Shown one piece after another: positions 1 through 64,000 of a stretch of 64,000 bases of DNA. This DNA comes from Cephalotus follicularis (Eukaryota; Streptophyta; Magnoliopsida; Oxalidales; Cephalotaceae), in NCBI GenBank assembly GCA_001972305.1, contig BDDD01000345.1:508466-572465 (forward strand), written 5' to 3'. The first letter of the stretch is position 1; every line of letters begins with the position of its first letter. The position numbers and the translations under genes were made by a program. The notes beneath the pieces are model-generated. The model did no database searches. It was given only the letters and a program-made list of their open reading frames with translations, and was not told the origin of the DNA.

Positions 1-2330
1 GTTGTTGGTACCGTTGAGAAATTCCTATCTTTTGTAAGAAATGGTTGTCATGTGGCCATGTGTCTTTGCACAACCTTGTTGTTAATGGACATTTCCCTTC
101 TTTGACTTTCCTTGTGCTTGTTATTCTTGATGATGTTTGTACCCTTTTGGATTCTATTATGAGATGGCTATTGAGAGCCGGATTTGTTGATTTGTATTGA
201 TTTCCGTATTCGATATGTTGATTCATTGTGATATTCACTTTTTCATCGTTTGAGAGTCATATCATTCCATATGTGCCCTATTGCCTTGAGATTGTGATAT
301 TGGTTGGGATTTGTATCCCGGTTGTCTTCTGTTAACGTATTCATGATTGTGATGTGATTCCGAGCGGTTATGTGCTCGATGCTCTGGGTGACTTGGTCAC
401 CTTCTCATACTTGTGACTTTGTGACTTGTTATATTATTTTACTATATTTTACTCTGATGCTGGGTACCGGGATTATGCATATAGTTTTACCGGTCCAAGG
501 AGAGGTATATGTTCGACGCTCAACTCTACTTAGCAGGCCCATTGGTCTATGATTGGGTGTTATGAGGAAACTGCCCCCGGGTTCCATACCTGGATCTGCG
601 GCATACTATTATCTATGATGGTATGCTGAGTGTGAGTGCAGCAGAGCAGCTCCATTACCCTCCTATTGGACTGTGTTTTGTTGTTGATATATATATTGCA
701 CGCGGGTCCCTCGGATGAGGTTGAGTGTGCGTGCGGATTTTCTCGGTGAGGGCTAGGGTCCGTGCGGTATATGCCAGCCCCTCATGCGAGGTTTGGATGT
801 TATGCTTACCATAGGCACTCTGCACCGGTGTATGAAGGATGATGTGCACATCCTATAGCCTATTGGCCTGATATTATTGCTGTAGCGGTTATGATGTGAC
901 ACCATGTGATTTGGCAGGGATATGATATGACGCCATGTGATTTGGCGGGGATATGAGACAGTGACATGATAGGTACCAGCATCTTCTTATATGTTTATGA
1001 TAGTTTTGGGCACATATTACATTCTTGATATTGATACTGTCATTTGAGTTATGATCATGTCTTTATGCTTTGATATCCAGATATTTGATTATTGCCTTGA
1101 GTATGGTAATTGTTCAGTGGACCTCCTTGTTGAGTCACTGGTTGTTTCATTGCGAGTCTATCGTATTGTAGAGTATTGACTTGATCAACGGGTGTTTCTT
1201 GGATTCTTACGTTATTGCATTTGATGAGTTTGAGCGTTCTTTCATGGAGCCATGATGGTCTTTCATTTCTTTCATTTATTGATTTTATCCATCATGAGTT
1301 TATATTCTTGATCAGATCCGCGATTATTGATATTTTCATGTACTCTGATTTTATGGTATTTTGGATGTCTTGAACTCTGAGATTGTTTAGCGAAACATTT
1401 ATCGTTGACTTCCGAGTTTCATTTATGACGCTTTGTTAATGTCTATGTTCATATTTGTGGAAATTAATTGTTAAGCATTGAAATGATCTTGTTACCCTTA
1501 TGGATTTCGTTTACGCATCGAGAATATTGATATCCCTTGTAATCTCGATATCCTGGGTGGATCTTGATTTCCTTGAGGATTTTGTTGTCCTTTGTGATCA
1601 TGCTATCTTTGTGGATCTTATCTTATTTGTTGTCATTTCTTACCGTGGATTTATTTTATATTCTACTTTGAGCTTATTTCATTTCTCTTTTTATTTGGTA
1701 TATAGTTATGGGAGATGTATTTATTGTTTCTACTCACTTAGTCATTTGGACTAACCCCCTCCTTTTTCTTTCCCTTACAGATAGAGGCAAGATGATTGCT
1801 AGTTTGTTGCCGTAGATGTTTGACCACAGAGGCAGGGCATGCTACCAGGGTTTCAACACATCCATAGCATAACCACATCAACATTTAAATTATGCATTTA
1901 CTTAAGTTTTTATATAAATGTTCTCTTTTATGGTTTTGCTTTTAAAGGGCCGAGCCCTATAGACTTAATTTTATTGCTAGTTGAAATGGTTGAGGCTGAG
2001 CCCAACCCATGTTTACTGTTTTAAATTGTGGTTTGCTGAGGGCTGAGCCCGTTTTAAAATTGTTGATTCCTCCTTCGGGAGTGTGATTATAAAATGTATT
2101 TTTCTTTATAGGGGGCATAGTCCGATAAACGGATACTGCATGCCCGATTTTCGTAAAATTTTAAGAGTTAGAAAAATTTTCAAGTTTTTGGAAAAAGTTT
2201 AACTTCTTGAACTTCAAGTTTAAAGTGGGTTTTACAAAACCATATGGTGACTTCCGAAAGGAAGTTTCCATGTGGAATGTCATATCCGTTCTCGGTAGGA
2301 GATCGGGTGTTTTCGGGAACGGGTGTGACA
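1..2330 (+). mobile_element. 3' portion of a Ty3/gypsy-type LTR (element 0), left end outside window
   Basis: No coding capacity is visible. The segment ends with GGGAACGGGTGTGACA, the same GGTGTGACA ending that closes the proven LTR at 23383. It contains a short 31-bp tandem duplication (about 897-958, core CCATGTGATTTGGC). No tRNA-Met primer site follows the end, so this is a solo or 3' LTR, or its internal part is lost. LTR identity is inferred from the terminus and the lack of genes; the left end is not in the window. Confidence 0.5.
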
Positions 2331-2483
2331 TTAAACAGAAAAAGGAGACCAAAATCTGAAGGGATAAGGTAAGAGAGATCAAAATCGGATAGGATAGGAA
2401 AAAGGGGCAAAAAATTTGGGATTGAGGGAAAGAAAGAAGGAAGAGAATCGGTTTGGAAAAGGAAGAGAGATACATACGATTCT
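2331..2483. other. Purine-rich spacer between two LTR pieces
   Basis: About 150 bp rich in A and G with no counterpart in the matching 3' LTR upstream of position 6879. It may be flanking DNA or filler at the truncation point of the next element. No gene is seen. Confidence 0.4.
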
Positions 2484-2696
2484 AGTTTATGACTTCGGAT
2501 TACGATTCTAGTTTATGTTAAAAGTTTCAAACTATGTTTTCAGATTTTGAAATGTTATGTTTAGACCACCACGTTTTGAATAAAGTTAAGTTTATATTTT
2601 GATAAAATGAATAAAGTCGACTTTTGTTATATTCATGTCTTGTTTAGTTCTGTTTTATGAACTGTAAGTGCTCCCAACCCGTTTGGGGGTGTTACA
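2484..2696 (+). mobile_element. Truncated 5' LTR of gag-only Ty3 element A
   Basis: These 213 bp match the last part of the 3' LTR (about 6883-7096) almost base for base and end in the same GGGGGTGTTACA. The primer-binding site follows within a few bases, which fixes the right end. Everything upstream of 2484 that is present in the 3' copy is missing, so the 5' LTR has lost more than 2.6 kb. Confidence 0.85.
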
Positions 2697-2701
2697 GATT
2701 A

Positions 2702-2712
2702 TGGTATCAGAG
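2702..2712 (+). promoter_or_regulatory. Primer-binding site (initiator tRNA-Met) of element A
   Basis: TGGTATCAGAG lies five bases after the LTR end. It is the usual complement of the 3' end of plant initiator tRNA-Met and primes minus-strand DNA synthesis. Confidence 0.85.
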
Positions 2713-2868
2713 AATAGGTTTTTCTTTTCTTAGAAGACCTAACTAGGCTTGACCTATGAGATTGGGTAGACTTTGGGTAAGGCTTATTTCGTTATGGTCA
2801 TTCGATGTGTTCGTTGTTCCAGCTTTCTGATCTGTTTGTTGTATTTTGTCCTGGTATGTGTTTCGTAG

Positions 2869-4200
2869 ATGGTACAGACAAGGAATACCCCTCAGGGAAC
2901 CGAATCAACTGGGACTCGAGAAGAGGTGCCAAACGAGCCTACAGTTGAGGAAATGGAAAGACAGGCAGTTGCTCAAGAAGTACATCGACTGATTCACGCT
3001 ATGCAAAATCTTGGACAGGGTCGTCGGGAGAATGATGCTGAGGAAAATGCACCTGTTGATGTTCTGGCTAATAGGGAAGCTGGGGATCAGCCCGACACTC
3101 CTATATATTTTTGGCTAGAGAGGTTCCAGAAGTAGAGACCGCAATCCTTCACTTTAGCCCTAACACCTGTAGAGGCAGAACATTGGATTACGCACATGGA
3201 GAAAATTTTTAATGTGCTGGGATGTGACGATGAGCAGAAAGTAAGGTTGGCTGCTAACAAGCTGGAAGGGGACTCTCAATGATGGTGGAAGACATTGAGA
3301 TTAGCTAAGGGTGGAGACTATATTGATGCTTTATCATGGTTTGAGCTCTGTGAAGTCTTCTATCAGCAGTATTTTCCCACTGCTAACAAAGAGGCTTACG
3401 CAAGGGAGTTTGTAAATACTAGGCAGAAGGACGGTGAATCCGTCAACGAGTTTTTGGCTCGGTTCACTAGATTGGCGGGCTTTGCTGGATCCACGGCGGG
3501 GTCAGCATTGGAGCAAGCTGAGAAATTCTAATGGAAGCTGCATTATCAGCTTAGAGGAAAGCTGATAAATTCCAGATTTGCTGACGTGTCAGAAGTTGTG
3601 AACGCTGCGAAGAACATTGAAATGGAGAGGTTGGACTTCCAAGCAGCCCGGAAAGAGGGAGAAAGAAAGCGAAATAAGGTGATTCCCAAGGACAGAATTC
3701 TGGGCAGCAAGGTGAAGGACAAAATGGCGAGGGGAATAAGGGCCATGATGGCAAGCAGCATAAAAAGAATCATAATCAGAATAGAGATGGGGGTGACCCC
3801 AATGTTTAGATTGCTTTGTGTGATACTTATGGGAAGCGAAATCCGGTTGGGACATGTTATAAAGCCACTGGGGCATGCTTTGCGTGTGGACAGATGGGTC
3901 ATCTTTTTAAGAATTGTCCAAATCATCGTACAAGGAATAAAGGAGGAGATGGAAATGATGCGGGACAGCGCAATGTGGGAGGCAGAGTCTTCGCCATAAC
4001 GACGTACCAGGCTATAAATGCTCAGGGAACCGTTTTGGGTTTTCTTTTGTTGGTAATCATAAAGCTTTTGTATTGTATGACAATGAGTTAACTCACTCTG
4101 TGGTAACTGAATCTTTTGTTTAACATCTTGGGGTGCCTTCTCAACTGTTTGATCTGGGTTGGTAGATGTTTTAGATTTTGGGATGAATTTTTTTTTTTTA
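2869..4200 (+). pseudogene. gag: Broken gag plus start of protease, element A
   Basis: Gag coats and packages the element RNA. The reading frame opens at 2869 (MVQTRNTPQ) and carries the retrotransposon gag domain with EHWITHMEKIFNVLGCDDEQ and a following W-W helix region. In-frame stops occur at about 3133, 3280 and 3529, and the frame shifts near 3800. A single zinc knuckle (CFACGQMGHLFKNC) is readable at about 3870-3920 in the new frame, followed by a protease-like opening (GRVFAITT) and a degraded active-site region around 4070-4110. The sequence then runs straight into the polypurine tract, so reverse transcriptase, RNase H and integrase are absent. The relationship to chromovirus gag is clear; the product is dead. 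Confidence 0.85.
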
Positions 4201-4212
4201 AGGGGGTGGAGA
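4199..4212 (+). promoter_or_regulatory. Polypurine tract of element A
   Basis: AAGGGGGTGGAGA directly precedes the LTR start TGTAATATC. Such a tract primes plus-strand synthesis. Its position right after the gag/protease remnant shows that no pol separates gag from the 3' LTR. Confidence 0.75.
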
Positions 4213-7096
4213 TGTAATATCATGTTTTTCTGTGTGCATATTTTCGGGCTTTTAATCTGTTTTGTTAGTAGGTGGCTTATTTTGGGTTAAAGTGTTTTGG
4301 ACTGACTGATACCTGGGCTTCTTGGGTATCTATTAAAATGTGTTTATGGATAAGCAAAACTTATTTTATTATATCTTAAATATTTTACAAATCAGTTTTA
4401 TTATTATATTATTTTATTTAATACAAAATCTTTTAATTTATTTTCCTTTCTCTCTCTCTCTTATCTCTTCCACCCGATTCTCCCTCTCCCTCCAAAAATA
4501 TTCTTTCTTTCTCTCCCTCAATCCCGTGAATATCTCTCCTTTTCCTTATCCTACTTAGCTTTGTTTCTTCTTTCCTTATCCCAGCCGAAATCAGCTCTCT
4601 TTTCTGTTTAAGAATGCTAATTGTCCACTGTTTTACGCCATCTATTCTCTTCCCTAGAAAACGCCGTGTCTTGGAAGTTTGGGAAATTCTGGTGTCTTTC
4701 TTGCAGTGTTGTTTCATCAAATCAGGTTTGTTCTTCATGATTTGATTTATGGTTTGAGTTGCTTTGATATGCATAACGTGGAATAGCTTTGAATCCGTGT
4801 GTCTTCTTTTCTCCTTTCCTGTGAACATTCGTTGTAAGCCTTAGGAATTTTGTGTTCCTTCTACAGTTTTGTGTCACCATTACAGGTTGGTTTCCTTTTG
4901 CTTTTGCTGTGATGGTTATCTTGTCTTGTTAAGATTCCGTTTGCATATCTATATCGACTGTTAGAATTCAATTTTGATTCCTACCACTCTATGCTTTGTC
5001 TTTGTTTCTAAATCAGTTGATCAGCCTTTAGGCGTCTGCATAAGTTATAATCTAGTCTTTAATAACTGGTAGTTGGTATTTTTTTCTTACAGTAATTTGG
5101 CTAACTATATATGTATGCAATTGATTAGATTTTGTCTCACTTTTAAGTATAGCTTCTATCAGTAATCTATCTTATGTTCAGTGCTCTATAACTGTTTTAA
5201 ATACCTTATAGAGTCTCTTTAAAATGGTTATGATCCTCTGAAAATGTGATATCCAGGTTTTTGATAGAAAATTGCATAGGATTTAGATTTTTGGTGTTCT
5301 GTCGTCCAGAACAGTCAGCTATTTCCATGAACAGACGGCTATTGTGCGTTGTGTAGTCGAATATCTGTTATATTAGTCGAGTTCTATGACTTGCACAGTC
5401 GACTGGACCGCTGTCCCAGTCGGTTGGCTGCAGTTTTGCTTGGGTAGTCAGCTAGCCATGTGGTACAGTCAACTGCCAAGCTTCCAACAGTCGACTGGAG
5501 TCCTGCTACAGTCGGCTGGTCAATCCAGGAAATTCCTGTTTTCAAAGTTTCCTTATCCGTTTGTCCTCTTGTTGAATCGGGATCTGTTTTTAACACCGTT
5601 ATGCTTCTGATTTGATGTCCGCAATTGTTTCAAACCCTTATATGGTTGATTTTATATCTTTTAGATAATTGTACTACCGAGGTGCAGTTTAGAAATTCAT
5701 AAAGTTATTTATGTGATCGCATAAGGTACGGATCTTCTTTTCTTGATACACTCTTAGTGATTTCATTAGAGTATAAATTCTATTTTGGAAGTACATATAT
5801 TTCTCGTTTTTGGCTATTCCTTGATTCATTTGAAATGGATTCAATATCGCTTTTGTTACGGACTTTTCGTATTTGATACTGCTTTTTGGTTTATGGAAAT
5901 GTACGGATTTTGTTATCAGATGTTTGTTTCGATTTTTATAAAATATGTTTTATTACTGAGGTTTAATATTACCGATTTTATAAATTGAGTATGACTTTCA
6001 CTATCGAAAGTATACTAAATGTGTATGACTCTTACTTGCGATAGTATACTCAGTTTGACTTTGAACATGACTTTCACTTTAAAAAGTATGTTCACTTTCA
6101 GATACATATATGATTATGAATATGATATGTTCATAAAATGTTTAAAAAATCCGTTTATGTTTTAAATTGTTTTAGAATAAAATAATGTTTTGGCAAAATA
6201 ATGTACAGAGATTTTCCTAACTATGGAGGTACCATAGGCATGTCGTAGGCCTGGCACGGGGGCATGACACTTACGTTGTAGTGTGAGTAGACTAACGCGT
6301 CTCTCGTTGTTTTGATATCCTGTGAATAGGATTTGGATCCCCTTTTTGATAGATGCGTATGGGTTAACCCTAGGATATTGTTATCAGATTTGGATTTTGG
6401 GGATTGTTTGTGTAGTGATGTACACAACCTTCCATTGGAGCATGTGAGTGTTGCAAACCCCTTGCATTTATTAATATGTATATGGACATCGGATCTCTGT
6501 TATGAAATTTTGAAATTGGATAAAGCTATGAATTATGTTACTTGAAAATCTTGGTGTTTTATAACTGTTTTAGACAAACATTCTGTTTTACTTTATGCGA
6601 AAGTATTTTTGTCTCGTTTTGCATGAGATACACAATATTTAGAAGTTCAGGTATTTTCTATCTTTTAAATTATCGTTTACTGTTTTATGTTTCTTTATCT
6701 GTACTGAGGTTTGCTTAGCCGCGTTTTGTTTTTCCATGCAGCAGGTTATCAGGAGCATCGGGGAAATGTGTGATGAGTGATGTCCACCTATGTCTGAAGA
6801 TCATCTAGGAGATTGGTCCGTTTATGTTTTTGTTGCCTTATGGTCATGTTAGGGCCTGTCTTTTGAACAATGTCATGCTTTTCAGTTTATGACTTCGGAT
6901 TATGATTCTAGTTTATGTTAAAAGTTTCAGACTATGTTTTCAGATTTTGAAATGTTATGTTTAGACCACCACGTTTTGAATAAAGTTAAGTTTATATTTT
7001 GATAAAATGAATAAAGTCGAGCTTTGTTATATTCATGTCTTGTTTAGTTCTGTTTTATGACCTGTAAGTGCTACCAAACCGTTCGGGGGTGTTACA
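4213..7096 (+). mobile_element. 3' LTR of element A, 2.9 kb
   Basis: The LTR starts TGTAATATC and ends GGTGTTACA, giving the short inverted termini TGTAA/TTACA. It holds a pyrimidine-rich stretch at 4450-4520, a phased palindrome array at 5312-5518 and no credible gene. At 2884 bp it is far longer than the element's own 1.5 kb internal part. Short reading frames inside are chance frames. Confidence 0.85.
5312..5518. repeat. Phased palindromic word array 1 (CAGTCGACTG type)
   Basis: Ten copies of a 10-bp word, CAGTCGACTG or close variants, start at 5312, 5332, 5354, 5374, 5396, 5417, 5445, 5466, 5488 and 5509. Intervals are 20-22 bp apart from one of 28 bp. The roughly 11 bp between words are unrelated. 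Variants such as CAGTCAACTG and TAGTCGAATA fit decay of C to T. Function unknown. Confidence 0.85.
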
Positions 7097-7610
7097 CCGG
7101 AGGTCGAGATCACGGATCTGTGGCACGTTTGTCACGGTGCCACCGCATCTGGCCGGAGCGGGTGCGTTTGACCGCGGCTGACTTCGTTGTCAATCTGCGC
7201 TGCGTGCGTCGTAATGGGTCGTGGCTGGTCGGGTTTGACTCGCCTCAACGCCAGGATGCCGAATTTGGGCTATCCTTACCGTGATGGTCACCGAAGACGG
7301 AGATTCGACGCAAAACAGAGGCGGAGAGAGAAGTGCTCGTCGGGCGCGCACGGGGCAGTGACAGGCAGGGGGGTCGGGTGCGGCGTGCTCGGGAGGCCGA
7401 GGCTGTCCTGTCGGTGCCTTCACTGGCGTCGTTTCGGCAGTGACGCCGACGACAGAGGCAGAAGACAGAGAGAGAACGGGATAGAGGAGAAAGAAACCGG
7501 GGAGAGAGAGAGAGAAAAAAACCAAAAATAAACAGAGAGAGAGCTCTCTCTCTATATATATATATACATATATATACCCAACCATAACGGGCTGGGTTTA
7601 TGTCCAGAAT
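7097..7610. mobile_element. GC-rich LTR-like fragment with purine-rich and TA-repeat tail
   Basis: This block abuts the end of element A. It is strongly GC-rich to about 7440, then runs into GA-rich and (TA)n sequence (7440-7575). The composition resembles the GC-rich, GA/CT-rich portion of the LTRs at 10860-11780 and 48900-49600, so I read it as a fragment of that LTR class. Overlapping frames on both strands (7187-7531 and 7190-7585) look like products of GC-rich sequence. No boundary was found. Confidence 0.35.
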
Positions 7611-8760
7611 TTAACCGATACGAACGAAAATTTGATGTTTAGGACATACTACTTCACTTATTTTTCAATTTAACAATAATTTCAGTAAAACATTATTTCA
7701 TTTAAAGCAATGAAACATTTATTTGTTATGCAGAAAAACCATCAGAATGAAATCGCACTGGTAAAAATTTTATTAATACCGTGATGCATATGTCATGAAT
7801 GCCAGAAAAACAGACTAACAGCTAGACAGACAGATAGAAAGCCACGTAGGCTCATAGACACAGACTACTGGGACACGAATGTCACAAATATATTCTGTGA
7901 ACCTTTTCAATTACAGTTAATATGCAATTCAATCCTCGCACCACACAATATTCCAATTAAATCTAGGGTATGAATTTTTCTGTCAAAGCCCAATAATTTA
8001 ATTATATGTACATTACCATTAATATCATAATTCCATGATGAAATTAGAAAACTCATTTTCTAATTTTACATCCACTTTGATCAAAGATTTCCTGAATTAT
8101 GAATTAATCAGGCTACATAAAATATTCTCCCTCTATCAATAAGGGTGGTGGTTTCCTTATTGACCACTTACATGCCTCCATACATAATCCATCATATCCA
8201 ATATTTCATCTTATAATAATTCGTAGAATTATTTAGAATCACATCAAAACATAATATCATATATATAAGACAACTATGGTGTCTCAAGTCTTAGGACCAC
8301 ATGCACAATTGTAACAAAAAAAACTCCTAATTAACAGTCATTGATAACTCCATTTAGGTATTCTTAGTCGAAGCCAATTCAGTGAACTTATTCTCTAATA
8401 AGCACCCACATATACGTTCTAGTGTCAACTACACTAATAACCGTGAGATCAGTCATATACTTACTTGAGTGAAATATCATATGTGCTAATCTATCCCGAT
8501 TCACTAATGCCCATTATAGTGATCCTACGATTAGGAATATTTAAGAATAAAGCACGTATGTGAATAATATATCTCACTATTATGATCTCAACATGATTAT
8601 ATTTTCTCGACTTTTAATCTGTGGGCTTTATCATAATTATAATTAATTAATAAATAAAATATTATGATAAAGAATATGCCATATATTATTGCTGAATAAA
8701 AAATAAGATTTTCTATACAAAAAATGATAATTAAAACACATCGATTGTGTATAGGGCATA
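7611..8760. other. AT-rich gene-free stretch, possibly old LTR sequence
   Basis: No gene is seen. The stretch at about 8270-8600, with phrases such as GGTGTCTCAAGTCTTAGGA, reads like the non-coding LTR sequence of a Ty1/copia element in reverse orientation, but no termini, PBS or duplication could be found. That assignment is a guess. Confidence 0.25.
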
Positions 8761-8829
8761 CACTTATTTCTGTTAGCAAGCACCATGGCACCCCTAAGCT
8801 CCACTGACTATCTTGCCTTGGCGTCAGTG

Positions 8830-9342
8830 ATCAATGCTCCTTAAAATCCCATGGAGCATTCCAAAGTATTTGTAGCTACGGCTCTTGAGGATAATTTGGG
8901 CCTCCTATTGTCAAGTCTACCGAGGGCCTTAAGGTCAAGAAGAAGTGGTTTCCTTTTCTCAGAAGGGCTGAAGAGAAGTATGGCCTCATCCTGCCTTTTG
9001 GCTCTTTAGGGTATCAAATGAAGGCAATAGGCTTCAATCTGTTAGGGAAACTATTGTTTGATATTTTCATTGCTAATAGCCTGGACTTCATTGCTGAAGA
9101 CATTGGGAGTATGGTTTAAACTTACGAGAACCTTGGCCAAATGTTTTGGTTCAATGTTCCTTGGGTGAAGGAGGGCATTGAGAAGATCTCTGCTTCGCTT
9201 AGGAGGAGGGAATTGAAAGCGGTATGCCTTGATGATATGAAAGCCTTTGAGAGTGGTATGGCACAAATCAAGGAAGGCATTGAGAAGACTCAGGCAAACC
9301 TTAAGAAGCTTTGAGAAGAACTATCCAAGATAGAAGCCATAA
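8830..9342 (+). pseudogene. Degenerate coding remnant, unrecognised, coiled-coil-like end
   Basis: Fragments of open frame can be read on the plus strand, most clearly at 9150-9315, with a charged helical segment (KEGIEKISASLRRRELKA) that looks like a coiled coil, followed by a stop and more charged residues. I do not recognise the family. It lies just left of an LTR start at 9345, so it may be the tail of a retrotransposon or captured coding sequence. Earlier frames are interrupted at several points. Confidence 0.25.
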
Positions 9343-9344
9343 TG

Positions 9345-10300
9345 TGTAACACCCCAAAATTTTATGATTATATATATGTATTCTCTCCTCAAGATCGAAT
9401 GGTAATTGTGGGCTTGAAACTAGTCCTGTTGATGGGCCGAACTAGGTCTAAGAGAGAAAGGAGTCCTGGGCCGACCATGCCGGTCCTCAGCCCACAAATT
9501 GGGAACGACGGCTGTGAAGTGTGTAGGAAATTCTAAAGCCTTCTGCCTCAATTATATGAAGGAAAGTGGTGTGATTAGGGATCGACTGTTGCATATTTTG
9601 GAGAAAGAGACAAGAGAATGTCACTGTCTAGAGAATTCTTGTCTCTCCTTTCCACTCTCGTTTTAAATCCCTCACTTCCAGTCTTGAGAGGGAGTCATGG
9701 AGTAAACATCCCTGGAAGTAAAGAAGGAACAGAGGAGGAAAGAGCCTGGTAAGAAACAGGAGAAGCCATTTTTAATTCCTAGCAGCAAAAAGGAAAATTG
9801 CAAGGCGAGATTATCAGAAAAAGAGCTTGACGGGATCGAGACTCAACATATTTGAGGTAGGATCTACTACCTACTCTGAGCATCTGCATTTTATATATAG
9901 ATACTATGAATGTTATGTACTGCTATTGTGTTTAGCTAGATTAAGAGAAAGGAATGAATTACGAATTGTAAGGTTGGAGTGTGTATAATCATCCTCTGGA
10001 ATCGATAGGTCCTTGAACCTAGTGATTACGTATTGTGCCTTAGATTGTAACGTGTATGTGTGAGTGGTTGGCACCTTTCAGACGAGCATGCCAGACCATG
10101 CGTCTCGCCAGCACGCCAGAACATGTGCCTCCCGAGCATACCAGATCATGTGTCTTCCGAGCAAACTAGCACTCCCGAGGAGGACCAACTCTCACTAGCA
10201 TGACTAGCTCGCACTTGCTTAGCAGACCACTCAGTATGGTCAGAGGACGGACTAGTTAATATAGCGCAAGGCAGACTAAGTGTAAAGGTAGAGTAAGCAT
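9345..10300 (+). mobile_element. 5' part of a plus-strand LTR (TGTAACACCCC start)
   Basis: TGTAACACCCCAAAATTTTA matches the style of other LTR starts here (TGTAACAACC, TGTAACGCCC). The following kilobase is non-coding and includes an imperfect tandem repeat of about 27 bp at 10078-10165 (GAGCATGCCAGACCATG and variants). The right boundary against the minus-strand LTR ending at 12032 is not clear and may lie anywhere from 10300 to 10470. Confidence 0.45.
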
Positions 10301-10469
10301 AAAGGTGACAGACCTCTTAAAGGAAATAGAGCTTTAAACTCTAGTCTGAATAATGAGTAATGTTATGGGTCACCAACTAAGATGAACCCTACGGGGGTCA
10401 CCAACCGAGATGAACCAGAAAGGCTATCACTCGAGATGAAACCAGAAGTCTTACACATCAATATCTTGT

Positions 10470-12032
10470 CTCTTGGCATCGACGCTACAAGGCATGGACC
10501 CTTGAGTGTCAGCTATTTACACCTAGGTGTCGACGCTTTTAAGCTAGGACCTTAAGCGTCAATGTTTCAAAAGTCGTTCTTTCGCGTATAACAGTCCAAA
10601 GCGTTGACGCTTATTCTTTAAGTGTCGACGATTAAAGAAGACCAGACATCGTCTTCTTCAACGCGTCTTAACACCAACAAAATCCAAGCTACAACACATG
10701 CAATCCGATCCACAATCATTCTAAAACACAATATGCATGGCAGATTAACTATTCATAGTAACCCTAACACCAATCACACAATGCACAATCCACAATCCAT
10801 GCATTTCACCAAATGAACACTTACTATTTTTGAACTCAAAATTACATTTACATAATCCCTACATTGGATTCCAAGTTAGGAATCGTAGTCCACTTCTTCA
10901 AGATCACAGACTCGTACCGTTTGAGCTTCCAAGTCTAGTGTAGAAACTCCACTCCAAGCTCGAATTGGCTATCGAATCGTCATCGCTTGAAAACCTCCTT
11001 CCCGTGATCACTTTATTCACACTGCATATACAACACGTTCCCGTTACGATCAACATACAGGAATTGACATTGCCGTCATCGGAGTTCTGGCTAGATTCTG
11101 GCCAACTCACCCATCTTCGGTGACACCCATAAACGGCCTCCACAATGGACGATCTATACAGAACCTTCGAAGACTCGGCGCCAAACGCCGTGTCACGACC
11201 GACAGTGAGTTTGACTCACTAAGTCGACTCGCCAGACTTCAACAACTTCGATCACCACCCAAAAACACCACAAAACCATCAGTTCTACACATCACTACCC
11301 AAGACTCTCTGAGACTTGATGCTAATCGCACGGTCTTAGGCAACAGTGAGTCAGAACAGTTGAGTTGACTCAGTCGACTGATTCCGATCAATTTCGGCCG
11401 AGAAAAGCCTCAACCACTGTCAAAATGGGCAGAGCTGGCCTTCTAGATGAAGACCCACTCCATCCACGACGCTATTGGCATAGGAATTGCACAGCTAAGA
11501 CGCAGAGCGTCGGGGAAGAGAAGAGAAGAAAAGAGAGAAAAGAGAAGAAGATAGAAGGGGTAACCGTCGGGTTGAGCGCCTGGGTTGCTCACAGCCCTGG
11601 CCTGGTTTAGAGCCTTGCGCCGGCGTCTTCTCCGGCACGCCACAGCCCTCTCTTTCTCTCTCTCGGCTCTCATCTCATTATTTCTTCACATAGGCGCGCT
11701 ATGCGCCCGTGTTTCTTTTTTTTTTCTTTTTTTTTATTCTTCCCTTTTCTTTATTGGTATTTACCAACAAAATATTAAGCCCTGAGTCCCGTTTATTGCC
11801 GTGCATTGCGATATAAATTAATCCAGCCGCCACTAAAATAACCATGATAATAATGCGAACATTTGTCCTCACGAGTGCGTATTAAAAATAGGCTTTATTA
11901 GCCATTTTGGGCCTTATAATTGCGGCTTCGATGTGTAATGCCTTTTATTACTCCAGGCCTCTATCAACTTTATCACGGCCATACACTGCACCAATATCAC
12001 AATAATTATTTATGAAATTTCGGGGCATTACA
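10470..12032 (-). mobile_element. Minus-strand LTR (TGTAATGCCCC start), left end unresolved
   Basis: Read on the minus strand the LTR begins TGTAATGCCCCGAAATTTC at 12032. From about 10860 to 12032 it runs parallel to the solo LTR at 48790-49904, sharing phrases such as GGCCAACTCACCC and GGCTTTATTAGCCATTTTGG. It carries a CT/GA-rich tract at 11640-11760 and word array 2 near its left side. It abuts the Tat-type relic, into which it presumably inserted. Frames at 11120-11785 are chance frames inside the LTR. Confidence 0.65.
10476..10632. repeat. Phased palindromic word array 2 (GCGTCGACGC type)
   Basis: Words close to GCGTCGACGC start near 10476, 10506, 10527, 10556, 10601 and 10622. Two neighbouring pairs are exactly 21 bp apart. 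Flanking AAG and CTT often extend the palindrome (AGGTGTCGACGCTTTT, AAAGCGTTGACGCTTA). The core GTCGAC is shared with the CAGTCGACTG arrays but the arms differ. Confidence 0.7.
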
Positions 12033-12800
12033 GTACCTTTAACACCCTTTGGTCCGAATTATCTCATGGGGATGTTCTACCATTCCCAATGTAGTACCCC
12101 TTTGACATGATCTTCTTGAATAACTTAGCCCTGCCCTGATGTTCTTCATAGTTACTAGCATGTATTTTGCCTATAACTTCTTCTGTTTGCTCTGTGGATA
12201 AGCATATAAGTGGTGCTCATGCTAGTGTTATTCTGAATAGTTAGTTATCATCTATGAAAAAAACACTCAACCCTTTTTCTGAGAGCAATAGCGTCTTTAA
12301 TGTTGTTAGGAAACATATGATTTTTCAAAAATTCTCTGTAGGGTTGCTTCCAATCTCTAGCAATCTAGATAAAGTGCACTTCCATGGAGTCGAAGACTTT
12401 AGAGCATTGATCACATTCTTTATTACACTTGTTGGACTTTTCTACCATAGTAGGCTAATAATACACTTGCCTTTGAATCCTCCTGTAGAGCGAAGCACCT
12501 TGTTCACCACACACTTGCTTGTGAATTTCTTCTATTTTGTGTAAATCTTCCTCTTCAAAAATACACCTTTTCAGGACCCCATCTAGACCATTGTAATATA
12601 GTACATTATCCAGAAGTATGAAGACTTTTACCTTGATAGTAATGGCAGGATCTACTACTATCTCATCCATTGAGTATAAGAGATCAAATGATAGTATAAC
12701 AATGAACATGGCTGTGATACAACAAGTCACATTAATTTGTTGACCGACAGTATCTCGACCCTTAACTATGAGAGCGTTGTAAATATTCGGCATCTTTCCT
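12033..12800 (-). pseudogene. pol: Integrase N-terminal region of a Tat/Ogre-type Ty3 element
   Basis: Minus-strand translation gives an H2C2 zinc-binding segment of Tat-type integrase at about 12455-12600 ([15 protein letters not shown] then [16 protein letters not shown] and a Y-Y motif). A second similar unit lies at about 12080-12270 (EQTEEVIGKIHASN, EHQGRAKLFKKIMSKGYY). Between them runs a spacer with stops. The catalytic DDE core, which should follow, is missing because the minus-strand LTR occupies its place at 12032. Integrase would join element DNA to the chromosome; this copy cannot. Confidence 0.65.
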
Positions 12801-12890
12801 GGGGGGAAAAACTACATCCAGTATCAAACTAATGATTTGGGCGATACGCCCTAGGTTTTGGGATGTGGGGTTTCGTAACTGTACAATAAC

Positions 12891-13540
12891 CTATGTTCTC
12901 CAGTCATGCATCTTCTCCCCCAGCTCTTCATTGGCCAGTAAGGTAGTGACTGTACAAGGAAAAGCTTTTATAATCACCTTAATATGCGCTTCATTGCTCA
13001 TGCTTATTCCGATCTTCGAGGCTAGGGTTGCTAGAGCGTCAGCACGACGATTAGAACTCCTTGGTGCATGGTTGTATTGGATCTCCCAAAAACGATTAGC
13101 AAGTGCCTGAACCTGTGTTCTATGTAATGCAAGGGTGGGCTCTTTAACACCATATTCTCCCAAAACTTAGTTAAGAAGCAATTTGGAATCTCCTTAAACA
13201 TTCAAACACATGATCCCCATAGTGGATGCAACCACTAGCCCCAATATGAATGCTTCATACTCGGTTTCATTATTAGAGCACCTAAAGTCCAATTTGTAGG
13301 ATAACTGGATAGCATCACCAGTTAGAGAAACCAAGACAATTCTTGTGCCTCCCCCTTCTGATGTTAATGATCCATCAAAGTGCAATTCTCATTCCCTTGA
13401 TTCCACCAAGCAGCCTTCTTCAACATCCCGCAGAATTTCCTCTGAGACTTGCTCCATGTCTTGTGAAGGGAATTGATCCAAGAGATCAATGAGAGCTTCA
13501 CCCTTGATTGTCCTTGGTAGTTGCACGATAATAATCAATT
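12891..13540 (-). pseudogene. pol: Second (archaeal-type) RNase H domain, Tat-type element
   Basis: The frame at 13194-13385 reads MHFDGSLTSEGGGTRIV and CSNNETEYEAFILGL, a match to the additional RNase H of Tat/Ogre elements with its D...E spacing. The frame at 12891-13163 supplies the C-terminal end with SSNRRADALATLASK, including the last catalytic Asp. A frame break near 13170-13190 separates the pieces. Two RNase H domains in one polyprotein are characteristic of the Tat clade. Confidence 0.75.
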
Positions 13541-13689
13541 TCAGTTAAGATCATCAACCACATTTGCATATGATTGGAGAGAGCGGGTCTATTAAGAAAA
13601 AACTATTTGGGATCAAAGTGTGTGATGACTATGAGCTTATGAGCCAGCAAATAATGCCTGAACTTCGGAGGTACAACGCTTTTCCATGG

Positions 13690-14640
13690 CTGTGTATCGT
13701 AGCTCTAGCCCCTTTATGACCCGCTTAAATAATATAACGAGCGCTCTTCTCCGCCGAAATCTTGTGCCAACATGACACCTATTGACCTTCCAGTAGCTGT
13801 GATATAAAGCAACAAGGGCCTTCCTGGGTTGGGCATGATCATGGTCATAAGTGAAGTCAATACATGTTCAATGTTTTTAAATGCTTGTTGGTGCTCCTCT
13901 GTCCAAGTGAAAGCAAAATCTTTCTTCAACAGGGGCTGGAGTGATGAAATCAGCTCAATAAGAGCGGGGATGAATCATCTGACATATGATACTTTCCCCA
14001 AGAAACTTTTAAGTTGTTTTTGAGATTGTGGTGGTGGCATTTACATAATAGCAATGCCTTTAGGGGGATCAATATCAACAATATGACAATGCACAACAAA
14101 CCCCAGAAATTTGCCTACCGATACTCCAAAGGGACATTTAAGGGGGTTAAGTCTGAGCTTGTATTGTCTGCATCGTGTGAATACTCTTCTGAGATGTTCT
14201 ATGTGTTCACACGCCTTCTTGGATTTGACCACTATATCATCCACGTAATCTTCCATGATGTCCTACAACATGTCAAGAAAAATCATAGTCATGGCCCTTT
14301 GGTATGTTGCGCCTGCATTCTTCAAACCGAAAGGCATGCCTATTTAGTAGAAATTTTATGTTGGGGTCCTAAACGCCGTTTTATTTGCGTCTCCATGTGA
14401 CATCTTTATCTGATTGGACCCACTTAATCCATAAATGAAAACATTTCATGTCCCGCTGTGGAGTATATCATAGTATCCACATTGGGCATGGGAAATTCAT
14501 CCTTAGGGCAAGCCTTATTGAGATCCCTAAAATCCGAACAACACCTGATTTGGCCATTCTTCTTTTTGACTAGGACTACATTAGTCGACCATGTTGGGTG
14601 CATAATAGAATGAATGAACCCTACCTAGAGCAGTTTTACA
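13690..14640 (-). pseudogene. pol: Reverse transcriptase and first RNase H, Tat-type element
   Basis: The catalytic motif YVDDIVVKS is readable at 14041-14256, followed by LRLNPLKCPFGVSVGKFLGF, the standard context after the active site. The upstream fingers region (MPFGLKNAGATYQR) is readable at about 14290-14345, interrupted by stops. The thumb and RNase H start (FTWTEEHQQAF, PLLLYITATGRSIGVMLAQ) lie at 13714-13929. Several stops and frame changes make it non-functional. Reverse transcriptase copies the element RNA into DNA. Confidence 0.8.
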
Positions 14641-14808
14641 ATTTTCGTTTTAATTTGAACTTCTACTTCGGAATGGAAGGTTTGTTTGAGTTGTTTAACA
14701 GGCTTGTAATCATAAGAGACATATAATTTATGAGAATGAGAGATATCTCCAATCCAGACATATCCTAGTAACCCCAAACAAACACATCTTGAAACTCCCT
14801 TAACAATT

Positions 14809-15246
14809 CTAACAACCTACCTCGAATACATGGAAAAAAATTTTTACTAACCAAACTATTTTCTTTACATTACTGTCAAAGCTCAATTTGAGTTCTTCAA
14901 GCTCATCTTGTTGTGGTTTTGGTCCATCTTGTAGACATTCCGAAGCAGGCTGGAATTCGTCAAGGGGCTGTTCTTCACAAACTTCTTGGGGAGTGAGGTC
15001 AAGGTTAGTAACTTCCTTGAACCCGCATAACTTTACAAGTGTAGTATGTGCCTTACCATTAGGCAAGGTTTCCCTGTGCATTCCACCCCACTTCCTCGAG
15101 GCATGGGGCGGTTTAGCTGTAGGTTCCTTTTCATTCTTCATCATTGGCACACTATGGATTCTCCTTGATACCATCCCTTCAGTGTGATAATAACTAGAGA
15201 TTTGAAAAGAATTATCCTCATCCTCAACAAATAGATCAAAAAACAT
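14809..15246 (-). pseudogene. Linker between protease and reverse transcriptase, Tat-type element
   Basis: A 145-codon open frame lies between the protease and the RT relic on the same strand. It is rich in charged residues (PKPQQDELEELKLSF) and fits the acidic linker that precedes RT in Tat-type polyproteins. No catalytic motif is visible. The sequence immediately downstream is broken. Confidence 0.5.
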
Positions 15247-15524
15247 GGCCTCCGCCCTATGCGCCTCAGCATAGGTTACTGGCTGAGAGGCCGTTCGGAC
15301 AAATACATGCTACCCCCTCCATCTAGCTTTCAAACATTGGTGCAAAGTCAAGGGGATAACTTTGTTCTTGTGGATCCAAGAGCGCCCTAATAAGACATGA
15401 TATGTAGTAGACACATCAATAACATGAAAAATAGTGGGGCCCCTTATTTTACTGACCCTAAGATCCATCGACATGTGCCCCAAAGTTTGGAGATTAGCCG
15501 CACCAAATGCCTACACATCTAATG

Positions 15525-15860
15525 TTACCTCACAAGGCACCTTTTCAGAATCTCAATTGCCTTGAAAGTGTAGTAAGGCATGAGATTGATGGAAGCGCCA
15601 TTGTCAACCAAAACGTGCTTAAAAGCAACTCCATTGATGACAACTTCCAAATATAAAGGACAATTATGGCTCTTTGACTTAACCACCTTGTCTCCATCTG
15701 TAAACACGATTGTGCTTTCATGCGTTCTAACTATTTTTCTTACTAGCTGATCCACCAGCAAACATTTCCCACTGTAGTCATAAGAAATTCTCACTAAGAC
15801 TTTGGTGACAGTGCGCTTTGCCAAATCATTAAAACCCAACTGATTAAGGAAGTTCATCAC
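15525..15860 (-). pseudogene. pro: Aspartic protease of the Tat-type element
   Basis: The frame contains LYLEVVINGVAFKHVLVDNG followed by ASINLMPYYTF, the retropepsin active-site region. The usual D-T/S-G triad reads D-N-G here, so catalytic competence is doubtful. The N-terminal part (TVTKVLVRISYDYSGKCLLV) is typical of Tat-type proteins. The protease would cut the Gag-Pol polyprotein. Confidence 0.75.
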
Positions 15861-15999
15861 ATTGGAACTTCGGAGTAAAGCCTCTGCAAGTGGTTGATAA
15901 TCTTGATCTTAATTATCTACTTCATTAACTCTGAAACAACCATTAGCCTATGGTTTATCCACTTCCTCAACAATGTATTCAAGTAGACGGACATTATTA

Positions 16000-17330
16000 G
16001 TGTGGGGACATACTAGCGCTTGCTTAGCTAGGGCGTGTCGAGGTAGAGGATTTTCTTGGACATCCCTCGGGTCGATCACAATCAACCCCTCATGAACCTT
16101 TTGATGGAAAAGTCCCCTTAACACATAACAATCTCACGTGGCATGCCCCACATACCGGTGGAAGCGATAACAATTTGGCTGTGCAATATATGCAGGTGTG
16201 GGAAACTTCTAAACATATGAAAACTTAATATCACCACTGGCCAGCCATTGATCCAATAAGTCATTAACTTTCTCTATGCTTACTTGAAATGGTGCCAGTT
16301 TATCATCGCCTTCTATCTTCCTCTTTCTGAAATCCTTCGCTTCAGCCACATTTACTGAGGTTGAACCCCTCTTGAGCTATTTCACTGCCTCAGTCCTAAC
16401 TCTTCTCATGGACCCTGCGATCCTTCTAGCTGACTCACTAAGATGCTCCAGATTCTTGATTCCCAAGTTTTCCAAAAACACCCTATATTCGCCAGCCATA
16501 CTTGTCGATCACATGTTCCTCGTTCATAACCTCCTAACACTCCATGACTTGGTCTTTGAAGTGCTCCATATAAGCATCCATTTCCTTATTATTTGTTGGT
16601 TGATGAGCCCTAAATCCATTGTTGTTACCCAAGTCTGGGTATGAAAGAACTTTCCATAGAACATGGCTTCATGTCATCCCAGGTTCACACTAAGCCTGGG
16701 AGTGAATTGGAATACCAGGTATATGCCCTCTCACTGAGCGACTTGGAAAACTCACGGAGGCACAATTTCACATTTGACTCATGCACCCCAAAAGCATCAA
16801 TAAAATGAATTATGTGCCCTCTAGCACTTTCTGTGTTCCCATTGAACATAACAAAACTTGGGACCTTATAGTCTGTGGGGTAAGGCATACTTACCGAATG
16901 TGTTAGGAAAGGCGGCCTTGTATCAATGTCAGCCAATAAAGAGTAATCACGTCCTTACACATCAATTGCTGCAACTCTTATCTCGTTACATAAGATCCTT
17001 GACCCCTTTCAATGCCCAGTTGCGGGTTAGAAGTGTGTGCGGATTGTGGTGTTTGTAAGGCCGCTTGAGTAGGTGGTTGCTCAATAAGAGGAATAGTCTA
17101 CTGTCCTCCTGGCACCACTGTAGTAACAGGTGGGGTATGAATGGGTGGTGTAATGGTGGGTCCTGGTTCACAATTTGACAAAAACTGTGCCATGAATGCT
17201 TGGTGTTGTTGGATGTTATGATGGTGCTGTAGCAACGTCTATTATTGTTGCTGTAGGTTGGTAAGAATGGTGTTCTGAGTAGTTTGGAGGGCCTCGATAA
17301 TAGGTCTACGGACTAAAACCACCGAACCCT
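16000..17330 (-). pseudogene. gag: gag of the Tat-type element, decayed
   Basis: The best piece is 16685-16936, with YPTDYKVPSFVMFNGNTESA and REFSKSLSERAYTWYSNSLP, the conserved start of the retrotransposon gag domain. Upstream (16986-17330) are Pro/Gln/His-rich frames that fit the N-terminal part, and downstream (to about 16000) the frame is broken many times. Order on the minus strand is gag, protease, RT, RNase H, second RNase H, integrase. Confidence 0.7.
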
Positions 17331-17440
17331 TCGGGACATTATTTGTAGGTGGAACCTGGTTCTGTTGGTTCTTGTAAACGTCATCATTTTCAATTTGGCC
17401 AGTGTTTCTTCTCCCAAACATCTTGTATAATTACCTCTCT

Positions 17441-20258
17441 CCAGTGGAGTTACCAAATGTTTTAAGGGGTTTTTGAAGAGAACTAAGTATAAAGAGTGGG
17501 CAATTAAGTATAAGATTAGCAAGAAGAAGGATGATTGTTTGAAGGAGGCTGAGGGGGAAAGATATGTATTTTCTAAAGGATTTTGTAGAGTTCGGAACAG
17601 AGGTCACAAGTGTTGTGTTTCTAGGCCAAAGATGGTTAGAAGTTCTTATCCTCTTGCAACCCTAAAGGCCTTTATTTATAGAGTTTTATCCCTTGTTCCA
17701 AAGAAAATCTTACCTCAAAAATGAAGAAAATCATTATCAAGATTGGTCAACCAAGATCCTATCCATTTTTGGAAGTAGAATCCTAATTATTCTGAAACAT
17801 TTATCAACGCTTAATTCGTAATCAAATTCAATCCCCATAAAATAGGCTCACTTGATCTATCCTCTAAAATCAAAGAGAGAAATAAATCACGCTGCATAGC
17901 CAGCTTACTCTTTCAACCACCAAACCAAAACTCTCAACATGAATACCTAAACCATTTAAGTAAGAAGAGCATTTACGACCGTTTTGAGTACTTAACTATA
18001 AACCACTAAGTGACAAAGGCATTTACGACCGCCTCAATCACTTAGCCACGAACTACATTTTAGAACTTTGTTCAAGGTCCAAAGGCAAAGTACAGGAGTG
18101 CATGAACGATAATTCACGGCCCGTTCACTCAATTCCTCATGGAACAAGCTTTACAAAGAATACAGAACGTCTCCTTGGCTTGGAACATGATCAAAACAAG
18201 TGTAGGCCTACGATAAATATGACAATATGTCTTGTACCTTTTATGGTGTGATCCTGAACTCAGAAAGGAACAGTGCTGACATCATGTAGTCATATTGGAT
18301 CTGGAATTGACGTCTTCTCATAGCAGGAATCTTCCTTCCAAGAGAATCTAGGAATAACGTCTCTCTCAATGTGGGAACCTACTTTCCAAGAGATGGTAAT
18401 CTGGAATAACACCACCCTCAAGGAGGGAATCTGCTTTCCAAGCAATGCCTACCAGGGTCATCAGACCGCCCTTGACCAAATCATTCATGGCTTATTTGAG
18501 GAGGTGCATGATGAAGCAATCTTCAAAGGACCAAGGATTTGTGATAACTAGCTTCCCAAACCAATGTAGCGCTTCTATATATTTCAGCACAGTGCTCTGG
18601 TGATTTTCCATGTATAAACAATAGGCAAGATTTATGCAATGTGAATGTACATTTGTAATGAATGTCATGATAATAGATATTTTATTATACTATAATAATA
18701 ATTAAATCAAGAGCACGCAATGCCAATTGGTCATGCAAGATCACTTATCACGAATGATACAAAGGGAAAATCAATCAAGTTGTTCGAAGATCATGTGGTA
18801 TCACTCATCGCCTCCTCGTAACCCTTATGAAGTATCCCCGCCTTCCGCCATGCACTCCAGTGAATGAAAGGTCAGGGAAACACGCCTTACCGTCATGAAG
18901 CAGATAAGTGAAACATGATTTGTCCACATGGCAGCAAGATTTGGTGTAATGCTCTAACCAACTCTTGACACCTAATCCCACCTCTGTGGTCAACGATGCA
19001 CTCCGATTATTGAACTAACAGACACAATCAATCACAATCAAGCACGCAAAATTACATATTTTGTAATTTTAAAATATTATTCTCATTATTAGAGAAAACA
19101 CAATTTTTTATTACATACGACAAACATGTATAATATATGTTTAAACACGCTTTATTAAATATTTTTACGCATAGATTATAAGTATGCAAATTATTCCATA
19201 ATGCATAAGTTATAAATATGCGTTAACAAAATTTCACTTACAAGCATTTAAACACGTTAAGCACCTTTCACATTTAAGCTAACAGATGTAACACTATAGT
19301 TCAAATGTAATGAACTTAAGCAAGCATTGAATTTACGAAGGTGCTATTACTAATTAAGAACAAATAACAATTCATGAGACCATATTCAGAAGTAGTAATA
19401 ATTGACAAGAGCGCTATTAAGAAAAAACAAATACTTTTCAAGAGAGCGCTTTGAAGTAAAAACACACGAGAGCACTTTTAAAGTATTATATATAAATTTT
19501 TTTATGAGGGCACACTTTAAAATAGAAAATGTTAATTTTTCACAATAGTTCTCTAAACAACAAGTCTGAAAATCATATTTTTTCTCGAAGGCATGTTCTA
19601 TGAGAAATTAGAAAACACGTTTTATTTCACAAGTACAATTTCTAGAACTTGAAGACAGTTTTCTAGAAACTCAAATTTTTGAAACATCAAGCTTAATCGA
19701 TCTTTCAGTTCATCAACATACAATGCATTCATAGCAATCAATACAATTTGTAAATTCACGAAACATATCAAAATTCCTACCTCAAGCAAGAATCTTAGAA
19801 AACAAAAGAATTCTCTTCTTATAGGAACCTAGAACGCACTTGAACAGCAAAACAGGGAACTCTCTCCTTCAAGAATTCAACCTTTAATCCAGTTCCAATT
19901 CCTTTTAAAACGTGAATCCAGCCCCCAAGGATAACATGCAAGCAACGAACTCAACAATTTCTTAAGAGAAATGACTATCAAGATGACAACCCAAGAACTG
20001 GTTACTTTCTTCAAGAAACCCATCATCAATTCTCAATTCCCCAGCTTGAATCTTTAATCTCCAGCTTAAATTCACACATGCAAGAAGAATTGAATAGCAC
20101 TTTTCTTTCTTTCTCTAAACTGATAATGGTAGTATGAATAAGAGAGAAGAAGAGAATGTTGGCTTTTAAAACTAAACCAAACGGTGGCTTTGCATCAATC
20201 AACGTGTTGTTCGGTGGCAATATATAACAGAATAACAATAACAAGTGTTATTTTCGAT
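17441..20258. other. Gene-free stretch right of the Tat-type gag; LTR/leader-like
   Basis: No gene is seen. The region continues beyond inserted element B at 25037. The segment 18420-18560 resembles 25160-25290 (similar phrases around ACCAGGGTCATCAGACC and CTTCAAAGGACC), suggesting a duplicated non-coding repeat. Parts at 19380-19560 contain loosely repeated phrases such as GAGAGCGCTTT. A minus-strand LTR start is placed at 25531 or 25618, so this may be LTR plus leader of a minus-strand Ty3 element. Confidence 0.35.
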
Positions 20259-20263
20259 GTTTG
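20259..20263. repeat. Left target-site duplication of element B (GTTTG)
   Basis: GTTTG precedes the 5' LTR and is repeated exactly at 25032-25036 after the 3' LTR. A perfect 5-bp duplication shows that the whole unit inserted as one event. Confidence 0.9.
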
Positions 20264-20462
20264 TGTAACAACCGCAATTTTTAATCAATGTATATCGTAC
20301 GGATTGATGAATAAATATATGTTGGTTAAAGAATTGATGTAAAATTTTTCCTTTAATCCAGTTAATTGTTGTTTTGAAGATTAAATTACAAGTCTTAATG
20401 ACTAATTAGAACTGGGAAGAAATTGGAGGAATAAAATTTCAGGATCAGAAAATGGGGCATGA

Positions 20463-20541
20463 CAGTCGACTGTCACAGGGGAACAGTAGACTGTTAGCCA
20501 TTAAGATGTGACAGTCGACTGGCAATCAAAGCAGTAGACTG
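20463..20541. repeat. Phased palindromic word array 3
   Basis: Words start at 20463 (CAGTCGACTG), 20484 (CAGTAGACTG), 20512 (CAGTCGACTG) and 20532 (CAGTAGACTG). The first lies inside a perfect 16-bp palindrome, TGACAGTCGACTGTCA (20460-20475). The array begins 200 bp from the LTR start and 10 bp after the point where the 3' LTR is deleted. Confidence 0.85.
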
Positions 20542-21562
20542 GATTTGCGAAAGAACAAGTGTCTGTGCAGGTGTGAAACTGAGCGTGAGCATGGCATACA
20601 TGGGGGTTACGTGTCCTAAGCTACCATAACATGCAATGTGATGCCTTGCATGTCCTCAGCACTCTCTGCAAAGATTGCAAGCCCTGCAACCTGCAAGAAA
20701 AGAAGAAAGGGGGTAAGAGAAGAAGAGATGCATATGAGAGAGAGAATGGAGTAAATGAGAGGTGAAGGCTCTGGCGAATTTCCAGATTGGTGAGCCTATA
20801 TCATCTGTACATGGACTGATTGGGAGTGTTGTTAAACACAAAAAGAAGAAGGAATTGCTGGAGGATTGTCTTGGATGCATGTTGATGGTTTAGGGCTCAA
20901 AAAGAGGGAAAAGTGAAGCTTTGAACACCTTATGGTAAATGCAGATTCGAGCTTCCTATTGTTGATGTAATCTGTCAGTAATGTACCTAGAAGAAGGTTT
21001 AATCTTCTGTTAACATGGTTAGGTTAACAAATTCTAGAATTGAATGCAGTTAATATGAAATGATGCTATGGTTCATAAAGTGGAATGATTAATCTCTAAT
21101 TGTTGTTATTAGTTCCATGATAAGCTACTGATTCCCTTATGAAAACACACACATCTTCTGTCCTCACGATTTAAGACACTAAATTGATAGTTGGACATGC
21201 GTAAAAGATGTGGTAAAAGGGATTTGAATGAAGCTTAATAACTAATGACTAGACTATTATGGATTGGAGTTGTCATAAGGATGTTGAACATTCTGTAACT
21301 GATGCCTGAATCCATAACCATGCATGTTAAGATTAAAACCTGATGGATTGCGTGATTGTTGGTGAAAGTGACTTGGAACTCAAAGAGAAGGATCACTCAA
21401 TTGATCTGGGATAGCAATTTGAGGTAGGGGTTATGATATGATCTTGAAATATATTATGCATGTCATGTTTTGATAGTTATTCTGATTGCATGTTATTGAT
21501 TGTGTGATTTGGAGTGTGAGCCTGCATAATTCTGTTTTATGGGATGAACTCCTGGGTAAAAG

Positions 21563-21675
21563 CAGTCGACTGTTATTGATTACAGTCGACTACTAAACCC
21601 AGATAGTCGACTGCCAAGGAAGGCAGCCGACTGATGGGGATATTCAGCCGACTGCCACATGGAGGCAGTCGACTG
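21563..21675. repeat. Phased palindromic word array 4
   Basis: Six words start at 21563, 21583, 21604, 21624, 21645 and 21666, intervals 20, 21, 20, 21 and 21 bp. Variants are CAGTCGACTG, TAGTCGACTG and CAGCCGACTG. Spacers of 10-11 bp are unrelated to each other. This is one of the most regular arrays in the window. Confidence 0.9.
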
Positions 21676-22329
21676 TTCTGGGCTGTTAGAAGAAATTGTC
21701 CGGATTTTATGGGCGATCCGTACTGAAACTTGATCCTACTGTTTAAGCTTGACAGTTATGGATTCGTATGGGAGTATTGGATTCATACTTCTAAGGATCA
21801 ATTCCTCTGGTATAACGAACAATAGTGTGCTATTATTGTTAATGACGAATCAAACTTCAAAGTGTATTGTTTGAATCCTAGAGTAATTCGAATGTACGTT
21901 TTGGACCAAACTCATGTGATTACACTAGCTTCCCTAGAGGATGATTCCAAAATCAGTCCCTGCTAAGTGTAATTAAAACACAAGAGATCGAATGTTTACA
22001 TACCCTGTGTGGTGGAACCCGGATGTCGGGACCGAATATCTATGAAATCGGTTCAAATGTTCATACTGCTACCGCTGCGTTATGCTGTGTATTTGTTAAA
22101 CGTTACTGATTTGATTTCTCCAAAGTGAGACTTCTTACGTTGTTTGGTTTCTTCTTTGGAACTCAATGTTATTGAATTGTTTGCTTCTTTGAGGAGGTGC
22201 ATCCTTGATGAAGTCATTATACGAAGTGCCTATTTTCGATAGATTGTATGTTATTGCTATACATTTTGAGAATGTATAAACCAAGTATTTTACTTCTATA
22301 AACTACTTGGATTGATTGATTAAATTGAT

Positions 22330-22850
22330 TGTTTGTATAATCATAGAGTGTAGTTTAACTTGGTTACTAATCACGGAGTGTTATGTAACCGGATGCTAAA
22401 CATACGAGTGTACGCATTCTTACTTTGTCTTAATCATCAGTTACAAACATAGAGTGTGATGTAACGAGGTTACTAATCATGGAGTGTTACGTAACCGGAT
22501 GCAAAACATATGAGTGTACGCGTCCCTACATCGTCTTAATCATAAGTTACAATCATAGAGTGTGATGTAACGAGGTTACTAATCATGGAGTGTTACGTAA
22601 CCGGATGCAAAACATATGAGTGTGCGCGTCCCTACATCGTCTTAATCATTAGTTACAATCATAGAGTGTGATGTAACGAGGTTACTAATCACGGAGTGTT
22701 ACGTAACCGGATGCAAAACATATGAGTGTACGCATCCCTACATCGTCTTAATCATTAGTTACAATCATAGAGTGTGATGTAACGAGGTTACTAATCACGG
22801 AGTGTTATGTAACCGGATGCTAATCACATGAGTGTATGCATCCCTAAAGA
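22330..22850 (+). repeat. 106-bp tandem repeat inside the 5' LTR of element B
   Basis: About five units; the last four start at 22429, 22535, 22641 and 22747 (CTTAATCAT), exactly 106 bp apart. Each unit contains three sub-phrases with the core GAGTGT (ATAGAGTGTGATGTAACG, GGAGTGTTACGTAACCGG, ATGAGTGTACGC), so it probably grew from a smaller repeat of about 35 bp. Neighbouring units are nearly identical. The truncated 3' LTR lacks the array. Confidence 0.92.
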
Positions 22851-23386
22851 TAGAACTATTGGTCCCTTACGACATGATGGTTTTAATGATTCTGCTAGCC
22901 TGTTGGCATGATTGTTCATACATATATATATTTGCATGCATATGCTTTCACTATTCAGATTTAACCACCTTGCATGGATACATTTATATTTTGTTTTCAT
23001 ACATGTACCCTACTTAGCCGAGTGAGGACAAAGGATAACCCCCCTACAGTTTCAGATTAAGCGAAGACTTGAAGATTGCCGCTGAAGCTTGAAGAGCTTC
23101 TATTTGCCAATTGAAGGTTGTTGTTTTATGATGATGATGTAATGTATTTTTATAATTGAGCGATTCATACCTCGTTAATGTTGAACTTCCGCATGTCAGG
23201 ATGATGTAATTTGAATTATAACTGCACGTAGTATGGGATGCGTGCGGATAACTTGTTTTATATTCCGGCTTATTGAATGCTTCCGCATATCGTTTATGAA
23301 TTGTTAAATGTATGCTGGAATATATTTAATTGCTGATATCACCACATATACTTGTCTAATGTAAATGGAAACGGGGTGTGACAAGA

Positions 23387-23398
23387 TGGTATCAGAGC
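23387..23398 (+). promoter_or_regulatory. Primer-binding site of element B
   Basis: TGGTATCAGAGC, the tRNA-Met complement, begins four bases after the LTR end. It confirms the 5' LTR boundary and orientation. Confidence 0.92.
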
Positions 23399-23488
23399 AT
23401 ATTCCATATATGCTAAGCTGGGATAAGTTTCTCAGAAATTTGAGTGAACTGTTCCTAATGAATTATGTTATTCCATATAGGAAGCCGA

Positions 23489-24607
23489 ATGGATTTACGA
23501 AGAGGTAGAAGGGTAAGGCGTAGAGCCGACGAGGGGATCAATGCTCCGCCAGTACCTGAAAATGTTCCGCCAATGAATGAAGGACGGAATGCCCCTCCAG
23601 TGCACGTTGATGTTCCACCGGTGCACGATGAGAGGAGTAACTTTGACCACCTGGCTGATCTTTTTCGACAGCAGATGCAAGCAAATGCAGTGAATATGGA
23701 ACAGATTCGGCAAATGTACGAAGCCAACTGGGCATATCAGCAAGCACCCAATGCTTGTCATACCGGTGGTTTTGGCAGAGATTTGGAGCGGTTCATGCGA
23801 CAGAATCCTCCGACTTTCAATGGTGAACTGAACGCTACTGTTGCCGAATGGTGGATAAGAGACTTGGAGAAGATATTTGCTGTTCTGGAATGTACCGATG
23901 ATCAGAAACTTAATTTTGGTGTGTACCGCTTGTGGGGCGAGGCTACTTACTGGTGGGAGAGAACCGAAGCAAAATGGGAAGCCCGTGGACTTGGCCGGAC
24001 TTGGGACAGATTTCAGTCCGAGTTTCTTGAGGCATATGTTCCACAGATTGAGCGGGACCGATGGGAGACGGAATTGATGGAGTTACGTCAAGGAGACATG
24101 ACGGTAGCTCAGTACAAGACTAGATTAATGGAGCTAGCAAGGCATACACCTTATCTAATGGAGGGTGAACCCCGAATGATCCGGAGATTCCTGAAAGGCC
24201 TTCGACCTGACATCAGATCTAAACTATTGATGTTAAAGCTAACCTCGTTTGTTGAAGTTGCTGAGAGAGCAATGATTTTGGAGGCTGATGCAAGTGAACG
24301 GAGGATAGAAAGATCTCGTGCTACTCAATCGAGACCTACTTCTTCACACCGGCAGGGAAGTAATAATCGTGCTGGATCATCAAAGACTGCTATTCAGGAG
24401 AATGATGCTCAACCTGAAGCTTGTTCACACTATGGCCGTAAGAGCCATCGACTGGAAGATTGTTGGTTAAAAAATGGGTTGTGCATGAAGTGCGGAGCAT
24501 CCGACCATTTCTTGATGGCATATCCGAATCGGCGAAAGACCATCCTTCCTGGAGCTGCGAGTGATCGCAATGCTGCAGCTGGACCTTCGCGGTCGAAGGA
24601 TAACTGA
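23489..24607 (+). CDS. gag: Intact Gag of element B, zinc knuckles altered
   Basis: Gag forms the virus-like particle and binds the element RNA. The frame opens at 23465, but the likely start is the Met at 23489 (MDLRRGRRVRRR), matching MDRRRTRGR in the Tekay element at 44928; this gives 372 residues. The gag domain is intact (DLERFMRQNPPTFNGEL, DLEKIFAVLECTDDQK, LWGEATYWWE, FLKGLRPDIRSKL). Two zinc knuckles follow, but each has Cys replaced by Tyr: CSHYGRKSHRLEDC (codon 24431-24433) and CMKCGASDHFLMAY (codon 24521-24523). The frame ends just before the protease position and no pol follows. Whether the altered knuckles still bind RNA is unknown; the open frame itself is certain. Confidence 0.93.
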   Translation: MDLRRGRRVRRRADEGINAPPVPENVPPMNEGRNAPPVHVDVPPVHDERSNFDHLADLFRQQMQANAVNMEQIRQMYEANWAYQQAPNACHTGGFGRDLERFMRQNPPTFNGELNATVAEWWIRDLEKIFAVLECTDDQKLNFGVYRLWGEATYWWERTEAKWEARGLGRTWDRFQSEFLEAYVPQIERDRWETELMELRQGDMTVAQYKTRLMELARHTPYLMEGEPRMIRRFLKGLRPDIRSKLLMLKLTSFVEVAERAMILEADASERRIERSRATQSRPTSSHRQGSNNRAGSSKTAIQENDAQPEACSHYGRKSHRLEDCWLKNGLCMKCGASDHFLMAYPNRRKTILPGAASDRNAAAGPSRSKDN

Positions 24608-24639
24608 CCGATGAAGTGCCTGAAACATTTCCTCTGGAT

Positions 24640-24683
24640 AAATATCTAAATTCGAGGACGAATTTTCTTGAAGGAGGGAGGAA
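24640..24683 (+). promoter_or_regulatory. Pol-deletion junction and polypurine tract of element B
   Basis: The sequence AATTCGAGGACGAATTTTCT followed by GAAGGAGGGAGGAA directly precedes the 3' LTR. The same phrase, reversed, lies at 40330-40365 in the autonomous Tekay element, where it follows the chromodomain. Here it follows gag within about 35 bp, so about 3.5 kb of pol is missing. Confidence 0.88.
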
Positions 24684-25031
24684 TGTAACAACCGCAATTT
24701 TTAATCAATGTATATCGTACGGATTGATGAATAAATATATGTTGGTTAAAGAATTGATGTAAAATTTTTCCTTTAATCCAGTTAATTGTTGTTCTGAAGA
24801 TTAAATTACAAGTCTTAATGACTAATTAGAACTGGGAAGAAATTGGAGGAATAAAATTTCAGGATCAGAAAAACGTAGTATGGGATGCGTGCGGATAACT
24901 TGTTTTATATTCCGGCTTATTGAATGCTTCCGCATATCGTTTATGAATTGTTAAATGTATGCTGGAATATATTTAATTGCTGATATCACCACATATACTT
25001 GTCTAATGTAAATGGAAAACGGGGTGAGACA
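24684..25031 (+). mobile_element. 3' LTR of element B, internally deleted to 348 bp
   Basis: Positions 24684-24872 match the first 189 bp of the 5' LTR, and the rest matches its last 158 bp. About 2.77 kb (20453-23225 of the 5' copy) is missing. The cut lies 10 bp before word array 3. The end reads GGGGTGAGACA rather than GGGGTGTGACA. Since both LTRs are copied from one template at insertion, the deletion came afterwards. Confidence 0.92.
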
Positions 25032-25036
25032 GTTTG
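25032..25036. repeat. Right target-site duplication of element B (GTTTG)
   Basis: Exact repeat of 20259-20263. See the left copy. Confidence 0.9.
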
Positions 25037-25618
25037 TTATAATAAAATAATGTCAATTGAATTACCATGATGCACCTAGCCATATGCTGTAGTTTTGAAT
25101 CTGCTCAAGGCCAAGGTAAAGTACCCTTTTATAATAATCCGGGAATACGACAACCCTCAAGGTGGTCTTCACCAAAGCACTCCCATGCGTCTTACTCCTA
25201 ACTCATCATGGAGGCGCATGATAAACAATCTTCAAGAGATTACGAGTTGCATTAACCAGACTCCCAGACCAATACAATGCCTTTGCGTTGCCACAACGCC
25301 TGACTCAAATTTGATTGATAATACAATTTAGTGTTGTTTGGAAGGAACAACAAGAATTCACACAAACACGTTGCCATTAATCAAGCCTTCATTTCGAAAA
25401 TACATCAGAAGCATTTTCATCTTGTCTGATTTTGGCTTAAAACTTGAAAGTTAAGCATAAAAATAATTCAATATACATTGATAATAGGAAATACAATCAT
25501 ACATTAAATTATTAAAAATCGAGGTCTTACAAAAGGAATGATTATTGTAATAGGGAAAATATCTTAGTATTTCAATTTAATCTTTAGTTACATAATTATT
25601 GAAAATCAGGGTCTTACA
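25037..25618 (-). mobile_element. Minus-strand LTR start, terminus duplicated
   Basis: On the minus strand, TGTAAGACC starts occur at 25531 and again at 25618. Each is preceded, in the element's sense, by the same CATTCCTTT phrase and followed by TGATTTTC or CGATTTTT. The two lie 87 bp apart, so the LTR edge appears duplicated. The LTR body would run left and continue past element B to 20258 and beyond. This is inferred from the terminus style; the other end was not found. Confidence 0.4.
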
Positions 25619-27046
25619 AAAGGAATGATGTCATCTTCATCCACTTTGCTTGGTGGGGTTCATATAGGATTAGTGTCAAGATTTTTCATTCTCTTATCTC
25701 TTATGATGTTTTCCAGGTCATCATAATAGGATTCCCCTATGTGTACGAAATCATCATAATAGTCATCACCATTCATGATGTCATAACGCCATCTCCTTCT
25801 TTGTTTTCATTTTCATTTTTTTGGGGATTATTTTCTTATTGATGATCAACGATTGTTGGGGAAAAAATTGGGTTTTCTTCTGTAATCTTAGGTTTAGATA
25901 AATCGTCAAAATTTATTGAACATTTCTTGTGTTTGTGTTATTGATTTGTCAGGAGATCTGTTATTCCTGAAAATAAGATGGTTCCATATTGCTTATAAAA
26001 GTTTTTTTAGAGCAATTTGTACCTCTCTTGGTCCTCGGATATCAAAATGAGTGATTGCTTTAATTATTTCAAATTTCCCATATTTTAATTTTAAATTTTG
26101 TTATTCTTTTATGATATGACCAAACTTCACAATCTTGAGAGTCATAATTGATGCGTGCTCTTAAGTTTGCAAGTCCTTCTACTCTTGCAGTCTAGTTTGT
26201 TGAGAAATTTATAGTTTTTGTTGATGCTTCAACAAGCGGTTTATCGATCTAGTATGATTTTAATATTTCAATGACTCCTTCTTGAATGAGATGGATTGAT
26301 TGCCAGACATCTGGGAACAATTTTTATCGTTTGATGGCTGATCCAATAATTTTGGATTTCCAACCTGAAGAAGAAAAGTTCAAGCATTATCTTCTCCTCC
26401 CATCTTTTTTGAAGATAGAGACTGCGAATGTAGTTTTGAAAGATAGAGGGAAGATTTGAAATATCTTGTGCTCTATAAAGCTGAATAACTCGAAAGAGTC
26501 CAAATTTGAAGAGATCTCCCAACAACCATCAAAGATAAGCCCAAGGATTTGGAGTGAGGTGGAATAGGCAGGATTGACGTCAATATGATATCCATTATTA
26601 CTTGCTTATGTTTTTTAAGTTTGGGGTGTTTTGTCCAAAGAGATGTATGAACATTATGGTTTTGGATTGCTAGATATAGTCGAATCCAATTGTACATATC
26701 ATTTTCAGTAAAACCTTTTAATTTTTTGGGCTAGCTCAATAAGAAGTTTTTCATTAATGTCCTTAGTAAGAAAGAGCCATTTTTGGGCTTGAAGAGGCAG
26801 TAATGGTAATGGGCCATGTGGGTTGGGCCAACTTGCTTCCGTTGGGTTAAATAGTCAATTTGGGCTCATTCAAGGTTATCAAAAAAATTTAATGTCTTGA
26901 ATGAGACGGACCTTCGCATTGGTGTGAGTTAGACAATGAGCACTGTAACTTAACCTCAACATTCCCTAACAACACTACTATGGTGGCTCCGGGATGGGGT
27001 GTACAAACAACCTATTCCACTCTCAGAAAAAAGGTTTCAATGGAAG
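25619..27046 (-). pseudogene. Degenerate minus-strand coding remnants, family not recognised
   Basis: Two overlapping minus-strand frames, 26473-26697 (MYNWIRLYLAIQNHNVHTSL) and 26268-26525 (MLGDLFKFGLFRVIQLYRAQ), read like pieces of one protein joined across a frameshift, with many aromatic and hydrophobic residues. They lie upstream, in the minus sense, of the LTR start at 25618, so they probably belong to the same element. I cannot name the family; a gag-like protein of an LTR element or an old pararetrovirus is possible. The rest shows no readable frame. Confidence 0.3.
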
Positions 27047-27051
27047 ATCTA
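27047..27051. repeat. Left target-site duplication of solo LTR (ATCTA)
   Basis: ATCTA precedes the LTR start and is repeated exactly at 29126-29130. Confidence 0.85.
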
Positions 27052-27538
27052 TGTAACGCCCTAAACATCACCTCTCTCTACCAAAACTCTCTCAAATCTT
27101 CACCAAATGCACTGATTAGCATGGAAAATCAAAGGGGGAGGGTTATAGATTGATCAAAGACTTGATTAACAAAAGATTGGAGCTCCACAAGCTAAGAACT
27201 TGAGTTCTTTCTCCGATTTCTAAACCTAGAGACCAAGATCAAGTTCCAATATTTGATAGAAACCTTATATACCTAAATATGCTATGATTTACACTTATAT
27301 GCACATGTATGAACTTCTTTCATGGACTAGAATTGATTGAAATCAAATGTTATAGAATTGGGTCTAAATGGGGGTTTTGACCTAGAAATTGATAGGATTG
27401 ATTAAAATGATTTTAAACGGTTTTAATGGTATAGAAATGGTTAATAGGACTTGTATTGAAATTGGATTGAAATTATTTGAAGGAAAAGTATTTGTTTGCA
27501 GAGATTTTGGCTAAGGACCCTAGGTTCTGCCGAGCTAA

Positions 27539-27745
27539 GCGTCGACGCACACGCTCTAAGCATCGCCGCTTAGCCTTTATTTCAAAAATGAAATCGTTTT
27601 AATCATTAGCGCTTGGCTAAGAGTCGTCACTTAGTCTTTAAGTGCCGCCACTTAGGCCTTCTTGAAATTTATTTTGACGCTTTGTTTCCAAGCACGAACG
27701 CTTGGAGTTTAACTGACGATGCTTAAGCGCAAAGCGTCACCACTT
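27539..27745. repeat. Phased palindromic word array 5 (GCGTCGACGC type)
   Basis: Words start near 27539 (GCGTCGACGC), 27560 (GCATCGCCGC), 27622, 27642 (GTGCCGCCAC), 27671, 27692 (GCACGAACGC), 27713 and 27734 (GCGTCACCAC). Most intervals are 20-21 bp, with one gap of 62 bp and one of 29 bp. Words are often flanked by TAAG or CTTA. They are more diverged than the CAGTCGACTG words, so single assignments are uncertain, but the 21-bp step is plain at 27671-27734. Confidence 0.7.
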
Positions 27746-27920
27746 AGGCAAGCAATCTTTCTGTAAATGTTTTCAAAGCACTTTTTCTAAATGGTTTTCT
27801 TTTGGGTCTTTTCCTAGGCACATGTAAAGTGATTGTTGGGTTTCCTCCCAAGTTTTAAAGATAGTATGGCAAGAAAAAAGGGTAATGTCTATAGTAACTG
27901 TCTAGTCGAGCTTCGTGACT

Positions 27921-28420
27921 AACCTAGAGATGTGTACCACCTTCGGGAGGTTAGATGTCCTCGTCCTAGAGCTTTGTGCCACCTTTGGGGGATTTAAGAC
28001 CCATTTTAGCTACTATCAATGGAACAATAGACGATTGTTATCTAATCCTAGAGTTGTGTGCCACCTTTGGGGGGATTTAGACTTGTATAATTCTAGAGCT
28101 GTGTACCACCTTCGGGAGGGTTATACTCATGTATAGTTAAGCTACGTAACTAACCTTAGAGTTGTGTGCCACCTTCAGGAGGTTAGCGTTCTCGCCCTAG
28201 AGTTGTGTGTCACCTTAGGGGGACTTGAGACTTACATGAGCTATAGAAGTGATTAACTGATTGATTGATATGATTGATTGAGTGAGTGAGTGAATTTGTA
28301 ACTAGTCGAGTACCTATTGGTTACATATAGGCAATTAGTTCTACTTTCACTTACCTTCTATTATATGCAATTGGATGTCTCAACCTTGAGTTGTGTGCCC
28401 CATTTTAGGGGGTTTAGACT
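27921..28420 (+). repeat. Irregular 28-bp repeat, core GTGTGCCACCTTTGGGGG
   Basis: Seven related copies start near 27921, 27965, 28047, 28092, 28154, 28195 and 28384, each reading like CTAGAGTTGTGTGCCACC followed by a G-run. Spacing is irregular (41-189 bp). The repeat sits in the 3' half of the solo LTR, the same relative place as the 106-bp repeat of element B. Confidence 0.75.
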
Positions 28421-29125
28421 TACAGATATTGATTGTTTGGTTAACTACTTATATATGCTAATATGAGATAATGTAATTATATAGTTAACCGCCCAATTGT
28501 CTAATATATTGATGGATAGAAGTGTATGATTAGGTTTACAATCTATATGTATCCTGGTATGAGACGGCTATATATATATATATTGATTCGTTAATCACAA
28601 TTGTTCACGTATATTGCCATGACATGCATTGATAAATGTGATATCTGCTCATATCATCAGCATAGGGTTGAGTTTCTACGAGGCCTTTAGGTTGACCCAT
28701 CATTCGAGATGGGGCATCTTTATATGTGTTTAGGCATAGATGGATCGAGGGCTAGTGGCAGGGGTAATGTATAGGAAGATGATTGACAATAGAGATGCAT
28801 GGAGCCTGGATGCATAAATGTCGCGGATTATGGTTTTATTGTATAAGCATTGTATAAGTATCGAACTGTTTAGATTTTATTGAATTGTAAAGAATTGTAA
28901 AAGATGATCTGAAATGGTAATGTATGGTTTAGTATGGATTTATAGTATGTATTGCATTAAGGTTTAAGAGTGTATTGAATGGACGTATGCACATATTGTT
29001 AAAGTTTTAAGTTGTACGCATTTTCGTTATTTAGAATAGGCTTTAACTATACATAACTCATGGATTAAGTGACCGATCGAACGTTATTGATGTCTTGAGA
29101 CCTCCAACGAGTTCGGGGTGTCACA

Positions 29126-29130
29126 ATCTA
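29126..29130. repeat. Right target-site duplication of solo LTR (ATCTA)
   Basis: Exact repeat of 27047-27051. Confidence 0.85.
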
Positions 29131-30062
29131 ATAGTGGGAATGACTCATTGAATAATAGATCTTATCCCACTCGGAGCTTAGTTCCAAATCTTTCAGGGAA
29201 TCAATAGAACGTCTATCTATCCACAAACATTATTATATATACTATTTAGGAAGTGCGAAAAATGACAAAACTAAATGTAATTTTTTTTCAAATAGTGGAG
29301 AGTCATTACCTAAATCTCTCTCTCTCTCCACTGCAAAAGAAGAGAAGAAGACAAAGCAATAGTTTTGTGACCATTTTACCCTTAAAATTCAATATAATTC
29401 TTGCCATGATGTGTCAAGTAATTTCTAATTCTACTGTTGTCTAACATTTGTCATATATCTGGAAATATTTCTTACATGTGTCTCATTGAGATTAAAATTT
29501 TTATTAAAAGTAAAAAATACATATTGTATATTAAAAAAAAACATATAATAGTAAAAGTCATACAGGTTACTACCTGTTGACCTTCATAATTTACAAATCT
29601 CAAATTATCTTCTCTCAACCTCATAATACACAAATTGTAAAAATTAAAATTGTAAATTGATTAAGAAAATAAAATAAATATTACAACAAAAATTGAATTT
29701 AGAAATTATATATTTAATTTTTTGGAAGTTCAAAAATTGAATAAACAATAAATTAATTACAGTAAAAATAAAATTAATTTTTTTATATTATAAGATAAAT
29801 TTAGGAAATAATTCCGAATAAGAATTATATAACTAAGAAGATATTGTGAATTTAGAAACATAATGAAATTAAAATTGGAGAGGTCAGAAAAAAAAAAAAA
29901 CAAGCCATATATTATATACGTTGAAGTTAAAAAATGAATAAAAGTACGTAGCAGACAAATTTTACAAAATTTTTACAAATAGAAAACTTTTTATGTTCAT
30001 TATTTATTTGTAATTAAATAGTATATAATATTTATAATGTTGATTAGAATAAAACATTGGGT

Positions 30063-30240
30063 CACTAACGGATCCAAGGGGGCCCACAGGGGCCCTGACC
30101 CCCCTAATTTTTTTTATTTTAAAATTTTTACCCATTAAAAAATAAAAAAAAAATTATATAAGAAATTTTTTTTTTGGCCCCCCATTATTAATTTTTTTTG
30201 CTTTGGCCTCCCCGAATTTTTATAGCTGGATCCGTCCCTG
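30063..30240. mobile_element. Small hAT-like non-autonomous element, 178 bp
   Basis: The ends read CACTAACGGATCC and, inverted, CAGGGACGGATCC, matching at 10 of 13 positions. Flanking octamers CATTGGGT and TATTGCAT match at 5 of 8, a weak sign of an 8-bp duplication. The inside is T/A-rich with G/C runs next to both ends. CAGGG-type ends and 8-bp duplications are usual for hAT elements. The call is tentative. Confidence 0.4.
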
Positions 30241-31069
30241 TATTGCATGTCCTTTTTTTTTTTTTGGTGAAAGAGAAGATGAAACTAATCATATCTTTAG
30301 AGATATTCAATTACTAAATGTCTCACTCAAATGAATGAAAATAATGTCACTAAAATACTAGAGCCATTGGCATTTGAGTCCGAGTGTAAAAGATTTTGAA
30401 TTCACATTGACGGTAGTTTTTGTATAAATGTATATTTTGTATGTTTGTTTGTAATTAATGTGTTGTTTACCAGTTTTTGTATAAATGTATGTTTTATATA
30501 ATTTTTATTTTTTTTGTAATTGATATTATATAAACGTTTGTTCCTAATTAATGTGATTATGTGTATGTTGTAATACAAAGAAACTAATAGCAATTCATTA
30601 TAGTGATATATTATAGAATGATACGAGTTAAACTTGCGATAATTGTTCACTGAAAATTTGGTTCTCTTATTTATGTACTTTTGTAGTTTGCCAAGTTGGT
30701 GAATTTTGTCAGTTACGTTTTATGGCTAGGTTTTACTGAAACTTTTTCACCTCCATCAACGGTTTATATTACATTTATCTTTTTTATTTGGAGATTAAAA
30801 TTTTGCTTCAATGAATGTGACTAGAAGCTTTACTTGATCATTTGGTCAGTTTTCTAGCTGGAAGTTTTGCATACAAATTTTTTTATTTAATTTATTTTTT
30901 TAAGTATATATTATATCAACCCAGTTAAAGTATGATTACTTTACATTGCATTAAAGAGTTTTTGAAAAGAAAAAAAATTGTCAAACATGCCATTCGATGA
31001 CAATGGTTATTATTTCTTCTTATGTGTTCTGTTGCTTCAGTTTATAACTTGGATCAGGATATCTTACTT

Positions 31070-31098
31070 TTCTCTCTCTCTCCTCGCGCGCGCGCGCA
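31070..31098. repeat. (CT)n-(CG)n simple repeat
   Basis: A CT run passes directly into CGCGCGCGCGCGCACA. Alternating CG of this length can adopt left-handed DNA; no function is inferred. Confidence 0.85.
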
Positions 31099-32484
31099 CA
31101 GACACGTACTCAATCACACAATAAGAAAAGTAGAATAGGGTGATTAATGTTTTGGGGGTTGTAGTGCATTTTTTAGATAGTATATTTTGTTAAAGTGATT
31201 GAGATCTCAAATTTAGAATGTGTGTGCATAATGTTTTGTGTAGTATAGAAAATTTTTAATTATCATCATCTCTTAATTACAATAATCCGCAACAAATCGT
31301 CTCCTAGTTTATTCAATTTGTATATCTAGGCTCTATAAAGTATACATATAAAAGTTTTTATGGCATGATCGCCCAGCCATAGCGCTACACCAGCCGCACT
31401 CAATATGCGGGAATTCTATTAGATCAAATCTTTTGCTTTGATGGAAGCTTTTGGACTTGCAAAAAGGAACTGCTTGTCATCACGCAAGCAACTGTTTTTT
31501 AAACCTAACACCTTACGACACGATGACGATAGCCATGCATTAAAGAGGATTCATGATATAAGGAACAGATCCACCTATGAAAGTTTGAGATAATCAAAGT
31601 AAAAATTTTAAATAATTAAGAGGGATTAAAAAAAATTTCCTACATAATTTTTTTTTTCTAATTTTTTATACGTAATAATTAAAAAAAATTACCCCTGTAG
31701 ACCCCTCTTAGATTCGTCTCCGCATAGTATGTCACGCTTTGATAAGAATTTTAGCTCTCCATTAAATTAAAAAACATGTTCCACCACTTGCGTAGGATCC
31801 CGTCAATCCCTTTGAGTTTCATTTAGCTCTTGGTTGCTTTTTATCAATGTTTATAATGTATTTCCATTTGCAGATATGGAGTGATATTTCCCTTAAATCG
31901 TTTATTTATTTTATCAAGTAATTGAAATTCAGACATTATTAAATCCCATAGAAGGGAAAATGCATGCTTATTTATTTGCATCAATAGCTTTAACGAGACA
32001 ATAAAGCTGTTCTTATTGACGTCATAAGATAACCAGCTTGCTCCTTTAGCTTTCCATCTTCTTTGTGAGAGATCCCTTTATTTAATTACAATCCTATGCC
32101 TTACTTATCACGATCAAGGCAAGGGATGATGTTATAGCCGTAACCACGAAGAAAGGGGTTATTGAAGATGCTTTTAAGGACCCAATTCTTCATTGGTGAG
32201 CGGGATTTCTACTGAATGCAATCTACTATCTTTATACCTTCCCTTTGAGATATCTTTTGAAGGTGCAGAAAAAAAAAAGATGTTGAATCCGTTTATGGTA
32301 TTGGAATTTTTTAAAGCATTGGCCCTCGTCGTTAATGGTGGCAATTTCCTTTCCATTAGTGATTCAGATGGTAATGTATAAGCTCACTCAGTCTCTCAAA
32401 GCAAGAAAATCTAGAGGATTGATTGGTCTTAATCTCGCTATTAGATGATCCACCTCATATAAATAGAATAGACCATCACTGTTA

Positions 32485-32493
32485 ATAAAGATC
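32485..32493. repeat. Left 9-bp target duplication of Mutator-like element
   Basis: ATAAAGATC matches ATAAAGATT at 34870-34878 at 8 of 9 positions. A 9-bp duplication is the mark of Mutator-like transposons. Confidence 0.75.
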
Positions 32494-32870
32494 AGGGTAA
32501 AGTCCTAAAAAGCCCATGAAGTTTGATCCGTTGTACACTTGGGTCCCTCTATATTCACTATTGACATTAAATATTAACACAGTTAATGAAAGAGCTTTAG
32601 CCCAAAAAAAAAAAAAACTCATTTATTTAGTCTCAGCTTCTCTCTCTTCCGTCTCAACTCTCTCACTCTCTCTTCTCTCTCAAAACTCCATTCTCTCTCT
32701 TCTCTGTCAGTTCCAATCGCCAGCTAAACTATCGGCGAAAACTTCGGCTGTATTTCTCTCTTCTCCCTCCTCCTCCTTTCTCTCTCTCTCTTTCCTCAAT
32801 TATCATAAATGAATCATGTCCGTGATTTGGTGGTTCCCAAAAACATAGCAACATCCACAACAAGCAAGTC

Positions 32871-32909
<39 letters not shown>

Positions 32910-33553
32910 CAAAATTTTTAATGTTTTATGTTTCTGGTTGGTTGATTGATATCCCCATATTTATGAACGAATCCAGTGAGAGAGGATAAATGTTGCTTCA
33001 TCATAAGATGTCGTGGGCTTCACTGCCATTCACTATGTTGTCATAGATGGTAGTATATAGTTGCTATTAAAGCGTTGGTGAGAAAAAATCTTGCTTTGGT
33101 ACAAGCTCCAGGTGGCAAGGGATGGAATCCGACCCTTTATTTTGTAGCTTTCTTGCCTCTGACAAAGGAGTAGATTTTGGCGCTAGAGGAATCCAAGTAG
33201 GAAAGGGCGTGAGGGTGTCATCGAGGGAGATTGTGGAGGGTGGGTTCGGTGGTGGAGTATTTAAGGGGTCTCGGGTGGTGGTGGAGCTTGAGGGAGAATG
33301 GGAAGATTTGGTGCATTATTTTTTTTTAATTATTCTTTTGCTAGTGTGAGGGCGGAAGTTGAAGAAGAGAAGGGTTTTTGGGTATGTGTGAAGTGTAAAA
33401 ATTAGCGCACACCAAGTGCTTAATAAAAAATTTCACTGGTGCTGTTTCTTAAGGAAAAGAAATTTTGATGCGGTTGAGGTTGTGGTAGATCTCTTAGGTT
33501 GGGAATTGATCGACCGACATTTGTGAAGCTATGTAGGGAGGGGGTGGTGGTCT

Positions 33554-33576
33554 CCCCCCCCCCCCCCCCCCCCCCC
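33554..33576. repeat. Poly-C run of 23 bases
   Basis: An unbroken C run follows a G-rich stretch (GGGAGGGGGTGGTGG). It lies next to a TGGATCCGTCCTG phrase like the end of the small element at 30240, so it may mark the edge of another small insertion. Its exact length may be unreliable in sequencing. Confidence 0.8.
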
Positions 33577-33863
33577 GACATTTATGTTGGATCCGTCCTG
33601 TTTGTAGTGGTTTGGTTTGTATTCATGAACGCTGTTGTGTTATGTATGCTTTATAATGATTGCTCATGATGTATGTTGGATGCTGTAGTGAAATGTGGGG
33701 GTGGTGGTGTGTAATTGGTGCAGTGGTGGTGCGGTGCAGTGGTGTGTTGAGGTGTAGTTATCTTGGTGGTGCTAATGATGAAGGTTGGATGAGGTTGATG
33801 GTGGTGAAGAGGGAGGGGTTAAGGTTTAAAGGTATTGTTGTCTAGCGTAAAAAAGACAGTCAA

Positions 33864-34692
33864 TAGAGCTGCAAACGAACTGAGTCCGTTAAGATTTTAT
33901 CGAGTTCAAGATCAAGTCGAGTTTTATGAGATTTTATCGAGTTCGAATCGAACTTTTTCGAACTCGAGTCGAGCTCAAGTTTTTAACGAGTTTAAAAATT
34001 TCTTGTTCGAGTTTGACTCGATGAGAAAAATAAGAGTTTGAACTAGATTTCGCTAATAATTGTTTTTATTTTCTTAAAAAAAACTAAAAGAATAATTAAA
34101 TTGAATATCAATCTTTCAATATTCTCAAATAATTTTTACAATTCATCAAACAACATAAAAATGTAAATCCGATATTATTCATCCATGCTCAATTTAGTTA
34201 ATTTTTAAAATGTTCTATATTGTATACTATATTGTATAAAAGGTATCTTATTGGATTTGTTTTTTTATAGATTAAAAAATGTATAGTATGTTGTACAAGA
34301 ACAAATTAAAATAATTAATAAAATAAAAAATCCATATAATTTACTGTATAAGAACAAATTTGAAAAATTAATAATAGAAAGGCAAAAAAATATATGTATT
34401 CATGTATAATTAATCTCTTAACAAGTCTCTAATTGAATTATAAACGAGTCTATAATTGAATTATTAACTATATTACAATCGAGTCCTTAACGATCTCTTA
34501 ACGAAATGTTCACGAACATTAACGAGTCCAGCTCATCAATGTTCAAACTTAGCTTATTAAGCTAACGAGCTTTAAAATCGTGTTCGTGTTCGTTCATTAA
34601 ACTTAATGAACGAACACGAACGAGTTTTTATCGACTTTTATCGAGTCGAGCTGCGAGCTGTTCACGAACGGCTTGGTTCATTTGCACCCCTA
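33864..34692. mobile_element. hAT-like non-autonomous element nested in the Mutator-like element
   Basis: The left end reads TAGAGCTGCAAACGAAC and the inverted right end TAGGGGTGCAAATGAACC. Flanking octamers ACAGTCAA (33856-33863) and CTAGTCAA (34693-34700) agree at 6 of 8. Subterminal regions are dense in TCGAG/CTCGA phrases on both sides (TTTTATCGAGTTC and inverted). This pattern of ends with many subterminal GAGCTCG-like words is typical of hAT-derived small elements. No transposase is present. Confidence 0.7.
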
Positions 34693-34869
34693 CTAGTCAA
34701 AACACGTTTATTGACTCTTTTAAGGGAACTAATAACAATTAGTTAACATAGGGACTTAAGTGTACTCTAAATTTAAATTTGTTCGTGCATTTGGACTGAA
34801 GTGTCGAATAGTGAACATAAAGAGATAAAAGTGCATGTACAAACCTCAAGGGTTTTTTAGTACTTTACC

Positions 34870-34878
34870 ATAAAGATT
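34870..34878. repeat. Right 9-bp target duplication of Mutator-like element
   Basis: ATAAAGATT; pairs with 32485-32493. Confidence 0.75.
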
Positions 34879-35747
34879 ATTAGTAAACAACAATAGAAGA
34901 ATTCTTTCATATTTATAGATATAGGGGACATAAATGATATGAATATAATAAATCTTTTCTAGGTCTATTTTAATAGTTATCTTTACATTTGCCCTTTGAC
35001 CCTCTTTCACCCCTAGAATGGGGTAAAGTGGGCTCTAAAGGAGCTATGAATTGAGTTGAGGAACCTCAATTTTCAATTTTAGATAAGAAAATTTTCCCTA
35101 TTGGTAACAAATAATCATCCATCAAGCAAGGAAAATCTCATTTTAAAAGCATTAAGATTCAAAGAAAGAAATGAAATGCATGATCCATTCTTCGCACCAA
35201 GACACTCAATATTGATATCTGCACATGCGCATTGGCTAATAGAGACATTTCATTCTATAACCTGGGCATGGGCATTAGTCAAAAGAGACAACGAAAGCAT
35301 TGTAGCTTTTAGGCAACCTCAAACAATTAAAAGAACCTCAATATTTGAGGGATAAGTTCCCTCAATTGTGATTGGGCAAGGATATAACTATTCGTCGGAC
35401 CTTGACTCGAGAAGCTGATGAGAATAACATAACTATAACTCTTGCAAGGGATAACTTTTTTAATTGGATGTTTTTTCTACATAAATGAGAAACTAGAAAT
35501 GTTGGGGGATGGAAATGAGGGAATGTCTGCAATACTCAGGTTTAGTTAGATACAATTTGTAGGGTGTTATAGCTTTATTGATCACTAAGCAGCCATGCAT
35601 GTTGTTGATATTGATTGAGTTTGTGGGACCTTCGCTGACTAAATAGGATGGCAATCCTACATGCACGCACTCATCAAAATGCCGCCTTGGTTCTGGACGA
35701 AGACTACCGCTCGAAAGAACAAAAGAGACTAAGTAAAACTCCAGATG
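34879..35747. other. Gene-free stretch left of element C
   Basis: No gene is seen. Between about 35040 and 35370 the ends GAGTTGAGGAACCTCAATTT and, inverted, CAATTGAGGGAACTTATCCC are loosely similar and could be a small inverted-repeat element, but no duplication was found. Confidence 0.35.
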
Positions 35748-36474
35748 CGGTAGAGGCCCGTAACGTCACCACAAACTCATTCAGTCTCTTAATTCATAAG
35801 TCGGGTACTAGTTAAGTCTATTCTATACAGTGAAAATCCATAAAAACTTTAAACTTTTTGAATATGTGCGTACATTCATTCGAATACTCTTAATTATCTA
35901 TTCAATTACTTATAATTTTTCCACAGATTCTTGACAATACATGCATATACATACAATCCCAATACACTTATACAAATCATTACTCTTCAGTCATTTCATA
36001 CATCTCATGACAAGTCTAAACATTAACTTTATTCATTACAAATCCTTACACAGTTGACAGTACTATCACACTAAACAAAACATCTTCCTTGAACCTATGC
36101 TCTATACAACTTTACCCTCAGTGATTGCCATATCCTTAACCACGACTACTTGCCCCTGCCTCATCTGAACCTGAACACAATATAGGTGCCCCATCCCGAA
36201 TGATGGGTTAGCCATATGACTAAGCAGGAAATAACAACATGCATAAATGAATGAATGAACAGGTATTGCCAGTACATATCTGCATGACATGACAATATGC
36301 ATGAACAGATATTGCATTTATACACATGTCATGTCATAATGCATGATAACAATTGTGGTTAACTGATTTATATATATAATCATCACATATCGGTATATAT
36401 ACAAATCGTTAACCTAAGCATACACTCATTTTCATACATCTATCAGACAAATAGAAGGTTAACCAATTCACTTG
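35748..36474 (-). mobile_element. 3' end piece of the 3' LTR of element C
   Basis: About 300 bp here (35750-36055) match 52330-52630, the end of the 5' LTR of element C, closely. The rest matches the inverse of 28480-28710 in the solo LTR (shared phrase CGAATGATGGGT). The segment is therefore the terminal piece of a minus-strand LTR whose other pieces are at 46327-47011 and 49905-50686. The last bases of the LTR appear to be lost at the left. Confidence 0.7.
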
Positions 36475-36678
36475 AGTAGAAATCCCGTTCAACACTCTAA
36501 GTCTAAGCATATTGAAATTAGACATCATTTTCTTAGAGATCATGTTGAAAAGGGTGATATTTTCCTTGAATATATTGACACTTTGAACCAAGTTGCAGAT
36601 ATATTCACGAAGCCGCTGGACAATGAAAGATTCTGCACATTGCGGAGAGAGCTAGGTATGCAAAATCCTTCCTAACTC
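36475..36678 (+). pseudogene. pol: RNase H tail of a SIRE-type Ty1/copia element
   Basis: The frame reads HSKSKHIEIRHHFLRDHVEK and then NQVADIFTKPLDNERFCTLR, the highly conserved C-terminal end of copia RNase H. Everything upstream of this point is cut off, so only about the last 65 residues of Pol remain. It is followed 385 bp later by an extra ORF and then a 3' LTR, the SIRE-type layout. Confidence 0.9.
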
Positions 36679-36890
36679 ATTATATGTACAATTGTGATGC
36701 TTTATGAATTTTTGATTGATTTGATTGAAAATTATTTTCAAAATTCATCATGCATTTAAACATTGAGTTTTTAACTCAATGACACATATTAGCTCATGTA
36801 CCTAGGTTGCTATTAGTCCATAATAGTTAACCAAAGGTTTGCAAATCATTTGGATAGGCAATTTTCTGCATTTCCATTTTCTGCAGAAAA

Positions 36891-36940
36891 CAGCCGACTG
36901 GACAAACTGTCCAGTCGACTGCCTGCCATCCAGTCGACTG
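36891..36940. repeat. Phased palindromic word array 6, copia internal region
   Basis: Words start at 36891 (CAGCCGACTG), 36912 (CAGTCGACTG) and 36931 (CAGTCGACTG), intervals 21 and 19 bp. This small array lies between the pol end and the extra ORF, outside any LTR. Confidence 0.8.
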
Positions 36941-37062
36941 CCATTAGTGGCTTGCGATGATCAGGGTTTTAATACCCGAATTTCCCCTGCCTCTCTCACT
37001 TCTCTCAACTTTTAAAACGTGCAAAACCCTAAATACTCTCAAATCCGAACCTGTTATCTTCA

Positions 37063-38204
37063 ATGGGACCAAAGAGACAAAAGCATTTGGCTTCTAGGCA
37101 ACCAAGGGCCTCACAAGTGGAGCTAGACTACGACAATACACTCTTTCTCTCCAAAGAGAAAGAGATGAGGTATAACTCAATTTTTAGCTCCGTTAAGTTA
37201 CATTTTGAGAAATGGTTATCTAGGGATGTTCTTATTAGCAATCAAGCCATTGTCATGACTTGGTTAGAAACTATGGGTTGGTTTGATTACCTTTGCTCAT
37301 CTCATGTCATATACCCTAGATTAGTGAAGTTGTTTTATGCTAATTTAGAGTCTTCCACAATTCCTTTGTTTTAGGCACTCCTATATCAATTACTCCTGAT
37401 TTGATAGCCGAAACCTTAGGAATTCCTAATGTCGGCATTACTCATTTTAATGACATTGGAAAAACGGAGGCCCTAGGAATTTGTTTAGAACAACCAAATG
37501 TTAATCCTCTTATGAATGTGACTAGCAGTCATTTGCCTATTGCCTCTAGGATCATTCTACTACTTGTAACAAACACATTCCTCCCAAGAGAAGGCTCGCA
37601 CACTCTTCCTTCCGAGCGAGACCTTAAATTCGTTGCATGTGTCAAGAATGGAACTCAAATAAACCTTTCTTACCTTATTGTCAACCACTTATTGTCTAGA
37701 CCAAATCACACTCCTTATCCTATGCTTCTCAGTAGGATCATTATGGTAGTTCTTGCATCACTTAACATTGATATTCCTGATGATGAGCAATGTGTCAAAC
37801 CTTCCCATAAGCAGTTGGTGAATAAGGCTGGTCTTAGACTTTGTAACATTAGATTTGAGGATGGTGAGTGGGTCAAGTTACAAGGCGGGGGTAGAGAGAA
37901 AATGAGAGAGCAAGCCAATGTAAGAGCAGGAGATTATGAGGATGATGATGAGGACGATACTCAGCAGTTTGAGGTGCGTCCGAGTGTTGGCCCGAGCAGC
38001 AGCAGCAGCAGGCCTACCCTGGAGTCACTTCAGGCTAGGATGGATCTTGCTCAGGCCGACATCGAATATCTCAAAGGGCAAATGAACCAGTTTAGTGAAG
38101 GTCCAGCCAATATCCTTCAGGGTCAAGCCGATCTCCTTCAGGGACAAGCAAATATCATTCAGATGTTCCAAAATGCTTTTCCTCAGCACCCTCCTCCCTC
38201 TTGA
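37063..38204 (+). pseudogene. Extra (env-like) ORF of a SIRE-type copia element, one frameshift
   Basis: SIRE/Maximus-type copia elements often carry an extra ORF between pol and the 3' LTR; its role is unknown. Part one (37063-37374) starts MGPKRQKHLASRQPRA and contains KLHFEKWLSRDVL and LVKLFYANLESS. Part two (readable from about 37370, first Met 37401) continues with LGIPNVGITHF and ends in a Gln-rich tail of repeated units (ILQGQADLLQGQANIIQ) after an acidic segment. The parts are in different frames, so there is a frameshift near 37350-37370. No signal peptide or membrane segment is evident, so the env label is not supported by what I see. Confidence 0.8.
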
Positions 38205-38576
38205 GCTACATTTGCATCTCTTGTGTTTTTATTGTATTCTCAAACTTTGCTTATGTATTGTCTTTCTTCAAATTTAGATGAGTGGTGTAAAAGACTATGT
38301 GGAAATGTACTTGATGTTTTTAAGTACTTAATGTTAAAATGCTTTGATCTTTAATGTTTTGGGTTACATGAATGTGGTTTATGAAATTGATGGTTTATGT
38401 GTTGAATGCCAAAGTGTTTTAATGTTTATTGTTTTGTGTTGTGATGAATGGATATGGTTCCTCTTATTGTTTTAATCTTATTGTTAAAAATGAATATGTA
38501 TGCATATGTTGAGGGGGAGCTCTTCAATCCATGCTTTGATTAAGGAGGAGCTTCCATTTCTCTTTTTGTTGTTTGA

Positions 38577-38594
38577 CAAAAAGGGGGAGAAATA
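38577..38594 (+). other. Polypurine-tract-like copy upstream of the true tract
   Basis: AAAAAGGGGGAGAAAT is nearly identical to the tract at 38833-38846. Repeated AAAGGGGGAG phrases before the 3' LTR are a SIRE-like habit. Confidence 0.6.
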
Positions 38595-38832
38595 TCATTT
38601 TGCATTGCACATTGCACATTGCATTGAAGTTGAAAGCTTGCATAAATGAAGTTACATGACATGGGGGACAAAATTGCATATTGGTGAGATGAGTTATAAT
38701 CTTGTATTGAGCAAGTGTGTCTTGATATGTCATATGCTTTGGTTAAGACAAAATTGATAAAATTGGACTTTGAACTAAAAATGGTTAAGTTTGTCAAGAT
38801 TTATGCAAAATATGCATGTTTTGTCAATCATC

Positions 38833-38846
38833 AAAAAGGGGGAGAT
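38833..38846 (+). promoter_or_regulatory. Polypurine tract of the SIRE-type element
   Basis: AAAAAGGGGGAGAT directly precedes TGTTGG at 38847, the usual copia LTR start. Confidence 0.85.
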
Positions 38847-39005
38847 TGTTGGCCTTTGCCACCCCGATTAATTGCATTACCATATGTTATTTTGATGATT
38901 AACAAACATAGATTAATTGTATTCATAATTCTATGAGTTATAACTTCATATACTCAATTGATTTCATGTCCAAAGTTGTGCCAAGATCATTTCTGCAGGT
39001 ACAGG
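38847..39005 (+). mobile_element. 3' LTR start of the SIRE-type copia element, truncated
   Basis: The LTR begins TGTTGGCCTTTGCCACCCC and contains TTTTGATGATTAACAAAC, a phrase typical of SIRE LTRs. It is cut at or inside word array 7. To the right the sequence belongs to a minus-strand Tekay LTR. The exact fusion point cannot be fixed because words are common to both. Confidence 0.75.
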
Positions 39006-39011
39006 GCAATC

Positions 39012-39182
39012 CAGCCGACTGGCAAGCAATCCAGTCGACTGCCCAAGGTTGAGTAGTCGACTGCCATAGGTTGTGTAGCCGACTGGTTCTTCAACCAAGC
39101 AGTCGACTTTTCTGGGTAACATTGCATGCGCAGTCGACTGTTATTACATGCCAGTCGACTGCTTTAATTGAGCAGTCGGCTG
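39012..39182. repeat. Phased palindromic word array 7, copia/gypsy LTR junction
   Basis: Words start at 39012, 39032, 39054, 39076, 39100, 39131, 39152 and 39173; intervals are 20, 22, 22, 24, 31, 21 and 21 bp. Variants include CAGCCGACTG, TAGTCGACTG and CAGTCGGCTG. The array lies 165 bp from the copia LTR start and at the far end of the Tekay 3' LTR. Confidence 0.85.
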
Positions 39183-40329
39183 CTCTGGGCTGGACAGTGA
39201 CAATAACTCACTGTTAATCCATCCTACACTCAATTGGAACTTATCCACACGCATTTCAAATATCAGAATAACACCAATAATCATACATTGGTCTAAAACA
39301 CAACTCAATTCATGCATTATTCACTGTTTTTATCATGATTCAAATGACATCCAAATATGGCCTTGCATGAAAACCATTCCAATTCTCCATTCAAAATTCA
39401 TTAAGCATGCTAGGTCATCTATCAACAATAACCACAACAACAATACTGTAATCCACAGCCAAAACAACTATACCATTCATTTATAATCATTGTCCTTAAA
39501 CTCAAAGTGCATGCATGAATTCTCTACCACTACCCCTACCTTTGATTTCAAGTTAGAAATCAAAAGTCCACCTCTTTGTGTCTCCTTTCCAGTATCTTTG
39601 AGCCACCCAGTAGCTCCAAGAACCGTCCAGCAGCTTCAATCCAAGCTCCAAGCTTTAACAATGGAGGATCCTATCACTTCCTCACTATTTCTCACTCAAA
39701 TTCTCACTATCTTGGCTCTCAAACTCTCTGGTTCTTTCTTATCAGATTGTAGGGTGAGAGAGACGAAGGGCAGGAAGCATATATGCAGTCTCCTCTCCTT
39801 CAACCCCTTTGCATGGCATAAAAGCCCATTTCTCTCACAATCATTTGCATGCTCACCCACATGTCCCATTTTCTCTTCCTCTTTGTCTTTGCAGGTCCTG
39901 GCGTGGTGGTGCATGCTCAACACGTCTTGTTTATCATCAGATGGCACCTGCAAGTTGTCTTATCAATGGCTGCATGTGATCTCTATCACATGTAACAGAA
40001 CAGGGCACGATCACGTCGGCTGCCTTTCCCTGGCAGTCGGCTGCCTCACCCGGCAGTCCATTTCCAAGTGTCACAACAGTTGGCCAGTCGACTGGTTCCT
40101 CACGCCAGTCGACTGCCTCCCCCTTTAGTCCAACAGTCGGCTGGTATATCTCACCAGTCGGCTGTCCAGGCCAAAAATCTCCACAATTATACTTAGAATC
40201 ACACTTCTAAATGCTCTAAGTTAACTTGAATTCAAGGTATCAACCAGGAAATTCCCCTTTTATTAATTCAAGGTAAAGATTACATCGAGGATTACAATAA
40301 TACATGAAATTGAATTTTCGGGCGTTACA
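39183..40329 (-). mobile_element. 3' LTR of the autonomous Tekay element (minus), truncated
   Basis: On the minus strand the LTR begins TGTAACGCCCGAAAATTC at 40329, directly after the polypurine tract. The first 290 bp match the right part of the 5' LTR (46037-46326) with about seven differences by eye. It contains word array 8 near its start and a pyrimidine-rich stretch around 39550-39900. The terminal GGTGTGACA end is missing; the LTR fuses with a copia LTR at array 7. A 212-codon plus-strand frame (39490-40128) lies antisense within it and is rejected as a gene. Confidence 0.85.
40034..40164. repeat. Phased palindromic word array 8 (3' LTR of Tekay element)
   Basis: Clear words start at 40034, 40085, 40106, 40134 and 40155; weaker ones near 40013 and 40054. 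The pairs 40085/40106 and 40134/40155 are 21 bp apart. The 5' LTR copy has the same array at 46082, 46103, 46131 and 46152. Confidence 0.85.
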
Positions 40330-40365
40330 ATCCTCCCTCCTTCAAAGAAATTCGTCCTCGAATTT
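40330..40365 (-). promoter_or_regulatory. Polypurine tract of the Tekay element
   Basis: On the minus strand: AATTCGAGGACGAATTTCTT, then TGAAGGAGGGAGGAT, right before the LTR. The same phrase precedes the 3' LTR of element B, showing close kinship. Confidence 0.88.
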
Positions 40366-40372
40366 ACATATA

Positions 40373-40894
40373 CTAAAACAAATGCGGGTAACGCTCTCGG
40401 ATATCATCCTCGCATTCCCAAGTTGCTTCATCTGGCCGATGAAACTGCCACTGAACCTTTACCATCGGAATGGTTCTGTTCCTCAAAACTTGTGTCTTCC
40501 GATCCAAAATTCTCACGGGTGACTCCTCGCAGGAAAGATCATCCCTCACCGTAACCGTGTCATAATCCAAGACATGTGATGGATATCGGATATAACCTCG
40601 TAGCATCGATACATGGAGGACATCATGTACACTCGACAATGTAGGAGGCAAGGCTAGCTGATAAGCTACCTCCCCAACCCTCTCCAGAATCTCAAAAGGA
40701 CCAATATAGCGTGGCGCTAACTTGCCCTTCTTCCCGAATCTTTGCACCCCTTTCCATGGAGATATCTTCAAAAACACGTGATCTCCGACATTGAAGGTTA
40801 AAGGCCTTCTCTTCACACTATCGACATAGCTCTTCTGTCGACTCTGTGCCGCTAGCAATTTTTCCTTGATGAATTTGACTTTGTCCGAAATCTC
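40373..40894 (-). pseudogene. pol: Integrase C-terminal (GPY/F) and chromodomain, Tekay element
   Basis: This is the last part of the polyprotein. It contains LTFNVGDHVFLKISPWKG and KLAPRYIGPFEILERVGEVA, the GPY/F module of integrase, followed by VHDVLHVSMLRGY and a chromodomain-like end (PVRILDRKTQVLRNRTIPMV, then WECEDDIRERYPHLF). The chromodomain is the mark of chromoviruses and is thought to steer integration to particular chromatin. An in-frame TAG at 40895-40897, where CAG is likely, cuts it off from the rest of integrase. The frame is otherwise open. Confidence 0.9.
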
Positions 40895-40897
40895 CTA

Positions 40898-42495
40898 CAC
40901 CAAATCCGACCCAAGCAATGGTCGTTCCCCAACCTCGTCCCAACAGACAGGTGACCTACACTTTCTCCCATACAGTGCCTCGTATGGAGCCATACCAATA
41001 CTCGAGTGATAGCTGTTATTGTACGAAAACTCTATCAGAGGGATATGGTCTTCCCAGGTTCCACCAAAATCGATCACACAAGCCCGAAGCATGTCCTCCA
41101 AGGTTTGTATGGTACGCTCTGATTGTCCGTCTGTCTGAGGGTGGAAAGCAGTACTGAGATTCAATCTGGTTTCGAAGGCTGTCTGGAATCTCTTCCAGAA
41201 GTTGGAAGTGAAGATCGAATCCCTGTCGTAAACAATGCTCACCGGAACACCGTGCCGCCTTACAATCTCCTTCACATACAATCGAGCCAACTTGCTCGCA
41301 GAATCAGTGACATGTGTGGGCAGGAAGTGTGCTGATTTGGTGAGTCTATCAATAATAACCCACACGGCATTATGACGATGCCTAGTCAGTGGAAATCCAT
41401 AAACAAAGTCCATCGTGATGCGTTCCCATTTCCACTCTGCCACTGGTAATGACTGTAACAGTCCCGCAGGTCTTTGGTGCTCGGCCTTGACCCTCTGGCA
41501 AGTCAAACACTTCGCGACATATTCAGCAATCTCGCGCTTCATACCAGGCCACCAATAAGTTTTCTTCATGTCTTGGTACATCTTGGTGCTACCAGGATGG
41601 ATACTGTACAGAGATTTATGAGCCCCGCGGAGTAACTCATCCTTCAGTCTCAGTTCACTTGGAAGACATACACGTCCCCGATATCTCAAAATACCATCAG
41701 CATACACGCTAAATTCGGATCCCGAGCCCAGGTTCTCCCGAATCCGCTGTAACTCTGGATCATGTGGTTGTGCATCTCTGATGTGATCAAGTAACACTGG
41801 CTGTACTCGCATGTCGGCTAGAAAGATCCCCGATGACTGATTGAACGGAGACCACTCTTGGAAGTCTTCTAACATCTTCCATTGCGACACCATTGTACTA
41901 GCAACCATAGCCTTGTGGCTTAAGGCATCAGCGACTACATTCGCTTTCCCCGGGTGGTACTGGATACTGCAGTCATAATCATTAAAGAACTCTACCCACC
42001 TGCGTTGTCTCATGTTCAGGGTGTCCTGACAGAACAGGTACCTTAAACTTTTGTGATCGGTAAAGATCTCAAACTGCGCCCCATAAAGATAGTGTCTCCA
42101 CTTCTGAAGGGCGAAGATAATAGCTGCAAGTTCAAGGTTGTGAGTCAGGTAATTTTCTTCATACGGCTTCAGCTTCCTAGAAGCATAAGCAATCACCTTT
42201 CCTCGCTGCATCAGCACACAACCCAAGCCCTTACCCGATGCATCGCTATAAACTGCAAAGCCCTCATTACCCTCGGGTAATGCCAAGATAGGAGCGGAAA
42301 CCAACCAATCCTTCAGTTCACGGAAACTAGCTTCGCAATCATCATCCCAGACAAACATGGTCTTCTTCTGTGTCAATCTAGTCAAGGGCTCAGCTACCCT
42401 TGAAAAGTTCTGTATAAACCTCAGGTAATAGCCTGTCAAGCCCAGAAAACTGCGTACCTCCGTCACATTCCTCGGCTGTGGCCAATTCGTACCAC
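40898..42495 (-). pseudogene. pol: RNase H and integrase core, Tekay element
   Basis: The 523-codon open frame (40895-42466) carries the RT connection and RNase H with D75 (VYSDASGKGLG), E112, D137 (FTDHKS) and D180 (NVVADALS). The integrase zinc finger has H283, H290, C320 and C323 (KCLTCQ). The catalytic core has D353 (TMDFVYGF), D414 (SIVYDRDSIF) and E450 (HPQTDGQSERT), the D-D-35-E spacing. All catalytic residues are present. The frame is separated from RT by a one-base-type frameshift near 42490 and from the C-terminal part by a TAG stop. It would have removed RNA from hybrids and joined DNA to the chromosome. Confidence 0.92.
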
Positions 42496-42900
42496 CTCTG
42501 TCTTTGACGGATCCACCGCCAAACCTTCCCCAGATACAATGTGACCAAGAAAGATCACATGGTCAATCCAAAATTCACACTTACTGAATTTGGCATACAG
42601 CTGGTGCTCTCGGAGTATCTGCAAAGCCAACCTCATATGGCAAGCATGCTCCTCCTCACTCCTCGAGTATACAAGTACGTCGTCAATAAACACAACGACA
42701 AACTGGTCCAGATATGGTCGAAACACATCGTTCATCAATGACATGAACGTAGCCGGTGCATTGGTGACACCAAAAGGCATCACAAGGAACTCATAGTGAC
42801 CGTATCTTGTCCAGAAAGCAGTCTTCTCAATATCTCCTTCCCTTACCCTCAACTGGTGATAACCTGACCTCAAATCAAGCTTCGAGAACACTCGCGTTCC
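42463..42900 (-). pseudogene. pol: Reverse transcriptase palm, Tekay element
   Basis: The frame reads [15 protein letters not shown] and [18 protein letters not shown], followed by [11 protein letters not shown], the active-site motif with the two Asp at residues 70-71. [20 protein letters not shown] follows. The frame ends out of register near 42490, where reading one base further restores [16 protein letters not shown]. It is split from the N-terminal RT by a TAA stop at 42901-42903 where CAA is expected (DLFDQL then VFSKL). Confidence 0.92.
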
Positions 42901-43581
42901 TTACAACTGGTCGAACAAATCCTCGATGTGAGGTAAAGGATACTTGTTGTTAATCATTGCCTTGTTCAACATTCTGTAGTCGATGTAGAGCCTCATCGAC
43001 CCATCCTTCTTCTTGACAAACAGTGCACCCCACGGTGAAACATTGGGTCGAATGAAACCCTTATCGATCAGGTCCTGTAACTGCAATTTCAGCTCTCTCA
43101 ATTCTGCAGGAGCCATTCTATACGGTGGTTTAGAAATAGGAGCTGTACCTGGTATAAGATCAATGACAAACTCCATATTTCTCCTCGGTGGCAAAGATCC
43201 CAAGTCATCCGGAAATACATCTGGGAAGTCACATACCACTGGGATCTCCTCCAGGCTCAAGCCCTTCTCCTTCCTCCGGTCAATTACATAAGCAAGATAC
43301 CCTTCACATCCTTTCTCGAGATACTTCGACGCACGGATGAAGGATACAATCGATGTAGAAAACCCCTTGTCTCCCTTAAACTGGAAGGTAGTACCATCGG
43401 GCAAACAAAAATCAACCGTCTTGCTGTAGCAGTCCATGTAAGCATGATGTGCTGACAGCCAATCCATCCCCAAAATAATATCAAAGTCGCGGATAGGCAA
43501 TACTATCAAATCCGCATACAAGGAAATGCCCGCCATAGACATCTCACAACCCCTATATACAGTATCTGTATACATGGAAGC
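42901..43581 (-). pseudogene. pol: Protease end and reverse transcriptase fingers, Tekay element
   Basis: The open frame begins with the protease C-terminal half ([20 protein letters not shown], the typical ILGMDWL motif) and passes through the linker ([16 protein letters not shown]) into RT ([40 protein letters not shown]). It is in the same frame as gag and as the next RT piece and is bounded by stops at 43582-43584 (TGA) and 42901-42903 (TAA). One continuous gag-pol frame is therefore interrupted only by single codon changes here. Confidence 0.92.
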
Positions 43582-44928
43582 TCAGGCAGGTGTGCTTACA
43601 TCCAAGGTATATGGCATGTTGTCTGGTGTTACATCTAAACATGATGCAAAATATGATGATATGAAAGAGTGTGATGCTCCAGGGTCCATCAATACTCTAG
43701 CAGCAAAACCATAAATATACAGTGTACCTCCAACAACCGAGGTAGACTCCGGAACCTCTGTCTGTGAAAGGGTAAAAACTCTACATTTCGCAATGCCCTT
43801 GCCGGTGTCCCTTCGCTGTGAAGGCCCCACTGCGGGACCACTGTTGCTAGCTGGTCCGATAGGTGCTGTAGCCTGACTCTTCAGGCAATCTCTCACGGAA
43901 TGGCCAGCTTCCCCGCACCTCAAACACAGTCCATTCATCCTCCAGCAATCCTTTTGTAAGTGGCCCTTACGACCACAGTGATAACAAGCTCCAGTTCCCG
44001 CATTACTCCCCTGACTAGGAGTACCCTGTGTGGCAGTCTGTCCGGATTTGTTCTTCGATGATTTAGTCGGAGAACCACTGCCCTGCCATTTTGAAGACGC
44101 TGGTCTCATCGGACTCTGTTTATTCTGTTGTGCCCGGGCCGTCTCTGCTCGGTCCTCACTGGATATGCTCTCCAGCAGCCTCTCCTTTTGAGCGACCTCT
44201 GAAAAAGTACCCAGATCCATAGCCCTAATCCTCGACCGAAGATCCGGTCGCAAACCCTTCAGAAATCTCAGTATATTTTTTGCGTCATCAGCTACCAGAT
44301 AGGGTGAATGTCTGGCTAGCTCCATAAACCTGGCCTGGTACTCGGCCACGGTCATCTCCCCTTGCTGCAACTCAAGAAGCTCTGTCTCCCTTCGCTCTTG
44401 CTCAATCCGGGGTACATAGGAATCGAGGAACTCTGTTTGGAATCTCTCCCATGTAGCATCGAGTCCAACTGACTCCCACTTCGCTTTGACCATCTCCCAC
44501 CAGTGAGTGGCCTCTCCCCATAAACGGTACACAGCAAACTTCAGCTTCTGAGTATCGGTACAGTCCATCACGTCAAAAATCTTTTCCAAGTCTTGAATCC
44601 ATCTTTCAGCAATCGTAGCATCAAGTTCTCCCCGGAAGCTAGGTGGATTCTGTCTCATAAACCTTTCGAGGTCCCTTCCAAACTGACTACCATCCTCCCC
44701 TGGGCAGTGATCGGGAGCTCTATGTTGCGGTCGAGCTTGCGCGTAGTACTGGCGCATCTCCTCCGCATTGGCCATATTAAAGGCCATCTGTTGCTGGAAG
44801 TAGTCCGTAATCCGGGCCATCGGGTCCCTATCATCTTCGGGGACATTCACTCCTTGCGGCACATTCATTCCCTTAGGGGCATTGGCTCCAGTAGCTCTAG
44901 CCCTACCTCGTGTTCTCCTTCGATCCAT
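43582..44928 (-). pseudogene. gag: Gag and protease start, Tekay element (448 codons)
   Basis: The frame starts MDRRRTRGRARATG at 44928 and holds the gag domain (DLERFMRQNPPSFRGELDAT, DLEKIFDVMDCTDTQKLKFA, FLKGLRPDLRSRI) and two complete zinc knuckles, CYHCGRKGHLQKDC (about residues 315-328) and CLRCGEAGHSVRDC (335-348). The retropepsin site MDPGASHSFIS lies near residue 415; DPGA replaces the more common DS/TGA but occurs in related plant elements. It ends at a TGA (43582-43584), after which the same frame continues. It is the intact counterpart of element B's Gag, with which it shares long identical stretches. Confidence 0.92.
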
Positions 44929-45027
44929 TTGTTCCTATATGGAAAAGATGTCATTAGTAGTCATCTCAAGGAAACAATCCGTTAATTGCCAAGGAACTTA
45001 TCCAAGCTAAGCATATAATGGATATAT

Positions 45028-45039
45028 GCTCTGATACCA
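45028..45039 (-). promoter_or_regulatory. Primer-binding site of the Tekay element
   Basis: TGGTATCAGAGC on the minus strand, three bases after the 5' LTR end at 45043. Confidence 0.92.
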
Positions 45040-45042
45040 CGT

Positions 45043-46326
45043 TGTCACACCCCCGTTTTCCAAATTAAGACAACATATAAAGTGGTAAGGTAATCAACAT
45101 AATATAATTCAGCTCATGCAAAATTACCAATAAATAAAAACCTTAGATAGCGGAAGCAATAACATAAATGAGCCGAATTTAAACATGCATCACGCATCCC
45201 ATACTACGTGATGCCCAACAAGTTATAATAAAATCCAACCTCATTGTCGATCGCCCAAAACGGAGCGTGAAATAATACAGTACGAGATAACAAAATATCC
45301 TTTGTTACAATAATCCAAATTACATAATCATTGTTCAGTTACTCAAAACATAACAACAAGAGAAACTACATAGTCTTCTCTTTAAGTCTCCAAGCATGCT
45401 CCATCTCACAAACCACTCCATCAATCTGTTACAGTAGGCCTTTGTCCTCACTCGGCTAAGTAGAAAAGTTTATGAATACAGTTTAAGGTCAAGGTAATGC
45501 GTATCATGAATGAATGCATAGTGATGCAGCATGATATGAAATTTTCACAAAAATTATAACTCCGTATATACATATAAAAATATATGCATGTTCACGGTAC
45601 AAGAATAACTCTGTAAGTTGTATCAACACAAGCAATAAGTATGTCCCAAAAGGAACCAGACAACCAAGTCGTCATAACCGTCGCCACCTCCTGGCCCCAA
45701 CGTCATGCACTCTTACCCCATCCCGTTTGTGAACGGTTTGGAGCAAGTCCTCCGTATGTTGTTTAGCACGACGGCTAACCCAACAGTCACAAGTATTGCA
45801 CAGTACAATTCAAGCAATAAAGTATAATCACTTGATCAAATATATTTGTTTAAAATATATTACTCCATTCACAAGTTGAAATAAGTTATAAAACTTAAAA
45901 CAATACATTTGGATTGCATAGTCAATCCTTTAAAACGTTTCTCCGTATTTGGGGATACTTCCCCAGCCATTTCGAAAATATATAAAATCATATATTTGAC
46001 AAATATATATTTTCGTACAATAATGATTATAATAATCATGCCTCGCCTGGCAGTCCGTTGCCAAGTGTCAAAACAGTTGGCCAGTCGACTGGTTCCTCAC
46101 GCCAGTCGACTGCCTCCCCCTTTAGTCCAACAGTCGGCTGGTATATCTCACCAGTCGGCTGTCCAGGGCAAAAATCTCCATAATTATACTTAGAATCACA
46201 CTTCTAAATGCTCTAAGTTAACTTGAATTCAAGATATCAACCAGGAAATTCGCCTTTTATTAATTCAAGGTAAAGATTACATCGAGGATTACAATAATAC
46301 ATGAAATTGAATTTTCGGGCGTTACA
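45043..46326 (-). mobile_element. 5' LTR of the Tekay element, internally deleted
   Basis: On the minus strand it starts TGTAACGCCCGAAAATTC at 46326 and ends GGGGGTGTGACA at 45043. It is only 1.28 kb. The left part (45043-46030) resembles 47012-48060 of the solo LTR (shared GCCTTTGTCCTCACTCGGCT). The right part matches the start of the 3' LTR. The two meet at about 46035, inside word array 8's counterpart, so the central part is missing. Confidence 0.85.
46082..46161. repeat. Phased palindromic words in the 5' LTR of the Tekay element
   Basis: Words start at 46082, 46103, 46131 and 46152, the same spacing as in the 3' LTR (40085, 40106, 40134, 40155). The words upstream of these are lost in the deletion. 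Confidence 0.85.
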
Positions 46327-47011
46327 CACAAGCTCTAGGGTTAGTCACGAAGCTCGACTAATCAAGTACTATGTGTAATTCTAGTAGAGTGATCTGTCGA
46401 TAGTAGATCGATGCCTAACATATCTAACTAGAAGTTAATGTTCACTCTATGGTAAACACCTCTATAGACTCTCCCTTATTCTTTGCTAAGACATTTTAGA
46501 AAACATTTAAAGAATTATTCACTCAATCTAAAGTATTTTTACATAGGTTAGATTCATACTTTAGAAGGCTCGAGAAGAAGATCGTTTGAGAAAAACAACT
46601 AAAAGGTCTCAAACGAGCTACTTCAGAGATAACCTCCATAAAACGTCAAACTCAAATAATTTTCAATCTTTTGGTCACATAATTTGATGAAAATATAGAA
46701 ATATGTTAAAACGTGTTTAAAAGAATATTATTTGATCCTTGAAAGACTCCCGTTGAAAACTGTTTAAGAAAACTCACAAAACTCACAAAACCGAAACTTT
46801 GGCTGTCAAAATGCACTGCAATAGACTGCAATTGATCAGAGCCATTCTAGTCGACTATTTAAGTGCACTATAGTCGATTGGAATGGTTTGGAGAACAGTA
46901 AACGTGATTTGTTCCAAAAACTGAATCGATCTAACTTTTGATTTTGACAACCTTTTTCAAATCCGTTTAAAACGAAACTTTAGTGGAAGCTTGTATGCAT
47001 GTATAACAACA
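46327..47011 (-). mobile_element. Middle piece of the 3' LTR of element C
   Basis: The start of this piece (GGTTAGTCACGAAGCTCGAC) is the inverse of 27900-27920 in the solo LTR, and the remainder reads like the same LTR class on the minus strand. Weak GTCGA words occur near 46848 and 46871 (TAGTCGACTA, TAGTCGATTG). It is separated from its neighbours by the Tekay element on the left and a solo LTR on the right. Confidence 0.6.
47007..47011. repeat. Left target duplication of solo LTR (CAACA), imperfect
   Basis: CAACA pairs with TAACA at 49905-49909, 4 of 5 matching; the change fits a single C/T transition. Confidence 0.6.
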
Positions 47012-48159
47012 TGTCACACCCCGTTTCCCATTAAGACAACATTAAAGCAGTAAAGGCAATCAACATAACATTATCCAGCTTATACAAAATACAATAAAAT
47101 TAAAACTTTGATTCCATTAACATTTTGCGGAAGCACTTGATAAGAAGCTGAATAAACTGAATCATGCGTCCCATACCACATGATCCCAACATATAACATC
47201 ATTAAGCCATTGCCAATTTCCCACAAACGGAGCGTGATCAAATACTCGATCAACATCATTAGTACATTAATACAGTTGCCCAAAATAAAGCATGTATCAA
47301 TACATGTTTCGACATTTATTTAAACAAATAAAACTCCATCTCCCCTCTGATTCTGCCGCGCACGGTCGACATCCACGTCATTGCATCAATATACAATAGT
47401 AGGGGGTTAGCCTTTGTCCTCACTCGGCTAAATCATAAGTGTCATTTAAGGTCAGTGATAATGAATGTCATGAAATGAATGCACTCATGATGCAATATAT
47501 AACATATCGCCACACGTACATATATATGACAATAGGTGCAACCATGCAAAGTGGCTACAACCAACAAATCATCAATCATGTCTCAAAGGACAAATCAAAT
47601 CCAATCGAATCGGTACGAAGAGTGCTGCCATCTCCTGGCCCCGACGTCGTACTCTTACTCCGACCCCCGACTCCCGGGTCACGAAGCAAGGTAAATCAAT
47701 CAACTCATGATGCTCGCACTCTGTGTTCAGCAATCATGGTAACCCGTGTTACTTGCACTCAGTGTTTAGTAACATTGTATTTCGGCGTCCCTAGCCATCT
47801 CCTGGCTCCTAGGAGAACATCCCGCCACCAGCCATCGGCGACACTTAGTCACCCCAGCCAGTACGTCATCAATCACAATCAACAAATCAATTCAAATCAT
47901 TTCCAAGTAATTTATAAAGTACTGAAAATAATACATTTATACCAAAATGTATTGCATCTTTGAAACCGTGTTTCAATCTGCTGAAAACATACATTTATCA
48001 AAATATATATTTTCATATCAAATAATGATTTGTATAAAATCATGTACACATTTATAAAATGAATAAAACACTTTAGAATCATCCATATTCCAATCATCAA
48101 TTCATTTCATATCAAAATGCGATGCAAACATATGCTCAAAATGTAAGTCAGTCTCTCAA

Positions 48160-48605
48160 CAGTCGGCTGCCGCTTCATGACAGTCGGCTGTTTTCTTTAA
48201 ACAGTCGGTTGTCCCTGATTTGGCAGTCGGCTGCCTCTCTTAGCAGTCGGTTGTCTCATGCTTGACAGTCGGCTACTCGCATAACAGTCGGTTGTCTCCT
48301 CAAGACAGTCGGCTGTTTCATGAACAGTACGTATCTTCTACATCCACACTCACCCAAGCATTACCATCTCAGTGAATACGGGTGAAGTGACACGTGGACA
48401 ATCGACTGTCATCCCAAACAGTCGACTGTGCCATCAACCAGTCGGCTTAATCAAACAGCAGGAGGTGTCTTCCATTTAAAACGCATGAACAGTCGACTGG
48501 CTCCATTGCACAATCTGCTGTTTCCCCTCGAGTAGTCGGTTGTTCTCACTGAATAGTCGACTGATAGCCTCGAATAGTCGGCTGTCCTCTTTGGACAGTC
48601 GGCTG
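48160..48605. repeat. Phased palindromic word array 9, largest
   Basis: Seventeen words in three runs. Run one starts 48160, 48181, 48202, 48224, 48244, 48266, 48285, 48306. Run two starts 48399, 48419, 48439. Run three starts 48490, 48511, 48533, 48554, 48575, 48596. Within runs all intervals are 19-22 bp, mostly 21. Run one is mainly CAGTCGGCTG/CAGTCGGTTG, the others include CAGTCGACTG and TAGTCGACTG. The 11-bp spacers share no sequence. Confidence 0.92.
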
Positions 48606-49507
48606 GTCCTGCAGGTAGTGCACAAACACATCAGAAAACATATGCGATTCTCATCCAAATCCATTCAAAACAGAGCATTCATAAACAACAACACATGTTC
48701 ATGCTCATATCACAGTCTATTGCATGCATTTCATTTATGAATATCCATTATAACTGAACATAAACCACAATTATAAAATCCCCTACCTGTTAAAGCAGTA
48801 GCAACAGTACAGTCGAGCTGCACGTTCAATTACCAAACATTCCCAAATTGCTGCCTACCAAATTATCAGCTCGCTCACTACACATACAACACATTTCAAT
48901 TACAATCAACGCACATAATTCAACGTCGTCGTCACTGAAGTTCGGGCCAGATTCCGGCCAACTCACCCAGCTTGTGAAACACCCATAAACAGGTTCCACA
49001 TTGAACGGTCTACACAGAACCCCTCAAAACTCAACGTGAATCGGCGCCGAACGCCGCGCCATCGCCGGCAGCGAGTTGTGACTCACTGAGTCAACTCGCC
49101 GGACCTCAACAGGTCTGATCGCCACCCAAAAACGCCACACATTCACCAGTTATACGTGTCACTGCCTGTGACTCGACGAGACTCGGCGCCAAATGCGCGG
49201 TCTCAGGCGGCAGTGAGTCGACTCGCTGAGTCGACTCAATCAACTGATTCCGACCATTTCCAGCCGAATAACGCCTCACCAGTGGTCAAAATGGATAGAG
49301 CGGGCCTTCTAGATGAAAACCCCCTCCATCCGCAACGCTAACAGCGCCTAGAAAAGCCGGCAGATGGCGCGCACAGTGACGGCAGAGGAGAAGAAAAAGA
49401 AGAAAAAAGGGGAAAGAGAAGGAGGAGTTACCATCCTTTGGCATGCCTGGGTTGACCGTCGTGCTCTCCCGGTCCTGTGGCTAGCTCCGGCGCTCACTCC
49501 CGATCTC

Positions 49508-49524
49508 TCTCTCACTTTCTCTCC

Positions 49525-49556
<32 letters not shown>
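49508..49556. repeat. (CT)n simple repeat in the solo LTR
   Basis: A run of CT dinucleotides interrupted by short T-rich stretches. Similar CT/GA tracts lie at matching places in the other long LTRs. Confidence 0.85.
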
Positions 49557-49558
<2 letters not shown>

Positions 49559-49904
49559 CGCGGGCGCTATGGGCGCGTGATGCGCCCGTGTCTCCCTCTC
49601 CCTCCCTTATAACATTGCTTCCTCCTTAGTATTTTCTGGTAAAATACTAAGGTATGGGTCCCGATTTTTCCGCGAATCGCGACATAAATTATCCGAACAG
49701 TCACCAAAATAATCGAAATAAAATTGCGAACATTGGGCTTTATTGTCGCGTATTAAAAATAGGCTTTATTAGCCATTTTGGCCAACATAATTACAGCTTC
49801 AATGCATAATGCCTTTTTTATTTCTTTGGGCCTTCATCGGTTTTATTACGATCGTACACGCACCAATTTCATAATAATTATTTATGAAATTCTGGGGCGT
49901 TACA

Positions 49905-50326
49905 TAACAAGATATCTTAATTTGAAAGCATTTTTACCATCCTAAGGTCACTAGATCTAAAAAGGGTTAAAATAGATCTAAAAATCCTTTTTCAATGAAA
50001 AATTCGTTTTAATTAGTTCTAACACGTTCCAATCCATTTTAATCGATCCTAATCACATTCATACTCAAGTGCTCATCAAGACACTATGATTTATGCATAT
50101 ATGATGTAATTAAATCAATCCAAATACATTTTAGATAGAGATATTCCTACCGTTTTCAATTTCGAAGCTTGAACGGTTGAATTAGCAGATATAGGATGAG
50201 AGACTTAGGTCTCTGGATTTTATCAACTTTCCCTTGATCTCATAATCATTTTGGTTCCAAGTTTGCAAAATTTGAAGGAGATATGGTAGAGAGAGAGTGA
50301 GAGAGGTGGCGAGTAGATAGAGAGAG

Positions 50327-50362
<36 letters not shown>

Positions 50363-50686
50363 GAAAAGAAATAGGAAATGAACTTCTATGTATAGGTTGC
50401 TTCGTTTTCTTCTCTTAAACTCAAAATGCTCGCATGTCTCATATGCAAATGCACATTTAGGTATGTGAATACCTCAATGACCACAATCTTCTATATCCAT
50501 GAAATGCACAAATACGAGCAATTAATGCCCTAATCATCGTATAAGCATTTCATATAAGCACTTATCATTCTATATGGGTATTAAATACCCCATTCATATC
50601 ATCCATATCATATGCAACAATACATATCATATGTGCCATAATAAATATGGATGTTAAATGCAAGTAGGGGTTTTTTCGGAGCATTA
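49905..50686 (-). mobile_element. 5' piece of the 3' LTR of element C
   Basis: On the minus strand the LTR begins at about 50686 with TTTAATGCTCCG, a decayed form of TGTAATGCCCC, directly after a polypurine tract. It runs to 49905, where the solo LTR interrupts it. A (TG)n tract lies at 50330-50357. Confidence 0.6.
50330..50357. repeat. (TG)n simple repeat
   Basis: About 14 TG units follow a GA-rich run in the LTR of element C. Confidence 0.9.
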
Positions 50687-50712
50687 AATTCTCCCATCCT
50701 TAAAAGAATCTG
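50687..50712 (-). promoter_or_regulatory. Polypurine tract of element C
   Basis: On the minus strand ATTCTTTTAAGGATGGGAGA precedes the LTR start, like the tracts of element B and the Tekay element. It lies only about 285 bp after the end of gag. Confidence 0.65.
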
Positions 50713-50996
50713 GTCCCCAGATTCACCGTCCATAACTGTATCCATAACCATAAACTTACCTCTTTGTGCCAAACCCGTATCAATAAAAGTTCTCATAACC
50801 ATGTTGCACAGGCGAGCTTGAATTCCCATTGGTTTTTTCCTTTTTTTCCTAACTTATCCCTCTAGAAGTACCCGATGCATTAGTAATCCGAGTTGGTGGT
50901 GCCTAGTACTGAGTCTGAGGTGTCTTATACCGATACCGTGCTTGTGGTGTCTGCTGTAATAAGTATCATGTTTGAAATAATCCCTTGTTATCTGTT

Positions 50997-52198
50997 CTAC
51001 GTCATGTGACCCATGTCTTCGCAATGCATACAACTCCCCAAGTACCGATGACAGTTGTTAGAGGTATGGTTGGTTCTCTCACAATGTATGCAAGGTACTG
51101 GTGTGGGTTGGTTCATGGCATCAGAGAACCTAGACTGAGTACCCTGACCGGATGCTCCTGACTGGTTCCTCCGATGGGGACTGAGCGCTGGTCTCCTATT
51201 ACCGAAAAATTGTGTCTGGTTGCCACTCCCTCCTGAAACAATGTGGAAGTCACCTTGAAAGAATCCATCAGAAAACCCCACCGATGATCCGCTCAATGAG
51301 CCACTACTGTCTGTCTTTGCTGACTTCCCACTAGGAGACCTACTCTGATCACTCTGCCAAGAAGACGATGTTGGTCTAGTGCCTTTCTGGATGCTTAGCA
51401 TCCTAAATTCCTCCGATATGTCATCTAACTGTGTAGCCCTTGCTGCAACATCAGCTAGAGTCCTCACATCCTGTATGACCAACTGACTCCTTAACTCTAA
51501 CCTTAAACCTCAAAAAAAAAATTGCCTTCCTTGCCTTACCTTGCACAAGATACGGAGCAGATCGAGATAGCTCCATAAACCTGGTCTCTTATTGTGATAT
51601 TGTCATATTTCCCTGTGTCAATTTGGAAAACTCACGTTTCCTCTTGTCCTTTATGTTCTCAGATAGAACTGAGCATTGAACTCTATCACAAATGCATCCC
51701 ATGTCCTCGGTGTCTCATTTTGTACCATGAAGTTTGAACTATCACCTACCAATGCTCAGTTTCTCCTTGAAACAAGGAAAGTTACTGATCATCAATACTT
51801 TCCATAACCATAAAGATCTTCTCTATGAGAAGAAGCCACGTTTCACCTATCATTAGATCCATCTTTCCCTTGAAAACCGAAGGATGTAACTTCATAAACC
51901 TTGACAACACAACATGTCTTCCTTGAGGATGCTCATCCCTAGCATTCCTCCTCAACAATTGTTCGTTCATTCGTGCCATGGTTGCACACATATCGCTCTA
52001 AATAGCATGATCATCTCTAGGAGGTGAAGCATTCTCATAAAAAGCTGGTGCCTCATTTTCATGTAATAATTCATCTACATCTCCGACAGGCAAATCGTTT
52101 CTTCTTACTCTTCCCCTTCCTCTTCGGTCTCTTTGTCCTTTATTATCTATATCTACCTTATACAAGAGGTCATCATTAATCAAAGCACATATATCCAA
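50997..52198 (-). pseudogene. gag: gag of gag-only Ty3 element C, broken
   Basis: The frame begins near 52198 (KGQRDRRGRGRVRRND, then VDELLHENEAPAF), continues at 51782-51991 with ARDEHPQGRHVVLSRFMKLH and ETWLLLIEKIFMVMESIDDQ, the gag-domain signature, and ends at 50997-51482 with RTLADVAARATQLDDISEEF and zinc knuckles (CIHCERTNHTSNNC, then CMHCEDMGHMT where the final Cys is absent and a stop follows). Stops and frame changes separate the pieces. No protease, RT or integrase follows; the polypurine tract comes next. It is related to but distinct from the gag of element B. Confidence 0.8.
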
Positions 52199-52294
52199 TA
52201 TCTAAAGCATCGACAAATGTAAATGCATAAGTCATGCATATCCATTTAGTCAATCTATAACCATCAATCAGACATAACTAGTAGGCCAACGCCA

Positions 52295-52305
52295 CTCCGA
52301 TACCA
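52295..52305 (-). promoter_or_regulatory. Primer-binding site of element C
   Basis: TGGTATCGGAG on the minus strand differs by one base from the usual TGGTATCAGAG and sits next to the 5' LTR end at 52308. Confidence 0.75.
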
Positions 52306-52307
52306 AC

Positions 52308-52630
52308 TATAACACCCAAACCCGGTAGAGGCTCGTGACGTTACCACAAACCCATTCAGTCTCTTAATCCATAAGTCGACTACTAGTTAAGTCTATTCTA
52401 TGCAGTGAAAAATCATAAAAACTTTAAACTTTATGAATATGTGCATACATCCATTCGAATACTCTTAATTATCTATTCAATTACTTATAAGTATATCTAC
52501 ATATTCTTGACAATACATGCATATACATACAAACCCAATATACTTATACAAATCATTACTCTTTAGTCATGTCATACATCTCATGACAAGTCTAAACATT
52601 CAATTTATTCATTACAAATCCTTACACAGT
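52308..52630 (-). mobile_element. 5' LTR of element C, truncated
   Basis: The end of the LTR (minus GGGTGTTATA) lies at 52308. About 300 bp match 35750-36055 closely, which pairs the two LTRs of element C. At 52630 it breaks off against a copia LTR that itself lacks its first 20 or so bases. Confidence 0.75.
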
Positions 52631-52633
52631 ACT

Positions 52634-54190
52634 AAGCCAAGAGGTGACTGCAGACATATGTTATTAACATATGATACACTCTTTGTCAATACATTATTAG
52701 TTTCATTCATGTTCTATAGTGCATATTCTGGAAAGATAGGCATTTTTGCTATATGTATAATCCTAAACCGTTGAATCGGATTAGTTAACCACCATGTTAA
52801 CTGAATACACATATAGCGCCCTATCGTTCGAGAGGTTGGATCTCATACCTGAGAGGTTATGAGAATGAGATCCTTACTCCCATCTGACAAAACGTTCTAA
52901 GTCATAGGTTCACTTTCTTAGGGCAATTGATGAACCGCAAAGACTTGTCGTATTATGCTTGCCCTCTTGTGTGTGGGGGATGGATCATCTCATTACCATT
53001 TGGGTTTATCCTAAAGATGATGCGAGTGCATGCTGGAAGCATGACACGGAACCGACTCACCATAGGAACCCTATTTGGAAAGTTAACGCCTTTGTCAATA
53101 GAAGTCCTATTTTTTCAGTTTTGTATAGTCTATGGTGACTAGTAGGTCTTAGCCTACGTTGTATCCTTAGACCTGAGCGGCTGGCATGCGTTGTGTAGTA
53201 ACCGCTTGACTTTGATTTCGGCCTTCCCCAGCACTAGTCACGTGCTGGCAAAAGGGGAAGCTGCATTGAGATGTATGGGCAAGTGCGGAAGACGGGATCA
53301 TCACACCAATGTTAATGGGTTATAGGCTCTATAACATTTGTGATCGTTGAAGACTTGAAGTCTCGGCAGAGCACTTAGGAGATTAGGAACAAGAGGTTTC
53401 CTGGGATGTCTCCCGATAGTCTCAATGCGTTCATAGAATTATAGTTATCTCGATTTACCTGGGGTGACATTAATCCAAACGCTAATCCATGGTCAGAGCC
53501 GAGATGATGAGAGATATATGACACATATGCCGATGACGAGAATAAAGTACTGGTTAATCTAGCTAACAAATTATAGACGTAGTGTACACGGATCCGAGGG
53601 TGATTTGGAGATCACACTGGGGCTATATGGATAGTCAAGGACTATCTGGGTGGTCATACTAGAATCATGGGATTTCTGGGAAATATATCATTGTACCAGA
53701 AACCAACCAGGCTTTCGGGTCCAGCCTGATTTTGGAACAGGTTGATATGTCGGGTGACATATCATTTAGTGAAAGGATAACATCTAAGGAAGATGTTACT
53801 TTGCTAGTGAGCATTTTATTTGCTGAACATATCATTTCATAGAAATGAGTTCAAGCATCACCATAATGAAATGTTATGTGCAAAGGGTTGTTTGTTTCCA
53901 TTAGCAAGTGCACTTGGGCATTTGTTTGGGGAGAGAGCTTATAGGCTTAGGGATTATTGGGCTAGGGATTCATCGTCCCATTTGGGCCGAATTTATGCCT
54001 TAATTTGGCTAGGTTCATGATTGGCCCAATGTGTTTACATAATGGCCCAATTGTAAATAGGTGTAACTTACTTAAGTTGACTAATTCAACTTTGTGTTTA
54101 ATACACATTTTGGCTGAAATTTTGAGGCATCATTTGCCTTGTCTTTGGCCGGTCCTTGGGTGGCAAAAAGGGAGAGAAAAACGTTTTATA
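52634..54190 (+). mobile_element. Copia LTR, plus strand (arm 1 of inverted pair)
   Basis: The sequence from AAGCCAAGAGGTGACTGCAG onward matches the 3' LTR at 62560-64000 in the same orientation, and, inverted, 54262-55600. It has lost its first bases (TGTTAGATAGGGG...). With 55631-55910 it may form the 5' LTR of the copia element, split by arm 2. The right end is uncertain. Frames such as 52927-53142 are conserved only because the LTR is repeated. Confidence 0.7.
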
Positions 54191-55630
54191 TGTTGTGCTT
54201 GAATGGCAAGCAAAGGTGAGTCAAAAAGTCATATAAGTTAAAAGGATTTTTTGAATCCCTAGCCCAATAAGCCCTAAGCCCATAAGCTCTCTCCCCAAAT
54301 AAATGTCCAAGTGCACTTGCTAATGGAAACAAACAACCCTTTCCACAGAACATTTCATTATGGTGATGCTTGAACTCATTTCTATGAAATGATATGTTCA
54401 GCAAATAAAATGCTCACTTAGCAAAGTAATATCTTCCTTAGATGTTATCCTTTCACTAAATGACATGTCACCCGATATATCAACTTGTTCCAAAATCAGG
54501 TAGGATCCGAAAGCCAGGTTGGTTTCTAGTACAAAGATATATTTCTCAGAAATCCCATGATTTTGGCACGAACATCCTGATAGTCCTAGACTATCCTATA
54601 GCCCCGGTGTGATCTCCAAATCACCCCCGGATCCGTGTACACCACATCTATCAATTTTTAGCCGGATTAACCAGTGCTTTATTCTCGTCATTGACATATG
54701 TGTCATGTATCTCTCATCATCTCGCCTCCGACCGCAAACTATGGTTTGGATTAATGTCACCCAAGGTAAATCGCGATAACTATAATTCTATGAACGCATT
54801 GAGACTATCGGGAGACAACCCAGGAAACCTCTCGTTCCTAATCTCCCAAGTGCTCGGCCGAGACTTGAAGTCTTCAACGGTCACAGATGTTATAGAGCCT
54901 ATAACCTATCAATATGGGTGTGATGATCTCGTCTTGCTCACTCGCCCATACATCTCAATACAGCTCCCATAAGGCCCAAAGACAACCCTTTTGCCAGCAC
55001 GTGGCTAGTGCTGGGGAAGGCGAAACTCAAAGCCAAGCGGTTACTATACAACGCATGCCAGTCGCTCAAGTCTAATGATACAACGCAGGCTAAGACCTAC
55101 TAGTCACCATAGACTATACACTACCAAAACAAATAGGACTCCTATTAACAAAGGTGGTAACTTTCCAAATAGGATTCTTATGGTGGGTCAGTTCCGTGTC
55201 ATGCTCTCAGCATGCACCCGTATAAGCTTTAGGGTAAACCAAATTGGCAATGAGATTATCCATCCCCCACACACAAGAGGGCAAGCATAATATGGTAAGT
55301 CTTTGATGTTCATCAATTGCCCTAAGAAAGTGAACCTATGACTTGGAACGTTTTGTCATAAGGGAGTAAGGATCTCATTCTCATAACCTCCCAGGCACGA
55401 GATCCAACCCCTTGAACAACAGGGCACTATATGTGTATTCAGTTAACATGGTGATTAACTGATCCGATTCAATGGTTTGGGATTGGACATATAGCTTAAA
55501 TGCCAATCTTCAAGAATATGCACTATAGAACATGAATGGAACTAAGAATGTATTGACAAAAAGTGTATCATATGTTAATAACATATGTTTGAAATCATTT
55601 GTTGGCTTGCAGGGACACCCCTATCTAACA
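54191..55630 (-). mobile_element. Copia LTR, minus strand (arm 2 of inverted pair)
   Basis: On the minus strand it begins TGTTAGATAGGGGTGTCCC at 55630 and runs left, matching arm 1 in reverse from about 55600 to 54262. Beyond 54262 the two differ. The left end near 54191 (TGTTGTGCTTG) is a guess, and no flanking duplication was found. The two arms together make an inverted repeat of about 1.3 kb per arm around a loop of about 280 bp. Confidence 0.7.
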
Positions 55631-55910
55631 GTGGTACTAGGGTTTTGTGTGTAATCCTAGTCCATGTAATTGAGTATATATGCAAGGGTAGTGAATTCCC
55701 TTCCTCCAAATTCGAAACCTAGATGCTTGGAAATGTTTAATTGGTTCATTTGAAAGCTACATTAGTGATCCTAGGATCCAATTGGATAGTTATGAGTATA
55801 GGATTTAGGAAGTCTCATTGTTTGGAGACTTAGAAAATGGAAAATTTTAAAATGTCACCTAGAACCCTAATGTCCATAAATGTTCTCTCTCGCATAGAGC
55901 CTTTCCAACA
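55631..55910 (+). mobile_element. 3' end of the 5' LTR of the copia element
   Basis: The non-coding sequence ends CCTTTCCAACA directly before a primer-binding site, so it must be the LTR end. Its start is lost behind the minus-strand arm 2. Confidence 0.65.
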
Positions 55911-55912
55911 AG

Positions 55913-55923
55913 TGGTATCAGAG
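55913..55923 (+). promoter_or_regulatory. Primer-binding site of the copia element
   Basis: TGGTATCAGAG, three bases after the LTR end CCAACA. Confidence 0.88.
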
Positions 55924-58039
55924 AGACCTAATTAGCTTCATTTGGACCTCAATTTGATGTATTGTGGCTTGCTTTGAAGTCCCTTACGCTCGGCCGAAAT
56001 TTAGCTCCCAAAAACCCTAGAGTGACATTGGCAATTTTAGGTCAATTGAAATGTGCATTACTAGTTGATTTTCCCAAATGTTTGAACTAGTGTAAATGAC
56101 TAATTAATTTGATAGTTTGATGATCCAAAGATTAATATATTGGGTGTTGATGGTACATGGGGGCATTCCAACATCCGTATGTATGATTTAGGATCTCAAA
56201 CGGACCTTAAAAAGTCATTGAACGGTTGTTAAAAGTGTCAGAATTTTAATTCAAAAGCTGGTTACGTACGGGAATTTCTGTTCAGATTTTTTGCACTATT
56301 TAGTGTAGACTTTCTGGCAGTTAGCCTAAGCAAAAAGTTGGACTGGTTAGTTACAGTCTGAGTGCAGGAAAGCTTCGCACAGTTTCTGGCAGTTTCTGCT
56401 AAGAGACTGGTTGTTTCTGCACACTTATTGACACTTTTCCAGCACGATTACTGCAAGTTACCGACAAGTTTCCTGCAAGCTTCTTGTGAGCTTTTCTTTA
56501 TAGTTTCTGTGAAATCTTCGCACATTTACTGGTAGGAATACTGTATCGATTGGACGGGTAAATACCAGGTTGTTCGGGTACAGATTCGATTCACTTATGC
56601 ACAAAGTTCATTTATATAGTGTAATTTATTCAAGGAGAATATTAATATTAGTTGCGGCTAATATTTTAATTGCATTGTTTTCACTCAAATAAATCAGATG
56701 AAAGCATTAATGAATATATGTAGTAGTGAACTACAAATAGGGTTACTAGATTCTAATTTATCTAGTGGGAGTGAAATTTTAAGTATGCTGATAAATAAAT
56801 CGACGAGCCATTAAATATTAAATTGTCACTTGTTTATTCATTAAATATAATGTGTATATTTTTTGAATTTCTTATGCATGCTGGTAGACTTGGGACTCGA
56901 CCTAGTTTTTTGGTTTCTTTCATGGATTATTTAAATTATTTATTACTATGGTGTTCATTCGGTCTGTAATAAGGCTGTCTGCGCGAGCCAGTATTTTTTC
57001 TTATCCATTATTTATTAGAGATTTCTCTTCTCCCTCTATAATTGTATTCTTATTCTTTTGTAATAGGAGTAATGTAATTTTAAGAAGAGAATCAATGGAG
57101 CTTGAAAAGAGGATCAAGAAGATTACAAGACAAAGTGAAGGCCATGTATGCATGGTGTGAATACTTTAATAAAGTAGTTATTAAATAATAAGCACCTAGG
57201 AAACCAAGTGGTCACGTTAGGCTCACATGATTACTATAATAGTTAAAGTCCCAAGTTATACCATTTTTTTAGGATGCATGAGATTGATGAATTATTTTTA
57301 ATTTTTCCAAACACGTCCAAGCATGCTAAGCTGTTCCAAATGGATGTGGAAGATAATTAAATTATCTAAAACGGCTATGATAAAATATAAAATTTGATGA
57401 GACCAAATTCCTCCAAAAGTGAAATAATAAGTCCATAAGCGGTGAGGCACAAGGGTGTCTTGTCGTTGGCCTTCCATGCTTTCGTTTACTAGTATGGATA
57501 TACTGGGGATATCACTATCACAGCAAAGGTCCCCCGTATGACCATTTCTACTAAATTTCAGTGTGAGGTGCACTGGAAAGAAGTAACCATGTTTTGGTAC
57601 TCTGACATGTACACGGGTGGGTATCAAAACAGGTTTATTTCTTTGAGGGTTGTGGGTTTGACTTATACCATGTTCATATTATTGGCATAGCCACAGTTGT
57701 GGATTATATGGGCCGGCAGGCCAAATGTTTATCGGATCTTGCATTTCAAGGGCGATTCCCTAATACAAATTGACGTTTACGTCTACCTATTTCGATATTG
57801 TGGTTTGTCATGTCACAGCTGAGGCCATGATATGCGGGATAGATTCCGATCCCCACTAGGAGGCGGGTGCTTCCCGAATTCCACCTAGAGGTGTGGGATA
57901 TGATTAGAATTATGAGAGGAGCCATAATGACAAAAGACCAAGGATTATTGTAATAACGTTAATGAAATGATATGCTAATATTCTTTCTCTCTTTCCTCAT
58001 ATAGTTTGCTAGTTATCACATACTCTATAAATTACTCAA
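55924..58039 (+). other. Leader of the copia element, gene-free
   Basis: About 2.1 kb between primer site and gag without a credible gene. Such a long leader may include undetected insertions; none could be delimited. Confidence 0.45.
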
Positions 58040-58600
58040 ATGGCAGACATCATAAACAAATTAAACACAATTGAGACTCCTAAGCTAGTAGATCCTTATT
58101 AGCTTGAATGGTTATACATCAGGTTCTCACGAGCATAAGAGTTGCTCATGCTATGACTGAGATACACCCTGAGCAAGTGAATGATGCATTTGACCATCGC
58201 AAGGCAAGTGTAGCTAAGTGATGGGACAACGATTATCAAGCTCATACCCTACCAATTGTTGGCATGCCGCCACAATTGCACATGCGGGTTATGCACTCAC
58301 AGACCTTGTGTGCCATGCTCGTACAACTCGAGGAGTTGTATGGAACCCAGTCGATGACTGTAAAGGCAGATTTTGACTAGTCGGGATCAAGATCAACTGT
58401 GATGCCTCTACTTTCTACTGGAACAACCTCAAGGAGAGGTAGATCAGATGGATCTAATTCCAAAGGGTGAAAACCCTAGGAAGAGGCAGTAAGTGACAGG
58501 GACTACCATTCTAGAAAGGATCTAAAAGTTTTCAAAGGAGTATGCCTACTTCCATTGTGGTAAGTCAAGGCATTGGAAGAGATTGTAATATGTTCCTATC
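58040..58600 (+). pseudogene. gag: gag of the copia element, decayed
   Basis: A start MADIINKLNTIETPKLVDPY is readable at 58040, followed after stops by TLCAMLVQLEELYGTQS, typical of copia gag. A zinc knuckle remnant (FHCGKSRHWKR) lies near 58553-58585, with its first and last Cys lost. Multiple stops and frame changes exclude function. Confidence 0.65.
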
Positions 58601-58789
58601 GTCCATATCTGAGAGACGCTAAACAGCTAAGGACTGGCACCATGGTGATGGATAGAGGATTCACACCAATGTTGTTTGCGTTTATGAATTGTAAATTATG
58701 TATATGGATATGTATTATTCAAGAAACCGATCAAGAGAGATCAATGTCCTATACAATTTCCAAAACAATTCAAGGAACTACTAATAAAA

Positions 58790-59330
58790 GACTATGAAAA
58801 TGGTTTGGTCCATTATGTCTTTTATACACCTTCCACTTTTATTCTGGAAAACGCACTACAATTGGCAGAGCATATCCTAAACCAGATTCCTTTAAAATCC
58901 GTCCACTCCATGTCTAGTGAGATATTGAAATAGAGAAAACCCAGCCTAGACCATTGTGATAATGGGATAAGGGTTGTCCAGCTTATGTAAGAAGGTGGAA
59001 ACCTTCTCAGCTGGAGGCACAATTAGACCGTTTCCAGTTTGTGGGATATCCTAAAGAGAACTTAGGATTCTATTTCTATAATCCCAACGAACAAAATATG
59101 TTTGATTCGTGTACTGCAAAATTCCTAGTGAAGGAATACCTGATTGCAGGAAGCAGTGGGAGTAAGGTGAAAACCAAGAGAGTTTCCACCAAATGAAAAC
59201 CCACAGGACGATAAGAAATTAGAGGTTGAATCCTCTAGAGACATAGTTGGGAAAGGATCCCAACTTGAGATAGAATCTTAGTAAGGCACTCCTCAATAGA
59301 GGAGATCAGGTAGGATTTTGACAGCGCCTG
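58790..59330 (+). pseudogene. pol: Integrase C-terminal remnant of the copia element
   Basis: Readable phrases LQLAEHILNQIPLKSVHSM, then RKPSLDHCDN and, in another frame, a FVGYPKEN-like stretch near 59040, follow the order of the copia integrase end. The catalytic core is not recognisable upstream, so most of integrase is deleted. Stops are frequent. Confidence 0.6.
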
Positions 59331-59549
59331 AGAAATAAGGTTTTTTTATGAAAGGCACTGACGAATCTATCATCAACGATGATGACGAACCTGTCAGCTA
59401 CAAGGAAACAGTGAAGTGCACTGATTCCAAGGCATGGTGAGAGACCACAAAATTCAAAATGGACTCCATATACTGGAACTAAGTAAGGAACTTGGTAAAT
59501 GCACCCGAAGACATAAAATATGATCCGATGCAAGAAAATCTTCAGGATT

Positions 59550-59960
59550 AAGATTTGCATTAATGGATAAAGTTAAAACCTATAAAGCGCAATTGATCAT
59601 GAAAGGGTATAAGCTAAGACAAGAAGTCAACTATACCAAAACTTTCTCTATAGTTGCAATGCTTTAGTCCATTCGGATAATTCTTGCTATTGCCGCTCAT
59701 TGTGATAATGAGCTAAGGCAAATGGATGTCAAGAGGACCCGCGTGAAGGGCTATCTTGAAGAGGACATCTATATGTCCCAAACCCAAAGGGTTTACATCC
59801 GAGGAGCATAGGCACAACTAGTGCATGCTCCAAAGGTCTATGACCTTAAGCAAGCATCCCGTAGCTGAAACATCTATTTTGATTTTATCAAAGATATGGA
59901 TAAGCCTAATGTCTACCAGAAATAGGACAACCCATAAATCACTTTCTTGGTGTAGTTAAC
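59550..59960 (+). pseudogene. pol: Reverse transcriptase remnant of the copia element
   Basis: VKTYKAQLIMKGYKLRQEVN (59570-59630) followed by SIRIILAIAAHCDNELRQMD and YLEEDIYMSQTQR correspond to the conserved copia RT block around KGYxQ and QMDVKTAFLNG. Here the A-F-L-N-G region reads RTRVKG. The YVDD active site further on is not readable. This copy cannot be active. Confidence 0.75.
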
Positions 59961-60229
59961 CAAGAACTTCTCCGTAAAGGATTTTGGAAGGATTTCTTAC
60001 GTTTTGAGAGAATGAAGATCTTAAGAGTAGATCAAGTAGGTTGTTTGGACTTTCTCAAACCTGGTACATCAGCAGAATGCTGAAATGGTATGGCGAGAGA
60101 ATTCCAAATATAGCTTACTGCCAATTAGCCAAGGAATTCATCTCTCCAAGAGAGTCTCAGTGAGAGACAGATGATGAGAGAATGGACATGTATAGGCAGC
60201 CTTAGCTGGAGGCTCCACATCATGTCTGC

Positions 60230-60926
60230 TATACATAGTACTGAGCCTGATGTCGCATATGCCTAAGGGTCTGACTAGTCGATTTCAGTCCTATCCCTGT
60301 GAGACGCATTAGGAAATAGTCAAGAGTATAAGACATCTGGGAGAGACTCAGGATATCTTCTTGACATATAAAGAAGATAGAGAATTGAAACATAAGGGTT
60401 AGGTCGACTCTAGTTTCATCTATGATCTAGATGATCACAAATCCATTTTAGGATATGTGTTGATCATGAATGAAAGTGTTGTATGAATTGGAGGAGTTTA
60501 AAGCCGTAAACGATTGCAGACTCCACCAGAGAATGAAAGCATGTTGCAACCTGTGATACCAATAATGGTATCGGATGCTAAAGTTCACGTTTGAACTTTA
60601 TAGAGAATCCATCCATCCTTTGTCCAGTTGTGGTGACTATGACATTGATGGAGGCTTTTGCGCAAGCCATGGAACTCATGTCTCATTACTGCACCGAACA
60701 TATAAAGCAACGGTATCATTTGATCGTGGTGATCATAATGAATGTAACGTCTCGAAAGAGATGTAATTGAGGAAATATAAGAGACATCACAAAGTAGATG
60801 TCACATAGAGAGAATCACGCAGCGGAAGCGAACTTAGTAGACCCTGTAATAAAATCCATGAGCAGTACTCAAGAGGCAATATAGTGCAATATGCTTGCGT
60901 TGTAGGTCTCTAAGGCTTGAGGGCCA
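60230..60926 (+). pseudogene. pol: RNase H remnant of the copia element
   Basis: Pieces such as LSRFQSYPCETH, EIVKSIRHLGETQDIFLTYK and SSFIYDLDDHKSILGYVL follow copia RNase H order (Tork/Angela-like). A decayed end (ANLVDPVIKSM for NVADPLTKPL) lies at about 60828-60865. The frame is interrupted repeatedly. A solo LTR interrupts the element immediately downstream. Confidence 0.7.
60922..60926. repeat. Left target duplication of inserted solo LTR (GGCCA)
   Basis: GGCCA is repeated exactly at 62524-62528. Confidence 0.88.
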
Positions 60927-62523
60927 TGTTTAGCATAAAAATGTGTGGTTTTTAATGAGTTATTTGTTTTATTTTTATGCTTGGAATAGGCTACTGTGGT
61001 TGTGTTTATTTGATTTTCAGGCATTATGTCTATTATTGCGGAATAAAAGAAAATGAAGATAAAACGCTATTTTTCGAGTTAAAGTGGTTTGATGTTAAAA
61101 ATCGATTCAAGAGTACACTCACTTAAACGAGAGAAGTCAAAATTAAAGGCTCAGAAGATATTGAATATTGGCTCATTTTGTTCATAAAATTATTTGGAGC
61201 ACTTTTAGTTCTTAGGCCAATATATTCTGAAGCTCCAATCAAGAGATATGGCAAGAAAACCAACATTGAATCATTTGCAGCGCTGACGTCATCATGACAT
61301 CATCTCCATATACTCAATCATACAATCAGCCCATGAATGCACGCAGCTGCAATTTGACATGATGCCATCCATGCAAGCCTCAAAGCCCACATGCGTACCA
61401 TCAAGCACCCCGCATGCATTCATCACGTCTTCAACGCCCAGCCCATGCATGCATAAGTCTTCAGCACAAAAGCATGCGCCACGAGCAATTCATGCGCATC
61501 CAACCAGCAATCGTTGCACCAATAAGTCCATGCATGCAACGAGTTCACCCAGCAACATGATGCGCCACAAGCCCATATGCAGTCCATTTCCATGTGCGCT
61601 AATGAAAGAGAAAAAATTGTCGGCCATTGATTGAGTTTTAATTTATGTTCAGTAGATTGCTAGGTTTAGTAGGCTATATATACATATAAAGCGCGGCAGA
61701 GGAACAAAGGCACAAAACACAGAAGTAGTCACCTCCCTTCTTCTTTTCAGTTTAATATTCATTATGTTTTGTAGCTAGTTTTTTTAGGTTTTTGGGTTAG
61801 AACAAAACCTAGATTGTTATTGTTTCAATTCCATCAATAAAAATCCTTGAATATTTGATTTGTTCTTCAATTTTTCTGCCTTCATACACACTTTGTCTAT
61901 CTGATTAAAATCCATAAACATCTTATCGGTGAAGTTGAAAGCTGCTGAATGAATGGTGTTTAATGCGATCAATGGAGTCTACTCATACGGTTTGTCACGC
62001 CGAACACACTCCGTATAGACCTAGCATGACTACTCATACGGTTTGTCTGATTAAAATCCACACTCCGTATAGACCTCGCATGACTACTCATACGATTTGT
62101 CATCACAGTCGCACTCCGTATCGACCTAGTTCCCGTTGGTTATCAAGGTATGATCGTTTAATTAAAGTGAATTGTTCAATACAATCTATGGTGAGTTTCT
62201 ATACCCTAAAACCGATTTTCCATTATATATTTTCGTTAGTTTTATTTATTTCTTTGATTAGTTTTAATTTGCACGTTTTATTTCTTGTTATTTTAAATTA
62301 TTTTAGTCTGTTATTTTATTTTATTTATTTCCTGCTTGGTTTCAATTGTTTTATTATTTTTGCATAATTAGGAGTAGTTTTTGATAGTTTATCTCAAATT
62401 TGGTATATTTCGCCTAGGTTGGATAGATTACAAATAGTTTAACGTTTCCCTGCGTTCGACCCGTTACTGCATGATCCGTGCACTTGCGGCTATAAATTTT
62501 AAAACATTATTTTTACGTGAACA
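60927..62523 (+). mobile_element. Solo LTR inserted in the copia polypurine tract
   Basis: The unit starts TGTTTAGCATAAAAATG and ends TTTTTACGTGAACA with perfect 5-bp duplications. The end region (TTCCCTGCGTTCGACCCG) is in the style of LTRs of non-chromovirus Ty3 elements. It has no internal region. It includes a segment rich in GCATG phrases (61340-61610) and a triplicated phrase ACTCATACGGTTTGTC (61981, 62031, 62085). Removing it restores an ordinary copia polypurine tract. Frames inside are chance frames. Orientation is assumed from the end style. Confidence 0.85.
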
Positions 62524-62525
62524 GG

Positions 62526-62538
62526 CCAAGTGGGAGAT
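62526..62538 (+). promoter_or_regulatory. Polypurine tract of the copia element (split by solo LTR)
   Basis: CCAAGTGGGAGAT is the usual copia tract. Its first bases are part of the duplicated GGCCA. Confidence 0.85.
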
Positions 62539-63391
62539 TTTTAGATAGGGGTGTCCCTACAAGCCAAGAGGTGACTACAGACATATGTTATTAACATATG
62601 ATACACTATTTATCAATATATTCTTAGTTCCATTCGTGTTCTATAGTACATATTCTGGAAAGATTAGCATTTTTGCTATATGTATAATCCTAAACCGTTG
62701 AATCGGATCAGTTAATCACCATGTTAACTGAATACACATATAACGCCCTGTCATTCGAAGGGTCGGATCTCATGCCTGAGAGGTTATGAGAATAAGATCT
62801 TTACTCCATTCTGACAAAATGTTCCAAGTCATAGGTTCACTTTCTTGGGGCAATTAATGAACCGCAAAGACTTGCCGTATTATGCTTGCCCTCTTGTGTG
62901 TGGGGGATGGATCATCTCATTGCCATTTGGGTTTACTCTAACGCTGATGAGGGTGCATGCTGGAAGCATGACACAGAATCGACCCACCATAGGAACCTTA
63001 TTTGGAAAGTCAACACCTTTGTCAATAGGAGTCCTATTTATTTCGGTAGTGTATAGTCTATGGTGACTAGTAAGCCTTAGCCTACATTGTATCCTTAAAC
63101 CTAAGCGGCTGGCATGCGTTGTGTAGTAACCGCTTGGCTTTGATTTCTGCCTTCCCCAGCACTAGCCACATGCTAGCAAAAGGGTTGTCTTTGGGCCTTG
63201 TGGGAGCTGCATTGAGATGTATGGGTGAGTGCGTAAAACGGGATCATCACACCCGTGTTAATGGGTTATAGACTCTATAACATCTGTGACCATTGAAAAC
63301 TTAAAGTCTCGGCCGAGTACTTGAGAGATTAGGAACGAGAGGTTTCCTGGGATGTCTCCCGATAGTCTCAATGCGTTTATAGAATTATAGT

Positions 63392-63609
63392 TGAATATAC
63401 TACAAGGGGGGGGGGCGGTAGGCGCTTTGTTCTTGTGTCGACCGCCAGCTAAAGCGCAGACGCTTTAATTTCAAGCGTCGGCGGTCTGGGCAGTTTCTGC
63501 ATAATTTCTGCTGATATGTTTAGCTTTTGTCTTTCTTGCACAAAAAGAAACTTTGTTAAATACAAATATGTTATCATCAAAACATAGGATTGAGACATAA
63601 ATGTCAACA
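63392..63609 (-). mobile_element. Mini solo LTR of SIRE type, 218 bp, in the copia 3' LTR
   Basis: The insert is flanked by exact ATAGT duplications (63387-63391 and 63610-63614) and is absent from arm 1. On the minus strand it starts TGTTGACATTTATGTC and contains TGTTTTGATGATAACATA, a SIRE LTR start. It ends TTGTAGTATATTCA after a 10-bp C run. Normal SIRE LTRs are several times longer, so the middle is missing. Word array 10 lies just beside the missing part. Confidence 0.8.
63415..63485. repeat. Phased palindromic word array 10 (GCGTCGACGC type)
   Basis: Words start near 63415 (GCGGTAGGCGC), 63435 (GTGTCGACCG), 63454 (GCGCAGACGC) and 63475 (GCGTCGGCGG), intervals 20, 19 and 21 bp. The words are diverged, so the spacing is the stronger evidence. 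Confidence 0.65.
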
Positions 63610-63614
63610 ATAGT
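63610..63614. repeat. Right target duplication of mini LTR (ATAGT)
   Basis: Exact repeat of 63387-63391. Confidence 0.85.
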
Positions 63615-64000
63615 TATCACGATTTACCTGGGGTGACATTAATCCAAACCCTAGTCATTGGTCGGAGCCGAGATGATGAGAGATACATGACACATATGCC
63701 GATGACAAGAATAAAGTACTGGTTAATCCGGCTAACAAATGATAGATGTGGTGTACACAGATCCGGGGGTGATTTGGAGATCACACCGGGGTTATATGGA
63801 TAGTCAAGGACTATCAGGGTGGTAGTACCAGAATCATGGGATTTCTGGGAAATATATCATTGTACTGGAAACTAAGCGGGATTTCGGGTCCCACTTGATT
63901 TTGGAACAGGTTGATATGTCATGTGACATATCATTTAGTGAAAGGATAACATCTAAGGAAGATGTTACTTTGCTAGTGAGCATTTTATTTGATGAACATG

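Follow-up and report, generated by a model that had tools for sequence, protein, structure and literature searches.

The U3 activator boxes of Tnt1-type retrotransposons are repeated and partly symmetric, occur in few copies within one family, and use a word other than the one described here. Closer are the palindromic repeated motifs (RM) of 13 Sireviruses, which lie in the LTR and upstream of ENV between divergent flanks (Bousios et al. 2010, PMC2829016). According to the available part of that paper, RM sit upstream of the TATA box, no common binder was identified for them, they are Sirevirus-specific among the Ty1/copia elements compared, and box I of Tnt1 is cited as symmetric. Two further systems share some of the properties of the arrays that we describe. 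The targets of the Arabidopsis VANDAL proteins called VANC (PMC5735166) are likewise arrays of short motifs in non-coding transposon DNA, specific to a factor and found also in an unrelated element; unlike our arrays, they belong to DNA transposons with a known encoded factor, and the text of that paper contains none of the terms palindrom-, periodic or spacer. The 5' CpG islands of Del (Tekay-type) LTRs (PMC4029996, available part) also occupy the 5' part of long LTRs, here of chromoviruses, a part that varies and changes fast, and have a suggested role in silencing escape; they differ in that palindrom- and tandem are absent from the text of that paper, and the eudicot elements considered there are without a CpG island. 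Sirevirus RM arrays form CpG islands; in the best 200-bp windows of five of our arrays, GC is 0.42-0.56 (above 0.5 in two of the five) and CpG o/e is 0.68-0.94.

The window, by which we mean the whole 64-kb stretch of DNA analysed, is a nest of plant LTR retrotransposons, whose gag and envelope-like proteins are up to 94% identical to Cephalotus follicularis proteins, so that the host is this species or one close to it. The focal array (48160..48605, minus strand) lies in a solo LTR of 2893 bp, LTR iii (47012..49904, minus strand), which has the ends TGTAACGCCCC...ACGGGGTGTGACA and five-base flanks TGTTA/TGTTG that agree at 4 of 5 positions. It has 17 words with the sense form CAGYCGACTG in three runs, with steps of 21, 21, 22, 20, 22, 19 and 21 bp in the first, 20 and 20 bp in the second, and 21, 22, 21, 21 and 21 bp in the third. 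Fifteen of the words are within 2 mismatches of CAGTCGACTG, and those at 48511 and 48533 join them once Y is permitted as base 4 and R as base 7. A first-pass annotation of this DNA had reported the 17 words in three runs, with the same steps in the first and last, and similar arrays at 5312, 20463, 21563, 36891, 39012 and 40034; all of these are present, and a partial copy of the 40 kb array sits at 46082.

Gypsy LTRs hold arrays at two positions, A at about 165-320 bp and B at about 1100-1745 bp from the LTR start. Element i (20264..25031, plus strand) is gag-only, with a 5' LTR at 20264-23383, a gag ORF at 23462-24607 (PF03732), a 3' LTR at 24684-25031 and the perfect target-site duplication (TSD) GTTTG. 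Array A of LTR i (20463..20541, plus strand; offset about 200 from the LTR start) has four words with steps 21, 28 and 20, and array B (21563..21675, plus strand; offset 1299) has six with steps 20-21; the 3' LTR is without 2.77 kb, an internal deletion that includes both arrays. Element ii, whose internal region and 5' LTR (45043-46326) occupy 40330..46326 on the minus strand, encodes gag, protease, RT, RNase H and integrase. The integrase zinc domain and the other four score above cut-off, and two matches fall below it, rve (27.3, cut-off 32.6) and, C-terminally, Chromo (23.9 bits against a cut-off of 25.1). From the form of its LTRs, element ii is putatively of the Tekay/Del lineage. Array A is in its 3' LTR (40013..40164, minus strand; four words with steps 21, 28 and 21, plus two more words) and again in its 5' LTR (46082..46161, minus strand), the LTR segments being 97% identical over 288 bp. 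The 3' LTR is truncated and probably keeps its array B as three words at 39131..39182 (minus strand), and 39366-39576 resembles a further LTR, k11, at 62%. In both elements that retain parts of their two LTRs (i and ii) array B is missing from one: in element i from the 3' LTR, by that deletion, and in element ii from the 5' LTR, which is just 1284 bp long. Element iv has a 3' LTR at 4213..7096 (plus strand), a partial 5' LTR at 2484-2696 and a gag remnant between; its array (5312..5518, plus strand) has ten words at up to 3 mismatches, five of them at up to 1. Among the gypsy LTRs, i, ii, iii and k11 form a related group. The count of words per LTR is 17 in iii, 10 in i, about 6-9 in the 3' LTR of ii (depending on the boundary at 39.1 kb) and 5-10 in iv (depending on the mismatches allowed). 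Downstream of their arrays, LTRs i, iii, iv and vi contain TATA-like strings, noted without a chance control, and LTR iv also has one upstream.

Element v, at 36.5-39.2 kb, is the 3' part of a Ty1/copia element. Its RNase H end (about 36675) was read by eye from the motif ADIFTKPL, which we take to be the mark of a copia-type RNase H end. Downstream is an ORF (37344..38204, plus strand; 94% identical to Cephalotus proteins) that matches PF20167 at 44.1 bits (cut-off 45) and that we call envelope-like by its position. The internal copia array (36891..36940, plus strand) has three words between the RNase H end and the start of the envelope-like ORF at about 37063, and ends about 120 bp upstream of that start. 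The arrays had all been placed inside LTRs, which is right for the others and wrong for this one. At the 3' end of the element, the polypurine tract GGGGGAGATTG is followed by an LTR that begins with TGTTGG at about 38848, and five words at 39012..39109 (plus strand) start about 164 bp past the LTR start. The right boundary of this LTR is putative, and its word count is 5-8 depending on where the boundary at 39.1 kb is set. The stretch 39100-39140 is a possible recombination junction between the copia and gypsy LTR arrays at the common word.

These copia arrays resemble the Sirevirus RM, as given in the available part of PMC2829016, in having a dyad word in many copies with divergent flanks, concentrated in the first LTR half and just upstream of the envelope gene. 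The RM are defined there by a palindromic dyad word, which the words of the window have, and by copies just upstream of ENV, which the copia element has. They number at least 8 copies per element, and the copia element has 3 internal and 5-8 LTR words. In the LTR they begin 200-400 bp past its start, and here at about 164 bp, in an LTR whose right end is uncertain. The RM of Vitis, CGGTCGACCG, is one symmetric transition apart from CAGTCGACTG, and Tnd-1 has ACAATCGATTGT (PMC2829016, available part). Because placement and palindromy match, the copia arrays belong, on this comparison, to the already described RM kind. The differences from that same part of the source are several. The hosts of RM there are Ty1/copia Sireviruses, which only element v fits, and the word here fills Ty3/gypsy LTRs too, with arrays i-iv all in gypsy elements. 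A CGG-CCG core is present in 12 of the 13 published RMs and absent from CAGYCGACTG and from the second word AAGCGTCGACGCTT (see below), as it is from the exception, Tnd-1. A step near 21 bp goes unmentioned in the available text. What goes beyond that text is thus the same word in gypsy LTRs, the step of about 21 bp and a second GTCGAC-cored palindrome. In the open-licence literature, searches on palindromic LTR motifs lead to PMC2829016 and to papers that cite it. Among the matches listed, no title names CAGTCGACTG or, for gypsy LTRs, palindrome arrays with a 21-bp step, and the listed titles matched by CAGTCGACTG as a string are all on unrelated subjects.

Two forms of the word were scanned, CAGTCGACTG and CAGYCGRCTG, the latter permitting Y as the fourth and R as the seventh base. 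At up to 1 mismatch, CAGTCGACTG has 43 matches in the window (the 46 kb copy counted), and 100 shuffles average 0.84 with a maximum of 3. With CAGYCGRCTG at the same limit there are 51 words, and 32 of the 40 gaps of up to 60 bp are 19-22 bp; gaps of 19-23 bp are absent from 20 dinucleotide shuffles. When gaps of 19-23 bp are counted for all 1024 palindromes of 10 bp at 1 mismatch, CAGTCGACTG has 21, its relative CAGCCGGCTG is next with 4, and the remaining ones have 0 or 1 each. A scan of 8-, 10- and 12-bp palindromes puts CAGTCGACTG and its relatives at the top in every setting. Among the best 22 rows per setting, only relatives of CAGTCGACTG with 21-bp arrays exceed two pairs under strict settings, and under the loosest ones unrelated palindromes reach a few pairs (at most 9, for TGTATATATACA). 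Successive steps inside runs, which were chosen by hand, are 19-22 bp in 38 of 42 cases. The spacing peaks at 20-22 bp, and steps of 24, 28 and 31 bp are also present. That all words face the same side of the DNA, as had been proposed, is contradicted by the 28-bp steps (2.67 turns) at 5417-5445, 20484-20512 and 40106-40134. The best period is 21.6 (R 0.69), with 0.61 at 10.5 and 0.64 at 7.0; given that the 28-bp steps recur out of phase, helical phasing of the words is suggestive only. Just outside the word, base preference is roughly symmetric about the dyad: among 48 words (outside this count are the four words of array iv that have decayed, the outer two at 40.0 kb and the copy at 46 kb), T is at -1 in 3 and A at +1 in 1, and farther out Y is at +2 in 43 and R at -2 in 34. 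Within single words, flank symmetry shows no excess over shuffles. These figures come from a single 64 kb window, in which the LTR families number about six and several of the gypsy ones are related.

Words are kept better than spacers. Within arrays the words are 71-93% alike and the nine bases that follow them 22-49%. The two long runs of the focal array have words 79-92% and next nine bases 43-49% alike, and in the other runs the next nine are 22-37% alike. The first-pass annotation called the spacers unrelated, which holds for 5 of the 9 runs tested and fails for both long focal runs, where spacers match at 4.67 and 4.18 of 10 positions against 2.51 and 2.65 when shuffled (0 of 1000 shuffles each). 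The likeness persists in the inner six spacer bases (P<0.001 and 0.0105). A weak likeness among the spacers of the 39 kb array and of the 40 kb array (P 0.019 each) vanishes when the two bases beside each word are omitted (P 0.13 and 0.12). The focal array grew partly by tandem duplication, since its spacers are related; the tandem repeat finder TRF reports a period of 42 there with 74% matches, so the plain statement that it is not a tandem repeat was wrong for this array. Spacers that align as one tandem unit had been named as evidence that would count against a bound word. They do so in part, in that the focal array has expanded in tandem, yet its words resist decay. For comparison, a prokaryote genome collection has 8 loci with three exact words in steps of 19-22 bp. 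Their spacers are alike at every locus (at least 9 of 12); these are true tandem repeats, and the three triples of exact words in the window have unlike spacers. Two examples of bacterial tandem repeats of CAGTCGACTG units with like spacers are at L010 2950-3035 and L014 4535-4610 (Pengzhenrongella and a Myxococcales MAG). Viral contigs have 9 two-word pattern matches (GC 0.54-0.67, one adjacent exact pair each) without sign of plant elements, and a pol search found no relative. We also considered CpG retention as a sign of hypomethylation and found it uninformative, CpG being little depleted outside words (o/e 0.69-1.00 in three LTRs).

A second GTCGAC-centred palindrome with 21-bp steps, AAGCGTCGACGCTT, is present mainly in one further LTR. 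This is the solo LTR vi (27052..29125, plus strand), with ends TGTAACGCCC...GGGGTGTCACA and the perfect TSD ATCTA, and its array (27537..27745, plus strand) has seven words, at 2-4 mismatches of 14, with steps 21, 61, 21, 50, 21 and 21. The word was picked after being seen. At up to 4 of 14 mismatches the window has 23 matches to it, where 30 Markov sequences average 9.4 and reach 14 at most. Its pairs at 20-22 bp number 6, with 0 in the Markov sequences. Four of the six are in LTR vi, one is in LTR k11 (10599-10620) and one at 63.4 kb, where a further repeat copy has two words 21 bp apart and a looser one (63434..63486, plus strand). Over 1045 columns, LTR k11 (about 9345-12032, with no TSD that matches) shares 70% identity with LTR iii. 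At a similar offset it is without a CAGTCGACTG array and has instead a weaker, degraded one of the second word (10474..10633, minus strand; one 21-bp step), near the array B site of the related LTRs. A switch of words between LTR iii and LTR k11 may account for this; the k11 array is degraded, and its homology to LTR iii is anchored on one side only. The core is used elsewhere too: LTR iii has two GAGTCGACTC words at a distance of 13 bp (49215-49237), and the part of LTR k11 related to it has AAGTCGACTC and one CAGTCGACTG (11221-11380). At 63393-63615, about 220 bp that include second words are absent from the copies near 53.4 kb (53440-53450) and 54.8 kb, with ATAGTT at both edges.

Our preferred reading, drawn from sequence and held with a probability of roughly 0.55, is that these are operator-like arrays of putative sites for a homodimeric sequence-specific DNA-binding protein, which would turn the elements on or protect them from silencing. 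The first-pass annotation had proposed a dimeric and possibly cooperative protein, which fits the dyad, the preference for outside bases, the 20-22 bp peak and the contrast between words and spacers, with helical phasing the part that stays weak; of the roles that it named, integration finds no bearing in the sequence. The half-site would be CAGYC, or AAGYGTC in other families, around the common GTCGAC centre. Two-turn spacing would set dimers side by side on one face, where they could stack, and stacked dimers may recruit transcription or open chromatin at the U3 part of the LTR; in the copia element the same action might also occur upstream of the envelope-like gene. The factor would most likely be supplied by the host, or in trans by some other element. 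Arrays would enlarge by tandem duplication of 21/42-bp units, after which selection would keep mainly the words, and in other families the word may be replaced by a palindrome akin to it. Copia and gypsy elements have the same word in array contexts without homology, which suggests that they have a trans factor in common. Given the kinship of LTRs i, ii, iii and k11, the independent gains of arrays may be as few as two (one gypsy, one copia). A broader form of the idea is possible, though we hold it tentatively: one family of trans factors would read a GTCGAC-centred code, on which both superfamilies converged with variant words of their own at the two-turn step. If so, words would turn over in concert as elements compete for the factor or evade it, and the code would be a common, switchable address for LTR activity.

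Two observations are not predicted by a model of DNA sites alone, namely strong RNA folding and complementary flanks of adjacent words. They are what would be expected if neighbouring palindromes formed RNA hairpins (stems of about 10-15 bp) that feed Dicer, siRNA or RdDM, or that act as transposon RNA elements. When seven array stretches are folded on both strands, the better strand has z from -4.8 to -10.9 in six of them and -2.5 for array iv. The flanks of adjacent words are more complementary than in within-array shuffles, at 1.30 against 1.03 at depth 3 (P 0.005, one of several tests), with P 0.018 at depth 2 and 0.07 at depth 1; the control of words i and i+2 gives 0.71 at depth 3. Maize Sirevirus palindromes are reported as small-RNA hotspots in the available parts of PMC5311732 and PMC10760457. 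Yet tandem palindromes fold well by construction, a word pairs no better with its neighbour than with a shuffled partner (P 0.98 for sense, 0.68 for antisense), folding of the focal array on its sense strand barely exceeds that of shuffles (z -1.5 and -1.9), and hairpins need no narrow 21-bp step. We consider an RNA role in place of protein sites unlikely; it is the strongest of the rival readings. The small-RNA alternative of the first-pass annotation, a 21-nt register, could apply in the form of hairpins. Both roles could also hold together, and a DNA site with an RNA role has been proposed for maize Copia elements (PMC10760457, available part). Word-to-word RNA covariation was looked for, and none was found.

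The sharing of the word between copia and gypsy elements could instead reflect descent, if arrays were exchanged between nested copies by recombination or template switching, in which case a common factor is not called for. The evidence for exchange is at 39012-39182, where the left words have the copia polarity (C at position 4 on the plus strand), the right words have that of the gypsy LTR, and irregular steps of 24 and 31 lie between the two sets. A copia LTR array appears to abut there on a gypsy LTR array of opposite polarity, and the stretch is probably two arrays fused at 39110-39130. Against exchange, the masked flanks and spacers of arrays from different elements have no homology above shuffles. 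With words masked, 0 of 28 array pairs beat their own 100 shuffles in either orientation and two tie with the highest shuffle, so the words are retained where the context is not. Among the related LTRs, i and iii come closest (39 against a highest shuffle of 41), and unmasked around array B they are 64% identical over 254 columns. A similarity between the 21.56 kb and 39.1 kb arrays, seen by eye, failed the masked-shuffle test. Exchange would also account for the origin of the arrays and not for the persistence of the words, and we regard it as quite improbable.

We give little credence to a VANC-like arrangement, in which one family encodes a DNA-binding anti-silencing protein for its own repeated motif and others hitch-hike. 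The two words with a GTCGAC core do resemble a motif switch. Against it, VANDALs are DNA transposons, and the 99 ORFs examined, of the 124 window ORFs of at least 75 codons, gave no Pfam match to a further DNA-binding protein, which counts weakly as the elements are incomplete. Least credible is a neutral minisatellite, in which a unit of 21 or 42 bp multiplied in tandem and then decayed, without any function. The related spacers and 42-bp period of the focal array would favour it. Against it, decay should strike words and spacers equally, yet the words are far more alike, the same word is found in elements of unrelated context, and the bacterial tandem repeats of the word retain their spacers. 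The contrast between words and spacers largely rules out a neutral tandem repeat as the whole story, and we keep it as the way in which the focal array grew.

For the arrays as putative protein sites, finding the word and its spacing in gypsy as well as copia elements of one genome argues against a role private to one lineage and for a common trans factor. The 10-bp word at 21-bp steps offers a bait for its binder, with the second word as a specificity control. The arrays give a handle on how plant retrotransposons regulate themselves, as candidate motifs for activation, for escape from silencing or for recognition by the host.

Some further features of the arrays and LTRs were noted. Asymmetric variants of the word within one array are mostly of one polarity, the 39 kb array being mixed; sense C at position 4 is found in LTRs i, ii and iii and in the internal copia array, and sense G at position 7 in LTR iv. 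LTR i has 4.8 tandem copies of a 106-bp unit at 22336-22846, whose consensus contains the palindrome GTTACGTAAC, a second kind of repeated palindrome in that LTR. Finally, TTAGCCGAGTGAGGACAAAGG is conserved toward the 3' part of three gypsy LTRs (23014-23034, 45439-45459 and 47411-47431), downstream of A/T-rich TATA-like stretches and perhaps near the start of R.
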